61,643 nt of DNA from Candidatus Endomicrobiellum guadaloupense (GTDB lineage: Bacteria > Elusimicrobiota > Endomicrobiia > Endomicrobiales > Endomicrobiaceae), in contig JAITJN010000061.1 in the NCBI GenBank assembly GCA_031278895.1, forward strand, positions 1 through 61,643, read 5' to 3'. The translations under genes were made by a program, and so were the position numbers. The notes under the pieces are model-generated. The model ran no database searches. It saw nothing but the letters and a program-made list of their open reading frames with translations, and had not been told where the DNA came from. This document shows, one piece after another, positions 1 to 61,643 of the stretch. The stretch's first letter is position 1; the number at the start of each line of letters is the position of its first letter.

Positions 1-119
1 ACAATTTCATTATAATTTCTTAAGATTTCATAGGTCATTATCTTTTAACTAACGACCGTTTAGTCTCTCCTAGGGAATTCTTCTTTCTAAAAAGGACCAT
101 TTCTCCTTGACACTAACGA

Positions 120-148
120 TTGACAAGCTGTAGAACATATGCCATAAT
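120..148 (+). promoter_or_regulatory. Sigma70-type promoter of the toxin-antitoxin remnant
   Basis: A perfect -35 TTGACA (120-125) is followed after 17 bases by CATAAT (143-148). A Shine-Dalgarno GGAGG lies at 162-166, five bases before an ATG at 172. This is a textbook promoter plus ribosome site in front of genes that are now frameshifted, so the control region has outlived the coding sequence. Confidence 0.6.
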
Positions 149-171
149 ATACGACAAGAATGGAGGTATTA

Positions 172-441
172 ATGGCGCAATTTAAAAAATACAAGCAAAA
201 ATTTTTCAAAAATTGTTTAATAATTTGCCATCAAATATACAAGATAAAATTGCAGAATATATTGGTAGAGTTTTGAACGGAAATACTTCAAATTGTAAGT
301 CTGTTGGATAAAGTTAGCGAGATTAGAATAAATAAATTATCAAACGCTAGAAGTCTGAGCAAGAATGCTAAAAGATTGGAAGCATTTAAGAAACGCATAA
401 TTAACGACTACAATAAAAATAAAAATGTTTCGATATTTTAG
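172..441 (+). pseudogene. HigB/RelE-type toxin remnant (frameshifted)
   Basis: The ATG at 172 opens a frame (MAQFKKYKQKFFKNCL) that ends early at a TGA. Moving to the next frame, about 222-303 reads LPSNIQDKIAEYIGRVLNG followed by NTSNCKSVG, and a further shift gives KVSEIRIN. This order (short N-terminal helices, a GN..NCKSVG turn, then an SEIRI strand) is the pattern of phage-derived HigB/RelE-like addiction toxins. The GYR-YF core strand and the GGDK motif that should follow are missing, and only a K-NAKRLEAFKKR tail remains, so there are at least two frameshifts and an internal deletion. It cannot make an intact toxin. The adjacent HigA-like antitoxin fragment supports the call. Confidence 0.55.
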
Positions 442-461
442 AGAATTTAAAGATAGTAGCA

Positions 462-620
462 ATGGCAGAAAAGAAAGTATCAGAGCTTGCAAAAGTAGCA
501 AAAGTTAATAGGAGCAGTGTATATAATATTTTATCAAAAGACGCTAATCCGTCATTCTGTAGCGTGGTATCTTTTGCATATAATTTAGGAATAGACTTTA
601 GATTGAGTCCAGTGAAATAA
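462..620 (+). pseudogene. HigA-type antitoxin fragment (HTH half)
   Basis: A 52-codon frame encodes MAEKKVSELAKVAKVNRSSV followed by YNILSKDANPSF and a final helix rich in F, Y and L. The segment LAKVAKVNRSSVYNILS..ANPSF is the helix-turn-helix and trailing 'NPSF' signature of the putative addiction-module antidote family (HigA-like, Xre fold), which is normally about 100 residues. The N-terminal half is present only in pieces: upstream in the same frame lies KCFDILENLKIVA after a stop at 420-422. I read it as the downstream partner of the degenerate toxin. Whether the short DNA-binding half is still made is unknown. Nothing recognisable follows in 621-883. Confidence 0.55.
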
Positions 621-883
621 AACAAATAGAAAGAGCAAAAACTGCTTATTTTGTAAGTGGTTTTGAAGTTTTAGACTGTTTTCCACAGTTGGGAAAAAGG
701 TTGAATTTGGGTCTGGCAGCGTTAGAGAAATAAAGGATTATAAACTAACTCACTATGTGTTATCTAATAGCTCAAAATGGCGATTCCAAAAAACTGTAAG
801 CGTTCACAACATATTAAACTTTTGAAGCATTAAGCACTCGATTAAAAAAAACTGTTTAGTGAAATCAAAAAGCGTTAGCCAAT

Positions 884-1060
884 TTAAACCTTGATGAACC
901 TTTTGGTATTATACCAAAGCAAGTAATCTTTTAAGTCTTGTTCTACACCTCTAATGTCTGTTAAATTACCTTCATAGGTGTTAAAAAACTGTTCTCTTAA
1001 AGTTATCTTGAAACGCTCTATGTAAGGCATTGCTCTGTGGACTCTCTTGGGTAATTCCAA
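884..1060 (-). pseudogene. Transposase C-terminal fragment (IS3/IS481-like integrase core)
   Basis: On the - strand the last ~55 codons read MPYIERFKITLREQFFNTYE, then a run ending DLKDYLLWYNTKRFIKV and a stop at 884. The pattern 'Y.ERF..TL..EFF..Y' followed by 'L..YL.WYNTKRPHKA' is the end of the rve-type DDE integrase core of IS3/IS481-family transposases, including the last catalytic glutamate helix. The codons upstream (beyond about 1060) do not continue the family, so the gene is a 3' stub. No terminal inverted repeats are visible. A different transposase fragment lies at 52676-52951. Confidence 0.6.
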
Positions 1061-1250
1061 AAATGCGTTATTTTTCCCCGTTTTAAGCAGGGATAGAGTA
1101 ATAGAGAAAAGTAGGCTGAGAGAAAGGTATATACTGGTAACAAATGTATATTTATCAGACATAAAAGATTTTGATGAAAGAAGTAAGTATTTAAAAATAT
1201 TTCCTAAAAGGTATTTGAATGATATTAATTTAAGTTTAAGGTTAGAATGA
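1047..1250 (+). pseudogene. Unrecognised ORF tail, possibly a broken gene
   Basis: An open frame of 67 codons ends at 1250 (…DFDERSKYLKIFPKRYL then NDINLSLRLE). Its composition (K, R, L, D, E rich, no low-complexity stretches) looks coding from about codon 15 onward, just where the - strand transposase fragment ends, so it may be the 3' end of a gene interrupted by that insertion. I recognise no family. It could be chance. Confidence 0.2.
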
Positions 1251-1296
1251 AGCATGCGGTTATAATAAATACAATGAAGATAGAGATCAAAAAAGT

Positions 1297-1324
1297 ATTT
1301 TGATAATAGTCAAAATGCTATTAT
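1297..1324 (+). promoter_or_regulatory. Overlapping alternative hairpins upstream of mltG
   Basis: ATTTTGA (1297-1303) pairs with TCAAAAT (1310-1316), and ATAATAG (1303-1309) pairs with CTATTAT (1318-1324). The arms overlap, so only one stem can form at a time. This lies 22-49 bases before the mltG start. In such A+T-rich DNA it may be coincidence. Confidence 0.25.
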
Positions 1325-1345
1325 TAACGAGTGATTTAAAAAATT

Positions 1346-2302
1346 GTGATTAAAAAAATAATGGTTTTTATATTGACAGGTGTTGTTTTGTCACTAACTT
1401 TATTTTTATGTTTGGGGTTTATGTCTGCTTCAGGCAATAAAACAATGTTTATGGTTGAAAAGGGAGAAAAATTTTCAACAGTTGCGTCTCGTTTAGAAAA
1501 TCAAAGGTTAATACTTTCAAAGAAAATATTTTTGTTTTTTGTAAAACTTACAAATTCACAGGGGAAATTAAAGGCTGGTACATATGAATTGTCAGGTAAG
1601 GAGGGTATATTTAAGATCTTAAAAAAATTAAAAAGTGACTCCTCAAATTTCATTAGAATTACAATCCCTGAAGGAAGTAACATAAAACAAATTGCTAACA
1701 TTATCTCAAATAAAGTAAAAATTGATAAAGAAAAATTTATTAAAGTTGTAACAGAAAAAAACTTAGAAGGTTATCTTATGCCTGAGACTTATTTTATAAG
1801 TCCGGGAATTAGCGAAGAAGAATTAATAGATATAATGCATAATGAATTTGATAAAAAAATTACTCAAGATATGTACAAAAGAGCAAAAGATATAGGAATT
1901 CCTTTTAAAGATATAATAATAATGGCGTCTATTATTGAAAAAGAAGCTGTTAAGCCAGAGGAACGAAGTATTGTGTCTGCAGTTTTTTATAACAGACTTA
2001 AGAAGAAGATGATGTTGCAATCTTGCGCTACTGTTTTGTATGCTATGGGAGTTGTAAAAGAGAAGCTTTCTCTAGAAGATACTAAATTTAAATCTCCGTA
2101 TAATACCTACTTGCATTTTGGTTTGCCTCCAGGACCTATAAGTAATCCGGGAATAGAATCAATAAGAGCAGCTTTATATCCGGCAGATTCCGGACTTTTA
2201 TATTTTGTCTCAAATGGAGATGGAACTCATTTATTTGCTAAAACTTTTGACGAGCATATAAAAAACAAGCAAATTATAAAAAATAGAAAGATAGGAAAGT
2301 GA
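1346..2302 (+). CDS. mltG: Endolytic murein transglycosylase MltG (YceG-like)
   Basis: The 318-residue protein starts at a GTG (an ATG five codons on is the alternative) and has an N-terminal membrane anchor (residues 5-27). A LysM-like region (about 32-110, ending IPEG) precedes the YceG catalytic domain. The active-site glutamate is E198 in ASIIEKEA, followed by YNRL, LQSCATVLYA, GLPPGPISNPG and the terminal F.KT..EH. The length is normal. The family cuts nascent peptidoglycan strands in the periplasm and is thought to set glycan length. The next gene begins one base after the stop, so the two are co-transcribed. There is no clear Shine-Dalgarno site and the upstream DNA is decayed, so its native promoter may have been replaced. 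Confidence 0.93.
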   Translation: MIKKIMVFILTGVVLSLTLFLCLGFMSASGNKTMFMVEKGEKFSTVASRLENQRLILSKKIFLFFVKLTNSQGKLKAGTYELSGKEGIFKILKKLKSDSSNFIRITIPEGSNIKQIANIISNKVKIDKEKFIKVVTEKNLEGYLMPETYFISPGISEEELIDIMHNEFDKKITQDMYKRAKDIGIPFKDIIIMASIIEKEAVKPEERSIVSAVFYNRLKKKMMLQSCATVLYAMGVVKEKLSLEDTKFKSPYNTYLHFGLPPGPISNPGIESIRAALYPADSGLLYFVSNGDGTHLFAKTFDEHIKNKQIIKNRKIGK

Positions 2303-2303
2303 G

Positions 2304-3491
2304 ATGGAACAAAAAAGAGTTTACTTGGATAACAGTGCTACTACAAAAGTAGCGCCTGAAGTTATAGAAACTATGCAACAATACTTTGGAGAAATTTATG
2401 GGAATCCTTCAAGCTTTCATTATTTTGGAAGGCAAGCAAAAACAGCCATAGACAACTCTAGAACAAAAATAGCTGAGCTAATAAACGCAAGCCCTGAAGA
2501 GATATTTTTTACAGGATGTGGAACAGAGTCTGATAATATTGCTATATTTGGTTTGTTAAACGCTTATGGCAGTAAATGTCATATAATTACTACAAGAATA
2601 GAACATCATGCTGTTTTATATTCTTGTAGACATCTTGAAGAAGTTGGCTATGAAGTTACTTATCTTGGCGTTGATAAAGATGGGGTTATTTCCATTGAAG
2701 ATTTTAAAAAAGCTGTAAAAGACAATACTATTCTTGTAACAATAATGCATGCAAACAACGAAGTTGGGTCAATTCAACCTATAGAAGCAATTGCTGATGA
2801 GATCAAAAAAATTAATGAGAATAGAAGAAATAAAATATATTTTCATACAGATGCTGTACAAACTGCTGGTAAACTTTGCCTTGATGTTAAAAAGTTAGGT
2901 GTTGGTATGCTTGCAATATCTGCTCATAAATTTAACGGCCCTAAAGGTATAGGCGTTTTATACGTTAAAAAGAGTGTAAAAATATATCCTCTAATGTTTG
3001 GCGGACATCATGAAAGTGGTTTACGTCCAGGAACTGAAAATACTGCGTCTATAGTAGGCTGTGCTAAAGCATTTGAAATTGCCAATGCTGCTATAGAAGA
3101 AAATGAGAAGCATACTTTGCATTTAAGAGAAAAATTAAAGAAAGGCATTTTAGAAACTATACCTGAAGTTAGTATTAATGCAAGTGATATAAGATCAGTC
3201 TCAAATATTTTAAATGTAAGCTTTAACTATATAGAAGGAGAAGCTTTGCTTCTTATGCTTGATATGAAAGGCATAGCGGTTTCAACAGGCTCAGCATGTG
3301 CTTTAGGATCATCAGAGCCTTCTCATGTTCTCTCATCAATGCGTGTGGATCCTGTTGCGGCTCAAGGAGCTATACGTTTTTCTTTTGGACATTATAATAG
3401 AGAGGAAGATGTTGATTATGTTCTTGAAGTATTGCCAAAAATTGTGTCTGACTTGAGGTTAATGTCTCCAATGTGGAATCAAAAACATTAA
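2304..3491 (+). CDS. Cysteine desulfurase (NifS/IscS family)
   Basis: A 395-residue PLP enzyme releases sulfur from cysteine for Fe-S clusters and tRNA thiolation. Visible are YLDNSATT at the N-terminus, HHAV (H101-H102), the PLP-aspartate strand HTDAVQTAGK, the Schiff-base lysine K209 in SAHKFNGPKG, ESGLRPGTEN, and the persulfide cysteine C332 in STGSACALGSSEPSHVL. The short loop around C332 is of the NifS/IscS class I type. The start overlaps the Shine-Dalgarno-poor end of mltG, and translation is probably coupled. No iscU or nifU lies next to it, so its acceptor is encoded elsewhere or the sulfur goes to tRNA modification. Confidence 0.93.
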   Translation: MEQKRVYLDNSATTKVAPEVIETMQQYFGEIYGNPSSFHYFGRQAKTAIDNSRTKIAELINASPEEIFFTGCGTESDNIAIFGLLNAYGSKCHIITTRIEHHAVLYSCRHLEEVGYEVTYLGVDKDGVISIEDFKKAVKDNTILVTIMHANNEVGSIQPIEAIADEIKKINENRRNKIYFHTDAVQTAGKLCLDVKKLGVGMLAISAHKFNGPKGIGVLYVKKSVKIYPLMFGGHHESGLRPGTENTASIVGCAKAFEIANAAIEENEKHTLHLREKLKKGILETIPEVSINASDIRSVSNILNVSFNYIEGEALLLMLDMKGIAVSTGSACALGSSEPSHVLSSMRVDPVAAQGAIRFSFGHYNREEDVDYVLEVLPKIVSDLRLMSPMWNQKH

Positions 3492-3534
3492 CAGAAAGTA
3501 AAAAGAAGAGACTTTATAAAAAGTGGAGGGACAT

Positions 3535-3660
3535 ATGTATATTGATTTTGCATCAGATTGGCCGGCATACTTGTTTATGGCATTATTCATATTTTTCTTT
3601 GCATACATCGTTATAAGAGGAAAGAAAAGTAGTGTTAGTGCGGATGAAAATAAGAAATAA
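3535..3660 (+). CDS. Small single-pass membrane protein (41 aa)
   Basis: A strong site GGAGGG (3525-3530) precedes an ATG at 3535. The frame gives an acidic N-terminus (MYIDFASDW), one hydrophobic helix of about 20 residues (PAYLFMALFIFFFAYIVI), then RGKK and a polar tail ending ENKK. The layout (N-out or N-in anchor with positive charges after the helix) is that of a real small membrane protein, and it fills the gap between the desulfurase and yajQ with the same orientation. I do not recognise a family. Its position suggests co-transcription with its neighbours. Confidence 0.6.
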   Translation: MYIDFASDWPAYLFMALFIFFFAYIVIRGKKSSVSADENKK

Positions 3661-3687
3661 ATCTATTAGAAATTTTCGGAGGATTTA

Positions 3688-4185
3688 ATGGCTGATAAGT
3701 TTTCTTTTGACATAGTTTCTGAAGTAAATATGATGGAAGTTGAAAATGCTGTCAACCAAGCTCAGAAAGAACTTGCAAACAGATTTGACTTTAAGGGAAG
3801 TAAATCTTCAATAGAATTTAACAAAAATGATAAAAAAATAACTCTTGTTGCAGATGACGATTTTAAAATGAAAGCTTTGAAAGATATCTTAGAAGGGCGT
3901 TTTGCAAAGAGAGGGGTATCAATAAAGTCTCTTAATTATAAATCCCAAGAGAAAGCTTTTGAAGGATATATAAGGCAAGTTGCAGAGATTATTTCAGGAC
4001 TTCCTTCAGATAAAACAAAAGAGCTTGTAAAACTTATAAAAGATTCAAAGATAAAAGTACAAATACAGATAGATGGTTCAAAAGTTAAAGTTGTTTCACC
4101 AAAGAAAGATGATTTACAACAGGTAATAACATACTTAAAAGGAACATTTTTTTCTCTGCCTCTTCAGTTTACCAACTATAGATAG
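3688..4185 (+). CDS. yajQ: YajQ family nucleotide-binding protein (UPF0234)
   Basis: The 165-residue protein matches YajQ over its length: MADKFSFDIVSEVNMMEVEN at the start, NRFDFKGSKSSIE, the A.DDFK.K...DIL segment, and the end F.SLPLQFTNYR. The fold is two ferredoxin-like domains. Members bind nucleotides, and cyclic di-GMP binding has been shown for some proteobacterial homologues; whether that holds here cannot be seen. It is preceded by a good GGAGG site. The neighbouring receiver-GAF gene may share its transcript (gap of 17 bases). Confidence 0.93.
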   Translation: MADKFSFDIVSEVNMMEVENAVNQAQKELANRFDFKGSKSSIEFNKNDKKITLVADDDFKMKALKDILEGRFAKRGVSIKSLNYKSQEKAFEGYIRQVAEIISGLPSDKTKELVKLIKDSKIKVQIQIDGSKVKVVSPKKDDLQQVITYLKGTFFSLPLQFTNYR

Positions 4186-4202
4186 ATACTAAGGGGAGCA
4201 AA

Positions 4203-5171
4203 ATGTTGTATAAAAAAGGAAGCATTCTTATTGTTGACGACGAAGACATCATTAGAAATCTTTTGATGTCGGAATTTTCAAAGTTAGGTTACGAGACTAT
4301 ATCAGCTATAAATGGAGAAGATGCGTTAAACAAGCTCAATACAGAAAAAGTACAGATTGTAATTACTGATATGAAAATGCCCAAGTTTGGAGGGCTTGAT
4401 GTTTTAAAAGCAGTAAAAGAAAAATCTCCCAAATCTGAAGTTATTATAATTACCGGGCATGCTACAGTTGAAGAAGCTTTAGAGGCAATGAAAGGTGGAG
4501 CATATGATTTTATACAAAAACCTTTTAATATTGATGAGCTAATCGCATTAGTTGAGAAAGCTTTAGAGAAAAACGAGCTCAACATCATGTTGGCTTTGTA
4601 CGAGAGTTCCAATGCCATTTTTTCAAGCTTAGATTTGGAAGATTTGTTTCCAATAATGATATCTTTGCTAAAAGATGTTACAAATTCAAAAGATGTTTCT
4701 ATATTTTTGTTTGACAGTACAGACGTAATATATTTAGCTTCATCTTCAATTCCGATGTTTGATTCTCGCAGAAGAGAGCTAGAAGATTTTATTTTAGGAG
4801 TATGTAGGGATAATAATACTAAATGTCTAACACCTATATCTTTTGAAACAAAAAATCCCCCAGAAGAATTTGGAGAAAATCTTTTATCTAAAACTGAAAT
4901 AAAGTCAATTTTATTATATCCGATAATTTTAAGAAATAAGATTTTTGGATATATATTGATTACTAAATCGGAAGGTATGACATCGTTTGTTTCGTCCGAC
5001 ATTAAAAATGTTTCAGTATTTGTAGCACAAATTGCGCAAGCTATAAATAACGCTAACCTTTATGAGAAACTTAAAGTTAAAATCGCAGAGCTTGAGCAAA
5101 CATTGATCGATTTAGACACAGTAAAAAAAGAAATTCAAGTTTTAAAAGAAGATACAGATTCATGTCTTTAA
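4203..5171 (+). CDS. Response regulator with receiver and GAF-like domains
   Basis: This is a 322-residue cytoplasmic regulator. The receiver domain (residues 7-120) has the acidic pocket D12-D13-E14, phospho-acceptor D56 in ITDMKMP, T84 in IIITGHAT and K106 in QKPF. Residues about 130-290 form a GAF-like sensory domain, and residues 290-320 a coiled coil (EKLKVKIAELEQTLIDLDTV). No DNA-binding, GGDEF or HD-GYP output domain follows, so output is probably by protein contact. No histidine kinase is adjacent. The next gene (rlmD) starts ten bases before its stop, which implies coupled translation. Confidence 0.85.
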   Translation: MLYKKGSILIVDDEDIIRNLLMSEFSKLGYETISAINGEDALNKLNTEKVQIVITDMKMPKFGGLDVLKAVKEKSPKSEVIIITGHATVEEALEAMKGGAYDFIQKPFNIDELIALVEKALEKNELNIMLALYESSNAIFSSLDLEDLFPIMISLLKDVTNSKDVSIFLFDSTDVIYLASSSIPMFDSRRRELEDFILGVCRDNNTKCLTPISFETKNPPEEFGENLLSKTEIKSILLYPIILRNKIFGYILITKSEGMTSFVSSDIKNVSVFVAQIAQAINNANLYEKLKVKIAELEQTLIDLDTVKKEIQVLKEDTDSCL

Positions 5172-6538
5172 AAAATAAGATTATAAATGTAGTATGTGAA
5201 AAAATTGTTTTTCCAGGAAGATCTCTTTGTAGATGTGATGACGCAATTGCATTGTTTACTGAAGGACTTCTCCCAAAGGAACAAGCAGATGTCTTAGTAA
5301 TGAGAGATAAAAAATCTTTCAGGGAAGGCTTAGTAAAAAAAATTACTTCCAAATCTTCTGAAAGAACATCTCCTTTATGCCCTTCTTTTGGAATATGTGG
5401 TGGTTGTTCTTTTCAAAATACTTCATACGAGAATCAAGTCAAATATAAACAACAATATGTTTGCGAACTTTTGAAATTTGCAGATATTAAAATCTCTCAG
5501 ATTTTAACAAGTCCTAATATGTGGTTTTATAGAAATAAAATGGAGTTTAGCTTTTTTAACTCTTCCAACAATAATTTAGTTGATGGCGATTTTGAGGTAG
5601 ATTTGGGGCTTCACCGCAGAGGAAGTTTTAATAGATATATATCACTCCCCCCTTGTTTTATTGCAGATAAAGATTTTTTACGTGCAGCAGAAATTGTAAA
5701 AGATTTCGCTAATAAAAATAATATTTCTGTGTATAATAATAAAACTCATGAAGGGTTTTTTAGACATTTGGTTTTGCGTAAAGCTACAAATAATAATCAG
5801 TTCCTTATAAATATAGTTACAAATAGTCCTGATCAAGAACAATCATTCCCAGCGTCTCTTGTAAAAGAATTGTCAGAATTTGCAGATAGTATTTATTGGA
5901 CAATAAATGGAAGAAAGTCTGATGCTGTGGTGTCTGATAAAACTATCCTTGTGTACGGAAATCCTTTTATTACAGAAAAGCTTAGTGTTGGCGGAAAAGA
6001 TTATTTTTTCAACATTTCTCCGTTTTCGTTTTTTCAGACAAACTCGAAAGTGACAGAAATTTTATATAACGAGGTTCTAAGATTATTAAACCCATCAAAA
6101 GAAGATGTTCTGCTTGATTTATACTGTGGTACTGGCACAATAGGTATTTCTATGGCTCATTATGTAAAAAAAGTTGTTGGTATAGAGCAAATTGAGCAGG
6201 CTATAGAGAATGCTAAAGAAAATGCTGTAGTAAATAATGTTTTTAACGCGGAGTTTCATGCTATAACTGCAGAACAATGGGTTAGTGAGAATGAGTTGAA
6301 ATTTGATGTTATAGTTGTAGATCCACCCAGAGAAGGTCTTACTAAAGATGTTTTAGATTTCTTATTGAACTCAAATGCAAAGAAAATAGTTTATGTTTCC
6401 TGTAATCCTTCTAGTCTTGCTAGGGATTTGCAAATTATAATTGAAAGAGATATATATATTGTTAAAGCAATTGTTCCTGTTGATATGTTTCCGCAGACGT
6501 ATCATGCGGAGACTATTGTTTTATTAGAACTCATTTAG
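5162..6538 (+). CDS. rlmD: 23S rRNA (uracil-5-)-methyltransferase, RlmD/TrmA family
   Basis: The 458-residue SAM-dependent enzyme methylates C5 of uridine in RNA. An N-terminal TRAM-like domain is followed by a 4Fe-4S site with C73, C79, C82 and C165. The methyltransferase domain shows LDLYCGTGTIG (SAM loop, about 319-328), VVDPPREG, the nucleophile C414 in YVSCNPSSLARD and the general base E450 in HAETIVLL. The four cluster cysteines favour the RlmD/RlmCD type over cluster-free TrmA; which uridine is modified cannot be told from sequence. The start lies inside the end of the response-regulator gene. Confidence 0.9.
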   Translation: MSLKNKIINVVCEKIVFPGRSLCRCDDAIALFTEGLLPKEQADVLVMRDKKSFREGLVKKITSKSSERTSPLCPSFGICGGCSFQNTSYENQVKYKQQYVCELLKFADIKISQILTSPNMWFYRNKMEFSFFNSSNNNLVDGDFEVDLGLHRRGSFNRYISLPPCFIADKDFLRAAEIVKDFANKNNISVYNNKTHEGFFRHLVLRKATNNNQFLINIVTNSPDQEQSFPASLVKELSEFADSIYWTINGRKSDAVVSDKTILVYGNPFITEKLSVGGKDYFFNISPFSFFQTNSKVTEILYNEVLRLLNPSKEDVLLDLYCGTGTIGISMAHYVKKVVGIEQIEQAIENAKENAVVNNVFNAEFHAITAEQWVSENELKFDVIVVDPPREGLTKDVLDFLLNSNAKKIVYVSCNPSSLARDLQIIIERDIYIVKAIVPVDMFPQTYHAETIVLLELI

Positions 6539-6565
6539 CTTAATAGTTAGTGGAGAATACTTTTT

Positions 6566-8008
6566 ATGAAGAAATTTAGTCTTTTATTTGTTTTTATGAT
6601 TTTTTGTATTAGTGGTATTAAAAGTTTTGTTTATGGAAAGATGTTAACAATTGATAATTATCTAGCTATGATTGCTAAGAATAACAATGAATGGAAATCT
6701 ATTCAGGCAGAGATTGATGCTATAAAAGGTAAACTTGATGAGATAGAAAGAGTGTACGTATTTTCTTTTACTGCAGGTATAAGTTATAGTGATGATAAAA
6801 GCGGTAGACCTTATAGTCAGAGCCTTAAACTTGATGATTTAATAAATTGGAAATATGATGCATCTTTAAATAAACAATTTGAAACCGGAACAAAGGTGTA
6901 TTTGGGAGTAGATGGTTCTTATGGAACTTATGATTATGTTAACACTGATAAGTACAGCATAAAAGATATTGTTCCTTTTGTAAAACTTGAACAATCACTT
7001 TGGAAAGACATAAATGGTGGTTCTACAAAAGCAAGTATTGCTAAACAAAAAGCAAGTGCAAGGTCTCAATTGTATTTGTATGAATATAAAAAGCAGAAGT
7101 TTTTGTTGGATGCAATAAAAGCTTATTGGGATTTGTCATATGCAAGAACAATTGTAGATTTTAAAATAGTATCTTTTGATAGGAAAAAAAAGATTTTGGA
7201 GTGGAATCAAAGAAGATACAAAATGGATTTAGTCGAAAAATCTGATCTACTTCAGTCCCAAGCTGCAGTAAAGTCTGGCGAGTTGAATTTAAAGCTTGCT
7301 TATGAAGATGAAAGTAAAAATAATAGAACTTTCAATCTATTTATAAATATTAATGAGGATAATGTGAGATATGATGTTGAGAAGTTTGAAGATAAGGGAA
7401 ATTCCTTCAAGGTTGATAAAGATCTTTTAAGGAAAGGAACACGAGCTGATGTCCTTTCAGCATTAGAAGATGTAAATGCAGCTTTATATGATCAAGAGGT
7501 TTCTCAAAGGAGTAGAGGTGCTGATTTAGTATTTGAAGGGAAATATGCTCTTAATAATGTTGCTCAAAATCAAACTAGTAAATCTTTTGAGCGTATAAAA
7601 GATGGTGACAGATCATCTTATTCTATAGGGTTAAGATATACATTACCATTAGATTTTAAGCTTAGAAAGGTTATAGATAAAGGTTATGAAGCTGCAAAAA
7701 TCGCTGCTCAGTCATTAGCTGAAAGTGTAGCATCAAAGGAAAACAATGATTGGATTCAGTTGCTTGATAATTGGAACAATACACGTATAAGATTGGAAGT
7801 TGCTTTTGATATTGAAAAAATACAAAGGCAACGTTATGAAGAAGATAGAAAACTTTTACAAAGAGGAAGAACAACCACATATATGGTTTTGCAAAGTGAG
7901 GAAGATTTAGACTCATCAACCATCAATGTTTTAAAAGGCATACTAGAACTTATTAAAATAGATGAAGAAGTAAAAGCTTTTTATAGCGGTGTTAATGAAG
8001 TTCTCTAA
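6566..8008 (+). CDS. TolC-family outer-membrane efflux protein
   Basis: A 480-residue protein with a signal peptide (MKKFSLLFVFMIFCISGIKS, cleavage near residue 24) and the two-part helical/beta pattern of outer-membrane factors: long amphipathic helices rich in A, K, Q and D (about 165-260 and 375-470) around beta stretches with alternating aromatic residues. The segment AKIAAQSLAESVASKENNDW is typical of the second hairpin. It lies 28 bases upstream of the RND transporter and is surely its exit duct. A second, shorter TolC-like protein is encoded at 46418-47611. Confidence 0.85.
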   Translation: MKKFSLLFVFMIFCISGIKSFVYGKMLTIDNYLAMIAKNNNEWKSIQAEIDAIKGKLDEIERVYVFSFTAGISYSDDKSGRPYSQSLKLDDLINWKYDASLNKQFETGTKVYLGVDGSYGTYDYVNTDKYSIKDIVPFVKLEQSLWKDINGGSTKASIAKQKASARSQLYLYEYKKQKFLLDAIKAYWDLSYARTIVDFKIVSFDRKKKILEWNQRRYKMDLVEKSDLLQSQAAVKSGELNLKLAYEDESKNNRTFNLFININEDNVRYDVEKFEDKGNSFKVDKDLLRKGTRADVLSALEDVNAALYDQEVSQRSRGADLVFEGKYALNNVAQNQTSKSFERIKDGDRSSYSIGLRYTLPLDFKLRKVIDKGYEAAKIAAQSLAESVASKENNDWIQLLDNWNNTRIRLEVAFDIEKIQRQRYEEDRKLLQRGRTTTYMVLQSEEDLDSSTINVLKGILELIKIDEEVKAFYSGVNEVL

Positions 8009-8036
8009 ATTTGGAATAAAGGATTAAGGTTATAGT

Positions 8037-11000
8037 ATGAATTTAGCAAGATTGTCAATCAAACGCCCCACTTTTATTTTCGCCTTACTTATGACGCTTA
8101 TTATTCTAGGCCTTGTTTCTTTAAGCAAGTTAAGCGTAAGAATGTTTCCTGATGTTGAGTTCCCTTATGTGGTTATAGTTACAACTTATAAAGGAGCAGG
8201 AGTTGCAGAAATAGAACAGCTTGTTACAAAACCTGTTGAAGATTCTTTAAGCGGAGTAGCCAGCTTAAAACATTCGTACTCTACAAACCAAGACAATATT
8301 TCAATAGTTTTTGGCGAGTTTGAACTTTCAAAAGACCCTGATGTTGCTGCTCAAGAAGTAAGAGATAAAATAGCGCAAATAAGAGATGCTTTACCTGAAG
8401 ATATAGATGAGCCGTTAATAATGAAAGCGGACATGAATTCAATGCCTATAGTAATGTTGAGTTTAAAGTCTGAAGGTATGAGTCCAAAAGAGTTGTATGA
8501 CTTTGCAGATGATATAGTGTCAAAGGATTTAGCGCAAGTTTCAGGAGTTTCTCAGATAAATATAATTGGTGGATCAAAAAGAGAAATCCACATAGATGCT
8601 GATAGGAAAAAACTTAAAGAATATGAGCTGACTCTTACTACTTTAGCTGCAAGAATTAAGTCTAATGCTTTAAATGTCCCTGCAGGAAATGTAACAAGAG
8701 GCAATCAAGAAATATCGTTTAGGACTATGGGCGAGTTTAAGTCTGTAGAACAAATAAATGATGTAGTAGTAAATTTTATGGGCAATGATAAACCTGTTCT
8801 TGTAAAAGATGTTGCAAAAGTTGAAGACAGTGTTATAGCAGAAGTTTCAAGAGCAAGGCTTGATACTAAAGAAAATGGTGAAATAATATATCAGCCGTCT
8901 CTTCTACTTGCAGTTTATAGACAGGCCAAAGGAAACGATGTTGCCGTTTCTGATGGCGTAAGAAAAGAGCTAACTCAAGCTAATGAGAGATATAAAGAAT
9001 ATAAAGGTAGTCCTAAACTTACACTTATTTCAGATCAGGCTCGTGGTGTAAGAATGAATATTGACGATGTAAAGTCTACAATAATAGAAGGCATTTTCCT
9101 TGCTATAATTGTAGTTTATTTCTTTTTAGGAAGTTGGCGTTCTACTCTTATAACCGCTTTAGCTTTGCCAAATAGCTTAATAGGCTCTTTTGTGTTTATG
9201 TACGCTTTTGGTTTTAGCTTGAACGTTCTTTCTTTAATGTCTTTATCTCTTGCAGTAGGTTTGCTTATTGACGACGCTATTGTTGTACGTGAAAATATTT
9301 TTAGACATTATGAAGAAGGTTCAAATCCAATAAAATCTGCAATTGACGGTACTAATGAAGTTACTTTGGCTGTTATAGCTACAACAAGTACAGTTATGGC
9401 GGTGTTTCTTCCAGTTGCTTTTTTAAGTGGAATAATGGGACGATTTTTTAAAGAATTTGGACTTACTGTTGTGTTTGCAATGATTGTTTCTGTTATAGAT
9501 GCTTTAACAATAGCTCCTATGCTTTCAGCTTATATTATTCCTGATCATGATAAAAGAAAATCTATTAAAAAATCGAAATTTAAAGAAATTAGAGATATCA
9601 TTGTAAAAGTTTTCAGACGGTTTAGTGTAGATTTATTCAATTCAGCTTTTTCTTTTTGCGAAAATCTGTATAAAGAGTTTATAACATTTATAGTAAAAAA
9701 AGATATATTAAATATTCCTGTTAAGTTTGTTGGAAAGCAAAGACATTTTATAATTAGTTGGAAATTTGCAACTTTAGTTATTTCTTTGTTTATTTTTCTT
9801 TTAAGTATAGGTATAGCAAAAAAATATATTAAAACCACATTTATGCCCACATCTGAATGGGGAGAATTTAACGTAAAGGTAACTGCACGTCCGGGAACTT
9901 CTTTGGATCAAATGGATAAATATGCAAAAGATATAGAAGATGTTGTTATGAGTGACCCTAACATTGAATTTGTTTCTTCAACTGTAGGTTCAGAAGGGAT
10001 GTTTTCTAGTTTGCCAAACCAGGCAACTATTTATGTCAAAATGATTCCAAATGATTCTAAAGGCGGTATTATTACAAGATTTTTTAGTAAAAAAGATAAA
10101 TCTGAGAATACTACTAAAAGAATGCGTACCACTTCGGAAATGAAGGATTATCTAAGAAAAGTTCTAAGGGATAAATATGGGGATGACCTTGAGTTCTCAA
10201 TACTAAAGAAGTCTATAGGAGGATCAGAAAGCGAATTTCAAATTGAACTCAAAGGTGCAGATATTGAGATACTTTATGATATGGCGAAAATTCTTATCGA
10301 GAAGTACAAAGATATACCTAATTTTGTTGACATAAGTTCCAATTATAAGCCAGGTAAACCTGAAGTGCGCATTGAGCTGGATACAAAGAAAATGGAAAAT
10401 TTTGGTGTAAGTTCTGTAGTTGTTGGAAATGAAGTAAGAGCCATGATAGATGGAGCCTTAGCTGGCAAGTTCAGACAGCACGGTCTTGAGTACGATATAA
10501 GGGTTAAATATGATGATAGTCAAAAAGATATAGCTAAAAATTTTGACTCAATATATGTAAACAATGTTAACAATAAACTTATAAAACTTAAAAATTTTGC
10601 TCATACAGAATCTTCATCAGGTCCTACGCAGATATTTAGAAAAGATAGAAATCGTTATGTTACTGTTGAGGGGAATGTTTCTACTGGTGGAGCAATAGGC
10701 GAAATACAAAAAGACGCGATGAAAATATTTGATGAAGTAAAATCTGATCCTAAATATAAAGATAAGTATAAAAATGTAGTTATAGCTTCTTCTGGTAATG
10801 CAGAAGATATGAGAGATATGTTTAAGAGTATAACAATAGCAGGGGTTCTTTCAATATTATTTATATTTATGATTCTTGCAAGTTTGTATGAGTCTATAAT
10901 AACGCCTTTTACAATTATGACTGCTCTTCCTCTTGCAATTGTCGGTGGAATTGTTGCTTTACTGATTTCTCGTCAACCTATAGATATGTTTACAATGATA

Positions 11001-11393
11001 GGCATGATAATGTTGTTAGGTATTGTGGCAAAGAACTCTATTCTTTTGGTCGATTATGCTCAACAACAAATGAGAACTGGCATGAGCATAGATGATTCAA
11101 TAATAAAAGCAGGTGTTATAAGGCTTCGCCCAATACTTATGACTTCTTTTGCTCTTATTGCTGGAATGCTTCCTACAGCTTTAGGTCTTAGTGAAGTTGG
11201 CAGTTTTAGAAAAGGGATGGGAATTGTTGTTATTGGTGGAGTTGTAAGCTCTACAATCCTTACATTGATAGTAATTCCATCAATATACGAATATATGGAT
11301 AAGCTTAGACACTTCTTACGAAGACTTACAGGAAGACCCAATAAGAGAATGATTGATTACACTGAAGAACAATTGAAAGGAAAAAATTTGTAG
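8037..11393 (+). CDS. RND (AcrB/HAE1-type) multidrug efflux transporter
   Basis: This inner-membrane proton-driven pump has 1118 residues. TM1 lies at 12-32 (FIFALLMTLIILGLVSLSKL); the porter domain contains FPDVEFPYV and P.E..EQLVTKPVE; TM4 has the proton-relay pair D412-D413 in VGLLIDDAIVVREN; the second half repeats the pattern, with GIVAKNSILLVDYA in TM10. It is about 70 residues longer than AcrB because of a Lys-rich cytoplasmic loop between TM6 and TM7 (about 500-585). No membrane-fusion (adaptor) protein is encoded between it and the TolC-like gene or after it, so the periplasmic link must come from elsewhere. A hairpin terminator follows. Confidence 0.92.
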   Translation: MNLARLSIKRPTFIFALLMTLIILGLVSLSKLSVRMFPDVEFPYVVIVTTYKGAGVAEIEQLVTKPVEDSLSGVASLKHSYSTNQDNISIVFGEFELSKDPDVAAQEVRDKIAQIRDALPEDIDEPLIMKADMNSMPIVMLSLKSEGMSPKELYDFADDIVSKDLAQVSGVSQINIIGGSKREIHIDADRKKLKEYELTLTTLAARIKSNALNVPAGNVTRGNQEISFRTMGEFKSVEQINDVVVNFMGNDKPVLVKDVAKVEDSVIAEVSRARLDTKENGEIIYQPSLLLAVYRQAKGNDVAVSDGVRKELTQANERYKEYKGSPKLTLISDQARGVRMNIDDVKSTIIEGIFLAIIVVYFFLGSWRSTLITALALPNSLIGSFVFMYAFGFSLNVLSLMSLSLAVGLLIDDAIVVRENIFRHYEEGSNPIKSAIDGTNEVTLAVIATTSTVMAVFLPVAFLSGIMGRFFKEFGLTVVFAMIVSVIDALTIAPMLSAYIIPDHDKRKSIKKSKFKEIRDIIVKVFRRFSVDLFNSAFSFCENLYKEFITFIVKKDILNIPVKFVGKQRHFIISWKFATLVISLFIFLLSIGIAKKYIKTTFMPTSEWGEFNVKVTARPGTSLDQMDKYAKDIEDVVMSDPNIEFVSSTVGSEGMFSSLPNQATIYVKMIPNDSKGGIITRFFSKKDKSENTTKRMRTTSEMKDYLRKVLRDKYGDDLEFSILKKSIGGSESEFQIELKGADIEILYDMAKILIEKYKDIPNFVDISSNYKPGKPEVRIELDTKKMENFGVSSVVVGNEVRAMIDGALAGKFRQHGLEYDIRVKYDDSQKDIAKNFDSIYVNNVNNKLIKLKNFAHTESSSGPTQIFRKDRNRYVTVEGNVSTGGAIGEIQKDAMKIFDEVKSDPKYKDKYKNVVIASSGNAEDMRDMFKSITIAGVLSILFIFMILASLYESIITPFTIMTALPLAIVGGIVALLISRQPIDMFTMIGMIMLLGIVAKNSILLVDYAQQQMRTGMSIDDSIIKAGVIRLRPILMTSFALIAGMLPTALGLSEVGSFRKGMGIVVIGGVVSSTILTLIVIPSIYEYMDKLRHFLRRLTGRPNKRMIDYTEEQLKGKNL

Positions 11394-11409
11394 TTTAATA
11401 GGTAATCTT

Positions 11410-11439
11410 TTGACTTTCATAAATAAATAATATTATAAT
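11410..11439 (+). promoter_or_regulatory. Near-consensus sigma70 promoter upstream of the giant gene
   Basis: TTGACT (11410-11415) and TATAAT (11434-11439) are separated by 18 bases. The same TTGACT-N18-TATAAT arrangement occurs before rpmB (49864-49893, - strand), which supports it as the house pattern. Transcription would start near 11446 and run through a hairpin-rich leader toward the ATG at 11738. The -10 box overlaps the left arm of an inverted repeat, a typical operator position. Confidence 0.55.
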
Positions 11440-11476
11440 ACGGACAAGTTTAACAATTACTTGTCCGTATTTTTTT
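11437..11476 (+). terminator. Perfect 13-bp inverted repeat with T tract: terminator of the RND operon and/or operator
   Basis: AATACGGACAAGT (11437-11449) pairs exactly with ACTTGTCCGTATT (11459-11471) across a 9-base loop, and seven T residues follow. It reads as a Rho-independent terminator for the RND gene, whose stop is 44 bases upstream. It also overlaps the -10 box of the promoter at 11410-11439, so it could serve as a repressor operator for the downstream transcript. Confidence 0.65.
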
Positions 11477-11686
11477 CTGCGGCTTTCCTTTTTGGGTGAA
11501 ATTCTCTAATTTAGGTTAATGTTTCTGCTTTCATAACGGCTTTAAGGAGCTTAGGTGCGAAGCGAAAGAAGCATTCCCAATTTTATAAGCTTTGAAAAAG
11601 CTTTCCTTTTAAAAAAGGATTGTTGTTTTTTTCTTTCCATATATTGAAAATAAAAATCTCAGCATTAGCTGAGATTTTTATTTTTT
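11446..11686 (+). ncRNA. Candidate structured leader or small RNA
   Basis: No gene lies in this interval. A transcript from the promoter at 11410-11439 would carry four stems: the 13-bp repeat at its very 5' end, AAGCTTT/AAAGCTT (11587-11603), TCCTTTT/AAAAGGA (11604-11619) followed by T-rich sequence, and a 12-bp or longer stem at 11650-11681 followed by T residues. The last ends 52 bases before the giant gene. This could be a small RNA of about 240 nt or an attenuator. I recognise no riboswitch class in it. Confidence 0.3.
11650..11686 (+). terminator. Rho-independent terminator or attenuator before the giant gene
   Basis: ATAAAAATCTCAGC (11650-11663) pairs with GCTGAGATTTTTAT (11668-11681) across the loop ATTA, and T residues follow. 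The stem is nearly symmetric and could work on either strand. Its place 52 bases before the ATG at 11738 means that expression of the giant gene from the upstream promoter would require read-through. Confidence 0.65.
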
Positions 11687-11737
11687 AAAGAAATTAATGA
11701 GACAGTAAAATGAAAGACTAAAGGGAGATTTTTCCCC

Positions 11738-14700
11738 ATGAACTTAAAGTCAAAATTATTAGATTATCTTGATATCTATTGGGGAAAAAACTTATTATTA
11801 AAAAGCATATCCGTTATCTTAACGATATGCTTTTTAATAAATATCTCCAACTTACCTGCATATTCAAAAGAAAAAGATGACGAACTGCTTAGAAAACGAA
11901 TGAAAAAAGAAGAGACAAATGCAGGAGTACTATACCAGGGAGATCAAACATTTGGATCTGTTTCGTATATGCAGTTTTTGGCAAATAATACCAAAGTTGA
12001 TGATAACGGTGTGATATTTGTAAGAAATAAAGATGGAAAGTTTGAAGCTAAAGGATATTGGGATTTGCAAACTCAACAAGCTATGGTCTTGGGTGGCGAT
12101 GGTAAATATGTTCACAGTGAAACATACACCAAAATAATAAAAAAGCTTAAAGGCTTTAGTGAGGATTCAAATACACCTCACGATACGCCACAAGAGAGAC
12201 AAGCAGCACAAATAGATAACAACCCTCCACAACCTACAAGTGCAGATGAACCTCAACCTACACCTCAACAACAGCCTCAGTCCTTGCCACAAAATGAACA
12301 GCCTAAAGAACAACAATCTCAAGGTTCACAGACAGATAAGATGCCTGAAGTTCAAACTGAGGCTCAATCTGAAGATGTTAAGAAACCAGAAGTAGATAAA
12401 AGTAAGACTCAATCTGAACTTGATAAAACTAAAAAACAGAATGAACATTATAATTATGTTATTGAGAATTTAATGCGCGAAACAGGTCTAAGCATGAAAG
12501 AAATAGAAAAACAGCTTGCGACACTTGATCAAGAGCAGCGCCAAGGAGTGATAGGTGCTCTTTATAACTTATACAAGAGCAATCAAAGTATTATTTCTTG
12601 CGCTGCAAACGCTTTAGGAAGTGTTTTGAATCAAATTGGAGCTGGAGCTTTAGCAGTTCTTGCTCTTGGATTAATAATTAGTGATGCAATTGCAGGTCTG
12701 TTTACCAAAAACAATCAAGGCTTAATATCTGGTACTTCCAACCAATTATACATAAGTGCACAAGCAATGCAAAAAGTACTTGCCAAGTATGGGCAAGATT
12801 ACAATGGATACACGGCCACGGTTGATGATATTGTTAAAGGTTTGGGTATTGGGGAGTCTATAATAATCCATGTTGGCAGTGGCCACTTTATAACTGTTAC
12901 TAAAAATGAAGATGGATCGTTTACTTTATCCGATATAAACAATCCAAATCATGAAGTAAATTTAGGGGCTGAAGAATTAAGTGCTTTATTAAATATATAT
13001 CTTCAAGGAAACACTACAACAATTGTTCTTGCAAAACAAAATGGAGTCTTTAATGAGAATAAACTGAAGTCGGATTTATCTAAAATTCTTGGAGCAATCA
13101 CTTTACCTTCCGAAGTAAGGGACATAATAAGCGATTCTAGCAGATCTGGGCAATATTACCTTGAACACGGAACTGACTCTTATTTCTTACTTATGATAGC
13201 AATATTTGGTAAGACAGATTTAAATCCTGCAGAATCTAAAGAGTTTACTCAATGGTATGAAGTATTTTTACAAAATGCCCTTAAAGGGTTAAGTAAAGGC
13301 GTAGCTGATAATAAGCCCTCACAAACTGAAAACAAGATAAAAAGATTGGAAGACGAAATAGAAAGTTGGCAGGACGCTCTTGTTGGTGAAACGAATCAAG
13401 GGGTGAAAGATAAGTTAAATGAGCAAATTAGTGATGCGCGAAGAGAAGTCGATAATTTACGCAATTCAACATTGCCTGCAGTTAGACAAGAATACCAAAA
13501 ATATCAAGCTTTAATAGCAGAAGCAGCATATGAGCTAGCAGTAATAAGTGAAGTTATAAAAATTTTAGCTGATTCAACAAAATACCCAGGTGCAATAATA
13601 GGTGGGCAGATAGGTCAAGTTTTAGTGACAGGTAAATCTGTTGATACTACGAGCTTAGACGTACCTTCAGGCGAGTATTTCTTGTTAATTTGTATTACTG
13701 CAAGTTATGCTGGAGTACAAGAAATCAAATATAGTGGTGATGACGGAAGAGTTATTCCAAAATATGCAGTAGGAATAAATGATGTAACTTATTCATTTAG
13801 CACTACAACCGGGTGTACTGTAACTTTACCAAATGGTGGTTATTATAAAGTTTTTGGAGTGCAGGGACAATTCCAGGGACAGAATGTTATTTTTCAATAT
13901 CAAGGATTTTATGATCCGAATGATAATAAATTCTATATGTACGAGTTTGCCAATATTTATTTAATGAATGACGCAAGTTATGTGTACCAACAAAAGGATA
14001 ATCCTGGAGCAAGTCCTCCGTTAAGTGGAAAGTATGGAGATGCTGCTCCTCCTCGTAATAATTGGAGTCGTGGTATTATTACAGAAGATGAAGGTGGCTA
14101 TAAAATAAGTGGAGCTGGCAGCAGAGTAACAGTAAAGAGAGATTCCGGTACAGGAAAATGGCAAGCTGCTATTGTTGGACTTGGAACAGAAGCACTCGCA
14201 GGGTCTATGCTAAAAATTGGTGCTATAGATAAGAATGGCCATGATAATAGTGTTTATGTAAATATACTAGTAGGTAAAATGACTTATGCTGGTAGTTATT
14301 GGGCTGCTTCTGACGGTATGGTGTGGAAATTTGCTCCAATAACTACCCGAGCAGAGGCAGAAGCTTATGTTGCAACTATTTTAGGAAATCAGCTAAGTAG
14401 TGATAATGCAGGATTGATAGATAGTATAACTCTTGAAAAAGGGCATATAGATATAAATACTAAATTTTACGGAGTTCCTCACTCGGCTGTCTCCATTATG
14501 AACGAGTCTCATATTGAATTTAGGATTGAGTTCAAGAAAGGATATACTTATGATGCTACTGGTCAAGGTGATATTTACAAACTTACTTTTCTAGAAGATG
14601 CTACTGTTATTATAAGAGTGGAAGACAATCTATTAAAATTGTTTGCTACAACCAATATAAAGGTAAGTGTGACTCTTCCAGATGGATGGGCGTTTGGAGA

Positions 14701-17700
14701 TGGCAGTACAACTATGTCTGATGTAACTATAAATGCTGGTCAACAAATATGTTTGGCAACGGTTTTGAACAATAGAGGGACATATATTAAAAATACTGAA
14801 GATATTGAGATTATTACTGGCTATGAAGACAGATCAGACAAGTCAACAGATGAAAATGGAAACCCATTACTAGATTACACAAAACCTATAACAACAAAAA
14901 TTGGTAAAGGGAAATTAAAAATAGTGGGAAATAGTGAAGGAAAATATATTACTTCTGTTGATATATATATAGGTTTTAACGCCACAGACGGAACATGGTA
15001 TGTTGCTGATGGTAAAACTAACGATTATTGGTTAGCTGGCGCTGAAATAAGTCTAATGAGGACAAAGGCAAAAGATGGGACAATATCTTACAAGATGTCT
15101 ATTGTTAAAGGCAACCTGTATGTTACAAATCAAACCTTTGTGATTCCTGGTAGAGATGGAAAAGATGATGATGAGAAGGCTAAAGGTAAAAATAATGGAC
15201 CTTACTTTGATGGAAACAATACTGGAGTTGAGGACGGAGAGAATGGTGATAAAATTGTTAGTGGTGTAACAGGAACATTTTATGGTGTTTCTGGCGTAGG
15301 GCTTACCTTAGAAACCTTAGCTGGTGTTCTTTTTGCTGAAGGGTCTAAATTTGGAGAGCATTCATATGCTCCTGATGGAACACAGTCTAAATACGCGTTT
15401 GAAATGAAGAGAGACGGGACTATTGAACAGAAAGATGTATCATTTTGGGACAAACTTGGAGGCTGGTTACTTGCTATTGTAAAGATAGTAATTACTGTTA
15501 TTGTTTCTCTAGTCGCACTATGGGTGATATTCAGTTTAGTACCTATATTACTTCCTATTGCCGGTATAGCTCTTGGATTTGGTTTTGGTTTAGCTAAAGA
15601 AGAGACTTTAAATTTCTTTAAGAAAACTTTAGTGGATCAATTTAAAAGTTTTGCTGCAGGCATATATGATGATTGGAATAGAACAGAAAATTCCAGTGAG
15701 AAAACGGAAACTGCTTGGAAAGGTGGATTTGCAATGTTAGCTGCTGGGTATATGGCTATAGTTACAGTAGCCATTGCAATCGCATCTATTTTAGCTACAC
15801 CTTTTAGTGGAGGAGCTAGTCTTGCCGCAGGTATAGCTACTGTTATAGGTATGATTAGCGCAATTGCAGGAGCAGTACAAGCTGGCCAAATGATGTACCA
15901 AGCAGTTCTTGCTTTTGAGTACGGAGATTGGAAAACTGGCCTTGCTTTAATGGCTATGTCTTTATTTATAGCAGTAACGACAGTATTGGGAGGCAAAGGA
16001 GTAGGGAATGCTGTAAAATCTTTAGTTACTGAATTTTCAAAAGAACTGGCAAAAGAAGCAGTTAAAGTTGTAATAAAATCAGCTGCAATTGGTCTTGTTT
16101 CAGGTGCTGCTTTAGGTGCTGGTATTGGAGCTTTAGCTGGCTATATTATGCATGGTATACAGACTGGGGATTGGGAAGGTGGAGGTCAAGACGCTGCAAC
16201 AGGAGCTTGGCAAGGTGCAATTTTTGGTGCCTTTGCTGGCATGAGCGCAGGTATAAGTATAGGAACGAAAATCTTCAACCAGGCTCTTAAAGAAGCTGTT
16301 ACAGCGCTTGATACAACTCCTACTGTAAGTTCTGAAGCTCCTGGCGGTGCACAACCGACTGCTGAAAGTCCTATGACCCCAGCAGGAGGAGTGCCAAAAC
16401 CTACAGCTCCATCTTTACTAGGAGGACCCCCGGCAGAAGGAGGAGCGCTAAAAGTTCCATCTTCGCCAGGAGAAGCCCCACTAGGAGGAGGAAATTTAAG
16501 AGGTTCAGGTTTGTCGTCAGTAGGAGAGCCAACAGGAGGAGGAAATTTAAGAGGTTCAGCTCCATCGTCAGCAGGAGAGCCAACAGGTGCTGGAGTAGGA
16601 TTACCAAAAGCTCCATCTGCCACGACGTCGGGAGGTGCCTCAGCACCAGGGACTCCACCAGCAGCTGTACCACCAGCACCACCACCAGTCGTGCCAGCAG
16701 CACCAGTCACTGTTCCATTGCCAACAGTGATGACAGTAGGCGATATTTCCTTTGTGAGAGGATTTTTTCTTCTTGGAGCTTCTATTAAAGAAAGCTTGGC
16801 TAGTGCTATAAGGTTTGCACCTGTTGTAGATGTTAAATCTTTACTAACAGCTATTTTCACTGCTGTTGGGAGATTTATTGGTGCTGTTTTAAAACTAGCA
16901 TCAAAGGCTCTTGAGTTTTATATAACGTATAAATCTGTACAAGGTTTTATTGATGGCATCAAAGAAGGTGATACGGACATGATTCTATCATCTTTATGGA
17001 CGCTGCTTTCAATAAACGTTATTTCTCCTCTTATGTCAGCATCATCTGGAATACAAAGTAAAGATGAAGTAGCGGCGGCTGCAAAGGCTGCAGAACTAGA
17101 CGCAGCTTTAAAGACCCCTGAGCTCAACGTTAATATAAGAGGAGAATTTAAAAACATGTTTGTTGACGGTATAGTTGGGAATATTGGCACGGGTCTTGTT
17201 GGCGCTGGCATTGGTATAGCACTTGTATATCTTATCAAATGGATTAAAGGTGAAGACCTTGATAATTTAAGTACAGCAGAAATATCTGCTGGCATAACTA
17301 TTGGTTTTACAATGGGTTTTCTGGCCAATGCAATTTCTCGTTTATTTGGTTCTAATTTAGGAGCTAAGATTCTTGATTCAATTAAGAGGACGTTCTCCGG
17401 TCTAGTTGGTAGGACTGTAACGGATGCTGAGGCTGGAGTAGTTCTTGGATCGTTCAGTGCTTGGAATTTAGCTAAGGTATGGGGATCTGGAATTGTAGGG
17501 CTTATCTTATTTGGTGCTTTGTTTCCTTTGTTTGCGTTTTTATTTGGAAACGATGATGAAGAAGATGATGTGGAAGGTGATGAAGATCCGGAAAGTGCTA
17601 AACGTAGAAAAAAACAATATTATATTAAATTTATGTTAATAGGAATGGGTGCAGGGCTTGTAGTTGGACTTGGCTTTGGTAATGCTTGGATAAATGGCAA

Positions 17701-20700
17701 ATATGGAAGTTTAAAAGAAACATTAAAAAATATACTTGGGCCTAACTCCCCTATTCTGCTAAATTCCTATAGGGTTTCTTTTCAAATGTCTATTATTAGT
17801 ACAAAACTTGCTTTTGGGTCTGCGTTATTTAGTAAATTTTTAGAATTAATTGGAGAGGACAATCTTATCAGAGAAGGTGGCCCTTTTGCTATAGTAGATG
17901 AGGCTACTGGTCTTGGATTTTTTGAGAAAGGACAAGACATATATAAGTCTAATTTTGATCAAAAAACTATAAACTGGTTTTTTAAGAAAAATTTTGAACA
18001 ATTTATAAATCCACAGACTAGAGTTTTTTCAGGGATTATTACTGTGCTGCTACCCATATTGGGACCGGCTCTTTTGAATTCGCCTTTTCTAGGTACAATT
18101 ATGGGACCACTTGCATCTGCTGGAAATTCATCATTTATCCAGCAAAGTGAAGCTGTGAAATATATATATGAAAATGGGATAAAGGAGCGGTTATCTGGAA
18201 TCTTGGGGAAACTTATATTTGGCGATTCTATGGCTGGGCAAATTTTCCAAGAGTTGTTTGACGCAATGCCTGAGGATACAAATAAATCTAAGCTAGAACA
18301 ATTACAATTTTTAGCTTCTCATGGTTTTAATGTTGATAAGGTGCCAGAGGCTATAGATATTTTAAAATCCGATCCAGTAAATTTTAAGGAAAATTTAGAA
18401 AAAGCTTTCAAAATTTTGGGAGTCAATATACCAGATACTGAGCTTTCTTTTTTTGTAGAAAGTTTTTGTAAAATTTTCGATATTAACTTAGAAAATCTTA
18501 ACTCTTTGCTAAATCTTGTAAAGGAATTAAGACAAATCCAAGCAAAAATAAAAGACATAGAAAAAAATGATTTTACGGACAAAGAAGAAACTGAGCTGCA
18601 ACAACTAGCGGATCTTGGTGTAAGAACAAAGGAAGACCAACTGAGATTTGACTTTCTTCTTGAGAAGAAAGAGTTGAATGGTCTTAAAGAAAAGGAGAGT
18701 AGTTTAAAGCAACAGATAAAAAAACATAGGGAAACATTCAGCTCTGCAATTAAAAAAATATCAACGCAAAACTTAACAATGTTTATTTTGAAAGCGATCG
18801 CTAAATACAAAACAAGACTGCATGGTATCTACTATTCAGGGGAAAATTTAGAGGGTGAAGATCCTGCGTATGCTGCAATGTATGAAAAAGAGTTTGATAA
18901 TAATATTACTATGAATCAGATTATGGATATGATTGATAATTTAACGCTACCAGCGGGACTTTCTATTACTGAACAGTTGAATTATTTATATGGTATTGCT
19001 GGAATTGCTTCTTTAGGTATATCCTCTTTAAATATTAAATTAATCAACCAAGGAGATCAATTTAGTCTAACTCAAGAGATGCTAGAAGAATCTTTAGCAA
19101 ATAATAAAAGCAAAGATGTAGTAATTGAATTTTTATTAAATTACGCTTCGGCTATTTCAAAAATTCCTGACAAACAGCAGGAAGTACTTAGTATCGTTAA
19201 GATGTTAACTGGCGCATTTGAAAGTATTGAGGGTGGAAATGTAGCGCAAACTCTCTTTATGGCACAGTACTTAAATGTGTTAATGGGATCTTTAAATGTT
19301 AAAGATAAAGATATTTCAGATGGTATACAAAAAGCTGTTGACAAACTATTTAATATTGTTGGTAAACAAATGGTTGAAAATTTCAAAAATTCGCCAAGAT
19401 TAAGAGATGCGAGAATTATAGAGTTAGCAAATCTTGGTGAAATGCGTACACCTGAGCAGCAAACTGAATTTAATGCTTTTAGATTGAGCGAAGGAGAGGT
19501 AGAGTTCATAAAAGCTCAATATTCACCTGAAAGCTTAGCATTGAGTAACTACATAAATATGATAATTGATCAGGTCCAAAAAGGGGAAATAACGTATGCC
19601 CAATTTAGAGCTTTAATGGATACTGGTGATGAAGTATACTTTAAAGGTGGCAATGCGCGAACAAATGGATACAGGGCAGATTTAAGAAGATTAATGGCTG
19701 CTGAATCCAACAGAATTATTAGTGATGTAAATAATCTGTTTATTAAAAGACTCATTAGTAGAGAAGAAGCAATTACATTAAAGGAACAAGTGTTTTATTC
19801 AAGTTGGGCAATCGCTCCAATAAGTTACTTTAATATTTCCTTAAGTGTTCAGTCAAGAATACAAGCATTAACTCCTGCAACTGAAATCACAATTAAAACT
19901 CATGATGGTAATTTTAAAATATTTAAAATTGCCGATATATCAGAAATAGAAATAGTAGGAAATTTGAGAGATGTGAGATTAATTTTTACAGTTATTGATA
20001 GTGATAAAGAAGTAAAAATAGAAGGTTCTTTAAAAGGAAATTTAAGTTCTCTTGCTGCAAACCATGACGTTATTGGCAGAATTATGCCTCATATGAGAGC
20101 TTTACTTGAATCACAATTTTTCCCTGATAATGCAACTATAAAAATGGGACTTCTTAACGACATTGCATTATATTATGCAGCAGCTAAAATCGAGGCAGCT
20201 TTTACTGAAATTAAAAGTGACAGTGATCCCACGTGGAATGCTATAAGTTATGCGCTATTAAATACTGATGGAAGTGGAAGACTGAGGACTGGTATTTTTG
20301 GTGAGAATGGAGAATTGAGTACAGAAACGAAAGACGATATAATAAAGATGCTCGACTATGAGAGAGGGTATCAGTTGATTGATAAAATTGCATCAATAAC
20401 AAAAGAATCTAAGAATTTACAACTCTCATTTAATAACGATGGTACATTAACAAATGATTTTAAAGCAAAAATTGTAAAAGATCTTGGGGATACTATAGGA
20501 GACAGGTTTATTAGTTCAGTTGACAATAGATATTCCGCAATAGTTAAAGTTGTGATGTCAAAAGACTCCTATGAAACTGACGGTACTTTAAAAAAGGATA
20601 AAATAACATCAATTGGAGAGCCAGCTGCTAGAATGATAGAGTCATATCGTGCTGCTAGAATCCAATTAGAAAATATTTGGAACAGAGAAGATTTTATAAA

Positions 20701-23700
20701 TGGAACAATGCTAAGGCAGGATATTATTACAGAGCTTAGTAAAACTTTTTTAGTTGGACAACAAGCGTTGATTGAATCTTTTGCTGTTGAATGTATGAGG
20801 TTACAACAGATGATGACTCTGTACACTAATCAATCAGTAGAATTGCTTAGAGCATTAGCTGGAAATTCATCTCAATCTCCATTATCTCAATTAAAGACAT
20901 TCTTTTCGTTGGATAATGGTATACAAATGTCAGGGGTAGATTTATATATCTTGCTAAAGGTTGTAGAAGAATCCGGAAAAAAGAACGGGTATGATTTAAA
21001 TGGAGCAATAGAGAGCTTGACATCATTGGGAAGGATAAGACAAGAATTAGAAGAATTAACAAATGCTGAACTTGTTTGGGAAGTGATCTATAGAGCATTT
21101 GAACTTAATGTAGATGCTAAATCAGCTATAAAGACTGTTTTAGAGAAAGCAGATTCTATTGTCGAAGGGAAATTAAGTGACAATGCCAAATCTGAAATTG
21201 GAAGAGTTTTGAGAGACAAAGGCGTAGATACGACAAAAATCCAAAAAGTTATCGACAATGTTGATTCTATCCGTATGAAAATGGAAGAGCTTAGATTAAA
21301 TCCAGGCAGTAAATTAGATCCCGATTTTCATTATAGTGACGAAGCTGTTCGACAGGCTTTAATGCGTGAGTATGAAATAGTGAATACAAAAGCAGAAGAA
21401 ATTAATAACTTGGAATCAAAAATGAATTCTCTTTTTGCAGACTCAGGCTATTCTGACAATAAAGCATTACTGCCTCGTTTAGAATATTTACGAAATAATT
21501 CTAAAGATATAAATGAAATGTTTGAAGGAAGAGGCAATAAAAGTGGTGATATGAATCAAAGAGTTAATGATATTGTAGATAAATTCAGTAAGGGAGAGAT
21601 TAGTCAGGAAGATATAGACTATATTAAAGATTTAGGTGTTGCAAATTTTGTACAAGAATTTTTAAATGGACGCGTTGACGGCGAGTCTGATGGAAAAGTT
21701 ACTAAATTCAGAGATGGTACTTTGGATCTTTTACGTGCTGTAGTGCTTACTATGGAAAATAATGACTTGAAAGCACAAGCAGCTAATGTTTTAAAGATGT
21801 TTATGATAGAGGCAAATAGGCGAGTTAATGGTTTTAACTTACGTACTAGTCAATCTGAAATGATCTCTCACTTTCAAAACAACGAAAATGTCGCAGTGGG
21901 AATGGGTGGTGGTAAAACAATTGCAATGGCTATAGATGCAATTATTGCAAGAGTGCTTAAGGGAAAAGATGCCAACACAGAGATATTGGTTGGAAATGAC
22001 GATTTGGATAATTACGCGTCAAACGCTAGTATTGGTAGGAAGCTATTTGAATCTTTAGGTATGAAAGCTGCCAACATTGAAGATTATAGACTAGAAGGTC
22101 ATGACACAGATTTGGACGGCATTAGAGGTATATATAGCGATCCTGACACCGTTGTTATTATGAGTCCTACTACAAGAGGTCATTTAAAAAATGAAGCGAT
22201 AAGTAAAGGTGGGGCAGAAGGGCAACTTTTAAATGATATTCTCAATAGCGTAAATAGGGTTATTGCAGATGAAGTTCACTTATGGGCTCTTACGCGCACG
22301 GCTTCTGTAATAGGAGGCGACAATCAACCTCCTGATATTGGATTAGTTAGAAGAACATTGGAGATAGGAAATGTTTTAAATGCGTCAGCTATATATAATG
22401 CTATGCTTGCTGATGGTAAAAATAATGTTCTGTCCGCAGAAATCACAATGCCTGAGTTAGATAATAGAAGTGTAACTATTTATCGTTTTAAAACTGAAAG
22501 AGATCTTCAGGCTGCAAAGCTACCCGAGAATTGGATAGCTGTTGTTGGTGAACAATCATCCTCTTTAGAGGTAAAAATGGCAGACAAACTTAGAGAGAAC
22601 TTAATAGAAAAAATTGTTCATTCTGGGCCAAAGAATACATATTATGGTGGTGATGACGGATACAATGAAGCAAGGCGGTTAAACAGTGTAATAATGGGTT
22701 TATTTTCAGGTTCAGAAAATGGGGGTATGCAAATATCTAGACAAGATGGAACTGTAAAACCTGTTGGCGTAAGTGGTATCCAAGAAAACATGGTTCTTAA
22801 TGATATATATCGTCAACTTGGATTTACATTAAGGTTAGGTCTAGAAAAACAAATGCCTGAAAGTGAAATGAAAGATTTTATGCAGAAATCCACAAAAACC
22901 AGTAAAACCAGTATGCAAACATCCTTAGCAGCAATATATTCTGGAGCTCGCGATGTTGTGATGGTGGGAGGTTCTGGAACTGTTGACGGCTTGCAGCAGC
23001 TTATTATTAACAGGACTGGTGCTGCGACGGTTTATAATATAACTGGAGAGCAAGCAGAAGTGGAAATGTTTAAATCAGCTTGGGATATTGGTGGAAGCTC
23101 TGAAGGTGAAATGAGTAAACTGGGACAACAATTGAAAACAGCTCTTGAAAATGATTTTAAAGGGTTTGATAATTTCTTATTTCTTGCCAAAACTAAGACT
23201 AGTTTTGAGGAAATAATAAAAGCAGTGCAGGAGAACTGGGAAACATTAAAAGCCATTGGTGTTGAAGTATATGAATTCACTGATAGGAAAGGTAAGTGGA
23301 GTGGAAAGGATGCAAGCTTAGTTCCTAATGAACAAAGCCAAAGTGATTTGGTTAAGGATTCGAGTAAAAAGCGGTTAATAATTGCAAACGAAAGCGGTGC
23401 TACCGGAATAGATTATCAAGGTGATTTTGTAAATATATTACTTGATACTCATTTAATGAGTGATGCAGACTTGGCTCAAGCTTTAAAGAGAACAGGTCGA
23501 CCAAATCCAAAAGCTAAAGATAATGAGAAAAAGAGATGGGATACTGTTAGAATAATGGCATATACCAACGATAACATAACATCTCAGCTAGACGCATTTA
23601 TTAACAGTCCTATGTTTAGAGACAAAGCTATTGAAGCGTGGAGAGGTTCTGGTTATATGCAAAACAAAGTTGCTGAAGAATTATTTAATAAGTTTATAAA

Positions 23701-26700
23701 GGCTGGCAATAAGATTGATTTGGCAACTATGTCTCATGAGGAAGTAAAAGAGATCTTGATTCTTGTATCAAATATCAGATCACTGTATGACATTGATGCT
23801 TCTATAAGATTTGCTGTAACTGATTCTATTAGAGATAGGATGGTTTTAAGTGTTCTTAGAGACTTAGTCGCTACTATGCCAAAAGGTGCTGCTCGGGATG
23901 TTGTGCAGAAAGAACTAAATGCCGCTCTTGATTCCAAAGGGCAGTTTGACAAAGAACGCTTTAGTTTAGAAAACAGAAAAGCCGAAAGCGCAGAAGAAAT
24001 TGTATTGAATGCATTTAATGGAGTACGAGAAGAAGTTAATGATCGTTTTGGAAGATTAAAAGATATTTTCTCTAAAGATGAAGTACTTCAAAAGCAGTTG
24101 CAGATTGTTTTAGGACATATGCAAGCTGTTGATTTAGCTCTTGAGCCAGCAAGTTATTTTGGACGCAGCCCTATTATTGATAGAGGACTTTCTTCAGCGA
24201 TAGATCTTGTAGAATTTGTTGGCATAATACGCTCATTTGAAGGATATATAATGCCAATGGAAACTGTTGCAGATACTGCTGGTAAGTCTTATGCTTCACA
24301 GGCTTTTGATTCGTCAAGACCTCAAACACCTATAATAAATGTTTTACATCAAAAGTCTGAGTCCGGTGGAGAGTATGTAAGAAATGAAAATGGAGAAGAA
24401 GTTTTAACCGCAAAAGGCAAGTTATTTATGGATATTCAAAAGCGGTTAAGTTCAGATAACTCTATAGCATGGTTGATGTTTTTTATGGCGGTGCTTAATG
24501 CATTAGGTGTTGGGGATTTAATGGAAAAGGACTATACCAACATCAACAATAATAATCCTAAAGAAGTTGCGCAACTCGCAGAAGAACTTACACGAATACT
24601 CTGGGAAAAAGCAGAGATAAGCAAACTTAATGAAATAATTACTACTTATGGCAATATGCGAAGTGATAATGAAGAACAACGTGAGTTTAGAGAAAATCAG
24701 ATAAGACAAGATGAGATTGGAATTAAAGAAAACAGTACTAATGAAAATAGTTCTACAAGTATAAAAGTTGGTTCAGACGAATACAAGAAGTTCTTTGAAG
24801 GAAATGCAAGAAGCAAATTTATAGATGACTTCAGAGCTAAATTGTCCAAAGATACTTCATTGTCTACTGGAGGGGAACTTACACCTAAGGGAAGAATGTT
24901 TGTTAAAATAGCAGAAAGATTTATGGATCAAGATTCTGATTGGAAACAATTTTTAACAGAAGGGCCATTAGCACAATTTATTTTTTCAAGTGATATAATA
25001 GTTGACTTTAAATTTAATGCTGACACAGCTTTAAGAATTACGAATGAGCTTTGGACAGCTGGCGTATGGGATACTGAACAAATAGAATTACTTTATGGTT
25101 GGTATAAATCAATCCCTGTTGAAAGTCGTACTGGTGCTATAACATCGTTTATTCAATTAAAAGGTGTTTTAACTGCTAGACATTCAACTATCAAAAAAGA
25201 ACTTGCAAAACAGAAAGGATACAAATTGCCAAATGCTATGGTTATAGAGCTTGCAAAATTAACTCAAGGTATGTCTTTTGGCAATGATATGAAAGGATAT
25301 GAAGCTTATTTCAAAAATATTTTAGAGTTTGATGAAAGAGCTGAAGTAGCAGTTGAGAGGACAGTATATATGGGCAATCTGGCTTCAGATGTAAGCCTAT
25401 CTTCTGTGCCTAAATGGCTCAGAACTTTTGGAGCAGGTATTTATTATTTGACTCCTTGGGGCCGGTTTGGTAGGTATAACTCAGGGTCTAGTTTTAGAGG
25501 ATTGCAAGACTCTGTTTTCGTTGATGTCAGTAAAGCCCGTGATTTTTTTTCTTTACAAGGGGAAGATGTTGATAATACAGGAGATTTTATAAACTTTATA
25601 AGGCCGTTAATGTCTATCTCTGGAGCTAAAAATGACAGAACAGATACTGCTTTGGATAACTTTAAATCATTCCTTGAATTAACAACGATGAAAAACATAG
25701 ATGCAATGACTAAGACGAAGTTTTATCAGCATAAATATTTTAAAATTGCTGTAACTGCAGTACTTATTGCTTTATTTTCAGCTGTGACTTTTGGTATCGG
25801 TGGAGTTGTTGCTACCATAGCCTTTGCACTTTTATCTGTAACAGCAATTGTTGCACTTCTTGTACGTAAGCTTTACTATAAAGAGGATATTAACCCATTA
25901 ACTTTATTAAAATCAGTGCCAAAATTCTACGAAACGCCTTCAAACTTAAAGATAGGAGATATCAATAAGTTCAACAATATTGAGACACTTTGTACTTTGG
26001 CAAAAGATGGTACGTTGAGTTCTAAAGATATTGGCAAACTCAAGCTAAATACGTTACGAAATCTTCTTGATAATAGTTATCCATGGATAATAAGCACAGA
26101 AGAGAAGCATTTTCTTGTGGGTAAGGGAATGTTAGATAGAATGGATGCTTTGAAGGAAGAAGAGATAGGACGTTATATCAACGATCCATATTATGTAAAT
26201 AAAGAAGCTGATGCTGAAAAACGTAAGGCATTGGTAGAGAAAGAGTTTAAGTGGAATATGGCAGCAATTAGTAAACTTATTTTTGAAAAAAATGCTGATA
26301 GGATGAATGAAGGATACATAAACTCAAATGAATTTAAGACTTTAGCTAAAAAACTGCTTGTAGTTATGTTTAATGATGTCAAAGTAGCAAAAAATTATGA
26401 TGTTATGATTGAAAGACTAAAAGGTATTTTACTACAAGAAGGAAATCAACCAGGCGTTGTTCCTAAAGATTTAAATATCTCTATAAATCAATTAGAAGAC
26501 AGTAATTATTTTAATAATGATAACAGTCTCAAAAAGTCAGTGGTAGACATAACTAATGTTGAGCTTAAATTAGATAAAGGTATAAACGTACAAGGCGCTG
26601 GAAGACGTTTAGTCGGCGTAATGGGCGAAGGATTTACAAAACCTGAAGAAGTCAATATGGCATTGGCAAAGGCTTTGTATTATTTTAGATCTTATGATGA

Positions 26701-27208
26701 AATGAAACAATTTCTGAATATATCAGATGAAGACCTACAAGATGAAGCTGTTATAGCTCAAAAAGCATTTAATACATACAAAGAAGCTCTTGGCAGATTT
26801 GCAGATGGAGAGTTGGCAGAAAATGAATTTAAAGAAGTTATCCAATTAATAAGGATTGTTTCAAGTGTTATAATGATAGCTAAAAATGACCAAGAAAAAG
26901 TTAGTCTGATAAATAGGCGTAACTATGATGAAATACATAATGCATTCAATGTGTTTGAAGTTGGCTTAAAATCTAAAGTTTTTGTAGATGTATTTAAAAA
27001 TGAAGAGCAGAATATAGATAATGGTAAATTGTTTGAAATAGATATAAATAAGTTAAAAACAGCTTTAGAGAAGAAAAATGATAAAGGTTCAAGAGTGCTT
27101 CCTGATAAACTGGATTCTTTGCTTCCAATGATGAAAGAAGAACGTAAGAAATTTGATGCTTTGACAAACATACGAGCAAATGCAAGGGCTGTTGCCGCTG
27201 CAGCTTAA
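11738..27208 (+). CDS. Giant multidomain protein (5156 aa): C39-like protease, membrane region, SecA-like ATPase
   Basis: One uninterrupted frame, preceded by AGGGAG (11721-11726). Order seen: long-n-region signal sequence (h-region 22-40, then AYS); Gln/Pro linker (145-235); C39-like cysteine protease with C288, H383 and D399 (the 16-residue His-Asp spacing matches ComA-type proteases); coiled coil (530-600); beta-rich region (about 630-1230); about a dozen hydrophobic or glycine-zipper segments (1243-2128), interrupted by a Pro/Gly/Ala linker (1528-1662) and an acidic cluster (1939-1951) followed by RRKK; helical region to 3350; SecA-like ATPase (3360-3950) with Walker A GMGGGKT (3388-3394), IADEVH (3509-3514), a GGSGT loop (3744-3748), GATGID (3887-3892) and ALKRTGRP (3915-3922); C-terminal helices with a membrane hairpin (4668-4709). 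Function is unknown; export, processing or contact-dependent secretion is inference. Flanked by terminators, so transcribed alone. Confidence 0.9.
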   Translation: MNLKSKLLDYLDIYWGKNLLLKSISVILTICFLINISNLPAYSKEKDDELLRKRMKKEETNAGVLYQGDQTFGSVSYMQFLANNTKVDDNGVIFVRNKDGKFEAKGYWDLQTQQAMVLGGDGKYVHSETYTKIIKKLKGFSEDSNTPHDTPQERQAAQIDNNPPQPTSADEPQPTPQQQPQSLPQNEQPKEQQSQGSQTDKMPEVQTEAQSEDVKKPEVDKSKTQSELDKTKKQNEHYNYVIENLMRETGLSMKEIEKQLATLDQEQRQGVIGALYNLYKSNQSIISCAANALGSVLNQIGAGALAVLALGLIISDAIAGLFTKNNQGLISGTSNQLYISAQAMQKVLAKYGQDYNGYTATVDDIVKGLGIGESIIIHVGSGHFITVTKNEDGSFTLSDINNPNHEVNLGAEELSALLNIYLQGNTTTIVLAKQNGVFNENKLKSDLSKILGAITLPSEVRDIISDSSRSGQYYLEHGTDSYFLLMIAIFGKTDLNPAESKEFTQWYEVFLQNALKGLSKGVADNKPSQTENKIKRLEDEIESWQDALVGETNQGVKDKLNEQISDARREVDNLRNSTLPAVRQEYQKYQALIAEAAYELAVISEVIKILADSTKYPGAIIGGQIGQVLVTGKSVDTTSLDVPSGEYFLLICITASYAGVQEIKYSGDDGRVIPKYAVGINDVTYSFSTTTGCTVTLPNGGYYKVFGVQGQFQGQNVIFQYQGFYDPNDNKFYMYEFANIYLMNDASYVYQQKDNPGASPPLSGKYGDAAPPRNNWSRGIITEDEGGYKISGAGSRVTVKRDSGTGKWQAAIVGLGTEALAGSMLKIGAIDKNGHDNSVYVNILVGKMTYAGSYWAASDGMVWKFAPITTRAEAEAYVATILGNQLSSDNAGLIDSITLEKGHIDINTKFYGVPHSAVSIMNESHIEFRIEFKKGYTYDATGQGDIYKLTFLEDATVIIRVEDNLLKLFATTNIKVSVTLPDGWAFGDGSTTMSDVTINAGQQICLATVLNNRGTYIKNTEDIEIITGYEDRSDKSTDENGNPLLDYTKPITTKIGKGKLKIVGNSEGKYITSVDIYIGFNATDGTWYVADGKTNDYWLAGAEISLMRTKAKDGTISYKMSIVKGNLYVTNQTFVIPGRDGKDDDEKAKGKNNGPYFDGNNTGVEDGENGDKIVSGVTGTFYGVSGVGLTLETLAGVLFAEGSKFGEHSYAPDGTQSKYAFEMKRDGTIEQKDVSFWDKLGGWLLAIVKIVITVIVSLVALWVIFSLVPILLPIAGIALGFGFGLAKEETLNFFKKTLVDQFKSFAAGIYDDWNRTENSSEKTETAWKGGFAMLAAGYMAIVTVAIAIASILATPFSGGASLAAGIATVIGMISAIAGAVQAGQMMYQAVLAFEYGDWKTGLALMAMSLFIAVTTVLGGKGVGNAVKSLVTEFSKELAKEAVKVVIKSAAIGLVSGAALGAGIGALAGYIMHGIQTGDWEGGGQDAATGAWQGAIFGAFAGMSAGISIGTKIFNQALKEAVTALDTTPTVSSEAPGGAQPTAESPMTPAGGVPKPTAPSLLGGPPAEGGALKVPSSPGEAPLGGGNLRGSGLSSVGEPTGGGNLRGSAPSSAGEPTGAGVGLPKAPSATTSGGASAPGTPPAAVPPAPPPVVPAAPVTVPLPTVMTVGDISFVRGFFLLGASIKESLASAIRFAPVVDVKSLLTAIFTAVGRFIGAVLKLASKALEFYITYKSVQGFIDGIKEGDTDMILSSLWTLLSINVISPLMSASSGIQSKDEVAAAAKAAELDAALKTPELNVNIRGEFKNMFVDGIVGNIGTGLVGAGIGIALVYLIKWIKGEDLDNLSTAEISAGITIGFTMGFLANAISRLFGSNLGAKILDSIKRTFSGLVGRTVTDAEAGVVLGSFSAWNLAKVWGSGIVGLILFGALFPLFAFLFGNDDEEDDVEGDEDPESAKRRKKQYYIKFMLIGMGAGLVVGLGFGNAWINGKYGSLKETLKNILGPNSPILLNSYRVSFQMSIISTKLAFGSALFSKFLELIGEDNLIREGGPFAIVDEATGLGFFEKGQDIYKSNFDQKTINWFFKKNFEQFINPQTRVFSGIITVLLPILGPALLNSPFLGTIMGPLASAGNSSFIQQSEAVKYIYENGIKERLSGILGKLIFGDSMAGQIFQELFDAMPEDTNKSKLEQLQFLASHGFNVDKVPEAIDILKSDPVNFKENLEKAFKILGVNIPDTELSFFVESFCKIFDINLENLNSLLNLVKELRQIQAKIKDIEKNDFTDKEETELQQLADLGVRTKEDQLRFDFLLEKKELNGLKEKESSLKQQIKKHRETFSSAIKKISTQNLTMFILKAIAKYKTRLHGIYYSGENLEGEDPAYAAMYEKEFDNNITMNQIMDMIDNLTLPAGLSITEQLNYLYGIAGIASLGISSLNIKLINQGDQFSLTQEMLEESLANNKSKDVVIEFLLNYASAISKIPDKQQEVLSIVKMLTGAFESIEGGNVAQTLFMAQYLNVLMGSLNVKDKDISDGIQKAVDKLFNIVGKQMVENFKNSPRLRDARIIELANLGEMRTPEQQTEFNAFRLSEGEVEFIKAQYSPESLALSNYINMIIDQVQKGEITYAQFRALMDTGDEVYFKGGNARTNGYRADLRRLMAAESNRIISDVNNLFIKRLISREEAITLKEQVFYSSWAIAPISYFNISLSVQSRIQALTPATEITIKTHDGNFKIFKIADISEIEIVGNLRDVRLIFTVIDSDKEVKIEGSLKGNLSSLAANHDVIGRIMPHMRALLESQFFPDNATIKMGLLNDIALYYAAAKIEAAFTEIKSDSDPTWNAISYALLNTDGSGRLRTGIFGENGELSTETKDDIIKMLDYERGYQLIDKIASITKESKNLQLSFNNDGTLTNDFKAKIVKDLGDTIGDRFISSVDNRYSAIVKVVMSKDSYETDGTLKKDKITSIGEPAARMIESYRAARIQLENIWNREDFINGTMLRQDIITELSKTFLVGQQALIESFAVECMRLQQMMTLYTNQSVELLRALAGNSSQSPLSQLKTFFSLDNGIQMSGVDLYILLKVVEESGKKNGYDLNGAIESLTSLGRIRQELEELTNAELVWEVIYRAFELNVDAKSAIKTVLEKADSIVEGKLSDNAKSEIGRVLRDKGVDTTKIQKVIDNVDSIRMKMEELRLNPGSKLDPDFHYSDEAVRQALMREYEIVNTKAEEINNLESKMNSLFADSGYSDNKALLPRLEYLRNNSKDINEMFEGRGNKSGDMNQRVNDIVDKFSKGEISQEDIDYIKDLGVANFVQEFLNGRVDGESDGKVTKFRDGTLDLLRAVVLTMENNDLKAQAANVLKMFMIEANRRVNGFNLRTSQSEMISHFQNNENVAVGMGGGKTIAMAIDAIIARVLKGKDANTEILVGNDDLDNYASNASIGRKLFESLGMKAANIEDYRLEGHDTDLDGIRGIYSDPDTVVIMSPTTRGHLKNEAISKGGAEGQLLNDILNSVNRVIADEVHLWALTRTASVIGGDNQPPDIGLVRRTLEIGNVLNASAIYNAMLADGKNNVLSAEITMPELDNRSVTIYRFKTERDLQAAKLPENWIAVVGEQSSSLEVKMADKLRENLIEKIVHSGPKNTYYGGDDGYNEARRLNSVIMGLFSGSENGGMQISRQDGTVKPVGVSGIQENMVLNDIYRQLGFTLRLGLEKQMPESEMKDFMQKSTKTSKTSMQTSLAAIYSGARDVVMVGGSGTVDGLQQLIINRTGAATVYNITGEQAEVEMFKSAWDIGGSSEGEMSKLGQQLKTALENDFKGFDNFLFLAKTKTSFEEIIKAVQENWETLKAIGVEVYEFTDRKGKWSGKDASLVPNEQSQSDLVKDSSKKRLIIANESGATGIDYQGDFVNILLDTHLMSDADLAQALKRTGRPNPKAKDNEKKRWDTVRIMAYTNDNITSQLDAFINSPMFRDKAIEAWRGSGYMQNKVAEELFNKFIKAGNKIDLATMSHEEVKEILILVSNIRSLYDIDASIRFAVTDSIRDRMVLSVLRDLVATMPKGAARDVVQKELNAALDSKGQFDKERFSLENRKAESAEEIVLNAFNGVREEVNDRFGRLKDIFSKDEVLQKQLQIVLGHMQAVDLALEPASYFGRSPIIDRGLSSAIDLVEFVGIIRSFEGYIMPMETVADTAGKSYASQAFDSSRPQTPIINVLHQKSESGGEYVRNENGEEVLTAKGKLFMDIQKRLSSDNSIAWLMFFMAVLNALGVGDLMEKDYTNINNNNPKEVAQLAEELTRILWEKAEISKLNEIITTYGNMRSDNEEQREFRENQIRQDEIGIKENSTNENSSTSIKVGSDEYKKFFEGNARSKFIDDFRAKLSKDTSLSTGGELTPKGRMFVKIAERFMDQDSDWKQFLTEGPLAQFIFSSDIIVDFKFNADTALRITNELWTAGVWDTEQIELLYGWYKSIPVESRTGAITSFIQLKGVLTARHSTIKKELAKQKGYKLPNAMVIELAKLTQGMSFGNDMKGYEAYFKNILEFDERAEVAVERTVYMGNLASDVSLSSVPKWLRTFGAGIYYLTPWGRFGRYNSGSSFRGLQDSVFVDVSKARDFFSLQGEDVDNTGDFINFIRPLMSISGAKNDRTDTALDNFKSFLELTTMKNIDAMTKTKFYQHKYFKIAVTAVLIALFSAVTFGIGGVVATIAFALLSVTAIVALLVRKLYYKEDINPLTLLKSVPKFYETPSNLKIGDINKFNNIETLCTLAKDGTLSSKDIGKLKLNTLRNLLDNSYPWIISTEEKHFLVGKGMLDRMDALKEEEIGRYINDPYYVNKEADAEKRKALVEKEFKWNMAAISKLIFEKNADRMNEGYINSNEFKTLAKKLLVVMFNDVKVAKNYDVMIERLKGILLQEGNQPGVVPKDLNISINQLEDSNYFNNDNSLKKSVVDITNVELKLDKGINVQGAGRRLVGVMGEGFTKPEEVNMALAKALYYFRSYDEMKQFLNISDEDLQDEAVIAQKAFNTYKEALGRFADGELAENEFKEVIQLIRIVSSVIMIAKNDQEKVSLINRRNYDEIHNAFNVFEVGLKSKVFVDVFKNEEQNIDNGKLFEIDINKLKTALEKKNDKGSRVLPDKLDSLLPMMKEERKKFDALTNIRANARAVAAAA
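16484..16585 (+). repeat. Two tandem 51-bp repeats in the giant gene's linker
   Basis: A 51-base unit (17 codons) occurs twice: GGGNLRGSGLSSVGEPT and GGGNLRGSAPSSAGEPT (residues 1583-1616). The copies differ at a few bases only, so the duplication is recent or kept similar by slippage. It lies in the Pro/Gly/Ala/Ser-rich linker between hydrophobic blocks and keeps the frame. Confidence 0.85.
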
Positions 27209-27243
27209 AGATTGTCTTCAAACTTGAAGGAAAGGAGTCATAA

Positions 27244-27279
27244 GGAGTCCTGTATAAATATGCAGGTCTCCCGATTTTT
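27244..27279 (+). terminator. Probable terminator after the giant gene
   Basis: GGAGTCCTG (27244-27252) pairs with CAGGTCTCC (27263-27271), with one T-T mismatch and a 10-base loop, and is followed by GATTTTT. It begins 35 bases after the giant gene's stop codon. It separates the giant gene from malic enzyme. Confidence 0.5.
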
Positions 27280-27435
27280 ATCATACAACCATAAATAAAC
27301 TGCAAAATAATAATTCCAACAGTGTGTAATATGTATTTGAGATTTTAGCATAGTCTAAGATGAGAGATCTTCAGTTGTTTGACGATTGATTATTTAAAGA
27401 TATATAATATCTGTCTAAGTTTGAATTATAAGTTT

Positions 27436-28794
27436 ATGGAAAAATATATGAAAAAACAAGTAAAAATTGATGAAGATAAGCTTTTGAGAGCAGCACAAGA
27501 GCCAGCAAAATTTGCAAGAGAATTACATACTCTTTACCGCGGGAAAATAGAAGTTGTTCCAAAATGCAGAGTCAGAAGTTTAGATGATTTTTCTATATGG
27601 TATAGTCCAGGTGTGGCTGCTGTGTGTACTGACATAAGTAAAAAACCAGAACTTGTTTATGAGTATACAAATAAGTGGAACACCATTGCTGTTATAAGTG
27701 ACGGTACAAGAGTGCTTGGCTTGGGAGATATTGGTCCTGAGGCTGGACTTCCTGTTATGGAGGGAAAAGCACTTTTGTATAAGTACTTAGGAGGCATTGA
27801 CGCTTTCCCTATATGTCTTGACACTAAAGACGAGAAATATATAATACAGACTGTTAAGATATTACAACCGTCTTTTGGTGGGGTAAATTTAGAAGATATT
27901 TCTCAGCCTAAATGCTTCCCTATATTAGATAGATTAAGAAAAGAGTGTAGGATACCTGTATGGCATGACGATCAACAAGGTACGGCTTTGGTAACGCTTG
28001 CAGGGTTTATTAATGCATTAAAAGTTGTTGGTAAGAAAATAAATAAAGTAAAGATAGCAATGATAGGTGTTGGAGCAGCAAATATCTGTATATCAAAATT
28101 TTTAATGCTTTATGGCGCTAATCCTGCAAATATAGTTATGGTTGATGTTAAAGGAACACTTCATAAATGTCGTAATGATTTAAAGTCATGCAAAGAGCAA
28201 TGGAATCTTGCTACAATCACAAATCCCAGTGATATTAGAGGCGGAGCAAAAGAGGCAATGGAAAATGCCGATGCTGTTATAGCGTTGTCTGCTTCTGGTC
28301 CAGGGATTATAAAGAAAGAATGGATAAAAGCTATGGCTAAAAATCCAATAGTGTTTACTTGTGCCAATCCTACGCCTGAAATTTGGCCTTGGGAAGCTAA
28401 AGATGCAGGCGCTGCTGTTGTTGCTACAGGTAGGAGCGATTTTGAAAATCAAGTAAATAATTCTTTGGGATTTCCTGGTGTTTTTAGAGGAGTTTTAGAC
28501 GTAAGAGCTTCTGCAATTACAGATACAATGTGTATAACAGCAGCTATAGAGCTTGCTTCTTGTATACCTGATAATAGAATAAGACCTGATCAAATTCTTC
28601 CTAGTATGGATGATTGGGAAATATTTCCAAAAATAGCAGCATCGATAGGCGTAAAAGCAATAAAAGAAAAAATAGCTCTTAAAAAGTTAAGTTATGATGC
28701 AATTTATAACGATGCAAAAGAGATGATTAAAAGAAGTAGATCTATAACTGAAGTCATGATGAAAAAGGGTTATATAAAAAAGTGCGAAGAATAG
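27436..28794 (+). CDS. Malic enzyme (malate dehydrogenase, oxaloacetate-decarboxylating)
   Basis: The enzyme oxidatively decarboxylates malate to pyruvate with NAD(P). The bacterial short form is visible: YSPGVAAVCTDI, VISDGTRVLGLGDIGPEAGL, PVMEGKALL, the metal-binding HDDQQGTA, the Rossmann GVGAAN and CANPTPEIWP. The phosphotransacetylase domain of longer MaeB proteins is absent. The frame is open back to a TTG at 27379, but conservation begins after the ATG at 27436 (MEKYMKKQVKID; the ATG at 27448 is equally possible), which gives about 450 residues, the family length. Its stop overlaps the GTG start of fumarase alpha, so malate, fumarate and pyruvate interconversion is encoded as one unit. 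Confidence 0.9.
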   Translation: MEKYMKKQVKIDEDKLLRAAQEPAKFARELHTLYRGKIEVVPKCRVRSLDDFSIWYSPGVAAVCTDISKKPELVYEYTNKWNTIAVISDGTRVLGLGDIGPEAGLPVMEGKALLYKYLGGIDAFPICLDTKDEKYIIQTVKILQPSFGGVNLEDISQPKCFPILDRLRKECRIPVWHDDQQGTALVTLAGFINALKVVGKKINKVKIAMIGVGAANICISKFLMLYGANPANIVMVDVKGTLHKCRNDLKSCKEQWNLATITNPSDIRGGAKEAMENADAVIALSASGPGIIKKEWIKAMAKNPIVFTCANPTPEIWPWEAKDAGAAVVATGRSDFENQVNNSLGFPGVFRGVLDVRASAITDTMCITAAIELASCIPDNRIRPDQILPSMDDWEIFPKIAASIGVKAIKEKIALKKLSYDAIYNDAKEMIKRSRSITEVMMKKGYIKKCEE

Positions 28795-29627
28795 AATCAA
28801 ATATTATAACGGAAGCTATTAAAAATTTATGCGCTCAAACAAGCTATAATCTTCCTGACGATGTTTTGAAATCCATAAATAGTTCTATTTGTCATGAAGA
28901 AAGTAATAACTTAGCTTGTTCAATATTAAAGCAAATAACTGAAAATGCGGCTATTGCAAAAGAAGAGCAAATTCCTTTATGCCAAGATACTGGCACAGCT
29001 AATTTTTTTGTTAAAATTGGCCGGGAAGTATACTTAGAGAATGGAAATATCCACGATGCAATAAATAGAGGCGTTAATTTAGGCTATAAAGATAATTATC
29101 TGCGCAAATCAATTGTTTCAGATCCTTTAGAAAGAAAAAATACAAATGATAATACACCAGCTAGTATCTATATTGATATTGTTCCTGGGGATAAAATAGA
29201 AATTACTTTTCTTCCAAAGGGCGGTGGCAGCGAAAATGCAAGTGCATTAAAAATGCTTACCCCTTCGGTAGGCTGGGAAGGTGTAAAAGATTTTGTGTTA
29301 AACGTTATAAACGATAAAGGAAGAAATGCTTGTCCTCCTTTAATTGTTGGTGTTGGTATAGGCGGGGATTTTGCCTCAGTTGGTCTTTTAGCAAAAAAGG
29401 CTTTGCTTAGGGAAATTGGTAGTAAAAATAAAAATGAATTCTATACTCAAAAAGAGCGAGAATTGCTTTTCGGAATTGACAAACTGAACATAGGTCCTAT
29501 GGGAATGAGTGGGAAAACAACAGCATTAGCTGTATTTATAAATACAAAGCCAACTCATATAGCATCGCTTCCTGTTGCTGTAAATATTCAATGCCATTCT
29601 TGCAGAAGAAGAACTATAACTATATGA
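28782..29627 (+). CDS. Class I fumarate hydratase (Fe-S), alpha subunit
   Basis: The 281-residue N-terminal half of an oxygen-labile class I hydro-lyase. The three cluster cysteines expected for the family are C67 (PLCQDTGTA), C184 (NACPPLIVGVGIGG) and C271 (NIQCHSCRR). LPKGGGSENAS and GPMGMSGKTTAL are also present. The GTG start at 28782 lies within the end of the malic enzyme gene, and the stop overlaps the beta-subunit start as ATGA. The split alpha/beta form is common in anaerobes. A tartrate dehydratase cannot be excluded, but the malic enzyme next door favours fumarase. Confidence 0.88.
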   Translation: MRRIESNIITEAIKNLCAQTSYNLPDDVLKSINSSICHEESNNLACSILKQITENAAIAKEEQIPLCQDTGTANFFVKIGREVYLENGNIHDAINRGVNLGYKDNYLRKSIVSDPLERKNTNDNTPASIYIDIVPGDKIEITFLPKGGGSENASALKMLTPSVGWEGVKDFVLNVINDKGRNACPPLIVGVGIGGDFASVGLLAKKALLREIGSKNKNEFYTQKERELLFGIDKLNIGPMGMSGKTTALAVFINTKPTHIASLPVAVNIQCHSCRRRTITI

Positions 29628-30142
29628 AAATAAATTTACAAGATTTAATTTTAAATATTAAAAATATAAAAGTTGGTCAAGAGGTTTTGCTTAGTGGAAG
29701 TATTTACACGGCAAGAGATGCTTCTCATAAAAGGATTATAGCTATTTTAGATAATGACGGAGATCTCCCTGTTAACTTAAGAAATTCTGCAATTTACTAT
29801 TGTGGACCAACCCCTTCAAGACCAGGTGGAATTGTTGGTTCTTGTGGGCCAACAACTTCTTCTAGAATGGACGTTTATACCCCAAGACTCTTAAAAGAAG
29901 GTGTTAAAATTTTGATTGGTAAAGGAGCTAGATCTGAGTCTGTAGTAGAATCTCTAAAAGGAAACAGCGCGCTATATCTTGTTGCTACAGGCGGCATTGG
30001 TGCGCTTATTTCAAAAACAGTGAAGAGATCTGAGATTTTGGCTTTTGAAGATTTAGGACCAGAAGCTATTTATAGATTTGAAGTTGAAAATATGCCTTTA
30101 ATTGTTGCAATAGATAGTTTCGGAAATAATATTTTTAAGTAA
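29624..30142 (+). CDS. Class I fumarate hydratase, beta subunit
   Basis: A 172-residue C-terminal half of the Fe-S fumarase/tartrate dehydratase. It contains GQEVLLSGSIYTARDASHKR, YYCGPTPSRPG, GSCGPTTSSRMD and IGKGAR, the substrate-binding loops of this subunit. The ATG at 29624 is chosen because it overlaps the alpha stop as ATGA; an in-frame ATG 33 bases upstream would lie inside the alpha gene and adds residues not in the family. Alpha and beta assemble in the cytoplasm around one 4Fe-4S cluster held by alpha. Confidence 0.9.
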   Translation: MKINLQDLILNIKNIKVGQEVLLSGSIYTARDASHKRIIAILDNDGDLPVNLRNSAIYYCGPTPSRPGGIVGSCGPTTSSRMDVYTPRLLKEGVKILIGKGARSESVVESLKGNSALYLVATGGIGALISKTVKRSEILAFEDLGPEAIYRFEVENMPLIVAIDSFGNNIFK

Positions 30143-30170
30143 AGGTTTGTTGTATTTATGAGAGGGAAAT

Positions 30171-30956
30171 ATGTTTTTAGCATTAGATATAGGTAACACA
30201 AACATAACCATAGGATTATTTGATATTAAAGATGGGAAGACTTTGCCAAATCCTTTGAAGGTATGGAGAATCTCTACACTAAAAGGGCAAACATCTGATG
30301 AGTATGCAACAACTATAATGGATATGTTTTTTTATTCTAGTTTTGATGCTAAAAAAGTAACATGTGTGGGCATAGCAAGTGTGGTCCCATCATTGAATCT
30401 TATTTTTAAAGATTTAGTAAAGAATTATTTTAACAAAGAGCCTTTTTTTATAAATAGCGTCAATTCAGGTGGTATTACTTTTGCTGTTGAAAACCCTAAA
30501 GAAGTTGGAGCTGACAGAATTGCTGACGCAGTAGCTGCTTATTGCATGTATGGGGGCAGTTGTATCATTATAGATTTTGGTACAGCTACAACATTTGATT
30601 GTATAGATGAAAAAGGTAGATATTTAGGTGGATCTATAGCTCCTGGACCAGCAATATCTGCTCAGACTTTGAGTTTAAAAACAGCTCAGCTGCCTCAAGT
30701 TGAAATGAAAAAGACATCAAAAGCAATAGGGACTACAACAGTGGAAAGTATAGAGTCGGGACTTTATTTTGGGTATGTCGGTCTTGTTAAAGAGCTTATT
30801 GATAGAATAAGAAGAGAAATGGAAGTAAAACATATAATAGCTACAGGTGGACTTGCAGGTCTTATGGTTGGTGAAATAAAAGAAATAGAAAGTATTCTCC
30901 CAAATTTGACATTGGAGGGGATACGTATTATCCGGGAAACTGTTACAAGTTATTAA
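30171..30956 (+). CDS. coaX: Type III pantothenate kinase
   Basis: The 261-residue protein catalyses the first step of coenzyme A synthesis. It shows the ASKHA-fold motifs of CoaX: LALDIGNTNITIGLF (phosphate 1 loop), VGADRIADAVAAY, IIDFGTATTFDCID with the GGSIAPG loop, and ATGGLAG near the C-terminus. A GAGAGGG site lies 7 bases before the start. CoaX is insensitive to CoA feedback in characterised members. It sits between the fumarase genes and bamA with no evident functional link. Confidence 0.93.
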   Translation: MFLALDIGNTNITIGLFDIKDGKTLPNPLKVWRISTLKGQTSDEYATTIMDMFFYSSFDAKKVTCVGIASVVPSLNLIFKDLVKNYFNKEPFFINSVNSGGITFAVENPKEVGADRIADAVAAYCMYGGSCIIIDFGTATTFDCIDEKGRYLGGSIAPGPAISAQTLSLKTAQLPQVEMKKTSKAIGTTTVESIESGLYFGYVGLVKELIDRIRREMEVKHIIATGGLAGLMVGEIKEIESILPNLTLEGIRIIRETVTSY

Positions 30957-31027
30957 GTAATGTTTATTTAGTTTAATTTTTTGATAAAATACTTGGCATA
31001 ATGTTTATATATTGTAAGGAGGTTGTT

Positions 31028-33283
31028 GTGAGGATCTGTTCGTTAATATTAAGCTTGTGCATCTGCACGTTTTTTTTCGTATTTGCTAATGCGGATACGA
31101 ACATAGTTTCGCGAATTGTTGTGGAAGGACTAAAAAATGTAAAGAGAAAAACAGTTTTATCAGAGATCCATTCAAAGAAAGGAAAACCTTATTCTAAAGA
31201 AGACGCGATAGATGATCTTCGTGCTATACTTAGTCTTGACAGTTTTGACGATGCTAATTTCACATTTGACGAAAATACTGGTGATCTTATATTTTCTCTT
31301 TCAGAGAAACCTTTTTTAGAAGATATTGTTTTTAGAGGCAATTTTGAATTTTCAAAGAGTAAATTGAAAAGAGTTAGCGATATTAAAGAACAATCATATT
31401 TTGATACTTTAAAATTAGAAGAGACAAAGAAAAAAATATTAAAGTTATATATTGACAAAGGCTATGCCGACTGTTCTATTGAAGTCTACCCAACCATTGA
31501 TGTGGATACAAACAAAATGACTGTAACTTTTCTTATAACAGAAAACAATAAGATTTTAATAGACGATGTTAAAATTGAAGGTGCTATTTCATATCCAGAA
31601 AAGAAAATTCTTAAGCTCATGAAAAAGATAAAGTCTAAAAAAGTATTCTCAGATGAGAATTTTCAGAAAGATTTAGCTGCTATAGAATCTTTTTATAAGA
31701 ATAATGGTTTTATAGATTATAAGCTTGTGTCATCTACTTCTTCATATAATAACGTTAGAACAAAAATATCATTGTCTTTAAATATAAGCGAAGGGAGTAA
31801 ATATAGAATAGGCGAAATCTCTTTTGATGGCAATTCTGTATTAGAGGATAAAGATCTAAATAAGGTATTAAAATTCAAAAAAGGACAAATATTTAACAAG
31901 CAAAAAATTACTGAAACAAGAGAAGAGATTGCTGAGTCTTATGCAGATAAAGGATATGTTAATGCTCACATTGTTCCAGAGTTTCAAAAAAATGGAAATA
32001 TTGTAAATGTTACTTGGAATATAAAAGAAAATTCAATTGTCTATGTTGGCAATATTTACATAGAAGGATTGGAATCTACCAAAGAAAAAGTTATCAGAAG
32101 AGAGATATTATTAAAACCTGAAAGTGTATTTTCAAGGAAAAAACTTATAAGTAGCGTTCAGAGAATAAGGAATTTAGGATTTATTGATACTGTTGAACCT
32201 CACATAATACCTACTGGCACTTCTAATCTTTTAGATTTAGTTTTTGATATTGAAGAAGGGAGACCAGGCAATATAAATATGGGTGTAGGATACTCTTCTG
32301 TTGATGAATTTATTCTTTCTTTTGGTCTTATGCATTTAAATTTGTTTGGTTTAGGTCAGCATTTGGATGCATCTTTTGAAGGTGGAAAGAAAAAGATGGA
32401 CTTTAGTGTAACCTGGACAGAACCTTATATTTTTGACAAGAATATGAGCTTCAGTTTAAGTGTGTTTGATTTAACTAGAAAGAAAGATTATTCAGACGTT
32501 GTTGAAGCGTATAAAGAGCATAGGCAAGGTTTTTCTGCTAGTGTAGGGCCAAGAATTAATCCTCTTGTAAATTTAGTATTTGGTTATAGATATGAAGATG
32601 TGAAACTTTCTGATATTAAAGATTCTGTCAAAAGGCAAATAGAAGCAGATTCGGATTTATCTAAAGATAAAATTACTACTGTTTTTACGCAAACAATATA
32701 TGATTGTTTAGATTATAGGTATGATCCAACACGAGGCAATAGGCAGTCATTAGGAATTAGCGTCGCTGGAACTTATCTAGGGGGAGAAGTAGATTTCGTA
32801 AAAACTGTTTTAAAAAGTTCTTGGTTTTTCCCTGTATTTTGGAAATTTGTATTTAGTACAAGACTAGAAGTTGGTGCTATAGTATCTTATGGAAGTTCTT
32901 TATCTGTACCTATTTACGAGAAATTTTATATTGGCGGTGCAGAAAGCATTAGAGGTTATAAGTACAGAACGGAAATAGGTCCTGAAAAGGGAGGGAACTA
33001 TAAAGCAGTTCTTAATTTTGAATATAAATTCCCAATGCTTGCAGAAAAAGGGAACTCAATTTTAGTTGGAGCACTTTTCTATGATATTGGTGGAGATTGG
33101 GGAAGATATGGAACAGTAAAATGGCTTGGGACAGGAGAGAATAACCTTCGTTCATCAGCAGGTTTTGAGATAAGAATAGCCACTCCAGTATTTCCTGTAA
33201 GAATAGGTTGGGCATATGGATTTAATCATAAAGAAGGAGAAAAACTCCAAGACTTTTATTTTTCAATTGGAGTTCCTATGTAA
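31028..33283 (+). CDS. bamA: Outer-membrane protein assembly factor BamA (Omp85)
   Basis: The protein folds and inserts beta-barrel proteins. I place the start at the GTG at 31028 because AAGGAGG (31016-31022) precedes it at ideal spacing and the signal peptide (RICSLILSLCICTFFFVFANA) then begins the protein; an in-frame ATG at 31001 lies before that site. About 750 residues follow: POTRA-type repeats to about residue 410, each with the '…V…G…' strand-helix pattern, then the 16-strand barrel with GG.ESIRGY (the conserved loop, near 640), GSILVGALFYDIGG and a final strand ending FYFSIGVPM. It heads the skp/lpx operon, the usual order in Gram-negative bacteria. Confidence 0.95.
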   Translation: MRICSLILSLCICTFFFVFANADTNIVSRIVVEGLKNVKRKTVLSEIHSKKGKPYSKEDAIDDLRAILSLDSFDDANFTFDENTGDLIFSLSEKPFLEDIVFRGNFEFSKSKLKRVSDIKEQSYFDTLKLEETKKKILKLYIDKGYADCSIEVYPTIDVDTNKMTVTFLITENNKILIDDVKIEGAISYPEKKILKLMKKIKSKKVFSDENFQKDLAAIESFYKNNGFIDYKLVSSTSSYNNVRTKISLSLNISEGSKYRIGEISFDGNSVLEDKDLNKVLKFKKGQIFNKQKITETREEIAESYADKGYVNAHIVPEFQKNGNIVNVTWNIKENSIVYVGNIYIEGLESTKEKVIRREILLKPESVFSRKKLISSVQRIRNLGFIDTVEPHIIPTGTSNLLDLVFDIEEGRPGNINMGVGYSSVDEFILSFGLMHLNLFGLGQHLDASFEGGKKKMDFSVTWTEPYIFDKNMSFSLSVFDLTRKKDYSDVVEAYKEHRQGFSASVGPRINPLVNLVFGYRYEDVKLSDIKDSVKRQIEADSDLSKDKITTVFTQTIYDCLDYRYDPTRGNRQSLGISVAGTYLGGEVDFVKTVLKSSWFFPVFWKFVFSTRLEVGAIVSYGSSLSVPIYEKFYIGGAESIRGYKYRTEIGPEKGGNYKAVLNFEYKFPMLAEKGNSILVGALFYDIGGDWGRYGTVKWLGTGENNLRSSAGFEIRIATPVFPVRIGWAYGFNHKEGEKLQDFYFSIGVPM

Positions 33284-33334
33284 GTTTTTTCCAGTCTATA
33301 TTCTGACATACAAATAAATTTTTAAGGAAAGAAA

Positions 33335-33931
33335 ATGTTAAAAAGAATATTTTTGTTCTTATTTCTTTTCTTACTTGCAACTTCTGGTTTTTGTCTTGAA
33401 ATACCTATAAACGGGATAGTTGAACAACGAACTGACGATCCTATTGAAAATAAATCTGTTAATAGTATTATTTTTGTTGATATGGAGAAAGTTTTTAATT
33501 CTCATCCGATGACTTTAGAGTATAAAAAAGAGATAAAAGCTTTTGTAATGACTCGCAAAGAGAATATTGAAAATCTTATAGAAGCTTTTAATTCACTCAA
33601 AGAAAAAGCAAAAATTATTAATTTAAAAATCTCGGAAGCAAAATCTGAAAATATGCCTTACGATGAGTTTGCCCAACAATTAAGCGATGTTAACGAGCAG
33701 ATAAATAACAAAAAGGCAGAAATTTCTGATTTATCTGAAAGAACAAAAACAGAAGTATCTTTAATGGAGGGGAGAAGTACAGCTGAAGTTTTAAAAGATA
33801 TAGAGTCTATGCTTAAAGATGAACTTAAAAAATATAAGGCATCTATAGTTTTAGATAAGCAAGGTGCTGTTGTAACTGAAAAATGCAAAGATGTAACTGA
33901 TGAAGTTATAAAAATGGCAAAGGATAGATAA
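33335..33931 (+). CDS. OmpH/Skp-like periplasmic chaperone
   Basis: The 198-residue protein has a signal peptide (MLKRIFLFLFLFLLATSGFC) and the Skp plan: a short beta segment (SIIFVDMEKVFNSHP), a long Lys/Glu-rich coiled-coil hairpin (about 65-160), and a closing strand (SIVLDKQGAVV). Skp holds unfolded outer-membrane proteins on their way to BamA; the position directly after bamA and before lpxD is the conserved one. The cysteine at the end of the hydrophobic core (GFCLE) could be a lipobox, but the -3/-1 pattern is weak. A GGAAAG site precedes it. Confidence 0.82.
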   Translation: MLKRIFLFLFLFLLATSGFCLEIPINGIVEQRTDDPIENKSVNSIIFVDMEKVFNSHPMTLEYKKEIKAFVMTRKENIENLIEAFNSLKEKAKIINLKISEAKSENMPYDEFAQQLSDVNEQINNKKAEISDLSERTKTEVSLMEGRSTAEVLKDIESMLKDELKKYKASIVLDKQGAVVTEKCKDVTDEVIKMAKDR

Positions 33932-34960
33932 ATGAGGCTTAACGCGTTTGAACTTGCAGAGATTGTATCCGGAGAGCTTATAGGGGATAAAGATGTTATT
34001 TTAACAGGCGTAAATGGTCTTTCAGAAGCAAATAGTAATGAAATTTCTTTTCTTGGAAATTTAAAATATATACAAAATGCATTAAACACACATGCTGGTG
34101 TTACTTTTGTAGGGCTTGATATAGATATTTCTCAATTCAAAAATAAGAATATAATCAAAGTTAAAAATCCACAATATGCGTATAGTATAGTTCTCTCTAT
34201 TATAGAGAATGAAAGGTTGTCGCTTATAAGCAAAACAGTTCATCAGTCAGCATCTATATCTAATAAAGCAAAAATCGGCAAAGATGCATATATAGGTCAA
34301 AATGTGGTGATTGAAGATAGAGCTGTAATTGGAGATAATGCTAAAATTTTTCCTAATGTTTATATAGGCAGAAATGTAAAAATTGGTAATGATTGTTTGA
34401 TATATCCTAATGTCGTAATAAGAGAAGATTCTTTAATAGGTGATAGAGTTGTTTTGCAGCCAGGTGTTGTCATTGGCGGTGACGGTTTTGGTTTTGCAAC
34501 TATTGAAGGGGAAAATAGAAAAATTCCTCAAATTGGAAGAGTAGAAATAGGAAATGATGTTGAAATAGGTTCTAACACTATAATAGACAGAGCAACTGTT
34601 GATGCCACTAAAATAGGAAATGGTACAAAAATAGATAATCTTGTTGTAATAGCACACAATGTACAAATCGGGCAGAATTGCATAATAGTGTCGCAAGTCG
34701 GAATTGCCGGGTCCACTCACTTAGGTAATAATGTAACTATAGGTGGACAGACGGGACTTGCAGGACATATAAAGATAGGCAATAATGTCACGATATCAAG
34801 TCAGTCAGGAATATCTGGGAATATAAAAGATGGTGAAGCTGTTGGCGGTAACCCTATGGCTCAGCTAAGTCAAAGTATAAAGATAAGAGCTTTAATGAGA
34901 AAACTTCCTGAAATGTATTCTGATATAAGAAAAATAAAGAAAGATTTGGAGGATAAGTAA
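33932..34960 (+). CDS. lpxD: UDP-3-O-acylglucosamine N-acyltransferase LpxD
   Basis: The 342-residue enzyme adds the N-linked hydroxyacyl chain in lipid A synthesis. An N-terminal uridine-binding domain (1-100; [11 protein letters not shown]) precedes a left-handed beta helix of hexapeptide repeats. The catalytic histidine is H242 in [13 protein letters not shown], after GGDGFGFA and the IDRATVD segment. The start codon directly abuts the stop of the skp-like gene, so translation is coupled. It acts after LpxC, which is the next gene. Confidence 0.94.
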
Positions 34961-34966
34961 ATTTAA

Positions 34967-36313
34967 ATGGCCAAACAAACAACGATTCTTAAAGAAATTT
35001 CTATTGAAGGTGTCGGTCTTCATACAGGAAACAATAGTATTGTAGTTTTTAAGCCTACTCCTGCAGGGTATGGAATAAAATTTGTAAGAACCGATTTGCC
35101 AAATAAGCCTGAAATTGCAGCATTATGGTCTAATGCTGCTTCTGATCTTGCAATTAGAGGTAGCGTTATAGAGAAAGAAGGTGTTAGAATTCATACTATA
35201 GAGCATATAATGTCGGCTTGTTTGGCTCTTGGAATTGATAACTTAATTATAGAAATTAACAACAACGAGCCTCCAATCCTTGATGGCAGTTCAAAAATAA
35301 TAGCGGAAGCGTTATTAAATGGCGGTATAAAAGAGTTAGATGCTCCAAAACAATATTATGTGATAAAGAAGCCTGTTCATTTTGAATCTGGTAAAACTAA
35401 GATAACAGCTTATCCTTCTAATAATCTTGAAATAGATTGTACTATTGGTTTTGATCATCCTCTTTTGAAATACCAACAAATGTCTTTGGAGAGCGTAAAT
35501 AAAGAGAATTATATAAATAATATTGCTCCTGCTAAGACTTTTTGTTTTGACTATGAAATAGAAGCTCTTCAAAATAATGGTTTTGCACTTGGCGGTTCTA
35601 TGGACAATGCCATTGTTTTGGGACTGGACGGTATACATAATAAAGAACCGTTACGTTATGAAGATGAGTTTGTGAGGCATAAAATTTTAGATTTAATTGG
35701 AGATTTATATCTGGCAGGAAAACCAATAAAAGCAAAAATAGTTGCCGATAAACCTGGACATCAAAATAATATTGCTTTTGTAAGAGAGTTCCTAAAAGAT
35801 GCAGTTTTAGAAGAAGATAAACAATCGGAGGATGTAATGACCGGAACAAATTGTGGAACTTCTAGTACAGAAAGAATTTTGTCACATGAAGAAGTTTTAA
35901 AGTATATCCCGCATAGATATCCGCTTTTAATGATAGATAAAGTCAAGGTAAACAGTGCTGAACCTACTAAAGCTGTAGGGTATAAATGCGTAAGTGGCAA
36001 TGAAGGTTTTTTCCAGGGGCATTTCCCTGGCGCGCCTGTAATGCCTGGCGTTTTGATAGTTGAAGCAATGGCGCAAACATCTTGCGTTATGTTTCTTTCA
36101 AAACCCAAAATGCAAGGGAATCTTGCATATTTTATGTCTATAGATAAAGCGAAGTTCCGTATACCTGTAATGCCTGGTGATTTGCTTGAATTAAGAGTTG
36201 AAGTTGTTAAAGATGGTGGAAGACGAGGAAAAATGAGAGGCGAAGCTTATGTTGATGGGAAATTAACCGCAGAAGCTGAGTTCATGTTTATTATTGTAAA
36301 CAAACAACAATAA
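34967..36313 (+). CDS. lpxC/fabZ: LpxC-FabZ bifunctional fusion (deacetylase / hydroxyacyl-ACP dehydratase)
   Basis: The 448-residue protein joins two enzymes. Residues 1-280 are LpxC, the committed lipid A step, with zinc ligands H80 (HTIEH, catalytic E79), H238 and D242 (RHKILDLIGD) and the general acid H265 (KPGHQNN). Residues 300-448 are the fatty-acid dehydratase FabZ, with catalytic H316 (PHRYPLL) and E366 (PGVLIVEAMAQ). Such fusions are known from Bacteroidetes and some other phyla. The two enzymes compete for hydroxyacyl-ACP, so the fusion fixes their ratio unless the internal ribosome site at 35826 is used. Every catalytic residue is present. Confidence 0.95.
   Translation: MAKQTTILKEISIEGVGLHTGNNSIVVFKPTPAGYGIKFVRTDLPNKPEIAALWSNAASDLAIRGSVIEKEGVRIHTIEHIMSACLALGIDNLIIEINNNEPPILDGSSKIIAEALLNGGIKELDAPKQYYVIKKPVHFESGKTKITAYPSNNLEIDCTIGFDHPLLKYQQMSLESVNKENYINNIAPAKTFCFDYEIEALQNNGFALGGSMDNAIVLGLDGIHNKEPLRYEDEFVRHKILDLIGDLYLAGKPIKAKIVADKPGHQNNIAFVREFLKDAVLEEDKQSEDVMTGTNCGTSSTERILSHEEVLKYIPHRYPLLMIDKVKVNSAEPTKAVGYKCVSGNEGFFQGHFPGAPVMPGVLIVEAMAQTSCVMFLSKPKMQGNLAYFMSIDKAKFRIPVMPGDLLELRVEVVKDGGRRGKMRGEAYVDGKLTAEAEFMFIIVNKQQ
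35826..35839 (+). promoter_or_regulatory. Internal ribosome-binding site at the LpxC-FabZ junction
   Basis: CGGAGG (35826-35831) is followed after five bases by an in-frame ATG (35837-35839), codon 291 of the fusion. This is in the linker exactly between the two enzymes, so free FabZ of 158 residues could be translated. It may also be a relic of two separate genes. Confidence 0.5.
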
Positions 36314-36322
36314 GAGGAAATA

Positions 36323-37093
36323 ATGATACATAAAACAGTAGTAATAGATAAAAGTGCAGTTATAGAGGACGATGTAGAGATAGGCCCTTATAGTGTTATA
36401 GGTCCTGAGACATTTATAAAAAGCGGGACAAAAATACATGGCCAATCTGTAATTGAATATGCCGAAGTTGGGCATGACTGTGAGATTTTCAATTTTTCAT
36501 CAATAGGAAAACGCCCTCAAGATTTGAAGTATAAAGGTGAAAAGACAAAAGTTATAGTCGGTGATGGTACAACTGTTAGAGAATGTGTTACTTTAAACAG
36601 AGGTACTGCTGCTGCAGGTCAAACGATTGTAGGTAAAAACTGTTTAATTATGGCGTGTGCCCATATAGCGCACGATTGTATAATTGGTGATAGTGTTATA
36701 GTTGGTTATTGTGCAGGTATTGCTGGCCACGTTGAGGTAGATGACAGCGCTATATTAAGTTCTGGAATTGGCGTGCATCAATTTTGCAAGATAGGGAAAT
36801 CTGTAATTATCGGAGGTGGCTCGATGGTGAACATGGATATCATTCCTTATGTAACTGCCCAAGGTGACAGAGTTGCCATTGTTGGACTAAACCTTATTGG
36901 TTTAAAAAGAAAAAAGGTAGAGTTTTCAGAAGTTGAAGATATAAAAGATGCTTATAGAATATTATTTATGTCTAAACTAACGCTTGAAGATGCCGTTGTT
37001 AAGCTAAAAGAATCATCGTCTCAGTATGTTAAAGACATAGTATCTTTCATCGGAAGGTCTCAAAGAGGGATTGCTAGACCAAAACAGGGGTAA
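36323..37093 (+). CDS. lpxA: Acyl-ACP:UDP-GlcNAc O-acyltransferase LpxA (copy 1)
   Basis: A 256-residue hexapeptide-repeat acyltransferase for the first lipid A step. The catalytic histidine H117 is in CAHIAHDC, followed by AGHVEVDD, VHQFCKIG and the C-terminal helical domain (GLNLIGLKRKKVEF). The HIAHDC, AGHV and VHQFC motifs match E. coli LpxA almost exactly, so I take this copy to be the orthodox enzyme. A GAGGAAA site precedes the ATG. The second copy begins 3 bases after its stop. Confidence 0.93.
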   Translation: MIHKTVVIDKSAVIEDDVEIGPYSVIGPETFIKSGTKIHGQSVIEYAEVGHDCEIFNFSSIGKRPQDLKYKGEKTKVIVGDGTTVRECVTLNRGTAAAGQTIVGKNCLIMACAHIAHDCIIGDSVIVGYCAGIAGHVEVDDSAILSSGIGVHQFCKIGKSVIIGGGSMVNMDIIPYVTAQGDRVAIVGLNLIGLKRKKVEFSEVEDIKDAYRILFMSKLTLEDAVVKLKESSSQYVKDIVSFIGRSQRGIARPKQG

Positions 37094-37096
37094 AAA

Positions 37097-37867
37097 ATGA
37101 TACATCAAACTGCAATAATTGATAAATCTGCTGTTATAGGCAACAATGTTGAAATAGGTTCTTATACAGTGATAGGCAAAGATGTTGTAATTGGTGATGA
37201 TACTATAATTGGTTCAAATGCTTATATAGAGCATGCTGAAATCGGCAAGAACTGCAAAATTTTTCATTCGGCTTCTATTGGAACTGCCCCGCAGGATTTA
37301 AGTTATAACGGTGAGCCGTCAAAAATTTATGTTGGTGATGGTACAGTGGCGAGAGAATTTGTAACTTTTAATAGAGGTTCTGCAAAGACAGGTAAGACAA
37401 TTATTGGCAAAAATTGTTATTTTATGGCGTCTTCTCATGCAGCTCATGATACTTGTGTGGGCAATAATGTTATTGTTGCAAATTGTTCTGCAATAGGAGG
37501 GCATGTTGAGATTGGTGATGATACTTTTGTAAGTGGTACAGTTGGATTGCACCAGTTTACTAAGATTGGTAAAGGTGTTATGGTTGGGACAGGGGCTACT
37601 GTAACAATGGATATAATTCCTTACGTATTATGTGTAGGATATAGAGCTATTCCAAATGGATTGAACTTGGTAGGTATGAGAAGAAGAAAAATGCCTAGTG
37701 AAGAGATCAATGCTATAAAGAATGCATACAAAGTTCTTTTCATGTCCAAAATATTGCTTAAAGATGCTTTATCAGAGCTTGAACAAAGTAAATCTCTAGC
37801 AGTTCAAGAAATTGTAGCGTTTATTAAAAATTCTAAAAGAGGCATTGCCAGGCCTGAGAGATTATAA
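37097..37867 (+). CDS. LpxA paralogue (copy 2)
   Basis: This protein has exactly the same length (256) and frame of repeats as the upstream LpxA, keeps the catalytic histidine H117 (SSHAAHDT), GGHVEIGD and LHQFTKIG, and ends with the same SKRGIARP-type tail. Around the active site it differs (HAAHDT for HIAHDC; FNRGSA for LNRGTA; a different VGYRAIPNGLNL segment where copy 1 has AQGDRVAIVG), so it is a diverged tandem duplicate and not an assembly artefact. It may use another acyl chain or another acceptor sugar, such as a 3-amino sugar made by the two genes further down, or it may be redundant. Confidence 0.85.
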   Translation: MIHQTAIIDKSAVIGNNVEIGSYTVIGKDVVIGDDTIIGSNAYIEHAEIGKNCKIFHSASIGTAPQDLSYNGEPSKIYVGDGTVAREFVTFNRGSAKTGKTIIGKNCYFMASSHAAHDTCVGNNVIVANCSAIGGHVEIGDDTFVSGTVGLHQFTKIGKGVMVGTGATVTMDIIPYVLCVGYRAIPNGLNLVGMRRRKMPSEEINAIKNAYKVLFMSKILLKDALSELEQSKSLAVQEIVAFIKNSKRGIARPERL

Positions 37868-37880
37868 TTTGAGGATATTT

Positions 37881-38084
37881 ATGAAACGGATTGTAAATTT
37901 TTGTTATTGTGATGTTTATAGTATCTTGTTAGATGTTCTCAGAGGGATCATTTTCTTCGTCTCTGAGTAACCTGATTCTGTAAAAAAGGTAGTAAGGGAA
38001 ACAATAGTCTATCTTATAAACAGGCATAATGGTAAAAAACTTATAGCTCCAAAATCTGTTAGAGATTTTTCAAATAAAATATAA
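37881..38084 (+). pseudogene. Short frame with one in-frame stop, inside the lpx operon
   Basis: After a GAGG site (37871-37874), the ATG at 37881 opens MKRIVNFCYCDVYSILLDVL…FVSE, stops at TAA (37968-37970), and continues in the same frame as PDSVKKVVRETIVYLINRHN … LIAPKSVRDFSNKI to a second stop at 38082-38084. A frame that is coding-like on both sides of a single stop looks like a recently inactivated small gene or the remains of a longer one. I do not recognise the family. Expression would give at most a 29-residue peptide. Confidence 0.45.
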
Positions 38085-38131
38085 ATATCATCTGTTGTTA
38101 TTGAATAGTCTTTAAAGGAGTCGTTACAATA

Positions 38132-38932
38132 GTGGAAAGTATAGGATTAATAGCAGGTAACAATAGATTCCCTTTTCTAATTGCTCAAGAGATAAAAAGA
38201 AGTGGAAATAAAGTAATGTGTATTGCTCTAAAAGAAGAGGCTGATCCGGAGTTAGAAAAAATTTGTGATAAAACATATTGGATTTCAGTTGGGAAGTTTC
38301 AAAAAATTATAGATGCTTTAAAAAGTGAAAATGTAAAAACCATCATAATGGCTGGTCAAGTTAAACATGTTAAAATTTATTCAGCTATTAGCATGGATTT
38401 TCGTGCTATTAAAGTGATGGGAAGTTTGATAAACAAAAAGACTGATACTATTTTGAAAACAATTGCTGATGAATTTGAAAAAGAGGGTATGCATCTTATT
38501 GCTTCACATACATATTTAAAGCATTTACTTGCACTGAAAGGTTTGATAGTTGGGAAAAAACTTTCTTCTGATGAAAATAAAGATGTAGCGTTTGGATATA
38601 AGATAGCCAAGGGTATTGCCGCTTTAGATATAGGGCAAACTATTGTTGTAAAAGATAAATCTGTTCTTGCTGTTGAGTCTGTTGAAGGGACGGATGAGTG
38701 TATAAAAAGAGCTTATGCTCTTGGTGGCGAAAATTCTATTGTTGTTAAAGTTGCAAAACCAAACCAAGATTTTAGATTTGATGTGCCTGTGATAGGACTT
38801 AGTACTATAGATACTTTAAAAGAAAATAAAGTAAGGGCAATGGCAATAGAATCTGAGGTTACTTTAATTTTAGATAAAGCCGAATTAATAGAAAAAGCAA
38901 AAAAACTAGGTATGACTATCATTGGAATATGA
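38132..38932 (+). CDS. lpxI: UDP-2,3-diacylglucosamine pyrophosphatase LpxI (DUF1009)
   Basis: The 266-residue protein hydrolyses UDP-2,3-diacylglucosamine to lipid X, replacing LpxH. It begins IGLIAGNNRFPFLIAQEIKR, contains IMAGQVKHVKIYS and TILKTIADEFEKEGM, and ends with the family's NQDFRFDVPVIG (D217 at the position of the essential aspartate), TI.TLKENK..AMAIE and the KA..LGM.IIGI tail. It starts at a GTG with AAAGGAG ten bases upstream. lpxB, which would follow in the pathway, is not in the window. Confidence 0.92.
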   Translation: MESIGLIAGNNRFPFLIAQEIKRSGNKVMCIALKEEADPELEKICDKTYWISVGKFQKIIDALKSENVKTIIMAGQVKHVKIYSAISMDFRAIKVMGSLINKKTDTILKTIADEFEKEGMHLIASHTYLKHLLALKGLIVGKKLSSDENKDVAFGYKIAKGIAALDIGQTIVVKDKSVLAVESVEGTDECIKRAYALGGENSIVVKVAKPNQDFRFDVPVIGLSTIDTLKENKVRAMAIESEVTLILDKAELIEKAKKLGMTIIGI

Positions 38933-38949
38933 AAAAGTAGAGGTAGAAA

Positions 38950-40044
38950 ATGATAAATGTTGCTACTCCTATTATCGGAGAGAGAGAAAAAAAACTAGTA
39001 CAGGATGTTTTAGATTCAAAGATTTTAGCAAGCGGTAAATATGTTGCTCAGTTTGAGCAGTCTTTTGCTAAATATTGTGGGACAGATTTTGGTATAGCTA
39101 ATGCCAATGGAACTGCGTCGCTTCATACAGCTCTTTTGATGCTTGGTATTAATCCTGGAGATAAAGTAGTTACTACACCTTTTACTTTTATAGCTACCTC
39201 TAACTCAATTCTTTTTTGTGGAGCAAAACCTATTTTTGTAGATATAGACCCAAAAACTTTCAACATAGACCCTATTAAGCTGGAAGAAGCATTAAAGAAA
39301 GAAAAAAATGTTAAAGCTGTTATAATAGTACATCTGTATGGTTTGCCATGTGATATGGATGCCATACTTAAATTAAAGAGGAAATATAGATTTAAACTTA
39401 TAGAAGACGCTTGTCAAGCACACGGTGCAGAATTTAAGAATAAGAAAGTAGGATCATTTGGGGACGTTGCTGCATTTTCATTTTACGCTACAAAGAATAT
39501 GATGACAGGTGAAGGTGGGATAGTTCTTACAAATGATGCAAAAGCTGATAAATATGGTAGACAAATTATAAATCATGGCAGAGAAGGTCGTTTTACTCAT
39601 ACAGTTCTAGGATATAATTTTAGACTTACAAATTTGACTGCTGCCATAGGTATAGCTCAGCTTGAACAACTTGAAAATTGGATTGCAAAAAGAATAGCAA
39701 ATGCCGAGAAATATAATGAAGCTTTTAAAGATTTAGAATTTTTAAAAACTCCATACATTCCAGAAAACTGCAGACATGTTTTCCATCAATATACTGTAAG
39801 AGTTCCATCTAAAGAAAGAGAATCTTTTATGAAATATCTTTCAGATAAAGGAGTAGGAAGCGGAATTTATTATTCTTGCGTAATATACAAACAGCCTCTT
39901 TATAAAAAACTTGGATATAAGTCTGGTCTTTGTAAAGAGGCTGAAAAATCTGCAGCTGAAGTTGTGTCTCTTCCTGTAAATCCATCTCTTTCAATTGCGG
40001 AAGTTGATGAGGTAATTAAAGTTGTAAAAGGTTATAAGAAATGA
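38950..40044 (+). CDS. DegT/DnrJ/EryC1/StrS sugar aminotransferase (GnnB candidate)
   Basis: A 364-residue PLP-dependent nucleotide-sugar aminotransferase. It shows GTASLHTALL, the PLP-binding IEDACQAHGA (D153), the Schiff-base lysine K182 in FYATKNMMTGEGG, NHGREGRF…LGYNFRLTNLTAAIG, and a DegT-type C-terminus. It would transfer an amino group from glutamate to a keto-sugar. Its stop overlaps the start of the oxidoreductase gene. The pair lies directly after lpxI, the setting in which GnnA (oxidoreductase) and GnnB (aminotransferase) make UDP-GlcNAc3N in organisms with amide-linked lipid A. That role is inference; a surface-polysaccharide role is the alternative. Confidence 0.85.
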   Translation: MINVATPIIGEREKKLVQDVLDSKILASGKYVAQFEQSFAKYCGTDFGIANANGTASLHTALLMLGINPGDKVVTTPFTFIATSNSILFCGAKPIFVDIDPKTFNIDPIKLEEALKKEKNVKAVIIVHLYGLPCDMDAILKLKRKYRFKLIEDACQAHGAEFKNKKVGSFGDVAAFSFYATKNMMTGEGGIVLTNDAKADKYGRQIINHGREGRFTHTVLGYNFRLTNLTAAIGIAQLEQLENWIAKRIANAEKYNEAFKDLEFLKTPYIPENCRHVFHQYTVRVPSKERESFMKYLSDKGVGSGIYYSCVIYKQPLYKKLGYKSGLCKEAEKSAAEVVSLPVNPSLSIAEVDEVIKVVKGYKK

Positions 40045-40976
40045 GTATAAGAACTGCAGTAATTGGAGTTGGCTCTTTAGGGCAACATCATGCAAGAATT
40101 TTAGGGCAACACCGAAATTCAAATCTTGAGTTTGTTGTAGATGTTGATGCTAAACGAGCTGAAAAAATAGCAAAAGCAAATAAAACAAATTATCTAACAG
40201 ATTTTAATGAACTTATCGGGAGAGTTGATGCTGTTGTCATTTCTGTTCCAACACCATATCACTATCAAGTAGCAAGACCTCTTTTGCAAAGCGGGATCCA
40301 TTGTCTTGTAGAAAAGCCTTTTACTTTAAATGTGACAGAAGCAGAAAGCCTCATAGAAATAGCAAAATCTAAAAATTTGGTTCTACAAGTTGGTCATGTT
40401 GAAAGATTTAACCCTGCAATTATAGCTGCAGCTCCATTTGTAAACATTCCAAAGTTTATTGAAGTTAACAGACTTGGGCATTACGATCCAAGAACTAATC
40501 ATATTGGAGTGGTTTTGGACTTGATGATACATGATTTAGATATACTCTTTTATCTTGTAAAAGATAAAGTTGTTTCTTTGGAAGCTCATGGGGCTAAAAT
40601 TCTTTCAGATACAGAAGATATTGCTAAAGTCAGGCTGAGGTATGCTAATGGTTGCGTTGCAGATGTTTCAGCAAGTAGAGTTTCATTAGAGAAGTATAGA
40701 AAAATAAGAATATTTCAATCCGATAGTTATGTTTCAATAGACTATGCTGGCAAGAGTCTTAAGGTTTATACTAAGAAGGAAGGCAAAGATAAAATTACAT
40801 CGCTTCTTGATATATACGTGAAGAAACCTAAACTTCCATCTAAGGAACCTTTATTTTATGAATTGGATAATTTTTTGAGTAATGTATCTGAAGGGAAGAA
40901 ACCTACAGTTTCAGGTCAGCAAGGAAGAGACGCTGTAGAACTTGCCTTAAGTATTTTAAAAAATATGCAGTTTTAA
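40041..40976 (+). CDS. Gfo/Idh/MocA family sugar oxidoreductase (GnnA candidate)
   Basis: A 311-residue NAD(P)-dependent dehydrogenase. The N-terminal Rossmann fold has AVIGVGSLGQHHARIL, VDVD and the conserved VEKPFTLN (EKP motif), followed by QVGHVERFNPA and the C-terminal sheet domain with LDLMIHDLDIL (catalytic histidine region). The start overlaps the aminotransferase stop by four bases. Members of this subfamily often sit in lpx clusters. I infer oxidation of a UDP-sugar at C3 to supply the aminotransferase; this is not proven by sequence. Confidence 0.85.
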   Translation: MSIRTAVIGVGSLGQHHARILGQHRNSNLEFVVDVDAKRAEKIAKANKTNYLTDFNELIGRVDAVVISVPTPYHYQVARPLLQSGIHCLVEKPFTLNVTEAESLIEIAKSKNLVLQVGHVERFNPAIIAAAPFVNIPKFIEVNRLGHYDPRTNHIGVVLDLMIHDLDILFYLVKDKVVSLEAHGAKILSDTEDIAKVRLRYANGCVADVSASRVSLEKYRKIRIFQSDSYVSIDYAGKSLKVYTKKEGKDKITSLLDIYVKKPKLPSKEPLFYELDNFLSNVSEGKKPTVSGQQGRDAVELALSILKNMQF

Positions 40977-41016
40977 TCTTTGGCTTCTACTAGCAAAGGT
41001 TAGGAGTAGTTTTGTT

Positions 41017-41772
41017 ATGTCTATAATAGAAATAAAAAAATTTAATCTATATTATTCTGATTTTCATGCCCTTAAGGATATAAGTATAAATATTGAAGAA
41101 AAATGTGTGACTGCAATGATAGGTCCGTCTGGTTGTGGAAAATCTACTTTGTTAAAATCTATAAATAGAATTAACGATACAATAGATGGCGTCTATACTA
41201 AAGGAGTCATAAATATTTCTGGACAAGATATTTATGATGAAGATACGGATGTAGACAAATTAAGAAAAAATGTAGGGATGGTTTTTCAAAGACCTAATCC
41301 TTTTCCGATCTCGATTTACGAAAATGTAGCTTTTGGTCTTAAAGTAAACAGAATAACTTCGGATAAGAATGTTATAAATGAAACAGTAGAAAAAAGTTTA
41401 AAAGCAGTTTTATTATGGAATGGTATAAAGGATAAACTTCGTAAATCGGCATTATCTTTAACTTTAGAGCAACAGCAAAGACTTTGTATAGCAAGGGTTA
41501 TTGCTATAGCGCCGCGTATTATTCTTCTTGATGAGCCATGTTCATCTCTTGATCCTGTTGCTACAAGAAATATAGAAGAATTAATTATCAGTCTTAAAGA
41601 AGAATATACAATAGTAATAGTAACGCATAACATGCAGCAAGCTGCAAGAGTTTCTCAAGATACAGCTTTTATGCTTATGGGAAAGCTTATAGAGTTTGAT
41701 AAGACTGATAAAATATTTACTAATCCCTCACAAAAAGAGACTGACAATTATGTCAGCGGGAGATTCGGTTAA
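41017..41772 (+). CDS. pstB: PstB-like phosphate ABC transporter ATPase with altered signature motif
   Basis: The 251-residue protein aligns over its length with PstB: Walker A GPSGCGKST (36-44), Q-loop GMVFQRPNPFP, Walker B IILLDEPCSSLDP, H-loop VTHNMQQAARVSQ, and the family end TDNYVSGRFG. The ABC signature, normally LSGGQQQRLCIAR, reads LTLEQQQRLCIAR (148-160): serine and both glycines are replaced. That loop contacts the ATP gamma-phosphate of the partner subunit, so hydrolysis is probably impaired. pstS, pstC and pstA are absent here, with phoU directly downstream. It may be decaying or may have kept a regulatory role with PhoU. Confidence 0.88.
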   Translation: MSIIEIKKFNLYYSDFHALKDISINIEEKCVTAMIGPSGCGKSTLLKSINRINDTIDGVYTKGVINISGQDIYDEDTDVDKLRKNVGMVFQRPNPFPISIYENVAFGLKVNRITSDKNVINETVEKSLKAVLLWNGIKDKLRKSALSLTLEQQQRLCIARVIAIAPRIILLDEPCSSLDPVATRNIEELIISLKEEYTIVIVTHNMQQAARVSQDTAFMLMGKLIEFDKTDKIFTNPSQKETDNYVSGRFG

Positions 41773-41784
41773 GGAGGCGTTTGT

Positions 41785-42444
41785 ATGCGGCACTTTGATG
41801 TTGAAATGAGTGATTTACAAAATCAGCTTCTTGATATGGTTGGACTTGTTCAAAAAATGATACAAGCTGCAGCTGAAGAACTTGTTTCTAGAGATCCAAA
41901 TCAAATAGATATAGTTTTTTCTCTTGAAAAAGAAGTTAATATTCAAGAAATAGTTATTGACGATAAGTGTTTAAAACTTATAGCTTTAAATCAGCCAGTT
42001 GGAGCTGATTTAAGATTTATAACTTCTGCTATGAGAATTAATAGTGATTTGGAAAGAATGGGAGACGAGTCGCTAAATATCGCCAGAATGTCTTTAGATT
42101 TAATAGAGTACAAGGAAATTGAACCTCTTGTAAATATTCCAAAGATGATAGGTATTGTTCAAAATATGATTATAGATTGTATAAAAGCCTTTAATACAAG
42201 CGATTCTGATTTGGCTATGTCAGTTTTATCTAAGGATAATGAAGTAGATGCTTTAAGAGATTCTATTATAAGAGACTTAAAGACTGTTTTAACTGCATCC
42301 CCTGACGCAGATACTGTTCAACGTGTTACTGATTTGATGTTTATAGCAAAAAGCATAGAAAGACTTGGTGATCATGCTACGAATATTTGCGAAGATGTAA
42401 TTTTTATGGTGCATGGCAAGGATATTCGCCATCCGAGAGTCTAG
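41785..42444 (+). CDS. phoU: Phosphate signalling regulator PhoU
   Basis: A 219-residue all-helical protein with the two tandem three-helix PhoU repeats. Each repeat has its metal-binding E/D..D signature: NSDLERMGDESLNIA in the first half and SIERLGDHATNICEDVIF in the second. PhoU couples the Pst transporter to a PhoR-type kinase and restrains phosphate uptake. An AAGGAGG-like site lies before the ATG, and it follows pstB by 12 bases. No PhoR/PhoB pair is visible in the window. Confidence 0.93.
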   Translation: MRHFDVEMSDLQNQLLDMVGLVQKMIQAAAEELVSRDPNQIDIVFSLEKEVNIQEIVIDDKCLKLIALNQPVGADLRFITSAMRINSDLERMGDESLNIARMSLDLIEYKEIEPLVNIPKMIGIVQNMIIDCIKAFNTSDSDLAMSVLSKDNEVDALRDSIIRDLKTVLTASPDADTVQRVTDLMFIAKSIERLGDHATNICEDVIFMVHGKDIRHPRV

Positions 42445-42446
42445 CT

Positions 42447-43061
42447 ATGTCTATAAAAGTTATTGTATTTGATTTAGGAAACGTTATTTTTAAATTTGAT
42501 TTAATGAAATTTATTAAGGCATATGTACAGAGGATTCCTGATCACAAGATAACAGATTTTAATAAACTTATTGCGACTTATTCAGAATTTGCATATTCTT
42601 ATGAAAAAGGGAATATTTCTTCTTTAGATTTTTATGATATATTAGCTAAGCGAACGCAGTATAATGGAACGTATAATGAATTTGTACTTCACTGGAATAA
42701 TATTTTTGAACCCATACCTGAAACAATAGAGTTAATAACTGAACTTGCAAGCAGTTATAAACTTGCAATACTATCTAATACAAATGAGCTACACTTTGAT
42801 TACTTGAAAGGTCGTTACCCAGAAGTATTTGTTCTTTTTAATGATTTTTTTCTTTCTTACAAAGTTCATTTAAGGAAACCAGAAGATAAAATTTATCAGC
42901 ATCTAATAAGTCATTATAATATTTTACCTTCAGGAATATTTTTTACTGATGATATAGAAGAAAATATTAAAGCTGCAAAAAAGATTGGAATCAACTCTTA
43001 CCTATTTACTAAAACTTATGACCTCATAAAAAAGCTCAAAGAAGAAAAGGTTTTGATATGA
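42447..43061 (+). CDS. HAD-superfamily phosphatase (YihX-like)
   Basis: A 204-residue HAD-IA hydrolase. Motif I is VIVFDLGNVIFKF (nucleophile D9), motif II is AILSNTNELH, the lysine is in RKPEDKIYQHL, and motif IV is FFTDDIEENIKAA. The DLGNV form, which lacks the usual second aspartate, is that of YihX-type sugar-phosphatases, so a small phosphorylated sugar is a likely substrate. The ATG at 42447 is chosen because the motif I strand follows at once; a start upstream would overlap phoU. Its stop overlaps the next start as ATGA. Confidence 0.82.
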   Translation: MSIKVIVFDLGNVIFKFDLMKFIKAYVQRIPDHKITDFNKLIATYSEFAYSYEKGNISSLDFYDILAKRTQYNGTYNEFVLHWNNIFEPIPETIELITELASSYKLAILSNTNELHFDYLKGRYPEVFVLFNDFFLSYKVHLRKPEDKIYQHLISHYNILPSGIFFTDDIEENIKAAKKIGINSYLFTKTYDLIKKLKEEKVLI

Positions 43062-43459
43062 TAGATTTTGGTGTAAGTTTAAGAAAACAGATAGAGCTTG
43101 ATAAATCTTTTGAGCGTTATGCAATAAAAGAATCCGATATTGAAGAGAGATTTGTACGTTCCTCTGGCAAAGGCGGGCAAAATGTTAATAAGGTGTCTAC
43201 GGCTGTTTACTTAAAACATTTACCCACAGGCATAGAGGTAAAATATCATCGCGAAAGGAGCCAATGTTTAAACAGATTTTTTGCAAGGCGCTTACTTGTT
43301 GAAACAATAGATGAAAAAGTATTTGGCGCAATGTCTAAAAAGCGTCACATGATAGAAAAAATACGTAATCAGAAAAATACGCGTTCAAGAAAAGCAAAGA
43401 AGAAAATCTTACGAGATAAAAAACTTGTGTCGAATAAAAAAGAAATACGGATAAGGTGA
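43058..43459 (+). CDS. Stand-alone GGQ release-factor-like protein (ribosome-rescue hydrolase candidate)
   Basis: A 133-residue protein made only of the peptidyl-tRNA hydrolase domain of class I release factors. It has VRSSGKGGQNVNKVSTAVYL (GGQ at 39-41), LPTGIEVKYHRERSQ and a very basic tail (KNTRSRKAKKKILRDKK). The codon-recognition domain of RF1/RF2 is missing. This is the architecture of ArfB/YaeJ, mitochondrial MTRFR and 'RF-like' bacterial proteins, which free stalled ribosomes. The basic C-terminus fits insertion in the empty mRNA channel. Which subtype it is cannot be settled by eye. Confidence 0.85.
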   Translation: MIDFGVSLRKQIELDKSFERYAIKESDIEERFVRSSGKGGQNVNKVSTAVYLKHLPTGIEVKYHRERSQCLNRFFARRLLVETIDEKVFGAMSKKRHMIEKIRNQKNTRSRKAKKKILRDKKLVSNKKEIRIR

Positions 43460-43469
43460 GTTACTAAAT

Positions 43470-44159
43470 ATGCCTGAGAGAAGTCCAAAACCTCATTATA
43501 TTGGGCATAGAAGTAGACTTAGAAAGAGGTTTTTTGACTCGGGTTTTGATAGTTTTGCAGATTACGAGATCTTGGAATTAGCTCTTACTTATGTAATTCC
43601 TAGAAAAAATGTAAAGCTTCAGGCTAAACTATTGATTAAAGAGTTTGGTAGTTTAAAACAAGTTTTTGACGCTGATATAAAAGATTTAATAAAAATAAAA
43701 TTTTTATCGGAATACTCTGCAGGGTTTTTGGTTTTTTTAAAGAAACTTTTTTCCCTATATCTTCTGCTTGATATAAAACAACAAAACAAAATAACTTCTC
43801 CACTTATGGCTAAGGATTTTCTAATTTCATCTTTAAGCGGAGAAAGAATAGAAAAAGTTTATATTTTAGCTTTAGATTCTGGAAATAGATTAACATCTTG
43901 CAAAGAACTTGAAAGCGGCACAGTAAGTAAATCTTTTCTAATACCACGAAAAATAGCAGAAGCAGCTTTAAATAGTAAAGCTGCTTCTGTAATAATAGCA
44001 CACAACCACCCAGGTGGAACATTAAGGCCGTCTCAAAGCGACATTTTGGCAACTATTTCTGTAAAAAAAGCTTTAGACGCGGTAGAAGTTCTTCTTTTAG
44101 ATCATATAATAGTTTCAAATAATGATTATTTTAGTTTTAAAGAACATATGTTGATATAA
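43470..44159 (+). CDS. radC: RadC/YsxA family JAB-domain protein
   Basis: The 229-residue protein has an N-terminal helix-hairpin-helix-like part (GHRSRLRKRFFDSGFDSFAD) and a C-terminal JAB/MPN metalloprotease-like domain with HNHPGGTLRPSQSDI carrying the zinc ligands H.H and D. The domain starts with EKVYILALDSGNRLTSCKE. The name RadC is historical; a direct DNA-repair role is doubtful and the biochemical function is uncertain. It is 10 bases downstream of the release-factor-like gene. Confidence 0.88.
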   Translation: MPERSPKPHYIGHRSRLRKRFFDSGFDSFADYEILELALTYVIPRKNVKLQAKLLIKEFGSLKQVFDADIKDLIKIKFLSEYSAGFLVFLKKLFSLYLLLDIKQQNKITSPLMAKDFLISSLSGERIEKVYILALDSGNRLTSCKELESGTVSKSFLIPRKIAEAALNSKAASVIIAHNHPGGTLRPSQSDILATISVKKALDAVEVLLLDHIIVSNNDYFSFKEHMLI

Positions 44160-44248
44160 AAATTAAAATTTGTTTAAATTACATAGTAATTGCTAATTGC
44201 TCAATTTTCTATCTGGGTCGTATCTTATACGGCAAAAAGGAGAGTAAA

Positions 44249-44527
44249 ATGATCAAACATGTTGATGGAGAAAATGACAAAGAGTCGGTGTTTCTCTACA
44301 CTTTAAGTACTTGTGTATGGTGTAAAAAAACAAAACAATTTTTGATTGACATTAATGCTAAATATGATTATATTGATGTTGATTTACTTGTTGGTGCTGA
44401 GCAAGAAAAGACTATGAAAGAGTTGGCTAAAGTAAATCCACAGGGTGGTTTTCCAACAATACTAATTAATAAAGAAAAGATAATTGTCGGCTTCCAACCT
44501 GACGCGATAAAAGAAGCTTTGGTATGA
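44249..44527 (+). CDS. Glutaredoxin-like thiol oxidoreductase
   Basis: A 92-residue thioredoxin-fold protein. Visible are YTLSTCVWCKKTKQFL (active site CVWC), the cis-proline loop GGFPTILIN and the terminal helix G..PD.IKEAL. A strong AAAAAGGAG site precedes it. Its stop overlaps the start of the ferredoxin:thioredoxin-reductase-like gene as ATGA, so the two are almost certainly a redox pair; the glutaredoxin may be the substrate or the electron donor of its partner. Confidence 0.9.
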   Translation: MIKHVDGENDKESVFLYTLSTCVWCKKTKQFLIDINAKYDYIDVDLLVGAEQEKTMKELAKVNPQGGFPTILINKEKIIVGFQPDAIKEALV

Positions 44528-45012
44528 GAGAAATAAGTTCTACACAAGATTTGATGGAGTATCTCAAAAAAAATGCGCAAGAGAAAGAGTATTATTTTAA
44601 CAAAGATTCTTCTTTTGTAAACGAATTGTTAAAAAGCTTGATTACTAATTTAAAGCGTTATGGTTATGCTTCGTGTCCATGCAGACTCTCAACAGGGAAT
44701 TATGATTTGGATTCAGATTTAATCTGTCCTTGCGTTTATATGGACAATGATGTAAAAAAATACGGCTCGTGTTTTTGTGCTTTATATGTATCTAAAGATG
44801 TACATGACGGTAAAAAACAGGTAGGGCCTATTCCAGAGAGCAGGCCAAAAGATAAGCTGTTTGGCATAGACTATGCTAATTCAGACTCAAAAAAAAGTGT
44901 TGGTAAAAAGTGGGAATGCGATATATGTGGATACGAGCATTTAGGAAATGATCCTCCTGAAAAATGCCCTAAATGCGGAGCTTCAAAAAAAATGTTTAAA
45001 GAAATGAAATAG
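44524..45012 (+). CDS. FTR catalytic-subunit-like protein fused to rubredoxin
   Basis: The 162-residue protein has two parts. Residues 40-95 show the cysteine pattern of the ferredoxin:thioredoxin reductase catalytic chain: CPC (51-53), CPC (68-70) and CFC (83-85; the family usually has CHC). Residues 128-162 are a rubredoxin: WECDICGYEHLG…PEKCPKCG with C132, C135, C148 and C151 as iron ligands. Electrons would pass from rubredoxin to the 4Fe-4S/disulfide centre and then to the glutaredoxin encoded just upstream. Such proteins occur in anaerobes. Loss of the CHC histidine could alter the redox chemistry. Confidence 0.85.
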   Translation: MREISSTQDLMEYLKKNAQEKEYYFNKDSSFVNELLKSLITNLKRYGYASCPCRLSTGNYDLDSDLICPCVYMDNDVKKYGSCFCALYVSKDVHDGKKQVGPIPESRPKDKLFGIDYANSDSKKSVGKKWECDICGYEHLGNDPPEKCPKCGASKKMFKEMK

Positions 45013-45034
45013 AAGTTATATATAATTTTTAAGC

Positions 45035-45070
45035 AAACCCTGCTTTTCTTGATGGGAAGCAGGGTTTAAA
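45035..45070 (+). terminator. Strong hairpin between the redox pair and argH
   Basis: AAACCCTGCTT (45035-45045) pairs with AAGCAGGGTTT (45057-45067) over an 11-base loop. Only three T residues end the stem, so it is a weak intrinsic terminator or a transcript-stabilising hairpin, sited 25 bases before argH. Confidence 0.5.
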
Positions 45071-45092
45071 GATTAATAGTAAGGGTTATGTG

Positions 45093-46421
45093 ATGGGAAA
45101 CTTTGAACAATTTATAGGATCTTTTTCCTTTGACGGACGTCTTGTAGAAGTTGACATAATATGCTCTATAGCGCATGTCAGAATGCTTGTAAAAACAAAA
45201 ATTATCAATGCTTTAGAAGGTAAAAAAATTATTGCAGGTCTTGAGTCTATATTAAAAGATTTAAAGAAAGGTTGGAAAATCCCAAAAGAAGAAGATATAC
45301 ATTTTGCAGTTGAAAAGGAACTTATACGAAGGATAGGACTTATTGGCGGCAAAATGCATACTGCTAGAAGCAGAAACGATCAAGTTGCTACAGACTTGAG
45401 ACTTTATATTAAATACGCTATAAAAACAATAGATAAATTACTAAACAATTTTCAAAAAATACTTGTAAAAAAAGCAAGTGATAATATAGATGTAGTTATG
45501 CCAGGATTTACTCATTTGCAACCAGCTCAGCCGATTTTAGCTGCGCATCACATTCTTGCTTATGCTCAAATGATGCAAAGAGATAAGGAAAGATTAGAAG
45601 ATTGTTACAAAAGGGTTGACGTTTTGCCTTTAGGAAGTGCGGCTTTAGCTGGAACGTCTTTTAAAATTGACAGGCAATATAGTGCAAAGCTTTTAGGGTT
45701 TAGATCTGTAAGTGAAAACTCTTTAGATGGTGTTAGTGATAGAGATTTTGCAATAGAATTTGTTTTCTGTATGTCTGTTATATCTTTACATTTAACAAGA
45801 TTTTGCGAAGAAATAATTTTGTGGATGAATCCAGAGTTTAATTATATAACTATAGATGATAAATTTACTTCAGGATCATCTATTATGCCACAAAAAAGAA
45901 ATCCAGACTGTGCCGAAGTAATAAGAGGAAAGTCTGGAAGGATTTTTGGAGACTTAATTGCGCTTCTTACTATTGTAAAATCTTTACCTTTGGCTTATAA
46001 TAGAGATTTACAAGAAGATAAAATTCCAGTATTTGATGCATTTGATAATGTAAAAATGTGCCTTAAAGTAATGAATGAGATGATCGAAACTCTAAAGTTT
46101 ATTAAAGAAAATACTTTAAAAAGTACTGAAAAAGGATTCATAGCAGCAACTGAGATAGCCGATTATCTTGCAATACAGAATGTGCCTTTTAGGACAGCTC
46201 ATGGAATAGTTAAAGATATTGTTCTTTATTGTAAAAAATATTCCAAAACTTTAAATGGTTTGTCTATTGAAGAATTTAATAAATTCTCCCAGTTATTTAA
46301 AAAAGATATTTTTAAGTATTTGGATGCTAAAAATATTGCTGACATGAAAGTTTCTTATGGTTCAACTTCAAAGAAGTCTATTATAAGGCAGATAGGGAAT
46401 ATAAAACGGAAATTAACATGA
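45093..46421 (+). CDS. argH: Argininosuccinate lyase ArgH
   Basis: The last enzyme of arginine synthesis, splitting argininosuccinate into arginine and fumarate. Family motifs are SIAHVRML, HTARSRNDQVATD, PGFTHLQPAQPI, SENSLDGVSDRDF, and the signature GSSIMPQKRNPD with the catalytic serine. The protein begins MGNFEQFIGSFSFDGRLVEV, so the usual N-terminal K.WGGRF segment is missing (442 residues against about 460). No upstream in-frame extension restores it; a GTG one codon before is the alternative start. No argG or argF is adjacent. The stop overlaps the following gene as ATGA. Confidence 0.92.
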   Translation: MGNFEQFIGSFSFDGRLVEVDIICSIAHVRMLVKTKIINALEGKKIIAGLESILKDLKKGWKIPKEEDIHFAVEKELIRRIGLIGGKMHTARSRNDQVATDLRLYIKYAIKTIDKLLNNFQKILVKKASDNIDVVMPGFTHLQPAQPILAAHHILAYAQMMQRDKERLEDCYKRVDVLPLGSAALAGTSFKIDRQYSAKLLGFRSVSENSLDGVSDRDFAIEFVFCMSVISLHLTRFCEEIILWMNPEFNYITIDDKFTSGSSIMPQKRNPDCAEVIRGKSGRIFGDLIALLTIVKSLPLAYNRDLQEDKIPVFDAFDNVKMCLKVMNEMIETLKFIKENTLKSTEKGFIAATEIADYLAIQNVPFRTAHGIVKDIVLYCKKYSKTLNGLSIEEFNKFSQLFKKDIFKYLDAKNIADMKVSYGSTSKKSIIRQIGNIKRKLT

Positions 46422-47611
46422 AAAGAAGTGAGTTCTTATTCATTTTGACACTCTACATTTGTTTTCCAATATCTGTTAAAGCCCAAATATTTGAGGAAGT
46501 TTTGACAGAAACAACAAGTATAAAACAAGCATTATCTACAAATGTAGATATACTAGAATGCTCTCAAAATATTGAATATGCAAATCAAAAAGTTAAAGAG
46601 TCGGAAGCTTTATATTACCCTGACTTAGAATTCAATATAAACTTATCACATTTCAAAAACATGACGCCAGCAATTATATCTAATAATATATCACAGGATC
46701 CTATATTCTTGCCTATAGCTAAAAAAGATTTATATTATGCTTCAAAAATTTCAATTTGGCAGAATATTTACTTAGGCGGTAGAATAAAAACAACAAATAG
46801 ACTTACAAAAATAAATAAAGAAAAGACAGAAAATGAAAAAGAAATAGTCAAAAATAGAGTAATAAACGATATAAAATTGATTTTTAATGAATGTTTATAT
46901 CACAAAGAATTATTAGAATTTTATCTTGCAAAAATAAATGCTTACAATCTTAGAAGAATACATCTTTCTCATTTAGAGATAAGAAAGTTAAAGAAACAAT
47001 ATCTGGAGGAACAACTTTTTTACAATAAAGAAGTTCTAAATTTATTAGCTACTATAGGAAAAGATCTTAACTCTATTGTAAAAATCTCTGGACAGATGGC
47101 TCCTAAGATTAGATATCTGAATTTAAATACTTGTTTATTTTTGTCACATCAATTTAAGCCTGAAATAAAATCGTCTCAATATCAGGAAAGTTTAGATAGT
47201 TTGACTCTCAATTTACTTTCATTACAGAAGTTTCCAGTAATAACTGTTGGTGCTGCTCAGGAATGGGTTGGTGAGGAATTATACATTAAAGGCAATAATA
47301 CAAATTGGTATTTATCTTTAAATGCTAATCTTCCTATTTTTGATGGTGGTAGTTTATTTGCAAGGATTAAGCAAGGAAAAATTAAGCTAAGGCAATCAAC
47401 TTTGGCAAAAACAAAAGCAGAAAGAGATATTGAATTATCCGTAATTAAGACTTTTTTAGAGTATGATTTTTGGAGAAGCAGAGCGCTTGAGGCTAAATTG
47501 TTAGAAAAAAATAAACAATATAATGATGAAGACCTTGAAATAATAAAAGATTTAAATAAGAGTTATTATAATCTTGAGTTTGCTGTTGGGGTAGATCTTG
47601 ACTCCTATTAA
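46418..47611 (+). CDS. TolC-family outer-membrane protein (second, divergent)
   Basis: A 397-residue protein with a signal peptide (SEFLFILTLYICFPISVKAQ) and the outer-membrane-factor pattern: an early helix with N...N.........V..S (SIKQALSTNVDILECSQNIE), SEALYYPDLEF, IWQNIYLGGRIKTTNRL, a long Lys/Glu helix region and a second repeat with LPIFDGGSLFARIKQ. It is shorter than typical TolC and ends in an overlap with the patatin gene. No inner-membrane transporter lies beside it. Its substrate is unknown. Confidence 0.78.
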   Translation: MKRSEFLFILTLYICFPISVKAQIFEEVLTETTSIKQALSTNVDILECSQNIEYANQKVKESEALYYPDLEFNINLSHFKNMTPAIISNNISQDPIFLPIAKKDLYYASKISIWQNIYLGGRIKTTNRLTKINKEKTENEKEIVKNRVINDIKLIFNECLYHKELLEFYLAKINAYNLRRIHLSHLEIRKLKKQYLEEQLFYNKEVLNLLATIGKDLNSIVKISGQMAPKIRYLNLNTCLFLSHQFKPEIKSSQYQESLDSLTLNLLSLQKFPVITVGAAQEWVGEELYIKGNNTNWYLSLNANLPIFDGGSLFARIKQGKIKLRQSTLAKTKAERDIELSVIKTFLEYDFWRSRALEAKLLEKNKQYNDEDLEIIKDLNKSYYNLEFAVGVDLDSY

Positions 47612-48557
47612 AAATATTTTAGTTTTACTTTCTATCTTATTATTTTTAGCAAAGACTTCTTTTGCTGTGATATCTGATTTTGATGAAGAAAAATTTTTAT
47701 TGGATATTTTATGGCAGAAAACCAAAACTCTACAGGAAAACAAACTTCCTTGCGTAGCTTTAGTTTTAGGCGGTGGTGGTGCAAGAGGTTTTGCTCATGT
47801 AGGAGTTTTGCAAGTATTCCAGGAAGAGCAAATTCCTGTAGATTTAGTTGTTGGTACTAGTGTTGGTTCAATAGTAGGAGCATTATATTGCGCAGGACTT
47901 CCTTTTGAACATCTTGAAGATGATATAGAAGATTTTGATATCAAAGACATTTCAAATTTTTCTTCAGCATCTATATTAAAAATGCTTTTATCTGGGCATC
48001 TTCTATCAAATAAAAAACTAGAAAATTTCATAGATGGAAAAATCGGATCTATTACTTTTGACCAATTGCAGACACGTTTAGTATGTGTTGCTACAGACTT
48101 AATTACAGGTGAAAGAATTTTACTTAGAGAGGGAAGTGTCTCTTTTGCAGCTAGAGCCAGCGCCACAATCCCTGGTATTTTTCAGCCAGTTGAGTATAAC
48201 CAACGATACTTAGTTGATGGAGGTTTAGCTGAAAATATTCCTGTTGGCGTTGCTAAAGTTTTTAAAGCGGATGTTATAATAGCTGTTCCAGTTTCTGCAG
48301 ATATTACAAAAAGTGATATATCCAGTGTATTTTTAACTCTTATGCAAGCCATTTATATACAAGGACAAGTGCTAGATCAGTATAACTTAAAAATAGCTGA
48401 TATTATAATACGGCCAAATGTTGGGGATTTAAATGCTATAAATTTTAAAGAAGCTTATAAAACTATAGATAAAGGTTTTATCGCAGCTAAGAGTGCTGTT
48501 AAAGATATAAAAAAGGCTATTATAAATAAAATAGAAGAGAGTGTTTTAATTGAATAG
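47598..48557 (+). CDS. Patatin-like phospholipase/esterase (exported, RssA/NTE-like)
   Basis: The 319-residue protein starts at a TTG inside the preceding gene. A signal peptide (residues 1-23) is followed by the patatin domain: oxyanion loop LGGGGARGFAHVGVL (57-71), nucleophile elbow GTSVGS (S88) and the catalytic aspartate in LVDGGLAENIPV. Spacing fits the RssA-type bacterial patatins. A signal peptide with a patatin implies action in the periplasm or at the outer membrane, perhaps on phospholipids. No C-terminal barrel domain follows. The next gene overlaps its end by 8 bases. Confidence 0.87.
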   Translation: MTPIKNILVLLSILLFLAKTSFAVISDFDEEKFLLDILWQKTKTLQENKLPCVALVLGGGGARGFAHVGVLQVFQEEQIPVDLVVGTSVGSIVGALYCAGLPFEHLEDDIEDFDIKDISNFSSASILKMLLSGHLLSNKKLENFIDGKIGSITFDQLQTRLVCVATDLITGERILLREGSVSFAARASATIPGIFQPVEYNQRYLVDGGLAENIPVGVAKVFKADVIIAVPVSADITKSDISSVFLTLMQAIYIQGQVLDQYNLKIADIIIRPNVGDLNAINFKEAYKTIDKGFIAAKSAVKDIKKAIINKIEESVLIE

Positions 48558-49578
48558 TATAAAAGTTTATACTATATCTATATTTAGTTTATTTGTTTTT
48601 TGTGCAAATGTTTTTGCTACAGAAGCTGAACAACAATTTTCTTATGATCCTAAAGAAATAACAGAATCTTTGAGTAACATTAATATTTCTAATAACAAAA
48701 AAGAAAGAATAAAAGAACTAGAGCTTTTAGCAGAAGAATTTACTGATAAAAAACTTTATAATAAAGCAATAGATATTTATAGCGAAATTTTTAAAAAGAA
48801 ACACTCTAAAAAGAATCTTTTTAAATATTATGTAAAAGTAGGGGATCTATATAGCCTTAAAAAGAATTATGTTTTGAGTTTGGATTACTATGAAAGAGCT
48901 TTATCTATAAATAAAAAAAGCTCTGATGTTATGATTAGAATTGGACGTATTTTCCTTGATGGGAATCTGTTTGAACTTGCTGAAGAAAAATTTTTAGGTG
49001 CTTTAAAGATAGATAAACATTCTGTTGGATCTAAAAAAGGGATTGGCGACGTTTACTATAAACGAGGCATTTATACAAAAGCTATTAATTATTATAATAA
49101 AATTCCTAAAGATCTATATGATAGAGAAATTGCAAGAAATATAAGTCGTAGTTTTATTAATTTAAACAAAAGTGACGAAGCTGCCGCTATTTTGGAATAT
49201 TATTTAAAAGAACACGATGATTCTGAATTGATGTTTAATTTAGCTGTTATTTATATTGATAAATGCGACTACTTGCTCGCGCAAGATTGGCTTTTAAAAA
49301 CTTTAAAAATAAACGATGGTGCTTTTAAGGTTTACGTTTACCTCGCTTATATTTATGATTTAGAAAGTAAATATAAAGAATCTTTAAAGATGCTTAATAA
49401 AGCTTATGCTCTAAACTCTTCTTATGGGGCAATTGATTTTATGAGAGCTAAAGCAGCTTATAAAGTTGGAATGATAAAAGAAGCGAAAACGTATGCAAAT
49501 GAGGCATACAATAAAGCTAGAACTATATTTGTAAAAGATCAAGCTCAGAAACTTCTTGAATATTTAAACAAAAAATAG
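48550..49578 (+). CDS. Exported tetratricopeptide-repeat protein
   Basis: A 342-residue protein starting at TTG within the patatin gene. A signal peptide (YTISIFSLFVFCANVFA) precedes at least six TPR units, each with the helix pattern of A/Y/A/P positions, for example AIDIYSEIFKK, SLDYYERALSINKK, AINYYNKIPKD and SLKMLNKAYALNSS. TPR proteins act as scaffolds; which partner it binds cannot be seen. It is the last gene of the argH-tolC-patatin-TPR run, in which all junctions overlap. Confidence 0.85.
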   Translation: MNSIKVYTISIFSLFVFCANVFATEAEQQFSYDPKEITESLSNINISNNKKERIKELELLAEEFTDKKLYNKAIDIYSEIFKKKHSKKNLFKYYVKVGDLYSLKKNYVLSLDYYERALSINKKSSDVMIRIGRIFLDGNLFELAEEKFLGALKIDKHSVGSKKGIGDVYYKRGIYTKAINYYNKIPKDLYDREIARNISRSFINLNKSDEAAAILEYYLKEHDDSELMFNLAVIYIDKCDYLLAQDWLLKTLKINDGAFKVYVYLAYIYDLESKYKESLKMLNKAYALNSSYGAIDFMRAKAAYKVGMIKEAKTYANEAYNKARTIFVKDQAQKLLEYLNKK

Positions 49579-49638
49579 AGAAGAGAGAATATTTTTGACG
49601 TCTTTAATATATTATATATATTCTTTGCTTTTTTGTTT

Positions 49639-49830
49639 TTATATAGCTTTTTTTACTTTGTTTGATTTAATGCAAGATGTACAAACATACTCACGTGTCT
49701 TTTTCCCATCAAGAATAATATTTAGGCTCTGAAGATTAGGTCTAAAAAGCCTTTTAGAAGCTTTATTTGAATGACTGATAGTATTTCCTGATGTTGAACC
49801 TTTGCCGCAAACTACACATTTGTAAGACAT
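49639..49830 (-). CDS. rpmB: 50S ribosomal protein L28
   Basis: A 63-residue ribosomal protein, one of the few genes here on the - strand. It begins [20 protein letters not shown], contains [10 protein letters not shown], and ends [18 protein letters not shown]. Both CxxC pairs (C5/C8 and the CTSC pair) are present, so this is the zinc-binding form. The start at 49830 follows a GGGGGTG site; longer in-frame starts upstream have no support. A near-consensus promoter lies at 49864-49893. Its 3' end faces the TPR gene. Confidence 0.93.
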
Positions 49831-49863
49831 TTTTAAACACCCCCAATAAGTCCCTAGATAACA

Positions 49864-49893
49864 ATTATATCTTATTTCATATTTTTTAGTCAA
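49864..49893 (-). promoter_or_regulatory. Sigma70-type promoter of rpmB
   Basis: Read on the - strand, TTGACT (49893-49888) and TATAAT (49869-49864) are 18 bases apart, about 35 bases before the rpmB start codon. The pattern equals that of the promoter at 11410-11439. Confidence 0.6.
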
Positions 49894-50046
49894 ACGCAGT
49901 ATATACAGCATCTAAAATATGATTTTAATATTTTGTAAAAATTTATTTTGCTATAATATCTTTTTTACTATTCTTTAATAAAATAAATAGATTTATTCTG
50001 CAACAAAATCTTCTTCTTAACTAGACTTCAATCTATGGAGTTGATA

Positions 50047-51426
50047 ATGATAATAAAGACAATTTCTTTTGTTGGTGTTTTGTTTTGGACAGTTGGATTT
50101 TCTTTTGCACAAACCAATGATGCTATTACAATTGAATCTTCCACAAGAGCTTTAACAGTACCAATAGATATAGATCATTGGCCATCAAAAACAGCATATG
50201 TTCTACCTAAAACAATTTCTAATACAAAAGCCAAAATTTCTGCTGCACAAGAAGCTTATAAAGAAACTGTAACTGCTTTTAAGGAAGGAGCTTTTGAGAA
50301 ATCAAAAAAATATTTTTCTATTTTTATGGAAAGGCTCTCAAAAGCAGATATAGACCCAGGAGCGTTCTTCTTTATCTTTGAAGATATAGATGAAATTCTT
50401 GCCAAGCTCAATCAATTCTATACTTTAAATGATCCTGCTCTTTTCCCAAAAAATTATTCCATATCAATAACAACATCCGGCGATTCTCTAGTGAGAAAAT
50501 ACATTGAAATTTATTCTTCAGGCAAAGGGAAGGAAAGAGTTAAAACTGCTTTTGAACGCAGCGGTGCCTATAAAGACATGATTTTAAATACACTAAGAGA
50601 CTTTAACCTTCCAATAGAATTTTTCTATTTGCCAGTTGTTGAGAGTCTATACAATCCAAATACAGTTTCCCATGCAGGCGCTGTTGGACTTTGGCAAATT
50701 ATGCAGCATAGAGGCAGAGCGCTAGGATTGCAGATAAATTATTGGATAGATGAAAGGAGAGATCCTGAAAAATCTACAAAAGCAGCATGCACATATTTAA
50801 AACAACTCTATCTTATGCTAAATGATTGGCATCTTGTTCTTGCAGCTTATAATAGAGGCGAATATGGACTTATAAGGGATATGAAATTTTCAAATGCTTC
50901 TGACATCTCTGAAATGGTTTCAAGAAAAGCAGTGCCAAAAGAAACACAAAACTATGTACCACAGTTTATAGCTGCTGCAACTATAGGGGCAGACCTTGAG
51001 AGCTATGGATTTACTAATTTACATTATGACAGTCCTCAAAAATATGACATTTATAAAACTGATAAAGTTATAGATTTAAAAATTGTGGCACAATGTTCAG
51101 AGACTACAGTTGAGGAAATAAAAAAACTAAATCCAGCATTAAATGCTTGGTGTACTCCACATGGATATCCAGATTTTGAATTGAAGATCCCTTACGGCAG
51201 CAAAGACTCTTTTATAGAAAATATAGCACAGGTAAAAGATTTAAACCCATCACATGGGTTTATAAAACACAAGGTTACTAAAGGTGAATGGCTTGAAAAA
51301 ATAGCAACAAAATATAAAACAACACCTAAAGAAATCTATAAAGATAACGCAGATCTATCAAGACAGCAATATTTGCGACCTGGGCAAATTATAATAATAA
51401 GGCCTGGAAGAAAATATTTCGTTTGA
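50047..51426 (+). CDS. mltD: Membrane-bound lytic transglycosylase D-like protein with LysM domain(s)
   Basis: A 459-residue exported protein. The signal peptide (IIKTISFVGVLFWTVGFSFA) starts at the ATG at 50047, which follows GGAG at suitable spacing; an ATG four codons upstream overlaps that site. The SLT domain has the catalytic E199 in YLPVVESLYNPN, GAVGLWQIM, the DERRDPEKSTKAA motif and AAYNRGE. A degenerate LysM-like segment (about 330-385) and a clear LysM (HKVTKGEWLEKIATKYKTTP onward) end the protein. It cuts peptidoglycan glycan strands. It lacks the lipobox of E. coli MltD, so it is probably periplasmic. Confidence 0.9.
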   Translation: MIIKTISFVGVLFWTVGFSFAQTNDAITIESSTRALTVPIDIDHWPSKTAYVLPKTISNTKAKISAAQEAYKETVTAFKEGAFEKSKKYFSIFMERLSKADIDPGAFFFIFEDIDEILAKLNQFYTLNDPALFPKNYSISITTSGDSLVRKYIEIYSSGKGKERVKTAFERSGAYKDMILNTLRDFNLPIEFFYLPVVESLYNPNTVSHAGAVGLWQIMQHRGRALGLQINYWIDERRDPEKSTKAACTYLKQLYLMLNDWHLVLAAYNRGEYGLIRDMKFSNASDISEMVSRKAVPKETQNYVPQFIAAATIGADLESYGFTNLHYDSPQKYDIYKTDKVIDLKIVAQCSETTVEEIKKLNPALNAWCTPHGYPDFELKIPYGSKDSFIENIAQVKDLNPSHGFIKHKVTKGEWLEKIATKYKTTPKEIYKDNADLSRQQYLRPGQIIIIRPGRKYFV

Positions 51427-51653
51427 TAAGAAATAAATGGAATTCTCCATTGATTTTCCAATTCATTAGCAGTCTGGTAAAGCCAGGATCTAAGTTGATT
51501 TTGTAATTGCTGACAATCATATCAAGAACCTATTACTAAGCCGAGTGATGTGCTACAAATAAAAAAACAATCTAACTATTCGTAATTTTTGTAAAATAAC
51601 AAATGCTTCTTATTTACAATTAAGTATTAGTATTATGAATATATAGTCTAAAT
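51427..51653 (+). other. Non-coding stretch between mltD and tRNA-Ala
   Basis: No credible frame is present. ATGGA/TCCAT (about 51437-51450), followed by TGATTTT, could be a weak terminator of mltD. The rest is A+T-rich and unremarkable up to the tRNA promoter. Confidence 0.4.
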
Positions 51654-51683
51654 TAGACAAAATCTAATTATATTTCCTATAAT
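51654..51683 (+). promoter_or_regulatory. Probable tRNA promoter
   Basis: TAGACA (51654-51659) and a perfect TATAAT (51678-51683) are 18 bases apart, placing the start point about 34 bases before the mature tRNA. Confidence 0.5.
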
Positions 51684-51723
51684 GCATTTCTCATAGTACA
51701 TATAGTATTCTTTCGTGCTCGCA

Positions 51724-51794
51724 GGGGCCATAGTTAAACGGGAGAACGTATCGTTCGCAACGATAAAATGCGGGTTCAATTCCCGCTGGCTCCA
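51724..51794 (+). tRNA. tRNA-Ala (anticodon CGC)
   Basis: A full cloverleaf of 71 nt. The acceptor stem GGGGCCA pairs with TGGCTCC and contains the G3-U70 wobble pair that marks alanine tRNAs. The anticodon stem TATCG/CGATA closes the loop TTCGCAA, giving anticodon CGC. The T stem is GCGGG/CCCGC around TTCAATT. The discriminator A is followed by CCT, so CCA is not fully encoded. The D arm is small. The 3' end is duplicated at 53163, marking it as an insertion site. Confidence 0.88.
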
Positions 51795-51795
51795 C
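51787..51795 (+). repeat. Direct repeat, left copy (tRNA 3' end; attL-like)
   Basis: TGGCTCCAC is the last seven acceptor-stem bases, the discriminator and one base beyond. The same nine bases occur at 53163-53171 in the same orientation, bracketing the decayed element. Confidence 0.5.
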
Positions 51796-52675
51796 CTGAG
51801 TTGGTTTTCGCTCATTTCAGAGCCAAAACTGCTTATAAAATCAGGCGTTTCTTTGAGTTCGATAACTTTTTCTTTCCAAACGAAGCCTTTTGGCGTTATC
51901 AAACTCTGAACGTCTTTTTTTATTTCCAAAATTCCCACTTCCCAAATAACGTCAGCGTAATTCATAAAGAATTTTATGAAATCCCAACACTCTTCCGTAA
52001 TCTTATTTATTTTCTCTTCGTTCATTAAATACCCTTTCTTCTCTTGTATTTGAGACGATAATCTTTCTATTTCTTTTTCCCCCATTTCTTCAGTTAAGGT
52101 TTTATTCCTGATTAACGGAATTGTATCTGATTGCTCTTGCTCTAATTTGCGAATTTCATTTTGAAGTCTTTCATTTTGGTTTTTAATATGAGTTGTTTTT
52201 TGCTCGTAAATATCAAACGCCATTTGCTTAAACATTCCAATATGTTCGTCTTTAGTCTTTAATGTTTTCAAGTAATTAAGATAGGCATCCTCAACATCTT
52301 TTTTACAATAACGGCAACAGTTATTACCCTGACAATGATAATAAGGGAATTTCCTTTTAGAGCGACTTGCAGTCATTTTATGATCTTTATCGTGGCAATA
52401 AATATAATCTTTTAGAGGCAATATAGGATTATCATAATCTCTGAATTTATTACTTCTTGACCTGCCGTTTAATTTATTTTGGACTGAAAAAAATAATTCT
52501 TCTTCCATTATTTCTATAACTTGTAGTTGATTATAGCCGTCCTCTAATAAGTTGAAAATTCTCTTAACTTTTGGAGCGTCTTCATTTTGGTAAATTTGTT
52601 TTTTATTGTCTTTATTTACTCTAAAAGAATAACCAAATAGTCTATGCAAGTGTCTTCCATTAGCCAAAGCAGATC

Positions 52676-52951
52676 TTAAATTTGAGGGTTATTTATAAGG
52701 CTGTATTCTTTATTAAGTTCTTCTCTCATAAGGCTTTCAGTCTCTTGTGATAATTTACTTACTTCAGCTCTTTTATACTCTATGCCAAGCTCTTTGGGAT
52801 TTTGACGATATTCCTTGATTAACTCAAAGAAATGAGATTTTGATATATTAAGAGTTTTCTGTATTTCACCTCTTGTAAGTTCCTCTTTCTCATAATAAAA
52901 AAATAACTCTTTAACTTGCCCTGTATTAAATCTCTTATGTAATTGTTCCAT
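52676..52951 (-). pseudogene. Transposase N-terminal fragment (HTH part)
   Basis: The 91-codon frame starts MEQLHKRFNTGQVKELFFYY and contains LTRGEIQKTLNISKSHFFEL (helix-turn-helix) and IKEYRQNPKELGIEY. This is the DNA-binding N-terminus of an ISNCY/IS481-like integrase-type transposase, which should continue for about 250 more residues with the DDE core. It ends at 52676, where the recombinase fragment begins, so the 3' part has been deleted. No inverted repeats are visible. Confidence 0.55.
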
Positions 52952-52954
52952 TTT

Positions 52955-53140
52955 ATAGTTTCTTGTATTTGCTTTAATTGTTTAAGTGTCTTCTTTTCAG
53001 CTTTAAGTTCTACTACAACTACTTACTTTGGGAGTAAGCTTCATATATGAATTCAAACTTTCATTGTTTTGATATTTTATGTATAATTGGTGAATAAAAG
53101 GCTTGTTCTTTAGGCGGTAAATGCCGTTTAGTTCATTGGA
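52955..53140 (-). pseudogene. GxxExxY-type (PD-(D/E)XK nuclease-like) remnant
   Basis: On the - strand one frame gives NGIYRLKNKPFIHQLYIKYQ…YMKLTPK, and after a frame change the DNA reads VVVELKAEKKTLKQLKQIQE. 'KPF…L.I.Y…' followed by 'VVVELKA.EK' is the core of the small GxxExxY family related to PD-(D/E)XK nucleases. The N-terminal GxxExxY helix and the C-terminus are missing. It lies between the transposase fragment and the right repeat copy. Confidence 0.35.
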
Positions 53141-53162
53141 AAGAGTTCGATAAAAATTTAAT

Positions 53163-53171
53163 TGGCTCCAC
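53163..53171 (+). repeat. Direct repeat, right copy (attR-like)
   Basis: TGGCTCCAC repeats the tRNA-Ala 3' end. The bases on either side differ from the tRNA copy, so the identity is nine bases. It lies 75 bases before the ATG of the guanylyltransferase gene. Confidence 0.45.
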
Positions 53172-53245
53172 AACACAATGTAAGCAACTCGCCGTACTAA
53201 ATTATTAGTATGTATAAATTCCATATAATATTGCCGGAGGTTTTG

Positions 53246-55747
53246 ATGCAGGCAGTCATTATGGCAGGCGGCTTTGGTACAAGATTAAGACCCATAACTT
53301 GTAATATACCTAAACCAATGGTACCTGTTGCAAACAATCCAATTCTTTGCCATACAATCAATCTTTTAAAAAAACATAAAATTTCAAAATTAACAATGAT
53401 GTTATATTATCAACCAGAAGTAATTACAGCCTATTTTGGTTCTGGTAAAAAGTTTGGTGTTGACATAAAATATTTGCGTCCAGAATTAGATTTAGGCACT
53501 GCAGGAAGTGTAAGATTTGTTGGTGAAAATATAAGAAGTACTTTTCTTGTTATTTCAGGAGATGTTTTAACTGACATAGATCTTTCAAAAGCAATAGAAT
53601 TCCATAAAAAAAAGAAAGCATTAGCGACAATTGTTCTTACAAGGGTAAATAACCCTTTACAGTTTGGTGTTGTTATAGCAAATGCAAATGGCAAGATTGA
53701 ACGCTTTTTAGAAAAACCTTCCTGGGGAGAAGTATTTTCAGATACAATAAATACTGGGATATACATTTTAGAGGCTAAAATTTTTAAATACATTCCCCAA
53801 GATGATTTTTTTGATTTTTCAAAGGATTTGTATCCTTTACTTATTAAAAAAAATAAAGCTCTTTACGGATATATTGCCGATGGTTATTGGAAAGATATTG
53901 GAAATCATGACGATTATAGAGCGGTACATTACGATATACTTGATGGTAAAGTTAAAGTTGATATAGAAGGCAAAAAAATAAAAGTTGGCAGCAAAACCAT
54001 AATAGCAGGGGAAAATGTCTCTTTAGGGAAAAACATTGATGTTGATGGACAAGTAATTCTTGGAGATAATATTATAGTTGAAGATAATGCTGTTATTTCA
54101 CGTTCTGTAATAGGAACAGGCTCAAAAATTTCTACAGCATCAGAAGTTTTAAGTTCAGTTTTGTGGAGCAACGTAACAATCGGCGCTGAAACGCAAATAA
54201 AAGAAGATGTTATTGGCAACGATACAAAAATAGGTTGTAGAACAGTTGTTCAAGTAGGAACAGTTATTTCCGATGAATGTACAATTGGGTCTGATGTTGT
54301 TATAAGAACAAATTTAAGAATATGGCCTAATAAAGTAATTGAAACTGGGGCCGTTTTATCAAACAGTTTGGTATGGGGTGAAAAATGGAACAAATCTCTA
54401 TTTAACGCTTATGGAATAAGCGGACTTGGAAATATTGAAATTACTCCTGAGTTTGCGGCAAAAATAGGTTCCGCATATGGAGCCTTTGCTGGTGAAGGAG
54501 CATATATTCTTACCTCTCGTGACGAACATCGCTCAGCAAAAATGATAGAAAGAGGAATAATTTCAGGACTTTTATCTGCAGGCATAAAAGTCGGCGATTT
54601 GAGAGGGCTGCCTATTCCTGTCGTAAGATATCAAATAGGAAGCGAGAGTGAAGCTGGTGGGATTTATATAAGACAATCCCCTCGTGATGGGCGAGCTATT
54701 GATATAAAATTTTTCAACTCTAAAGGCACAGACATATCTTTAAATCAGGAAAAAGCTATAGAACAACTTTTTTTTAGGGAAGATTTCAAGCGTGCTAGCA
54801 TGAGCGAAGTAGGAGAAATTACCATACCACCAAACGCTGTTGACTACTACAAAACTGGATACCTGACAGCAATCAAAGAAGAAGTTATAAGAGATTCAAA
54901 GCAAACAATAGTTATAGATTATGCATCATCTTCAGCTTCAATAGTATTTCCTTCTATTCTTGGAGAGCTTGATGTAGATGTTATATCATTAAACGCTTTT
55001 ACAGACTCTTCTAAAACTATAAAGTCTTATGAAGAGTTTCATAATTCTTTAAATAAATTATCTGATATAGTTATAAGTCTAAAAGCAAATGTAGGATTTT
55101 TAATTGATACTGGCGCAGAGAAACTTTTCTTGGTTGATGAAAATGGTAAAGTTGTCAGAGATGATATGGCTATGATGGCAACAGCATATCTTGCTATGAA
55201 AAGCAAAAAAGGTGCGATTATAGCTGTACCAATAAATGCTTCTTCTATAATAGAGACTCTTGCTAAAAAGTTTGGAGCAAATATCAAAAGAACTGCAACA
55301 AGTTCTAGAAATATTATTGTTTCTAAAGACGATTCTGATATTGCTCTAGTTTGCGATAGTATGGGAGGATTTATATTCCCAGAGTTTCAAAATGTCTTTG
55401 ACGCAATGTATGCTATAGGCAAAGTTCTTGAAATGACTGCAAAAGAAAATTTGTCTTTAGGGAATGTAATAAAAGAAATCCCTCACTTTGAAGTACTTCA
55501 TAAATCAGTCCCATGTCCTTGGGATAAAAAAGGGCAAACTATGCGCAAAGCAATTGAAAGCGTTAAAACCAAGAAAGCAGATTTAATAGACGGTGTAAAA
55601 ATACATATAAATGACAACACCTGGGTTCTTGTTGTTCCAGATCCTGACCAAGCATTATTCCATATTTGGGCTGAATCAAAAGATAAAACAACAACTCTTG
55701 ATATCTTAGAGAGATACTCTGAAAAAATAAAATCTTGGCAAAAATAG
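53246..55747 (+). CDS. Sugar-1-phosphate nucleotidyltransferase fused to a degenerate phosphohexomutase domain
   Basis: The 833-residue protein starts at the ATG at 53246 behind GGAGG (53235-53239). Residues 1-230 are a nucleotidyltransferase: VIMAGGFGTRLRPITCNIPK, VISGDVLTDID, EKPSWGEVFSDTINTGIYIL. Residues 240-400 form hexapeptide left-handed-helix repeats. Residues 400-833 have the phosphohexomutase fold, but the phosphoserine loop reads IRQSPRD (475-481, for ITASHNP), the metal loop reads DTGAEK (621-626, for DGDADR), and the sugar-binding loop is GGFIFPEF. I infer GDP-mannose-type pyrophosphorylase activity with a non-catalytic mutase domain. Fused proteins of this build are known in several phyla; which nucleotide sugar is made is uncertain. 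Confidence 0.87.
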   Translation: MQAVIMAGGFGTRLRPITCNIPKPMVPVANNPILCHTINLLKKHKISKLTMMLYYQPEVITAYFGSGKKFGVDIKYLRPELDLGTAGSVRFVGENIRSTFLVISGDVLTDIDLSKAIEFHKKKKALATIVLTRVNNPLQFGVVIANANGKIERFLEKPSWGEVFSDTINTGIYILEAKIFKYIPQDDFFDFSKDLYPLLIKKNKALYGYIADGYWKDIGNHDDYRAVHYDILDGKVKVDIEGKKIKVGSKTIIAGENVSLGKNIDVDGQVILGDNIIVEDNAVISRSVIGTGSKISTASEVLSSVLWSNVTIGAETQIKEDVIGNDTKIGCRTVVQVGTVISDECTIGSDVVIRTNLRIWPNKVIETGAVLSNSLVWGEKWNKSLFNAYGISGLGNIEITPEFAAKIGSAYGAFAGEGAYILTSRDEHRSAKMIERGIISGLLSAGIKVGDLRGLPIPVVRYQIGSESEAGGIYIRQSPRDGRAIDIKFFNSKGTDISLNQEKAIEQLFFREDFKRASMSEVGEITIPPNAVDYYKTGYLTAIKEEVIRDSKQTIVIDYASSSASIVFPSILGELDVDVISLNAFTDSSKTIKSYEEFHNSLNKLSDIVISLKANVGFLIDTGAEKLFLVDENGKVVRDDMAMMATAYLAMKSKKGAIIAVPINASSIIETLAKKFGANIKRTATSSRNIIVSKDDSDIALVCDSMGGFIFPEFQNVFDAMYAIGKVLEMTAKENLSLGNVIKEIPHFEVLHKSVPCPWDKKGQTMRKAIESVKTKKADLIDGVKIHINDNTWVLVVPDPDQALFHIWAESKDKTTTLDILERYSEKIKSWQK

Positions 55748-55855
55748 TCTCGCAAACAGGGGTTTCTCTAAAAGTCAAAATTTGATAAAGTAAGTTAATG
55801 TCTCCAATAGTTAAAACCTTTAAGCTTATTAAAATTGATTTATAAGGATAAAAAC

Positions 55856-57274
55856 ATGATTAAATTTGGTACGTCAGGTTGGAGAGGGATAATTGCTGAC
55901 GATTTTACTTATGCCAATGTTGCTATTGCAACACAAGCAATAGCTAATCTGTTAAAAGAACAAGTATCTAATGCTTCTCTAATCATAGGATATGATACTA
56001 GGTTTATGTCTGAAGATTTTGCAAAATTCTCAGCGGAAATTTTGGCAGGCAATGGTATAAAAGCATTATTTTGTAAAAGAAATACACCTACGCCTGTCTT
56101 AGCTTATAACATAATAAATTCTAAGCTTTCAGGTGGAATCAACTTTACGGCAAGTCACAACCCTTACAAATATAATGGATTAAAATATTCTCCTGACTGG
56201 GGAGGTCCTGCTCTTCCTGAAACAACACAAAAAATAGAAAAATTTTGTTTTGAAATCCAATCCAAAGATATAAAATCTATTCCTTTTGTTGAAGGTATAA
56301 AAGATAATCTTATAGAGCTGTATAATCCTCAAAGCTCTTATATAAAAAAAATAAAAGATCTTGTAAATTTTAAAGCTCTAAAAAAGTCAAAAATCAAAAT
56401 AGCTGCAGATGTATTGCACGGAACAGGCGCAGGCTACATAGACACATTGCTTGACAATGCCGGAATTAAAAACATTACAATAAATAAAAACAGAGACACT
56501 ATGTTCAGCAGTGGAGCGCCGGAACCATCAGAAAAAAATCTTTCTGAACTTAAAGATTTAGTGAAAAAAGAATCTTACAAGTTGGGATTTTCCACAGACG
56601 GAGATGCCGATAGATTTGGTATTATAGATTCCGACGGAACTTTTATAACGCCAAATCAGGTAATTCCTGTTTTGCTATACCACTTAAATAAAACTAGAGG
56701 CTGGACAGGAATTGTAGCAAGAAGCGTTATGACTACGCATCTTATAGACAAACTTGCTGCAAAGATAGGCGTAAGCGTTGAAGAAACGCCTGTAGGCTTT
56801 AAGTATATTGGCGATATTATGGTAAATAATCCTGATAAATTTATAATCGGCGCAGAAGAGTCCGGTGGACTTACCATAAGAGGGCATGTTCCTGAAAAAG
56901 ACGGTATTTTAGCATGTCTGCTAATGGCTGAAGTCGTTGCAATGAGCAAAAAATCAGTAAAAGAACTTCTAAAAGATATTAAAAAGATTACAGGTGAAGT
57001 TTTTACATCAAGACTTAATTTTCAACTTCAACATGAAGAAATGGACGCTTTTAGAGAAGCTTTAAAAGAAAAAATGCCAAACAGTATAGCTGGAATGAAA
57101 ATTAAAAGGAATATAACAATTGATGGGCATAAATTTATTTTAGACGATAATAACTGGATAGGGTTTAGACTTTCAGGCACAGAGCCAGTAGTTAGGTTAT
57201 ACGCAGAGTCCGACTCACAGAAAAAACTTAACAAACTTTTAAAAGCAGGAGAAGCTTTTGTCTATGGAAAATGA
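55856..57274 (+). CDS. Phosphoglucomutase/phosphomannomutase (active-type)
   Basis: A 472-residue alpha-D-phosphohexomutase interconverting hexose 6- and 1-phosphates. It has the phosphoserine loop FTASHNPYKYNGLK (S100), the metal loop STDGDADRFG (D246, D248, D250), the sugar loop GAEESGGLTI and the phosphate-binding end RLSGTEPVVRLYAES. I prefer the ATG at 55856 after AAGGAT; an in-frame TTG seven codons upstream lacks support. It would supply sugar-1-phosphate to the guanylyltransferase encoded upstream, whose own mutase domain is degenerate. Confidence 0.9.
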   Translation: MIKFGTSGWRGIIADDFTYANVAIATQAIANLLKEQVSNASLIIGYDTRFMSEDFAKFSAEILAGNGIKALFCKRNTPTPVLAYNIINSKLSGGINFTASHNPYKYNGLKYSPDWGGPALPETTQKIEKFCFEIQSKDIKSIPFVEGIKDNLIELYNPQSSYIKKIKDLVNFKALKKSKIKIAADVLHGTGAGYIDTLLDNAGIKNITINKNRDTMFSSGAPEPSEKNLSELKDLVKKESYKLGFSTDGDADRFGIIDSDGTFITPNQVIPVLLYHLNKTRGWTGIVARSVMTTHLIDKLAAKIGVSVEETPVGFKYIGDIMVNNPDKFIIGAEESGGLTIRGHVPEKDGILACLLMAEVVAMSKKSVKELLKDIKKITGEVFTSRLNFQLQHEEMDAFREALKEKMPNSIAGMKIKRNITIDGHKFILDDNNWIGFRLSGTEPVVRLYAESDSQKKLNKLLKAGEAFVYGK

Positions 57275-57956
57275 AAAAAATAATACAAAATGGAAATTAA
57301 GCAATGCGATAAAGAAATATATTATTACTGGATTAGTCGTTATAATTCCGTTGTGGTTGATGTATTTTGTAATGGCAATCCTTTTTAAATGGATGAGCGG
57401 TTTTACTTTTCATATAGTAAAATATTTTTTGGTTGACAAATACTGGATCCAACTTGTTGGCAAAATTTCAAGTTTTTGTTTGTCTTTTATAATCATAATA
57501 GTTCTAGGCTTTATTGTAAACAGGGCATTTGGTAAAAAAACTCTACTTTCAATTGAAAAGCTTATAGAAAAGCTTCCTATATTTGGGACAGTTCATTCTG
57601 CGGCAAAACAGTTTGTAAGTTTTATATTTGGCAAAGACAGTAAAAAAAGTTTTAAGCAAGTTGTTTTTATTCCTTATCCCTCAAAAGGTGTTTATTCTGT
57701 CGCCTTTTTAACAGGAGAGCAAAAAGTTAATAATGAAAAGCGCATTTGCGTGTTTATGCCTACAACTCCAAATCCTACTACGGGCTTTCTGTTTTTAATG
57801 AAAGAAGAAGATATTATACATACCAATTATAGTGTTGAGCAAGCTTTCCAGTTTATTATTTCTGTCGGTGTAATAGAAATGGATACTACTAACAAGAGCA
57901 TACAGTTAAAAGAAGAAATACAAGATATAAAGGACGTGAAGAAAAATGGATTATAA
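57258..57956 (+). CDS. DUF502 family inner-membrane protein
   Basis: A 232-residue protein with two membrane helices (about 21-43 and 69-90), between which the family motif GL.VIIPLW lies (in YIITGLVVIIPLWLMY). Then follow KLPIFGTVHSAAKQF, VFIPYPSKG, VFMPTTPNPTTGFLFLM and the C-terminal V.EMDTT tail typical of DUF502. Its function is not known. It overlaps both neighbours (17 bases with the mutase, 11 with hisS). The TTG start at 57258 has the best distance from AGGAG; ATG at 57264 is the alternative. Confidence 0.88.
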   Translation: MSMENEKNNTKWKLSNAIKKYIITGLVVIIPLWLMYFVMAILFKWMSGFTFHIVKYFLVDKYWIQLVGKISSFCLSFIIIIVLGFIVNRAFGKKTLLSIEKLIEKLPIFGTVHSAAKQFVSFIFGKDSKKSFKQVVFIPYPSKGVYSVAFLTGEQKVNNEKRICVFMPTTPNPTTGFLFLMKEEDIIHTNYSVEQAFQFIISVGVIEMDTTNKSIQLKEEIQDIKDVKKNGL

Positions 57957-59190
57957 AGCTCCTCGTGGAACTCATGATATTTTTGGAACAAATGCCTTGG
58001 GATTAAGCTTGCTTGAACAACAAGCAAAAGAAATTTTTAGAAGACATGGCTTTGAAGAAGTAAGGACACCTATATTTGAGGATGCAGCTCTTTTTACAAG
58101 ATCAATAGGCCAAACCACAGATATAGTTGAAAAAGAAATGTATGTATTTGAAGATAGAAAAGGCAGGAAGCTTGCTCTTCGCCCAGAAGGAACCGCATCT
58201 CTTGCAAGAGCTTTTATTGAACACAGGATGGACATCTCAAGCCCTGCAGGGAAATTTTTCTATTGTGGAGAAATGTTTCGTTATGAAAGACCTCAAGCTG
58301 GTAGATATAGACAATTCCAACAAATAGGAGCTGAATTTTATGGTAGCTCTTCCCCTGCGGCAGATGCCGAAATAATTACTTTAGCTAAAGATGTTCTTAC
58401 ATCGCTAGGAATAGACAAAATAAATGTACATATAAACTCTTTAGGTTGTGATAAATGTCGTCAATTTTTTAGAGAAGCTTTAGTTAAATATTTTAGTTTT
58501 GCCAAAGATTTATGCCAAGATTGCCTTAGACGCCTTGAAAAAAATCCATTAAGACTGCTTGATTGTAAAGTAGATTCTTGTAAATTTACTGCCGTGCCAG
58601 AGATATCAGATTATCTTTGCAGCGAGTGTAAAAATAATTTTAATACTGTTCAATTTCTATTAAAAAAAGCTGACTGCCAATATAGCGTAAATGGAAGACT
58701 TGTCAGAGGATTAGATTATTACAATAGAACTGTTTTTGAAATTTGTTCAGATACAGTAGGTTCACAAGATGCTATCGCAGCTGGCGGAAGATACGATAAT
58801 CTTGTTAAAGAACTTGGTGGACAAAGTACGCCTGCTGTAGGTTTTGCACTTGGTGCGCAAAGAGTTCTGCTTGCAGCTCAAAGTGTTGGTTTTTTAGAGA
58901 GCGTAAAACAACCTGAAAAAATATTTGTAGCTATAGCCGATCAAGAACTTTTCGGGGAAGCTTTTGCATTTTCTGCAAAGATAGTAAAAGATGGGTTGAA
59001 CAGCGATAAGAATATATCTGTTTTTGGACCTATAAATGGGAAAAGCCTAACAAGTCAGCTTAAATTTGCTGATAAAATACAAATATCTAAAACAATAGTC
59101 TTTGCTAAAACAGAATTTGAAAATGGTAAAGTTTTAATAAAAAATATGAAGGATAAAACACAAACTGAAACAGAGATAGATAAATTGTAA
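57946..59190 (+). CDS. hisS: Histidyl-tRNA synthetase
   Basis: A 414-residue class II aminoacyl-tRNA synthetase. Visible are the start YKAPRGTHDI, motif 1 region RHGFEEVRTPIFED, LRPEGTASLARAF, motif 2 FRYERPQAGRYRQFQQIGAE, the histidine A loop LVRGLDYYNRTVFE, AAGGRYDNL and motif 3 VGFALGAQRVL, followed by the anticodon-binding domain (about 325-414). A Cys-rich insertion (CDKC…CQDC…CKVDSC…CSEC, about 165-225) lies in the central domain, as in many bacterial HisS. It is the last but one gene of this run. Confidence 0.96.
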   Translation: MDYKAPRGTHDIFGTNALGLSLLEQQAKEIFRRHGFEEVRTPIFEDAALFTRSIGQTTDIVEKEMYVFEDRKGRKLALRPEGTASLARAFIEHRMDISSPAGKFFYCGEMFRYERPQAGRYRQFQQIGAEFYGSSSPAADAEIITLAKDVLTSLGIDKINVHINSLGCDKCRQFFREALVKYFSFAKDLCQDCLRRLEKNPLRLLDCKVDSCKFTAVPEISDYLCSECKNNFNTVQFLLKKADCQYSVNGRLVRGLDYYNRTVFEICSDTVGSQDAIAAGGRYDNLVKELGGQSTPAVGFALGAQRVLLAAQSVGFLESVKQPEKIFVAIADQELFGEAFAFSAKIVKDGLNSDKNISVFGPINGKSLTSQLKFADKIQISKTIVFAKTEFENGKVLIKNMKDKTQTETEIDKL

Positions 59191-59205
59191 AACAAAGAGG
59201 TCACT

Positions 59206-60336
59206 ATGTTGGACTTGATTAAAATCCGTCATGACTTACATCAAATTCCAGAAACTGGCTGGCAAGAAAAAGAAACAAGTGAATATTTAAATAATGTAAT
59301 CACATATTTAATAAATGAACATAAAGATATTGAAATTACAAGATATAAAACAGGTTTTGTTGTATATATCCCGGGAACTGAAGGCAAAAAAACTATTGGT
59401 TGGCGTACGGATATAGACGGTTTACCAACAAACGAAGAAACAGGTTTGACTTTTACCTCTAAACATAAAGGTACTATGCATGCTTGCGGTCATGACGTTC
59501 ATATGGCAGTTGCTCTTGGTTTTCTGGAATATGTTTTACAAAACAAACAAAAGAACAATATTCTAATCTTGTTCCAACCAGCTGAAGAGGATCCTGGTGG
59601 AGCAGAAGAGATGTACGACAATATTATAGAACCAAAATATAAAGTAGATGAATTCTATGCAATGCACGATTCCCCAGAATGGGAACCAGGAATAATTACA
59701 ACAAAAACTGGAGAATTATTTGCAGGACTAGTAGCCTTAAAAATAGAGTTTGTAGGTATTCCTGGTCATGGAGCTATGCCACATATGACTCGCGATCCAC
59801 TTGTAGCTGCGGCAAGTTTTCTTTTAGAAGTTCAAACGCTTATATCTCGTAATTTAGATCCTCTACATGCCGAGGTTTTAACTTTTGGAACAATAAACGG
59901 TGGAACCGCTCCTAATTCTGTTGCCAAATCTTGTGACCTCACAGGTACTTTGCGTATTGGCAGTAAACAATCTTTAGAATTTTCTAAAAAAAGAATAGCA
60001 GAAATAGCGCAAGGCGTTGCACAAGCTATTGACGTAAAAGTCAATATTGAAATTCATGATAGCTACTATCCTGTTATAAATAATCTGGAAATAACAAATA
60101 AATTTATAAATTGGATGAGAACTAGAACTGATTTTAAATTTCAAGAAGCACCTATAACAATGACGTCAGAAGATTATGGATACATTATAAGCAAGGTACC
60201 AGGAATGATGTTTTGGCTTGGAGTTGGAGGTAAAGAAAAAGGTATCTCTTTACATAGCAGCAAGTTTTCTCCCGATGAGAATATTATCATACCTGTAGTC
60301 AGATTGATTGGAGAATACATAAGCAGTATTTCATAA
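59206..60336 (+). CDS. dapL: M20D amidohydrolase, probably N-acetyldiaminopimelate deacetylase
   Basis: A 376-residue metal-dependent deacylase. It shows IRHDLHQIPETGWQE, IGWRTDIDGLP, MHACGHDVHMAVALG (C94, H96), FQPAEEDPGGAEEMY, GIPGHGAMPHMTRDPLVAAA (dimerisation domain) and MTSEDYGYI…PGMMFWLGVG..E..SLHS.KFSPDE. The length and these last motifs match the YkuR-type N-acetyldiaminopimelate deacetylase better than hippurate or IAA-amino-acid hydrolases. It would supply diaminopimelate for lysine and peptidoglycan by the acetylase route. No dapD/dapH lies nearby, so the specificity is inferred. The symbol dapL is also used for an aminotransferase. Confidence 0.75.
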   Translation: MLDLIKIRHDLHQIPETGWQEKETSEYLNNVITYLINEHKDIEITRYKTGFVVYIPGTEGKKTIGWRTDIDGLPTNEETGLTFTSKHKGTMHACGHDVHMAVALGFLEYVLQNKQKNNILILFQPAEEDPGGAEEMYDNIIEPKYKVDEFYAMHDSPEWEPGIITTKTGELFAGLVALKIEFVGIPGHGAMPHMTRDPLVAAASFLLEVQTLISRNLDPLHAEVLTFGTINGGTAPNSVAKSCDLTGTLRIGSKQSLEFSKKRIAEIAQGVAQAIDVKVNIEIHDSYYPVINNLEITNKFINWMRTRTDFKFQEAPITMTSEDYGYIISKVPGMMFWLGVGGKEKGISLHSSKFSPDENIIIPVVRLIGEYISSIS

Positions 60337-60375
60337 GCTGAGCCTCCAAAGATTAAAAGTTTCTTCTTCCATGAT

Positions 60376-60420
60376 AAAAATCAAGATTAGATTTAGGAAT
60401 CTACTCTGATTTTTCATTTT
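60376..60420 (+). terminator. Terminator after the deacetylase
   Basis: AAAAATCA (60376-60383) pairs with TGATTTTT (60407-60414), with an inner TAGATT/AATCTA stem and small internal mismatches; T-rich sequence follows. It starts 40 bases after the stop codon. Confidence 0.55.
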
Positions 60421-61374
60421 ATTTTTGATATTTTTTTATTCCAATACCCAATTGTTGAGATCCGCAAATACCCACTCATTTTTTTAGTGTCCTGTATATT
60501 ATCTCTCATCTTTCTTGCTGTTGCTATTATTGCCTTTCCGCTTCTTTTCTTGTTCTTCAACCTTAAATAAAATTTCTTTAAGTATTGGTTATTTTTTTTA
60601 GCCCAATTTTTACTTTAAAATTCGAACTCGAGCTGCTCATTGCCTATTTCCTTTACCTCAACGAGACTTGGAGATAAAAAAGTTTATAAAATCTTAAAGG
60701 GTTTTTTACACAAAAATCTACAAATTTTTTCTTGCTACCTTTAAAGCCTACAGATTCATATGGAACTTGGTAAAAAATTTTGGGCGGTGATTTTATTTGC
60801 CGCCTCAATTGGTCTTCCCTTGCTAAACTTATGACATTGTTTTTTAGAAGGCCGATTTTATTAAATCAATTGCAATCCCACCAAAAACAAGCAAACTAAG
60901 TATTCCAATTAGACACATCGCAAACATTTCAACCCTCCTTTTCAAATTATTTCACATACAAAGATCATTGTCATTTTCATGACTAACTAGATGCGGCATG
61001 TGTATATAGCCATTATTTATTTACACATCAAAAATAAATTAATTTAATGCTGAAGCCAAAATCACTAAAATTATAACTTTTAACTTTTCGTCTCCCAGAA
61101 TTGTCATATTATACAAAAAAGATTTTATTTTCACACGGGATTGATCGTTCATTGTCACGACAAATGCATTAAAAAATATATACTAATACTCAAATCTTTC
61201 ATGTGTTTGCCGTAGTGATGCTTTATATTATATTAAGATGAAATAGATTTACAAAATTGCTAAAATAATAAAGATGAAACAAAAAGTTTATAATTCATAA
61301 AAGATTTAGTGATGCATTATATAATAATAAGTGATTAAATGGTTTGATTTATTAAAGGAATAGGAATAATTATT
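60421..61374. other. Gene-poor stretch of about 950 bases
   Basis: No frame longer than a few dozen codons looks coding on either strand, apart from the 27-codon - strand ORF listed separately. A GGCGG/CCGCC stem at 60783-60804 with a T tract on its left could terminate that ORF. The base pattern (many homopolymer runs, scattered stops) suggests eroded former coding DNA. I see no tRNA, repeat array or origin-like cluster. Confidence 0.45.
60844..60927 (-). CDS. Putative 27-residue membrane peptide
   Basis: On the - strand, AAGGAGGGT precedes an ATG (60927) at ideal spacing. The frame is MFAMCLIGILSLLVFGGIAI followed by DLIKSAF and a stop. It is one hydrophobic helix with a short polar end, the form of KdpF- or CydX-like small subunits, though I cannot assign it to either. 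The excellent ribosome site in otherwise empty DNA is the main reason to believe it. It could be the preserved start of a decayed longer gene. Confidence 0.4.
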   Translation of the reverse strand: MFAMCLIGILSLLVFGGIAIDLIKSAF

Positions 61375-61643
61375 ATGTTAACAGAGAGATTAATAAAGTG
61401 GAGTAAAGAGTCTAAAGAATTTTTTGAAAAGGCAGAAGATAACAGTATAGTTTTAGATTTGGTTATATCTTTTGGCTGTGCAAGCCAAACAGGAGACGGA
61501 TTTGAAGAACTTGTAAATACAATCAATAGTGAAAATATAAAAAGTAAATTAAAGAAAATAAATATTATAGATACATCTTACTTATATAGACATGTGATAC
61601 CAAATCTTTCTGTATATTCAGATCCTAAAATTCCTACAGAATG
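61375..61643 (+). CDS. Unrecognised protein, N-terminal part (runs off the window)
   Basis: The frame opens at an ATG at 61375 and stays open for 89 codons to the end of the window. It starts MLTERLIKWSKESKEFFEKA, is mixed alpha/beta in composition, and contains ISFGCASQTGDGFEELV and IDTSYLYRHVIPNLSVY. There is no signal peptide. I do not recognise the family, and the coding look (balanced composition, no low complexity) is the only support. An AAAGGAATAGGAAT stretch upstream may hold the ribosome site. Confidence 0.6.
   Translation, partial: MLTERLIKWSKESKEFFEKAEDNSIVLDLVISFGCASQTGDGFEELVNTINSENIKSKLKKINIIDTSYLYRHVIPNLSVYSDPKIPTE

Follow-up and report, generated by a model that had tools for sequence, protein, structure and literature searches.

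A giant gene in an Endomicrobiellum genome encodes a C39-like domain and a SecA-like motor in one polypeptide

The giant gene and its surroundings

The stretch of DNA analyzed here (the window; 61,643 nucleotides) is contig 35 of a genome from Candidatus Endomicrobiellum guadaloupense, which is 1.30 Mb in size, 94% complete and 0.2% contaminated. A single frame of 5156 codons runs along its forward strand (11738..27208), with an ATG start and no internal stop, exactly as described earlier; all features given below lie on this strand. None of 100 Markov-1 sequences of the length of the window contained an open stretch above 211 codons, and GC content at codon positions 1, 2, and 3 of the giant gene is 0.47, 0.36, and 0.23. 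Since chance frames did not exceed 211 codons and GC is unevenly distributed by codon position, the frame is coding. By eye, GGGAG is found 10 bases 5' of the ATG. At 11410-11439 there is a promoter match of the form TTGACT-TATAAT, one of three promoter-like matches found against 1.6 expected. Within the part that codes for the signal sequence, 46 bases (11795-11840) match their own reverse complement at 89%.

The gene is located between an efflux cassette and metabolic genes (malic enzyme, fumarase). Directly upstream are genes that Pfam assigns to an outer-membrane efflux protein (6566-8008) and an RND pump (8037-11393), a position that does not imply membership in the same system as the giant. 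RND efflux genes were also seen near other giants, upstream in genomes G282 and G295 and downstream in G318 (contig 37) and G046 (contig 20), judged by eye from N-terminal sequence. We set them aside as a functional link, for which they are at most suggestive. Among the annotated neighbors, no partner or SecY-like gene was noticed beside the giant, and the source genome encodes a separate, normal SecA. The same genome holds a second piece of the giant's motor region (contig 9, 26951-27088; locus L125), with 61% identity over 46 residues, at a contig end. Near this piece is an ABC gene resembling, by eye, the one that adjoins the giant in G285.

The protein begins with a Sec-type signal sequence (residues 1-45; 11738..11872), which had been recognized in the preliminary description. 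Its hydrophobic core spans residues 19-37 and is followed by NLPAYS, and relatives carry NLPAFA, NLPAYA, or NLPVFA at the same place. The first 230 residues are homologous in G282, G285, G018, and G322, and also in G295, G322 (contig 38), and G301 (contig 38). Beyond the C39-like domain discussed below, a beta-rich region (residues 767-1239; 14036..15454) gives three strong consecutive matches to the homologous module of a 9550-codon relative. It is followed by a hydrophobic, Gly/Ala-rich region (residues 1250-2114; 15485..18079) for which Kyte-Doolittle hydropathy predicts 11 segments, in line with the many hydrophobic segments first reported between residues 1240 and 2130. Inside it is a Gly/Pro/Ser-rich linker with tandem repeats (16483-16587 and 16655-16705). 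The next part is a variable region (residues 2140-3240; 18155..21457), by composition rich in helix-forming residues, and after it comes the motor. Past the motor, hydropathy indicates a hydrophobic hairpin (residues 4669-4708; 25742..25861), and on both of its outer sides there are three K/R within 15 residues. A C-terminal domain (about residues 4943-5156; 26564..27205), which also closes other type A frames of the family, completes the protein.

The motor and the C39-like domain

The SecA-like motor had been placed at residues 3340-3960; this call holds and the domain is longer, residues 3306-4240 (21653..24457). In a Foldseek search with a model of these residues, ranks 1-25 were all SecA or SecA2 (best E 9.9e-12), and the structural alignment covers SecA residues 16-829, nearly the full length, at an identity of 10-14%. 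The window protein has a two-lobe SF2 motor in which a motif scan finds motifs I, II, III, V, and VI: Walker A as GMGGGKT (residue 3388; 21899..21919), Walker B as ADEVH (residue 3510; 22265..22279), a motif III-like GGSGTV (residue 3744; 22967..22984), motif V as GATGIDYQG (residue 3887; 23396..23422), and motif VI as QALKRTGRP (residue 3914; 23477..23503). The model also has a helix of 47 residues and two paired helices after the motor, in a position where they may correspond to the long scaffold helix and the two-helix finger of SecA. Model and motifs together show the predicted motor to have a SecA fold in which the motifs for ATP binding and hydrolysis are intact.

SF2 folds such as MDA5, RIG-I, and Brr2 match the motor as well, and this could be taken to mean that it is a nucleic-acid helicase instead of a polypeptide motor. 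We find this highly unlikely. These folds rank below SecA, which is matched over nearly its whole length, and the starts of motifs II and III are 234 residues apart in the giant and 184 in four SecA proteins, pointing to a SecA-sized insertion. In addition, a helicase-like protein of the same genome (L013) reached only E 0.1 against the motor profile; the other controls were reversed SecA (0.31) and a C39 set (0.44).

At the sequence level the relationship is more distant. The motor profile matches a SecA profile weakly (36%), and the window protein does not reach the Pfam cut-off for SecA_DEAD, nor was it found in a genome search with PF07517. Two giants with a second type of motor do pass the SecA_DEAD cut-off, at 29.5 and 26.8 bits. 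The two types are distinguished by their motifs (M1: GMGGGKT, DEVH, QALKRTGRP; M2: AGGGKS, DEAD, QAIGRAGR), and a profile comparison shows them to be homologous (E 5e-28 across 784 columns). Against SecA, M2 gave E 0.024 (reversed 0.44), and M1 and M2 jointly gave 4.2e-4 (reversed 0.51). Walker A and D-E-x-H are invariant in motor alignments of three and eight rows. With strict patterns, motif II was found in all 11 distinct motors, Walker A in nine, motif V in nine, and motif VI in six; G305 is one in which the strict Walker A pattern was not found.

The preliminary description also called a C39-like cysteine protease at residues 270-440. The domain itself is confirmed and spans residues 233-460 (12434..13117): a profile comparison with six genuine C39 domains of the phylum gave 94% probability and E 9e-8, with the triads in register, while the controls gave E 0.63 (reversed C39) and 0.51 (SecA). 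All 11 copies in an alignment drawn from nine homologous giants have Cys288, His383, and Asp399 in C39 order; C39-like copies found later are left out of this alignment. PF03412 does not reach its cut-off in the window protein, either in the Pfam scan or in a PF03412 genome search. At the orthologous domain it does so in the 9550-codon giant of G322 (27.5-27.9 bits) and in a 7805-codon giant of G318 (25.1 bits), and it falls below the cut-off at the same place in two further giants (20.5 and 16.7 bits). The giant of G301 has a further PF03412 match close to its C-terminus, again too weak to pass (18.1 bits). In G025, a 12189-codon frame (contig 1, 237903-274469) has three C39-like matches of widely differing strength.

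Whether the domain is an active peptidase is doubtful. In C39 enzymes, the Gln that forms the oxyanion hole stands six residues before the catalytic Cys. It is found in four of the six genuine C39 sequences for which the Cys region was shown (11 sequences were taken) and in none of the 11 giant-family copies, which makes peptidase activity questionable. The domain may instead be a cross-linking or otherwise altered enzyme. Structure searches with a low-confidence model of the N-terminal part gave PCAT1 as the top Foldseek match (E 5e-3), then CtaG (E 0.027), which we take to be C39-like, and nothing at E 0.001 or better. The quality of this model is poor near the Cys helix, where pLDDT is about 25-35. 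A second structure search (VIA) mainly gave coiled-coil chains, and the absence of C39 rows there is not evidence against C39.

Both the C39-like and the SecA-like domain are, judged from their sequences, very divergent. The window protein has no match over the curated cut-offs in Pfam or NCBIfam and none at E 0.01 in PHROGs, and searches of PDB sequences gave nothing significant (best E 0.11 and 0.24). Matches to T4SS, DUF61, RPA_C, and F0 subunit B were all under their own cut-offs and were dropped.

Distribution, selection and decay

Genome searches were made within the phylum of the window (340 genomes). The motor alignment matched 21 of them at E 1e-5: the source genome, nine others of the same genus, eight of the same family, and three from outside the family. 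The preliminary description had named the same order of C39 and SecA folds in several genomes as support for its domain calls, and a C39-like domain upstream of a motor in one frame was found in eight. The window, G018, G285, G322, G301, and G299 have the motor type of the window; G318 and G321 have the second type. Motor frames with no C39 match were found in G317, G305, G046, G048, G208, G322 (contig 25), G022, G324, and L056, each of which starts at a contig end so that its N-terminus is unseen. The second-type giant of G316 has the reversed order, with a SecA_DEAD match at about residue 913 and a C39 match at 2173, and no significant C39 match was obtained in the remaining frames of the second type (G302, G318 contig 7, and G322 contig 58, 3-9035). 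In G295, of the same genus as the window, an M2 motor lies between flanks homologous to those of the window protein. The C-terminal domain ends 14 type A frames of the family with a visible 3' end, the window included; it was not found in G046, in G302, or in a motorless frame of G322 (contig 38). A motif scan of 11 further frames found Walker A with DEAH or DEID at 60 to 75% of the length in three (G025, G027, and G028, from other families of the order).

An alignment-based scan of contigs gave seven named loci with homologues, whereas the same scan with the window protein as a single query returned nothing. The carriers are Candidatus Endomicrobiellum devescovinae, Endomicrobium sp. Gx485, Ca. 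E. cubanum, Ca. E. incisitermitis, Ca. Endomicrobium neocapritermitis, Elusimicrobium isolate RUG10662, and one contig filed under Lachnospiraceae (L056). The first six correspond to G282, G022, G018, and G285 (genus of the window) and G301 and G324 (family) and were counted once. The giant fragment on L056 probably belongs to a mis-binned Endomicrobia contig. A contig scan limited to two short patterns listed no Omnitrophota, and a viral scan found no relative of the giant. In G322, a type A giant (contig 58, 18158-46807; 9550 codons) and a second-type giant (3-9035) lie near each other, and the latter has neighbors of about 260 and 586 codons that, by eye, resemble those found in G318 and G316. 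An open frame of 18984 codons with an M2-type motor is on contig 20 of G046 (2-56953), in another family of the phylum.

The giant gene is under purifying selection, which sequence comparison shows to be strongest in the motor. When E. devescovinae is compared with Endomicrobium sp. Gx485 across 2879 codons, dN/dS is 0.26; it falls to 0.08 and 0.11 in the two intervals within the motor and is 0.19 at the motor edges. For the window and Gx485 the values were 0.31 overall and 0.14-0.22 in the motor; dS is about 1 in this comparison, which makes them rough.

The state of the gene differs within the genus. Among the nine other members with a motor match, four have long frames (complete in G018, cut by contig ends in G022 and G285, and present as two overlapping frames in G282). 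The remaining five (G017, G015, G021, G281, and G004) have only short pieces, most with stops, and those of G017 are collinear with the intact protein, as expected of a decaying gene. As nothing but fragments is left in five sister genomes, the giant is dispensable. The giant of G295 consists of two adjacent frames with one stop between them; the relatives are metagenome assemblies, in which real splits are indistinguishable from assembly splits. Such split frames and fragments could suggest that the window gene is itself an assembly or frame artefact or is decaying. We give this almost no credence, since it is already contradicted for the window gene by the low dN/dS, by the 9550-codon homologue, and by the 5510-residue homologue of G018, which aligns to the window protein from end to end in six main collinear segments. 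An artefactual fusion is ruled out by such end-to-end homologues.

Membrane placement and candidate roles

The topology proposed for the giant is based on crude hydropathy. Since it is downstream of a Sec-type signal, the C39-like domain should sit outside the inner membrane. The main argument for placing the motor in the cytosol is that ATP is found there. The positive charge on both sides of the hairpin past the motor agrees with a cytosolic motor, and other charge patterns are indecisive. Between C39 and motor, the relatives examined have anywhere from 2 to 11 hydrophobic segments, and their charge bias is mixed.

Tentatively, and at somewhat under even confidence, we favor the reading that the giants form a family of envelope proteins of Endomicrobiaceae, anchored in the membrane at the surface, with a cytosolic polypeptide motor and an outward N-terminal part that faces the host or neighboring cells. 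The Sec pathway would export the N-terminal part, so that the C39-like and beta-rich domains face outward, and the Gly/Ala-rich helices would insert into the inner membrane. The motor would remain in the cytosol and push or hold a polypeptide across the membrane, most likely the long chain of the giant itself. The C39-like domain could then cut or cross-link the exported chain, and the product would act at the surface toward the flagellate host or neighboring cells. Several observations count against this reading: the crude hydropathy behind the topology, the varying number of segments, the lack of a partner or SecY-like gene among the annotated neighbors, the missing Gln, the incomplete motifs of some motors, the weak SecA profile match (E 0.024 for M2), the order in G316, and the fragments in five sister genomes.

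The signal sequence and the Gly/Ala-rich hydrophobic region could also serve a protein that is exported whole as a giant effector, with an adhesin-like N-terminal part, insertion into a target membrane, self-processing by the C39-like domain, and a SecA-like ATPase active in the host or neighbor cytosol, which contains ATP. For example, PMC3482391 describes polymorphic toxins with C39-like peptidases, and lists SecA-like helicase-related domains among those of the host-directed effectors of the amoebal symbiont Amoebophilus; PMC10066038 links giants to predation or host contact. However, carriers also occur outside the endosymbiont genus, including Ca. Endomicrobium neocapritermitis and an Elusimicrobium, the motor is the most conserved part, and no toxin domain was found in the window protein with Pfam, NCBIfam, or PHROGs. 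We consider an exported effector rather unlikely. Large secreted proteins of the Amoebophilus effector and polymorphic toxin kind share SecA-like and papain-like domains with the giant, according to PMC3482391; they differ in that the Pfam scan of the window protein shows no toxin, ankyrin, or RHS domain.

With its C39-like domain, membrane region, and SecA-like motor, the single chain could also be a self-contained translocase for other substrates, as the preliminary description suggested, in which the motor exports cargo through its own membrane region and the C39 domain trims it. This is improbable in our view: the C39-like domain behind a signal sequence would be on the opposite side of the membrane from a cytosolic motor, and the number of hydrophobic segments is not conserved. 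It was from the same layout that the preliminary description drew its comparison with peptidase-containing ABC exporters (PCATs), and the giant does share with them the order of C39-like domain, membrane region, and ATPase, with PCAT1 as the top, though weak, Foldseek match (E 5e-3). In PCATs, C39 is cytosolic and lies at the extreme N-terminus with no signal peptide, the motor is an ABC domain, and the giant is about seven times as long. By comparison, the giant has a SecA-like motor and no ABC domain in the Pfam scan, a signal before C39, and no oxyanion Gln, and in G316 the motor comes first. Both folds, and the order in which they occur across several genomes, are thus supported; the analogy to PCATs is weak.

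A bolder proposal, which we think is more probably wrong than right by a wide margin, is that the giants of Elusimicrobiota form a class of their own, translocation machines made of one polypeptide. Each would combine a SecA-derived motor, its own membrane passage, an exported passenger, and a C39-type processing or cross-linking domain, and would place the giant protein on or through host-facing membranes with no SecYEG for that step.

Compared with SecA and SecA2, the giant has the same fold, motifs I, II, III, V, and VI, and the insertion between motifs II and III. The difference is that its motor is embedded in a membrane protein of 5156 residues, at 10-14% identity and with no Pfam SecA_DEAD match. 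A 2023 preprint by West-Roberts et al. reportedly finds divergent SecA DEAD domains in most full-length giants. Giant length, transmembrane segments, and a divergent SecA are what the protein has in common with giants of Omnitrophota, Elusimicrobiota, and other PVC-related phyla (West-Roberts et al. 2023; Seymour et al. 2023). Features that may set the present family apart are a recurrent N-terminal C39-like domain with an intact triad, a SecA fold of nearly full length, and carriers that include a genus of genome-reduced termite-flagellate endosymbionts.

PMC12057145, which cites the preprint on giant genes (bioRxiv 2023.11.21.568195), and PMC11573180 describe giant genes as common in Omnitrophota and Elusimicrobia and tie them to predation, adhesion, or host association. 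PMC10066038 does so for Omnitrophota, whose giant genes are very long and encode transmembrane segments but few domains that could be annotated. According to PMC11257099, Endomicrobiellum is the genus of all flagellate endosymbionts characterized to date. The main text of the main Endomicrobia genome paper makes no mention of a giant, secretion, pseudogene, toxin, or SecA. Among the literature matches listed, SecA together with peptidase C39 gave only a minimal-cell paper, SecA DEAD with giant gave none, and Endomicrobi was not found in those on giant protein, giant gene, or huge protein. The recurring pairing of C39 and SecA, and its presence and decay in the symbiont genus Endomicrobiellum, were not found in the literature searched, outside of which lie preprints and most subscription journals. 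Giant genes as a kind are thus already known.

For the giants of the PVC-related lineages, the present case offers a defined and conserved order in which a SecA-like motor goes together with a papain/C39-type domain. Two small, expressible domains thereby open topology, ATP use, and contact with the host to direct testing. Within one symbiont genus, moreover, the giant forms a natural series in which it is intact, split, fragmentary, or not detected.
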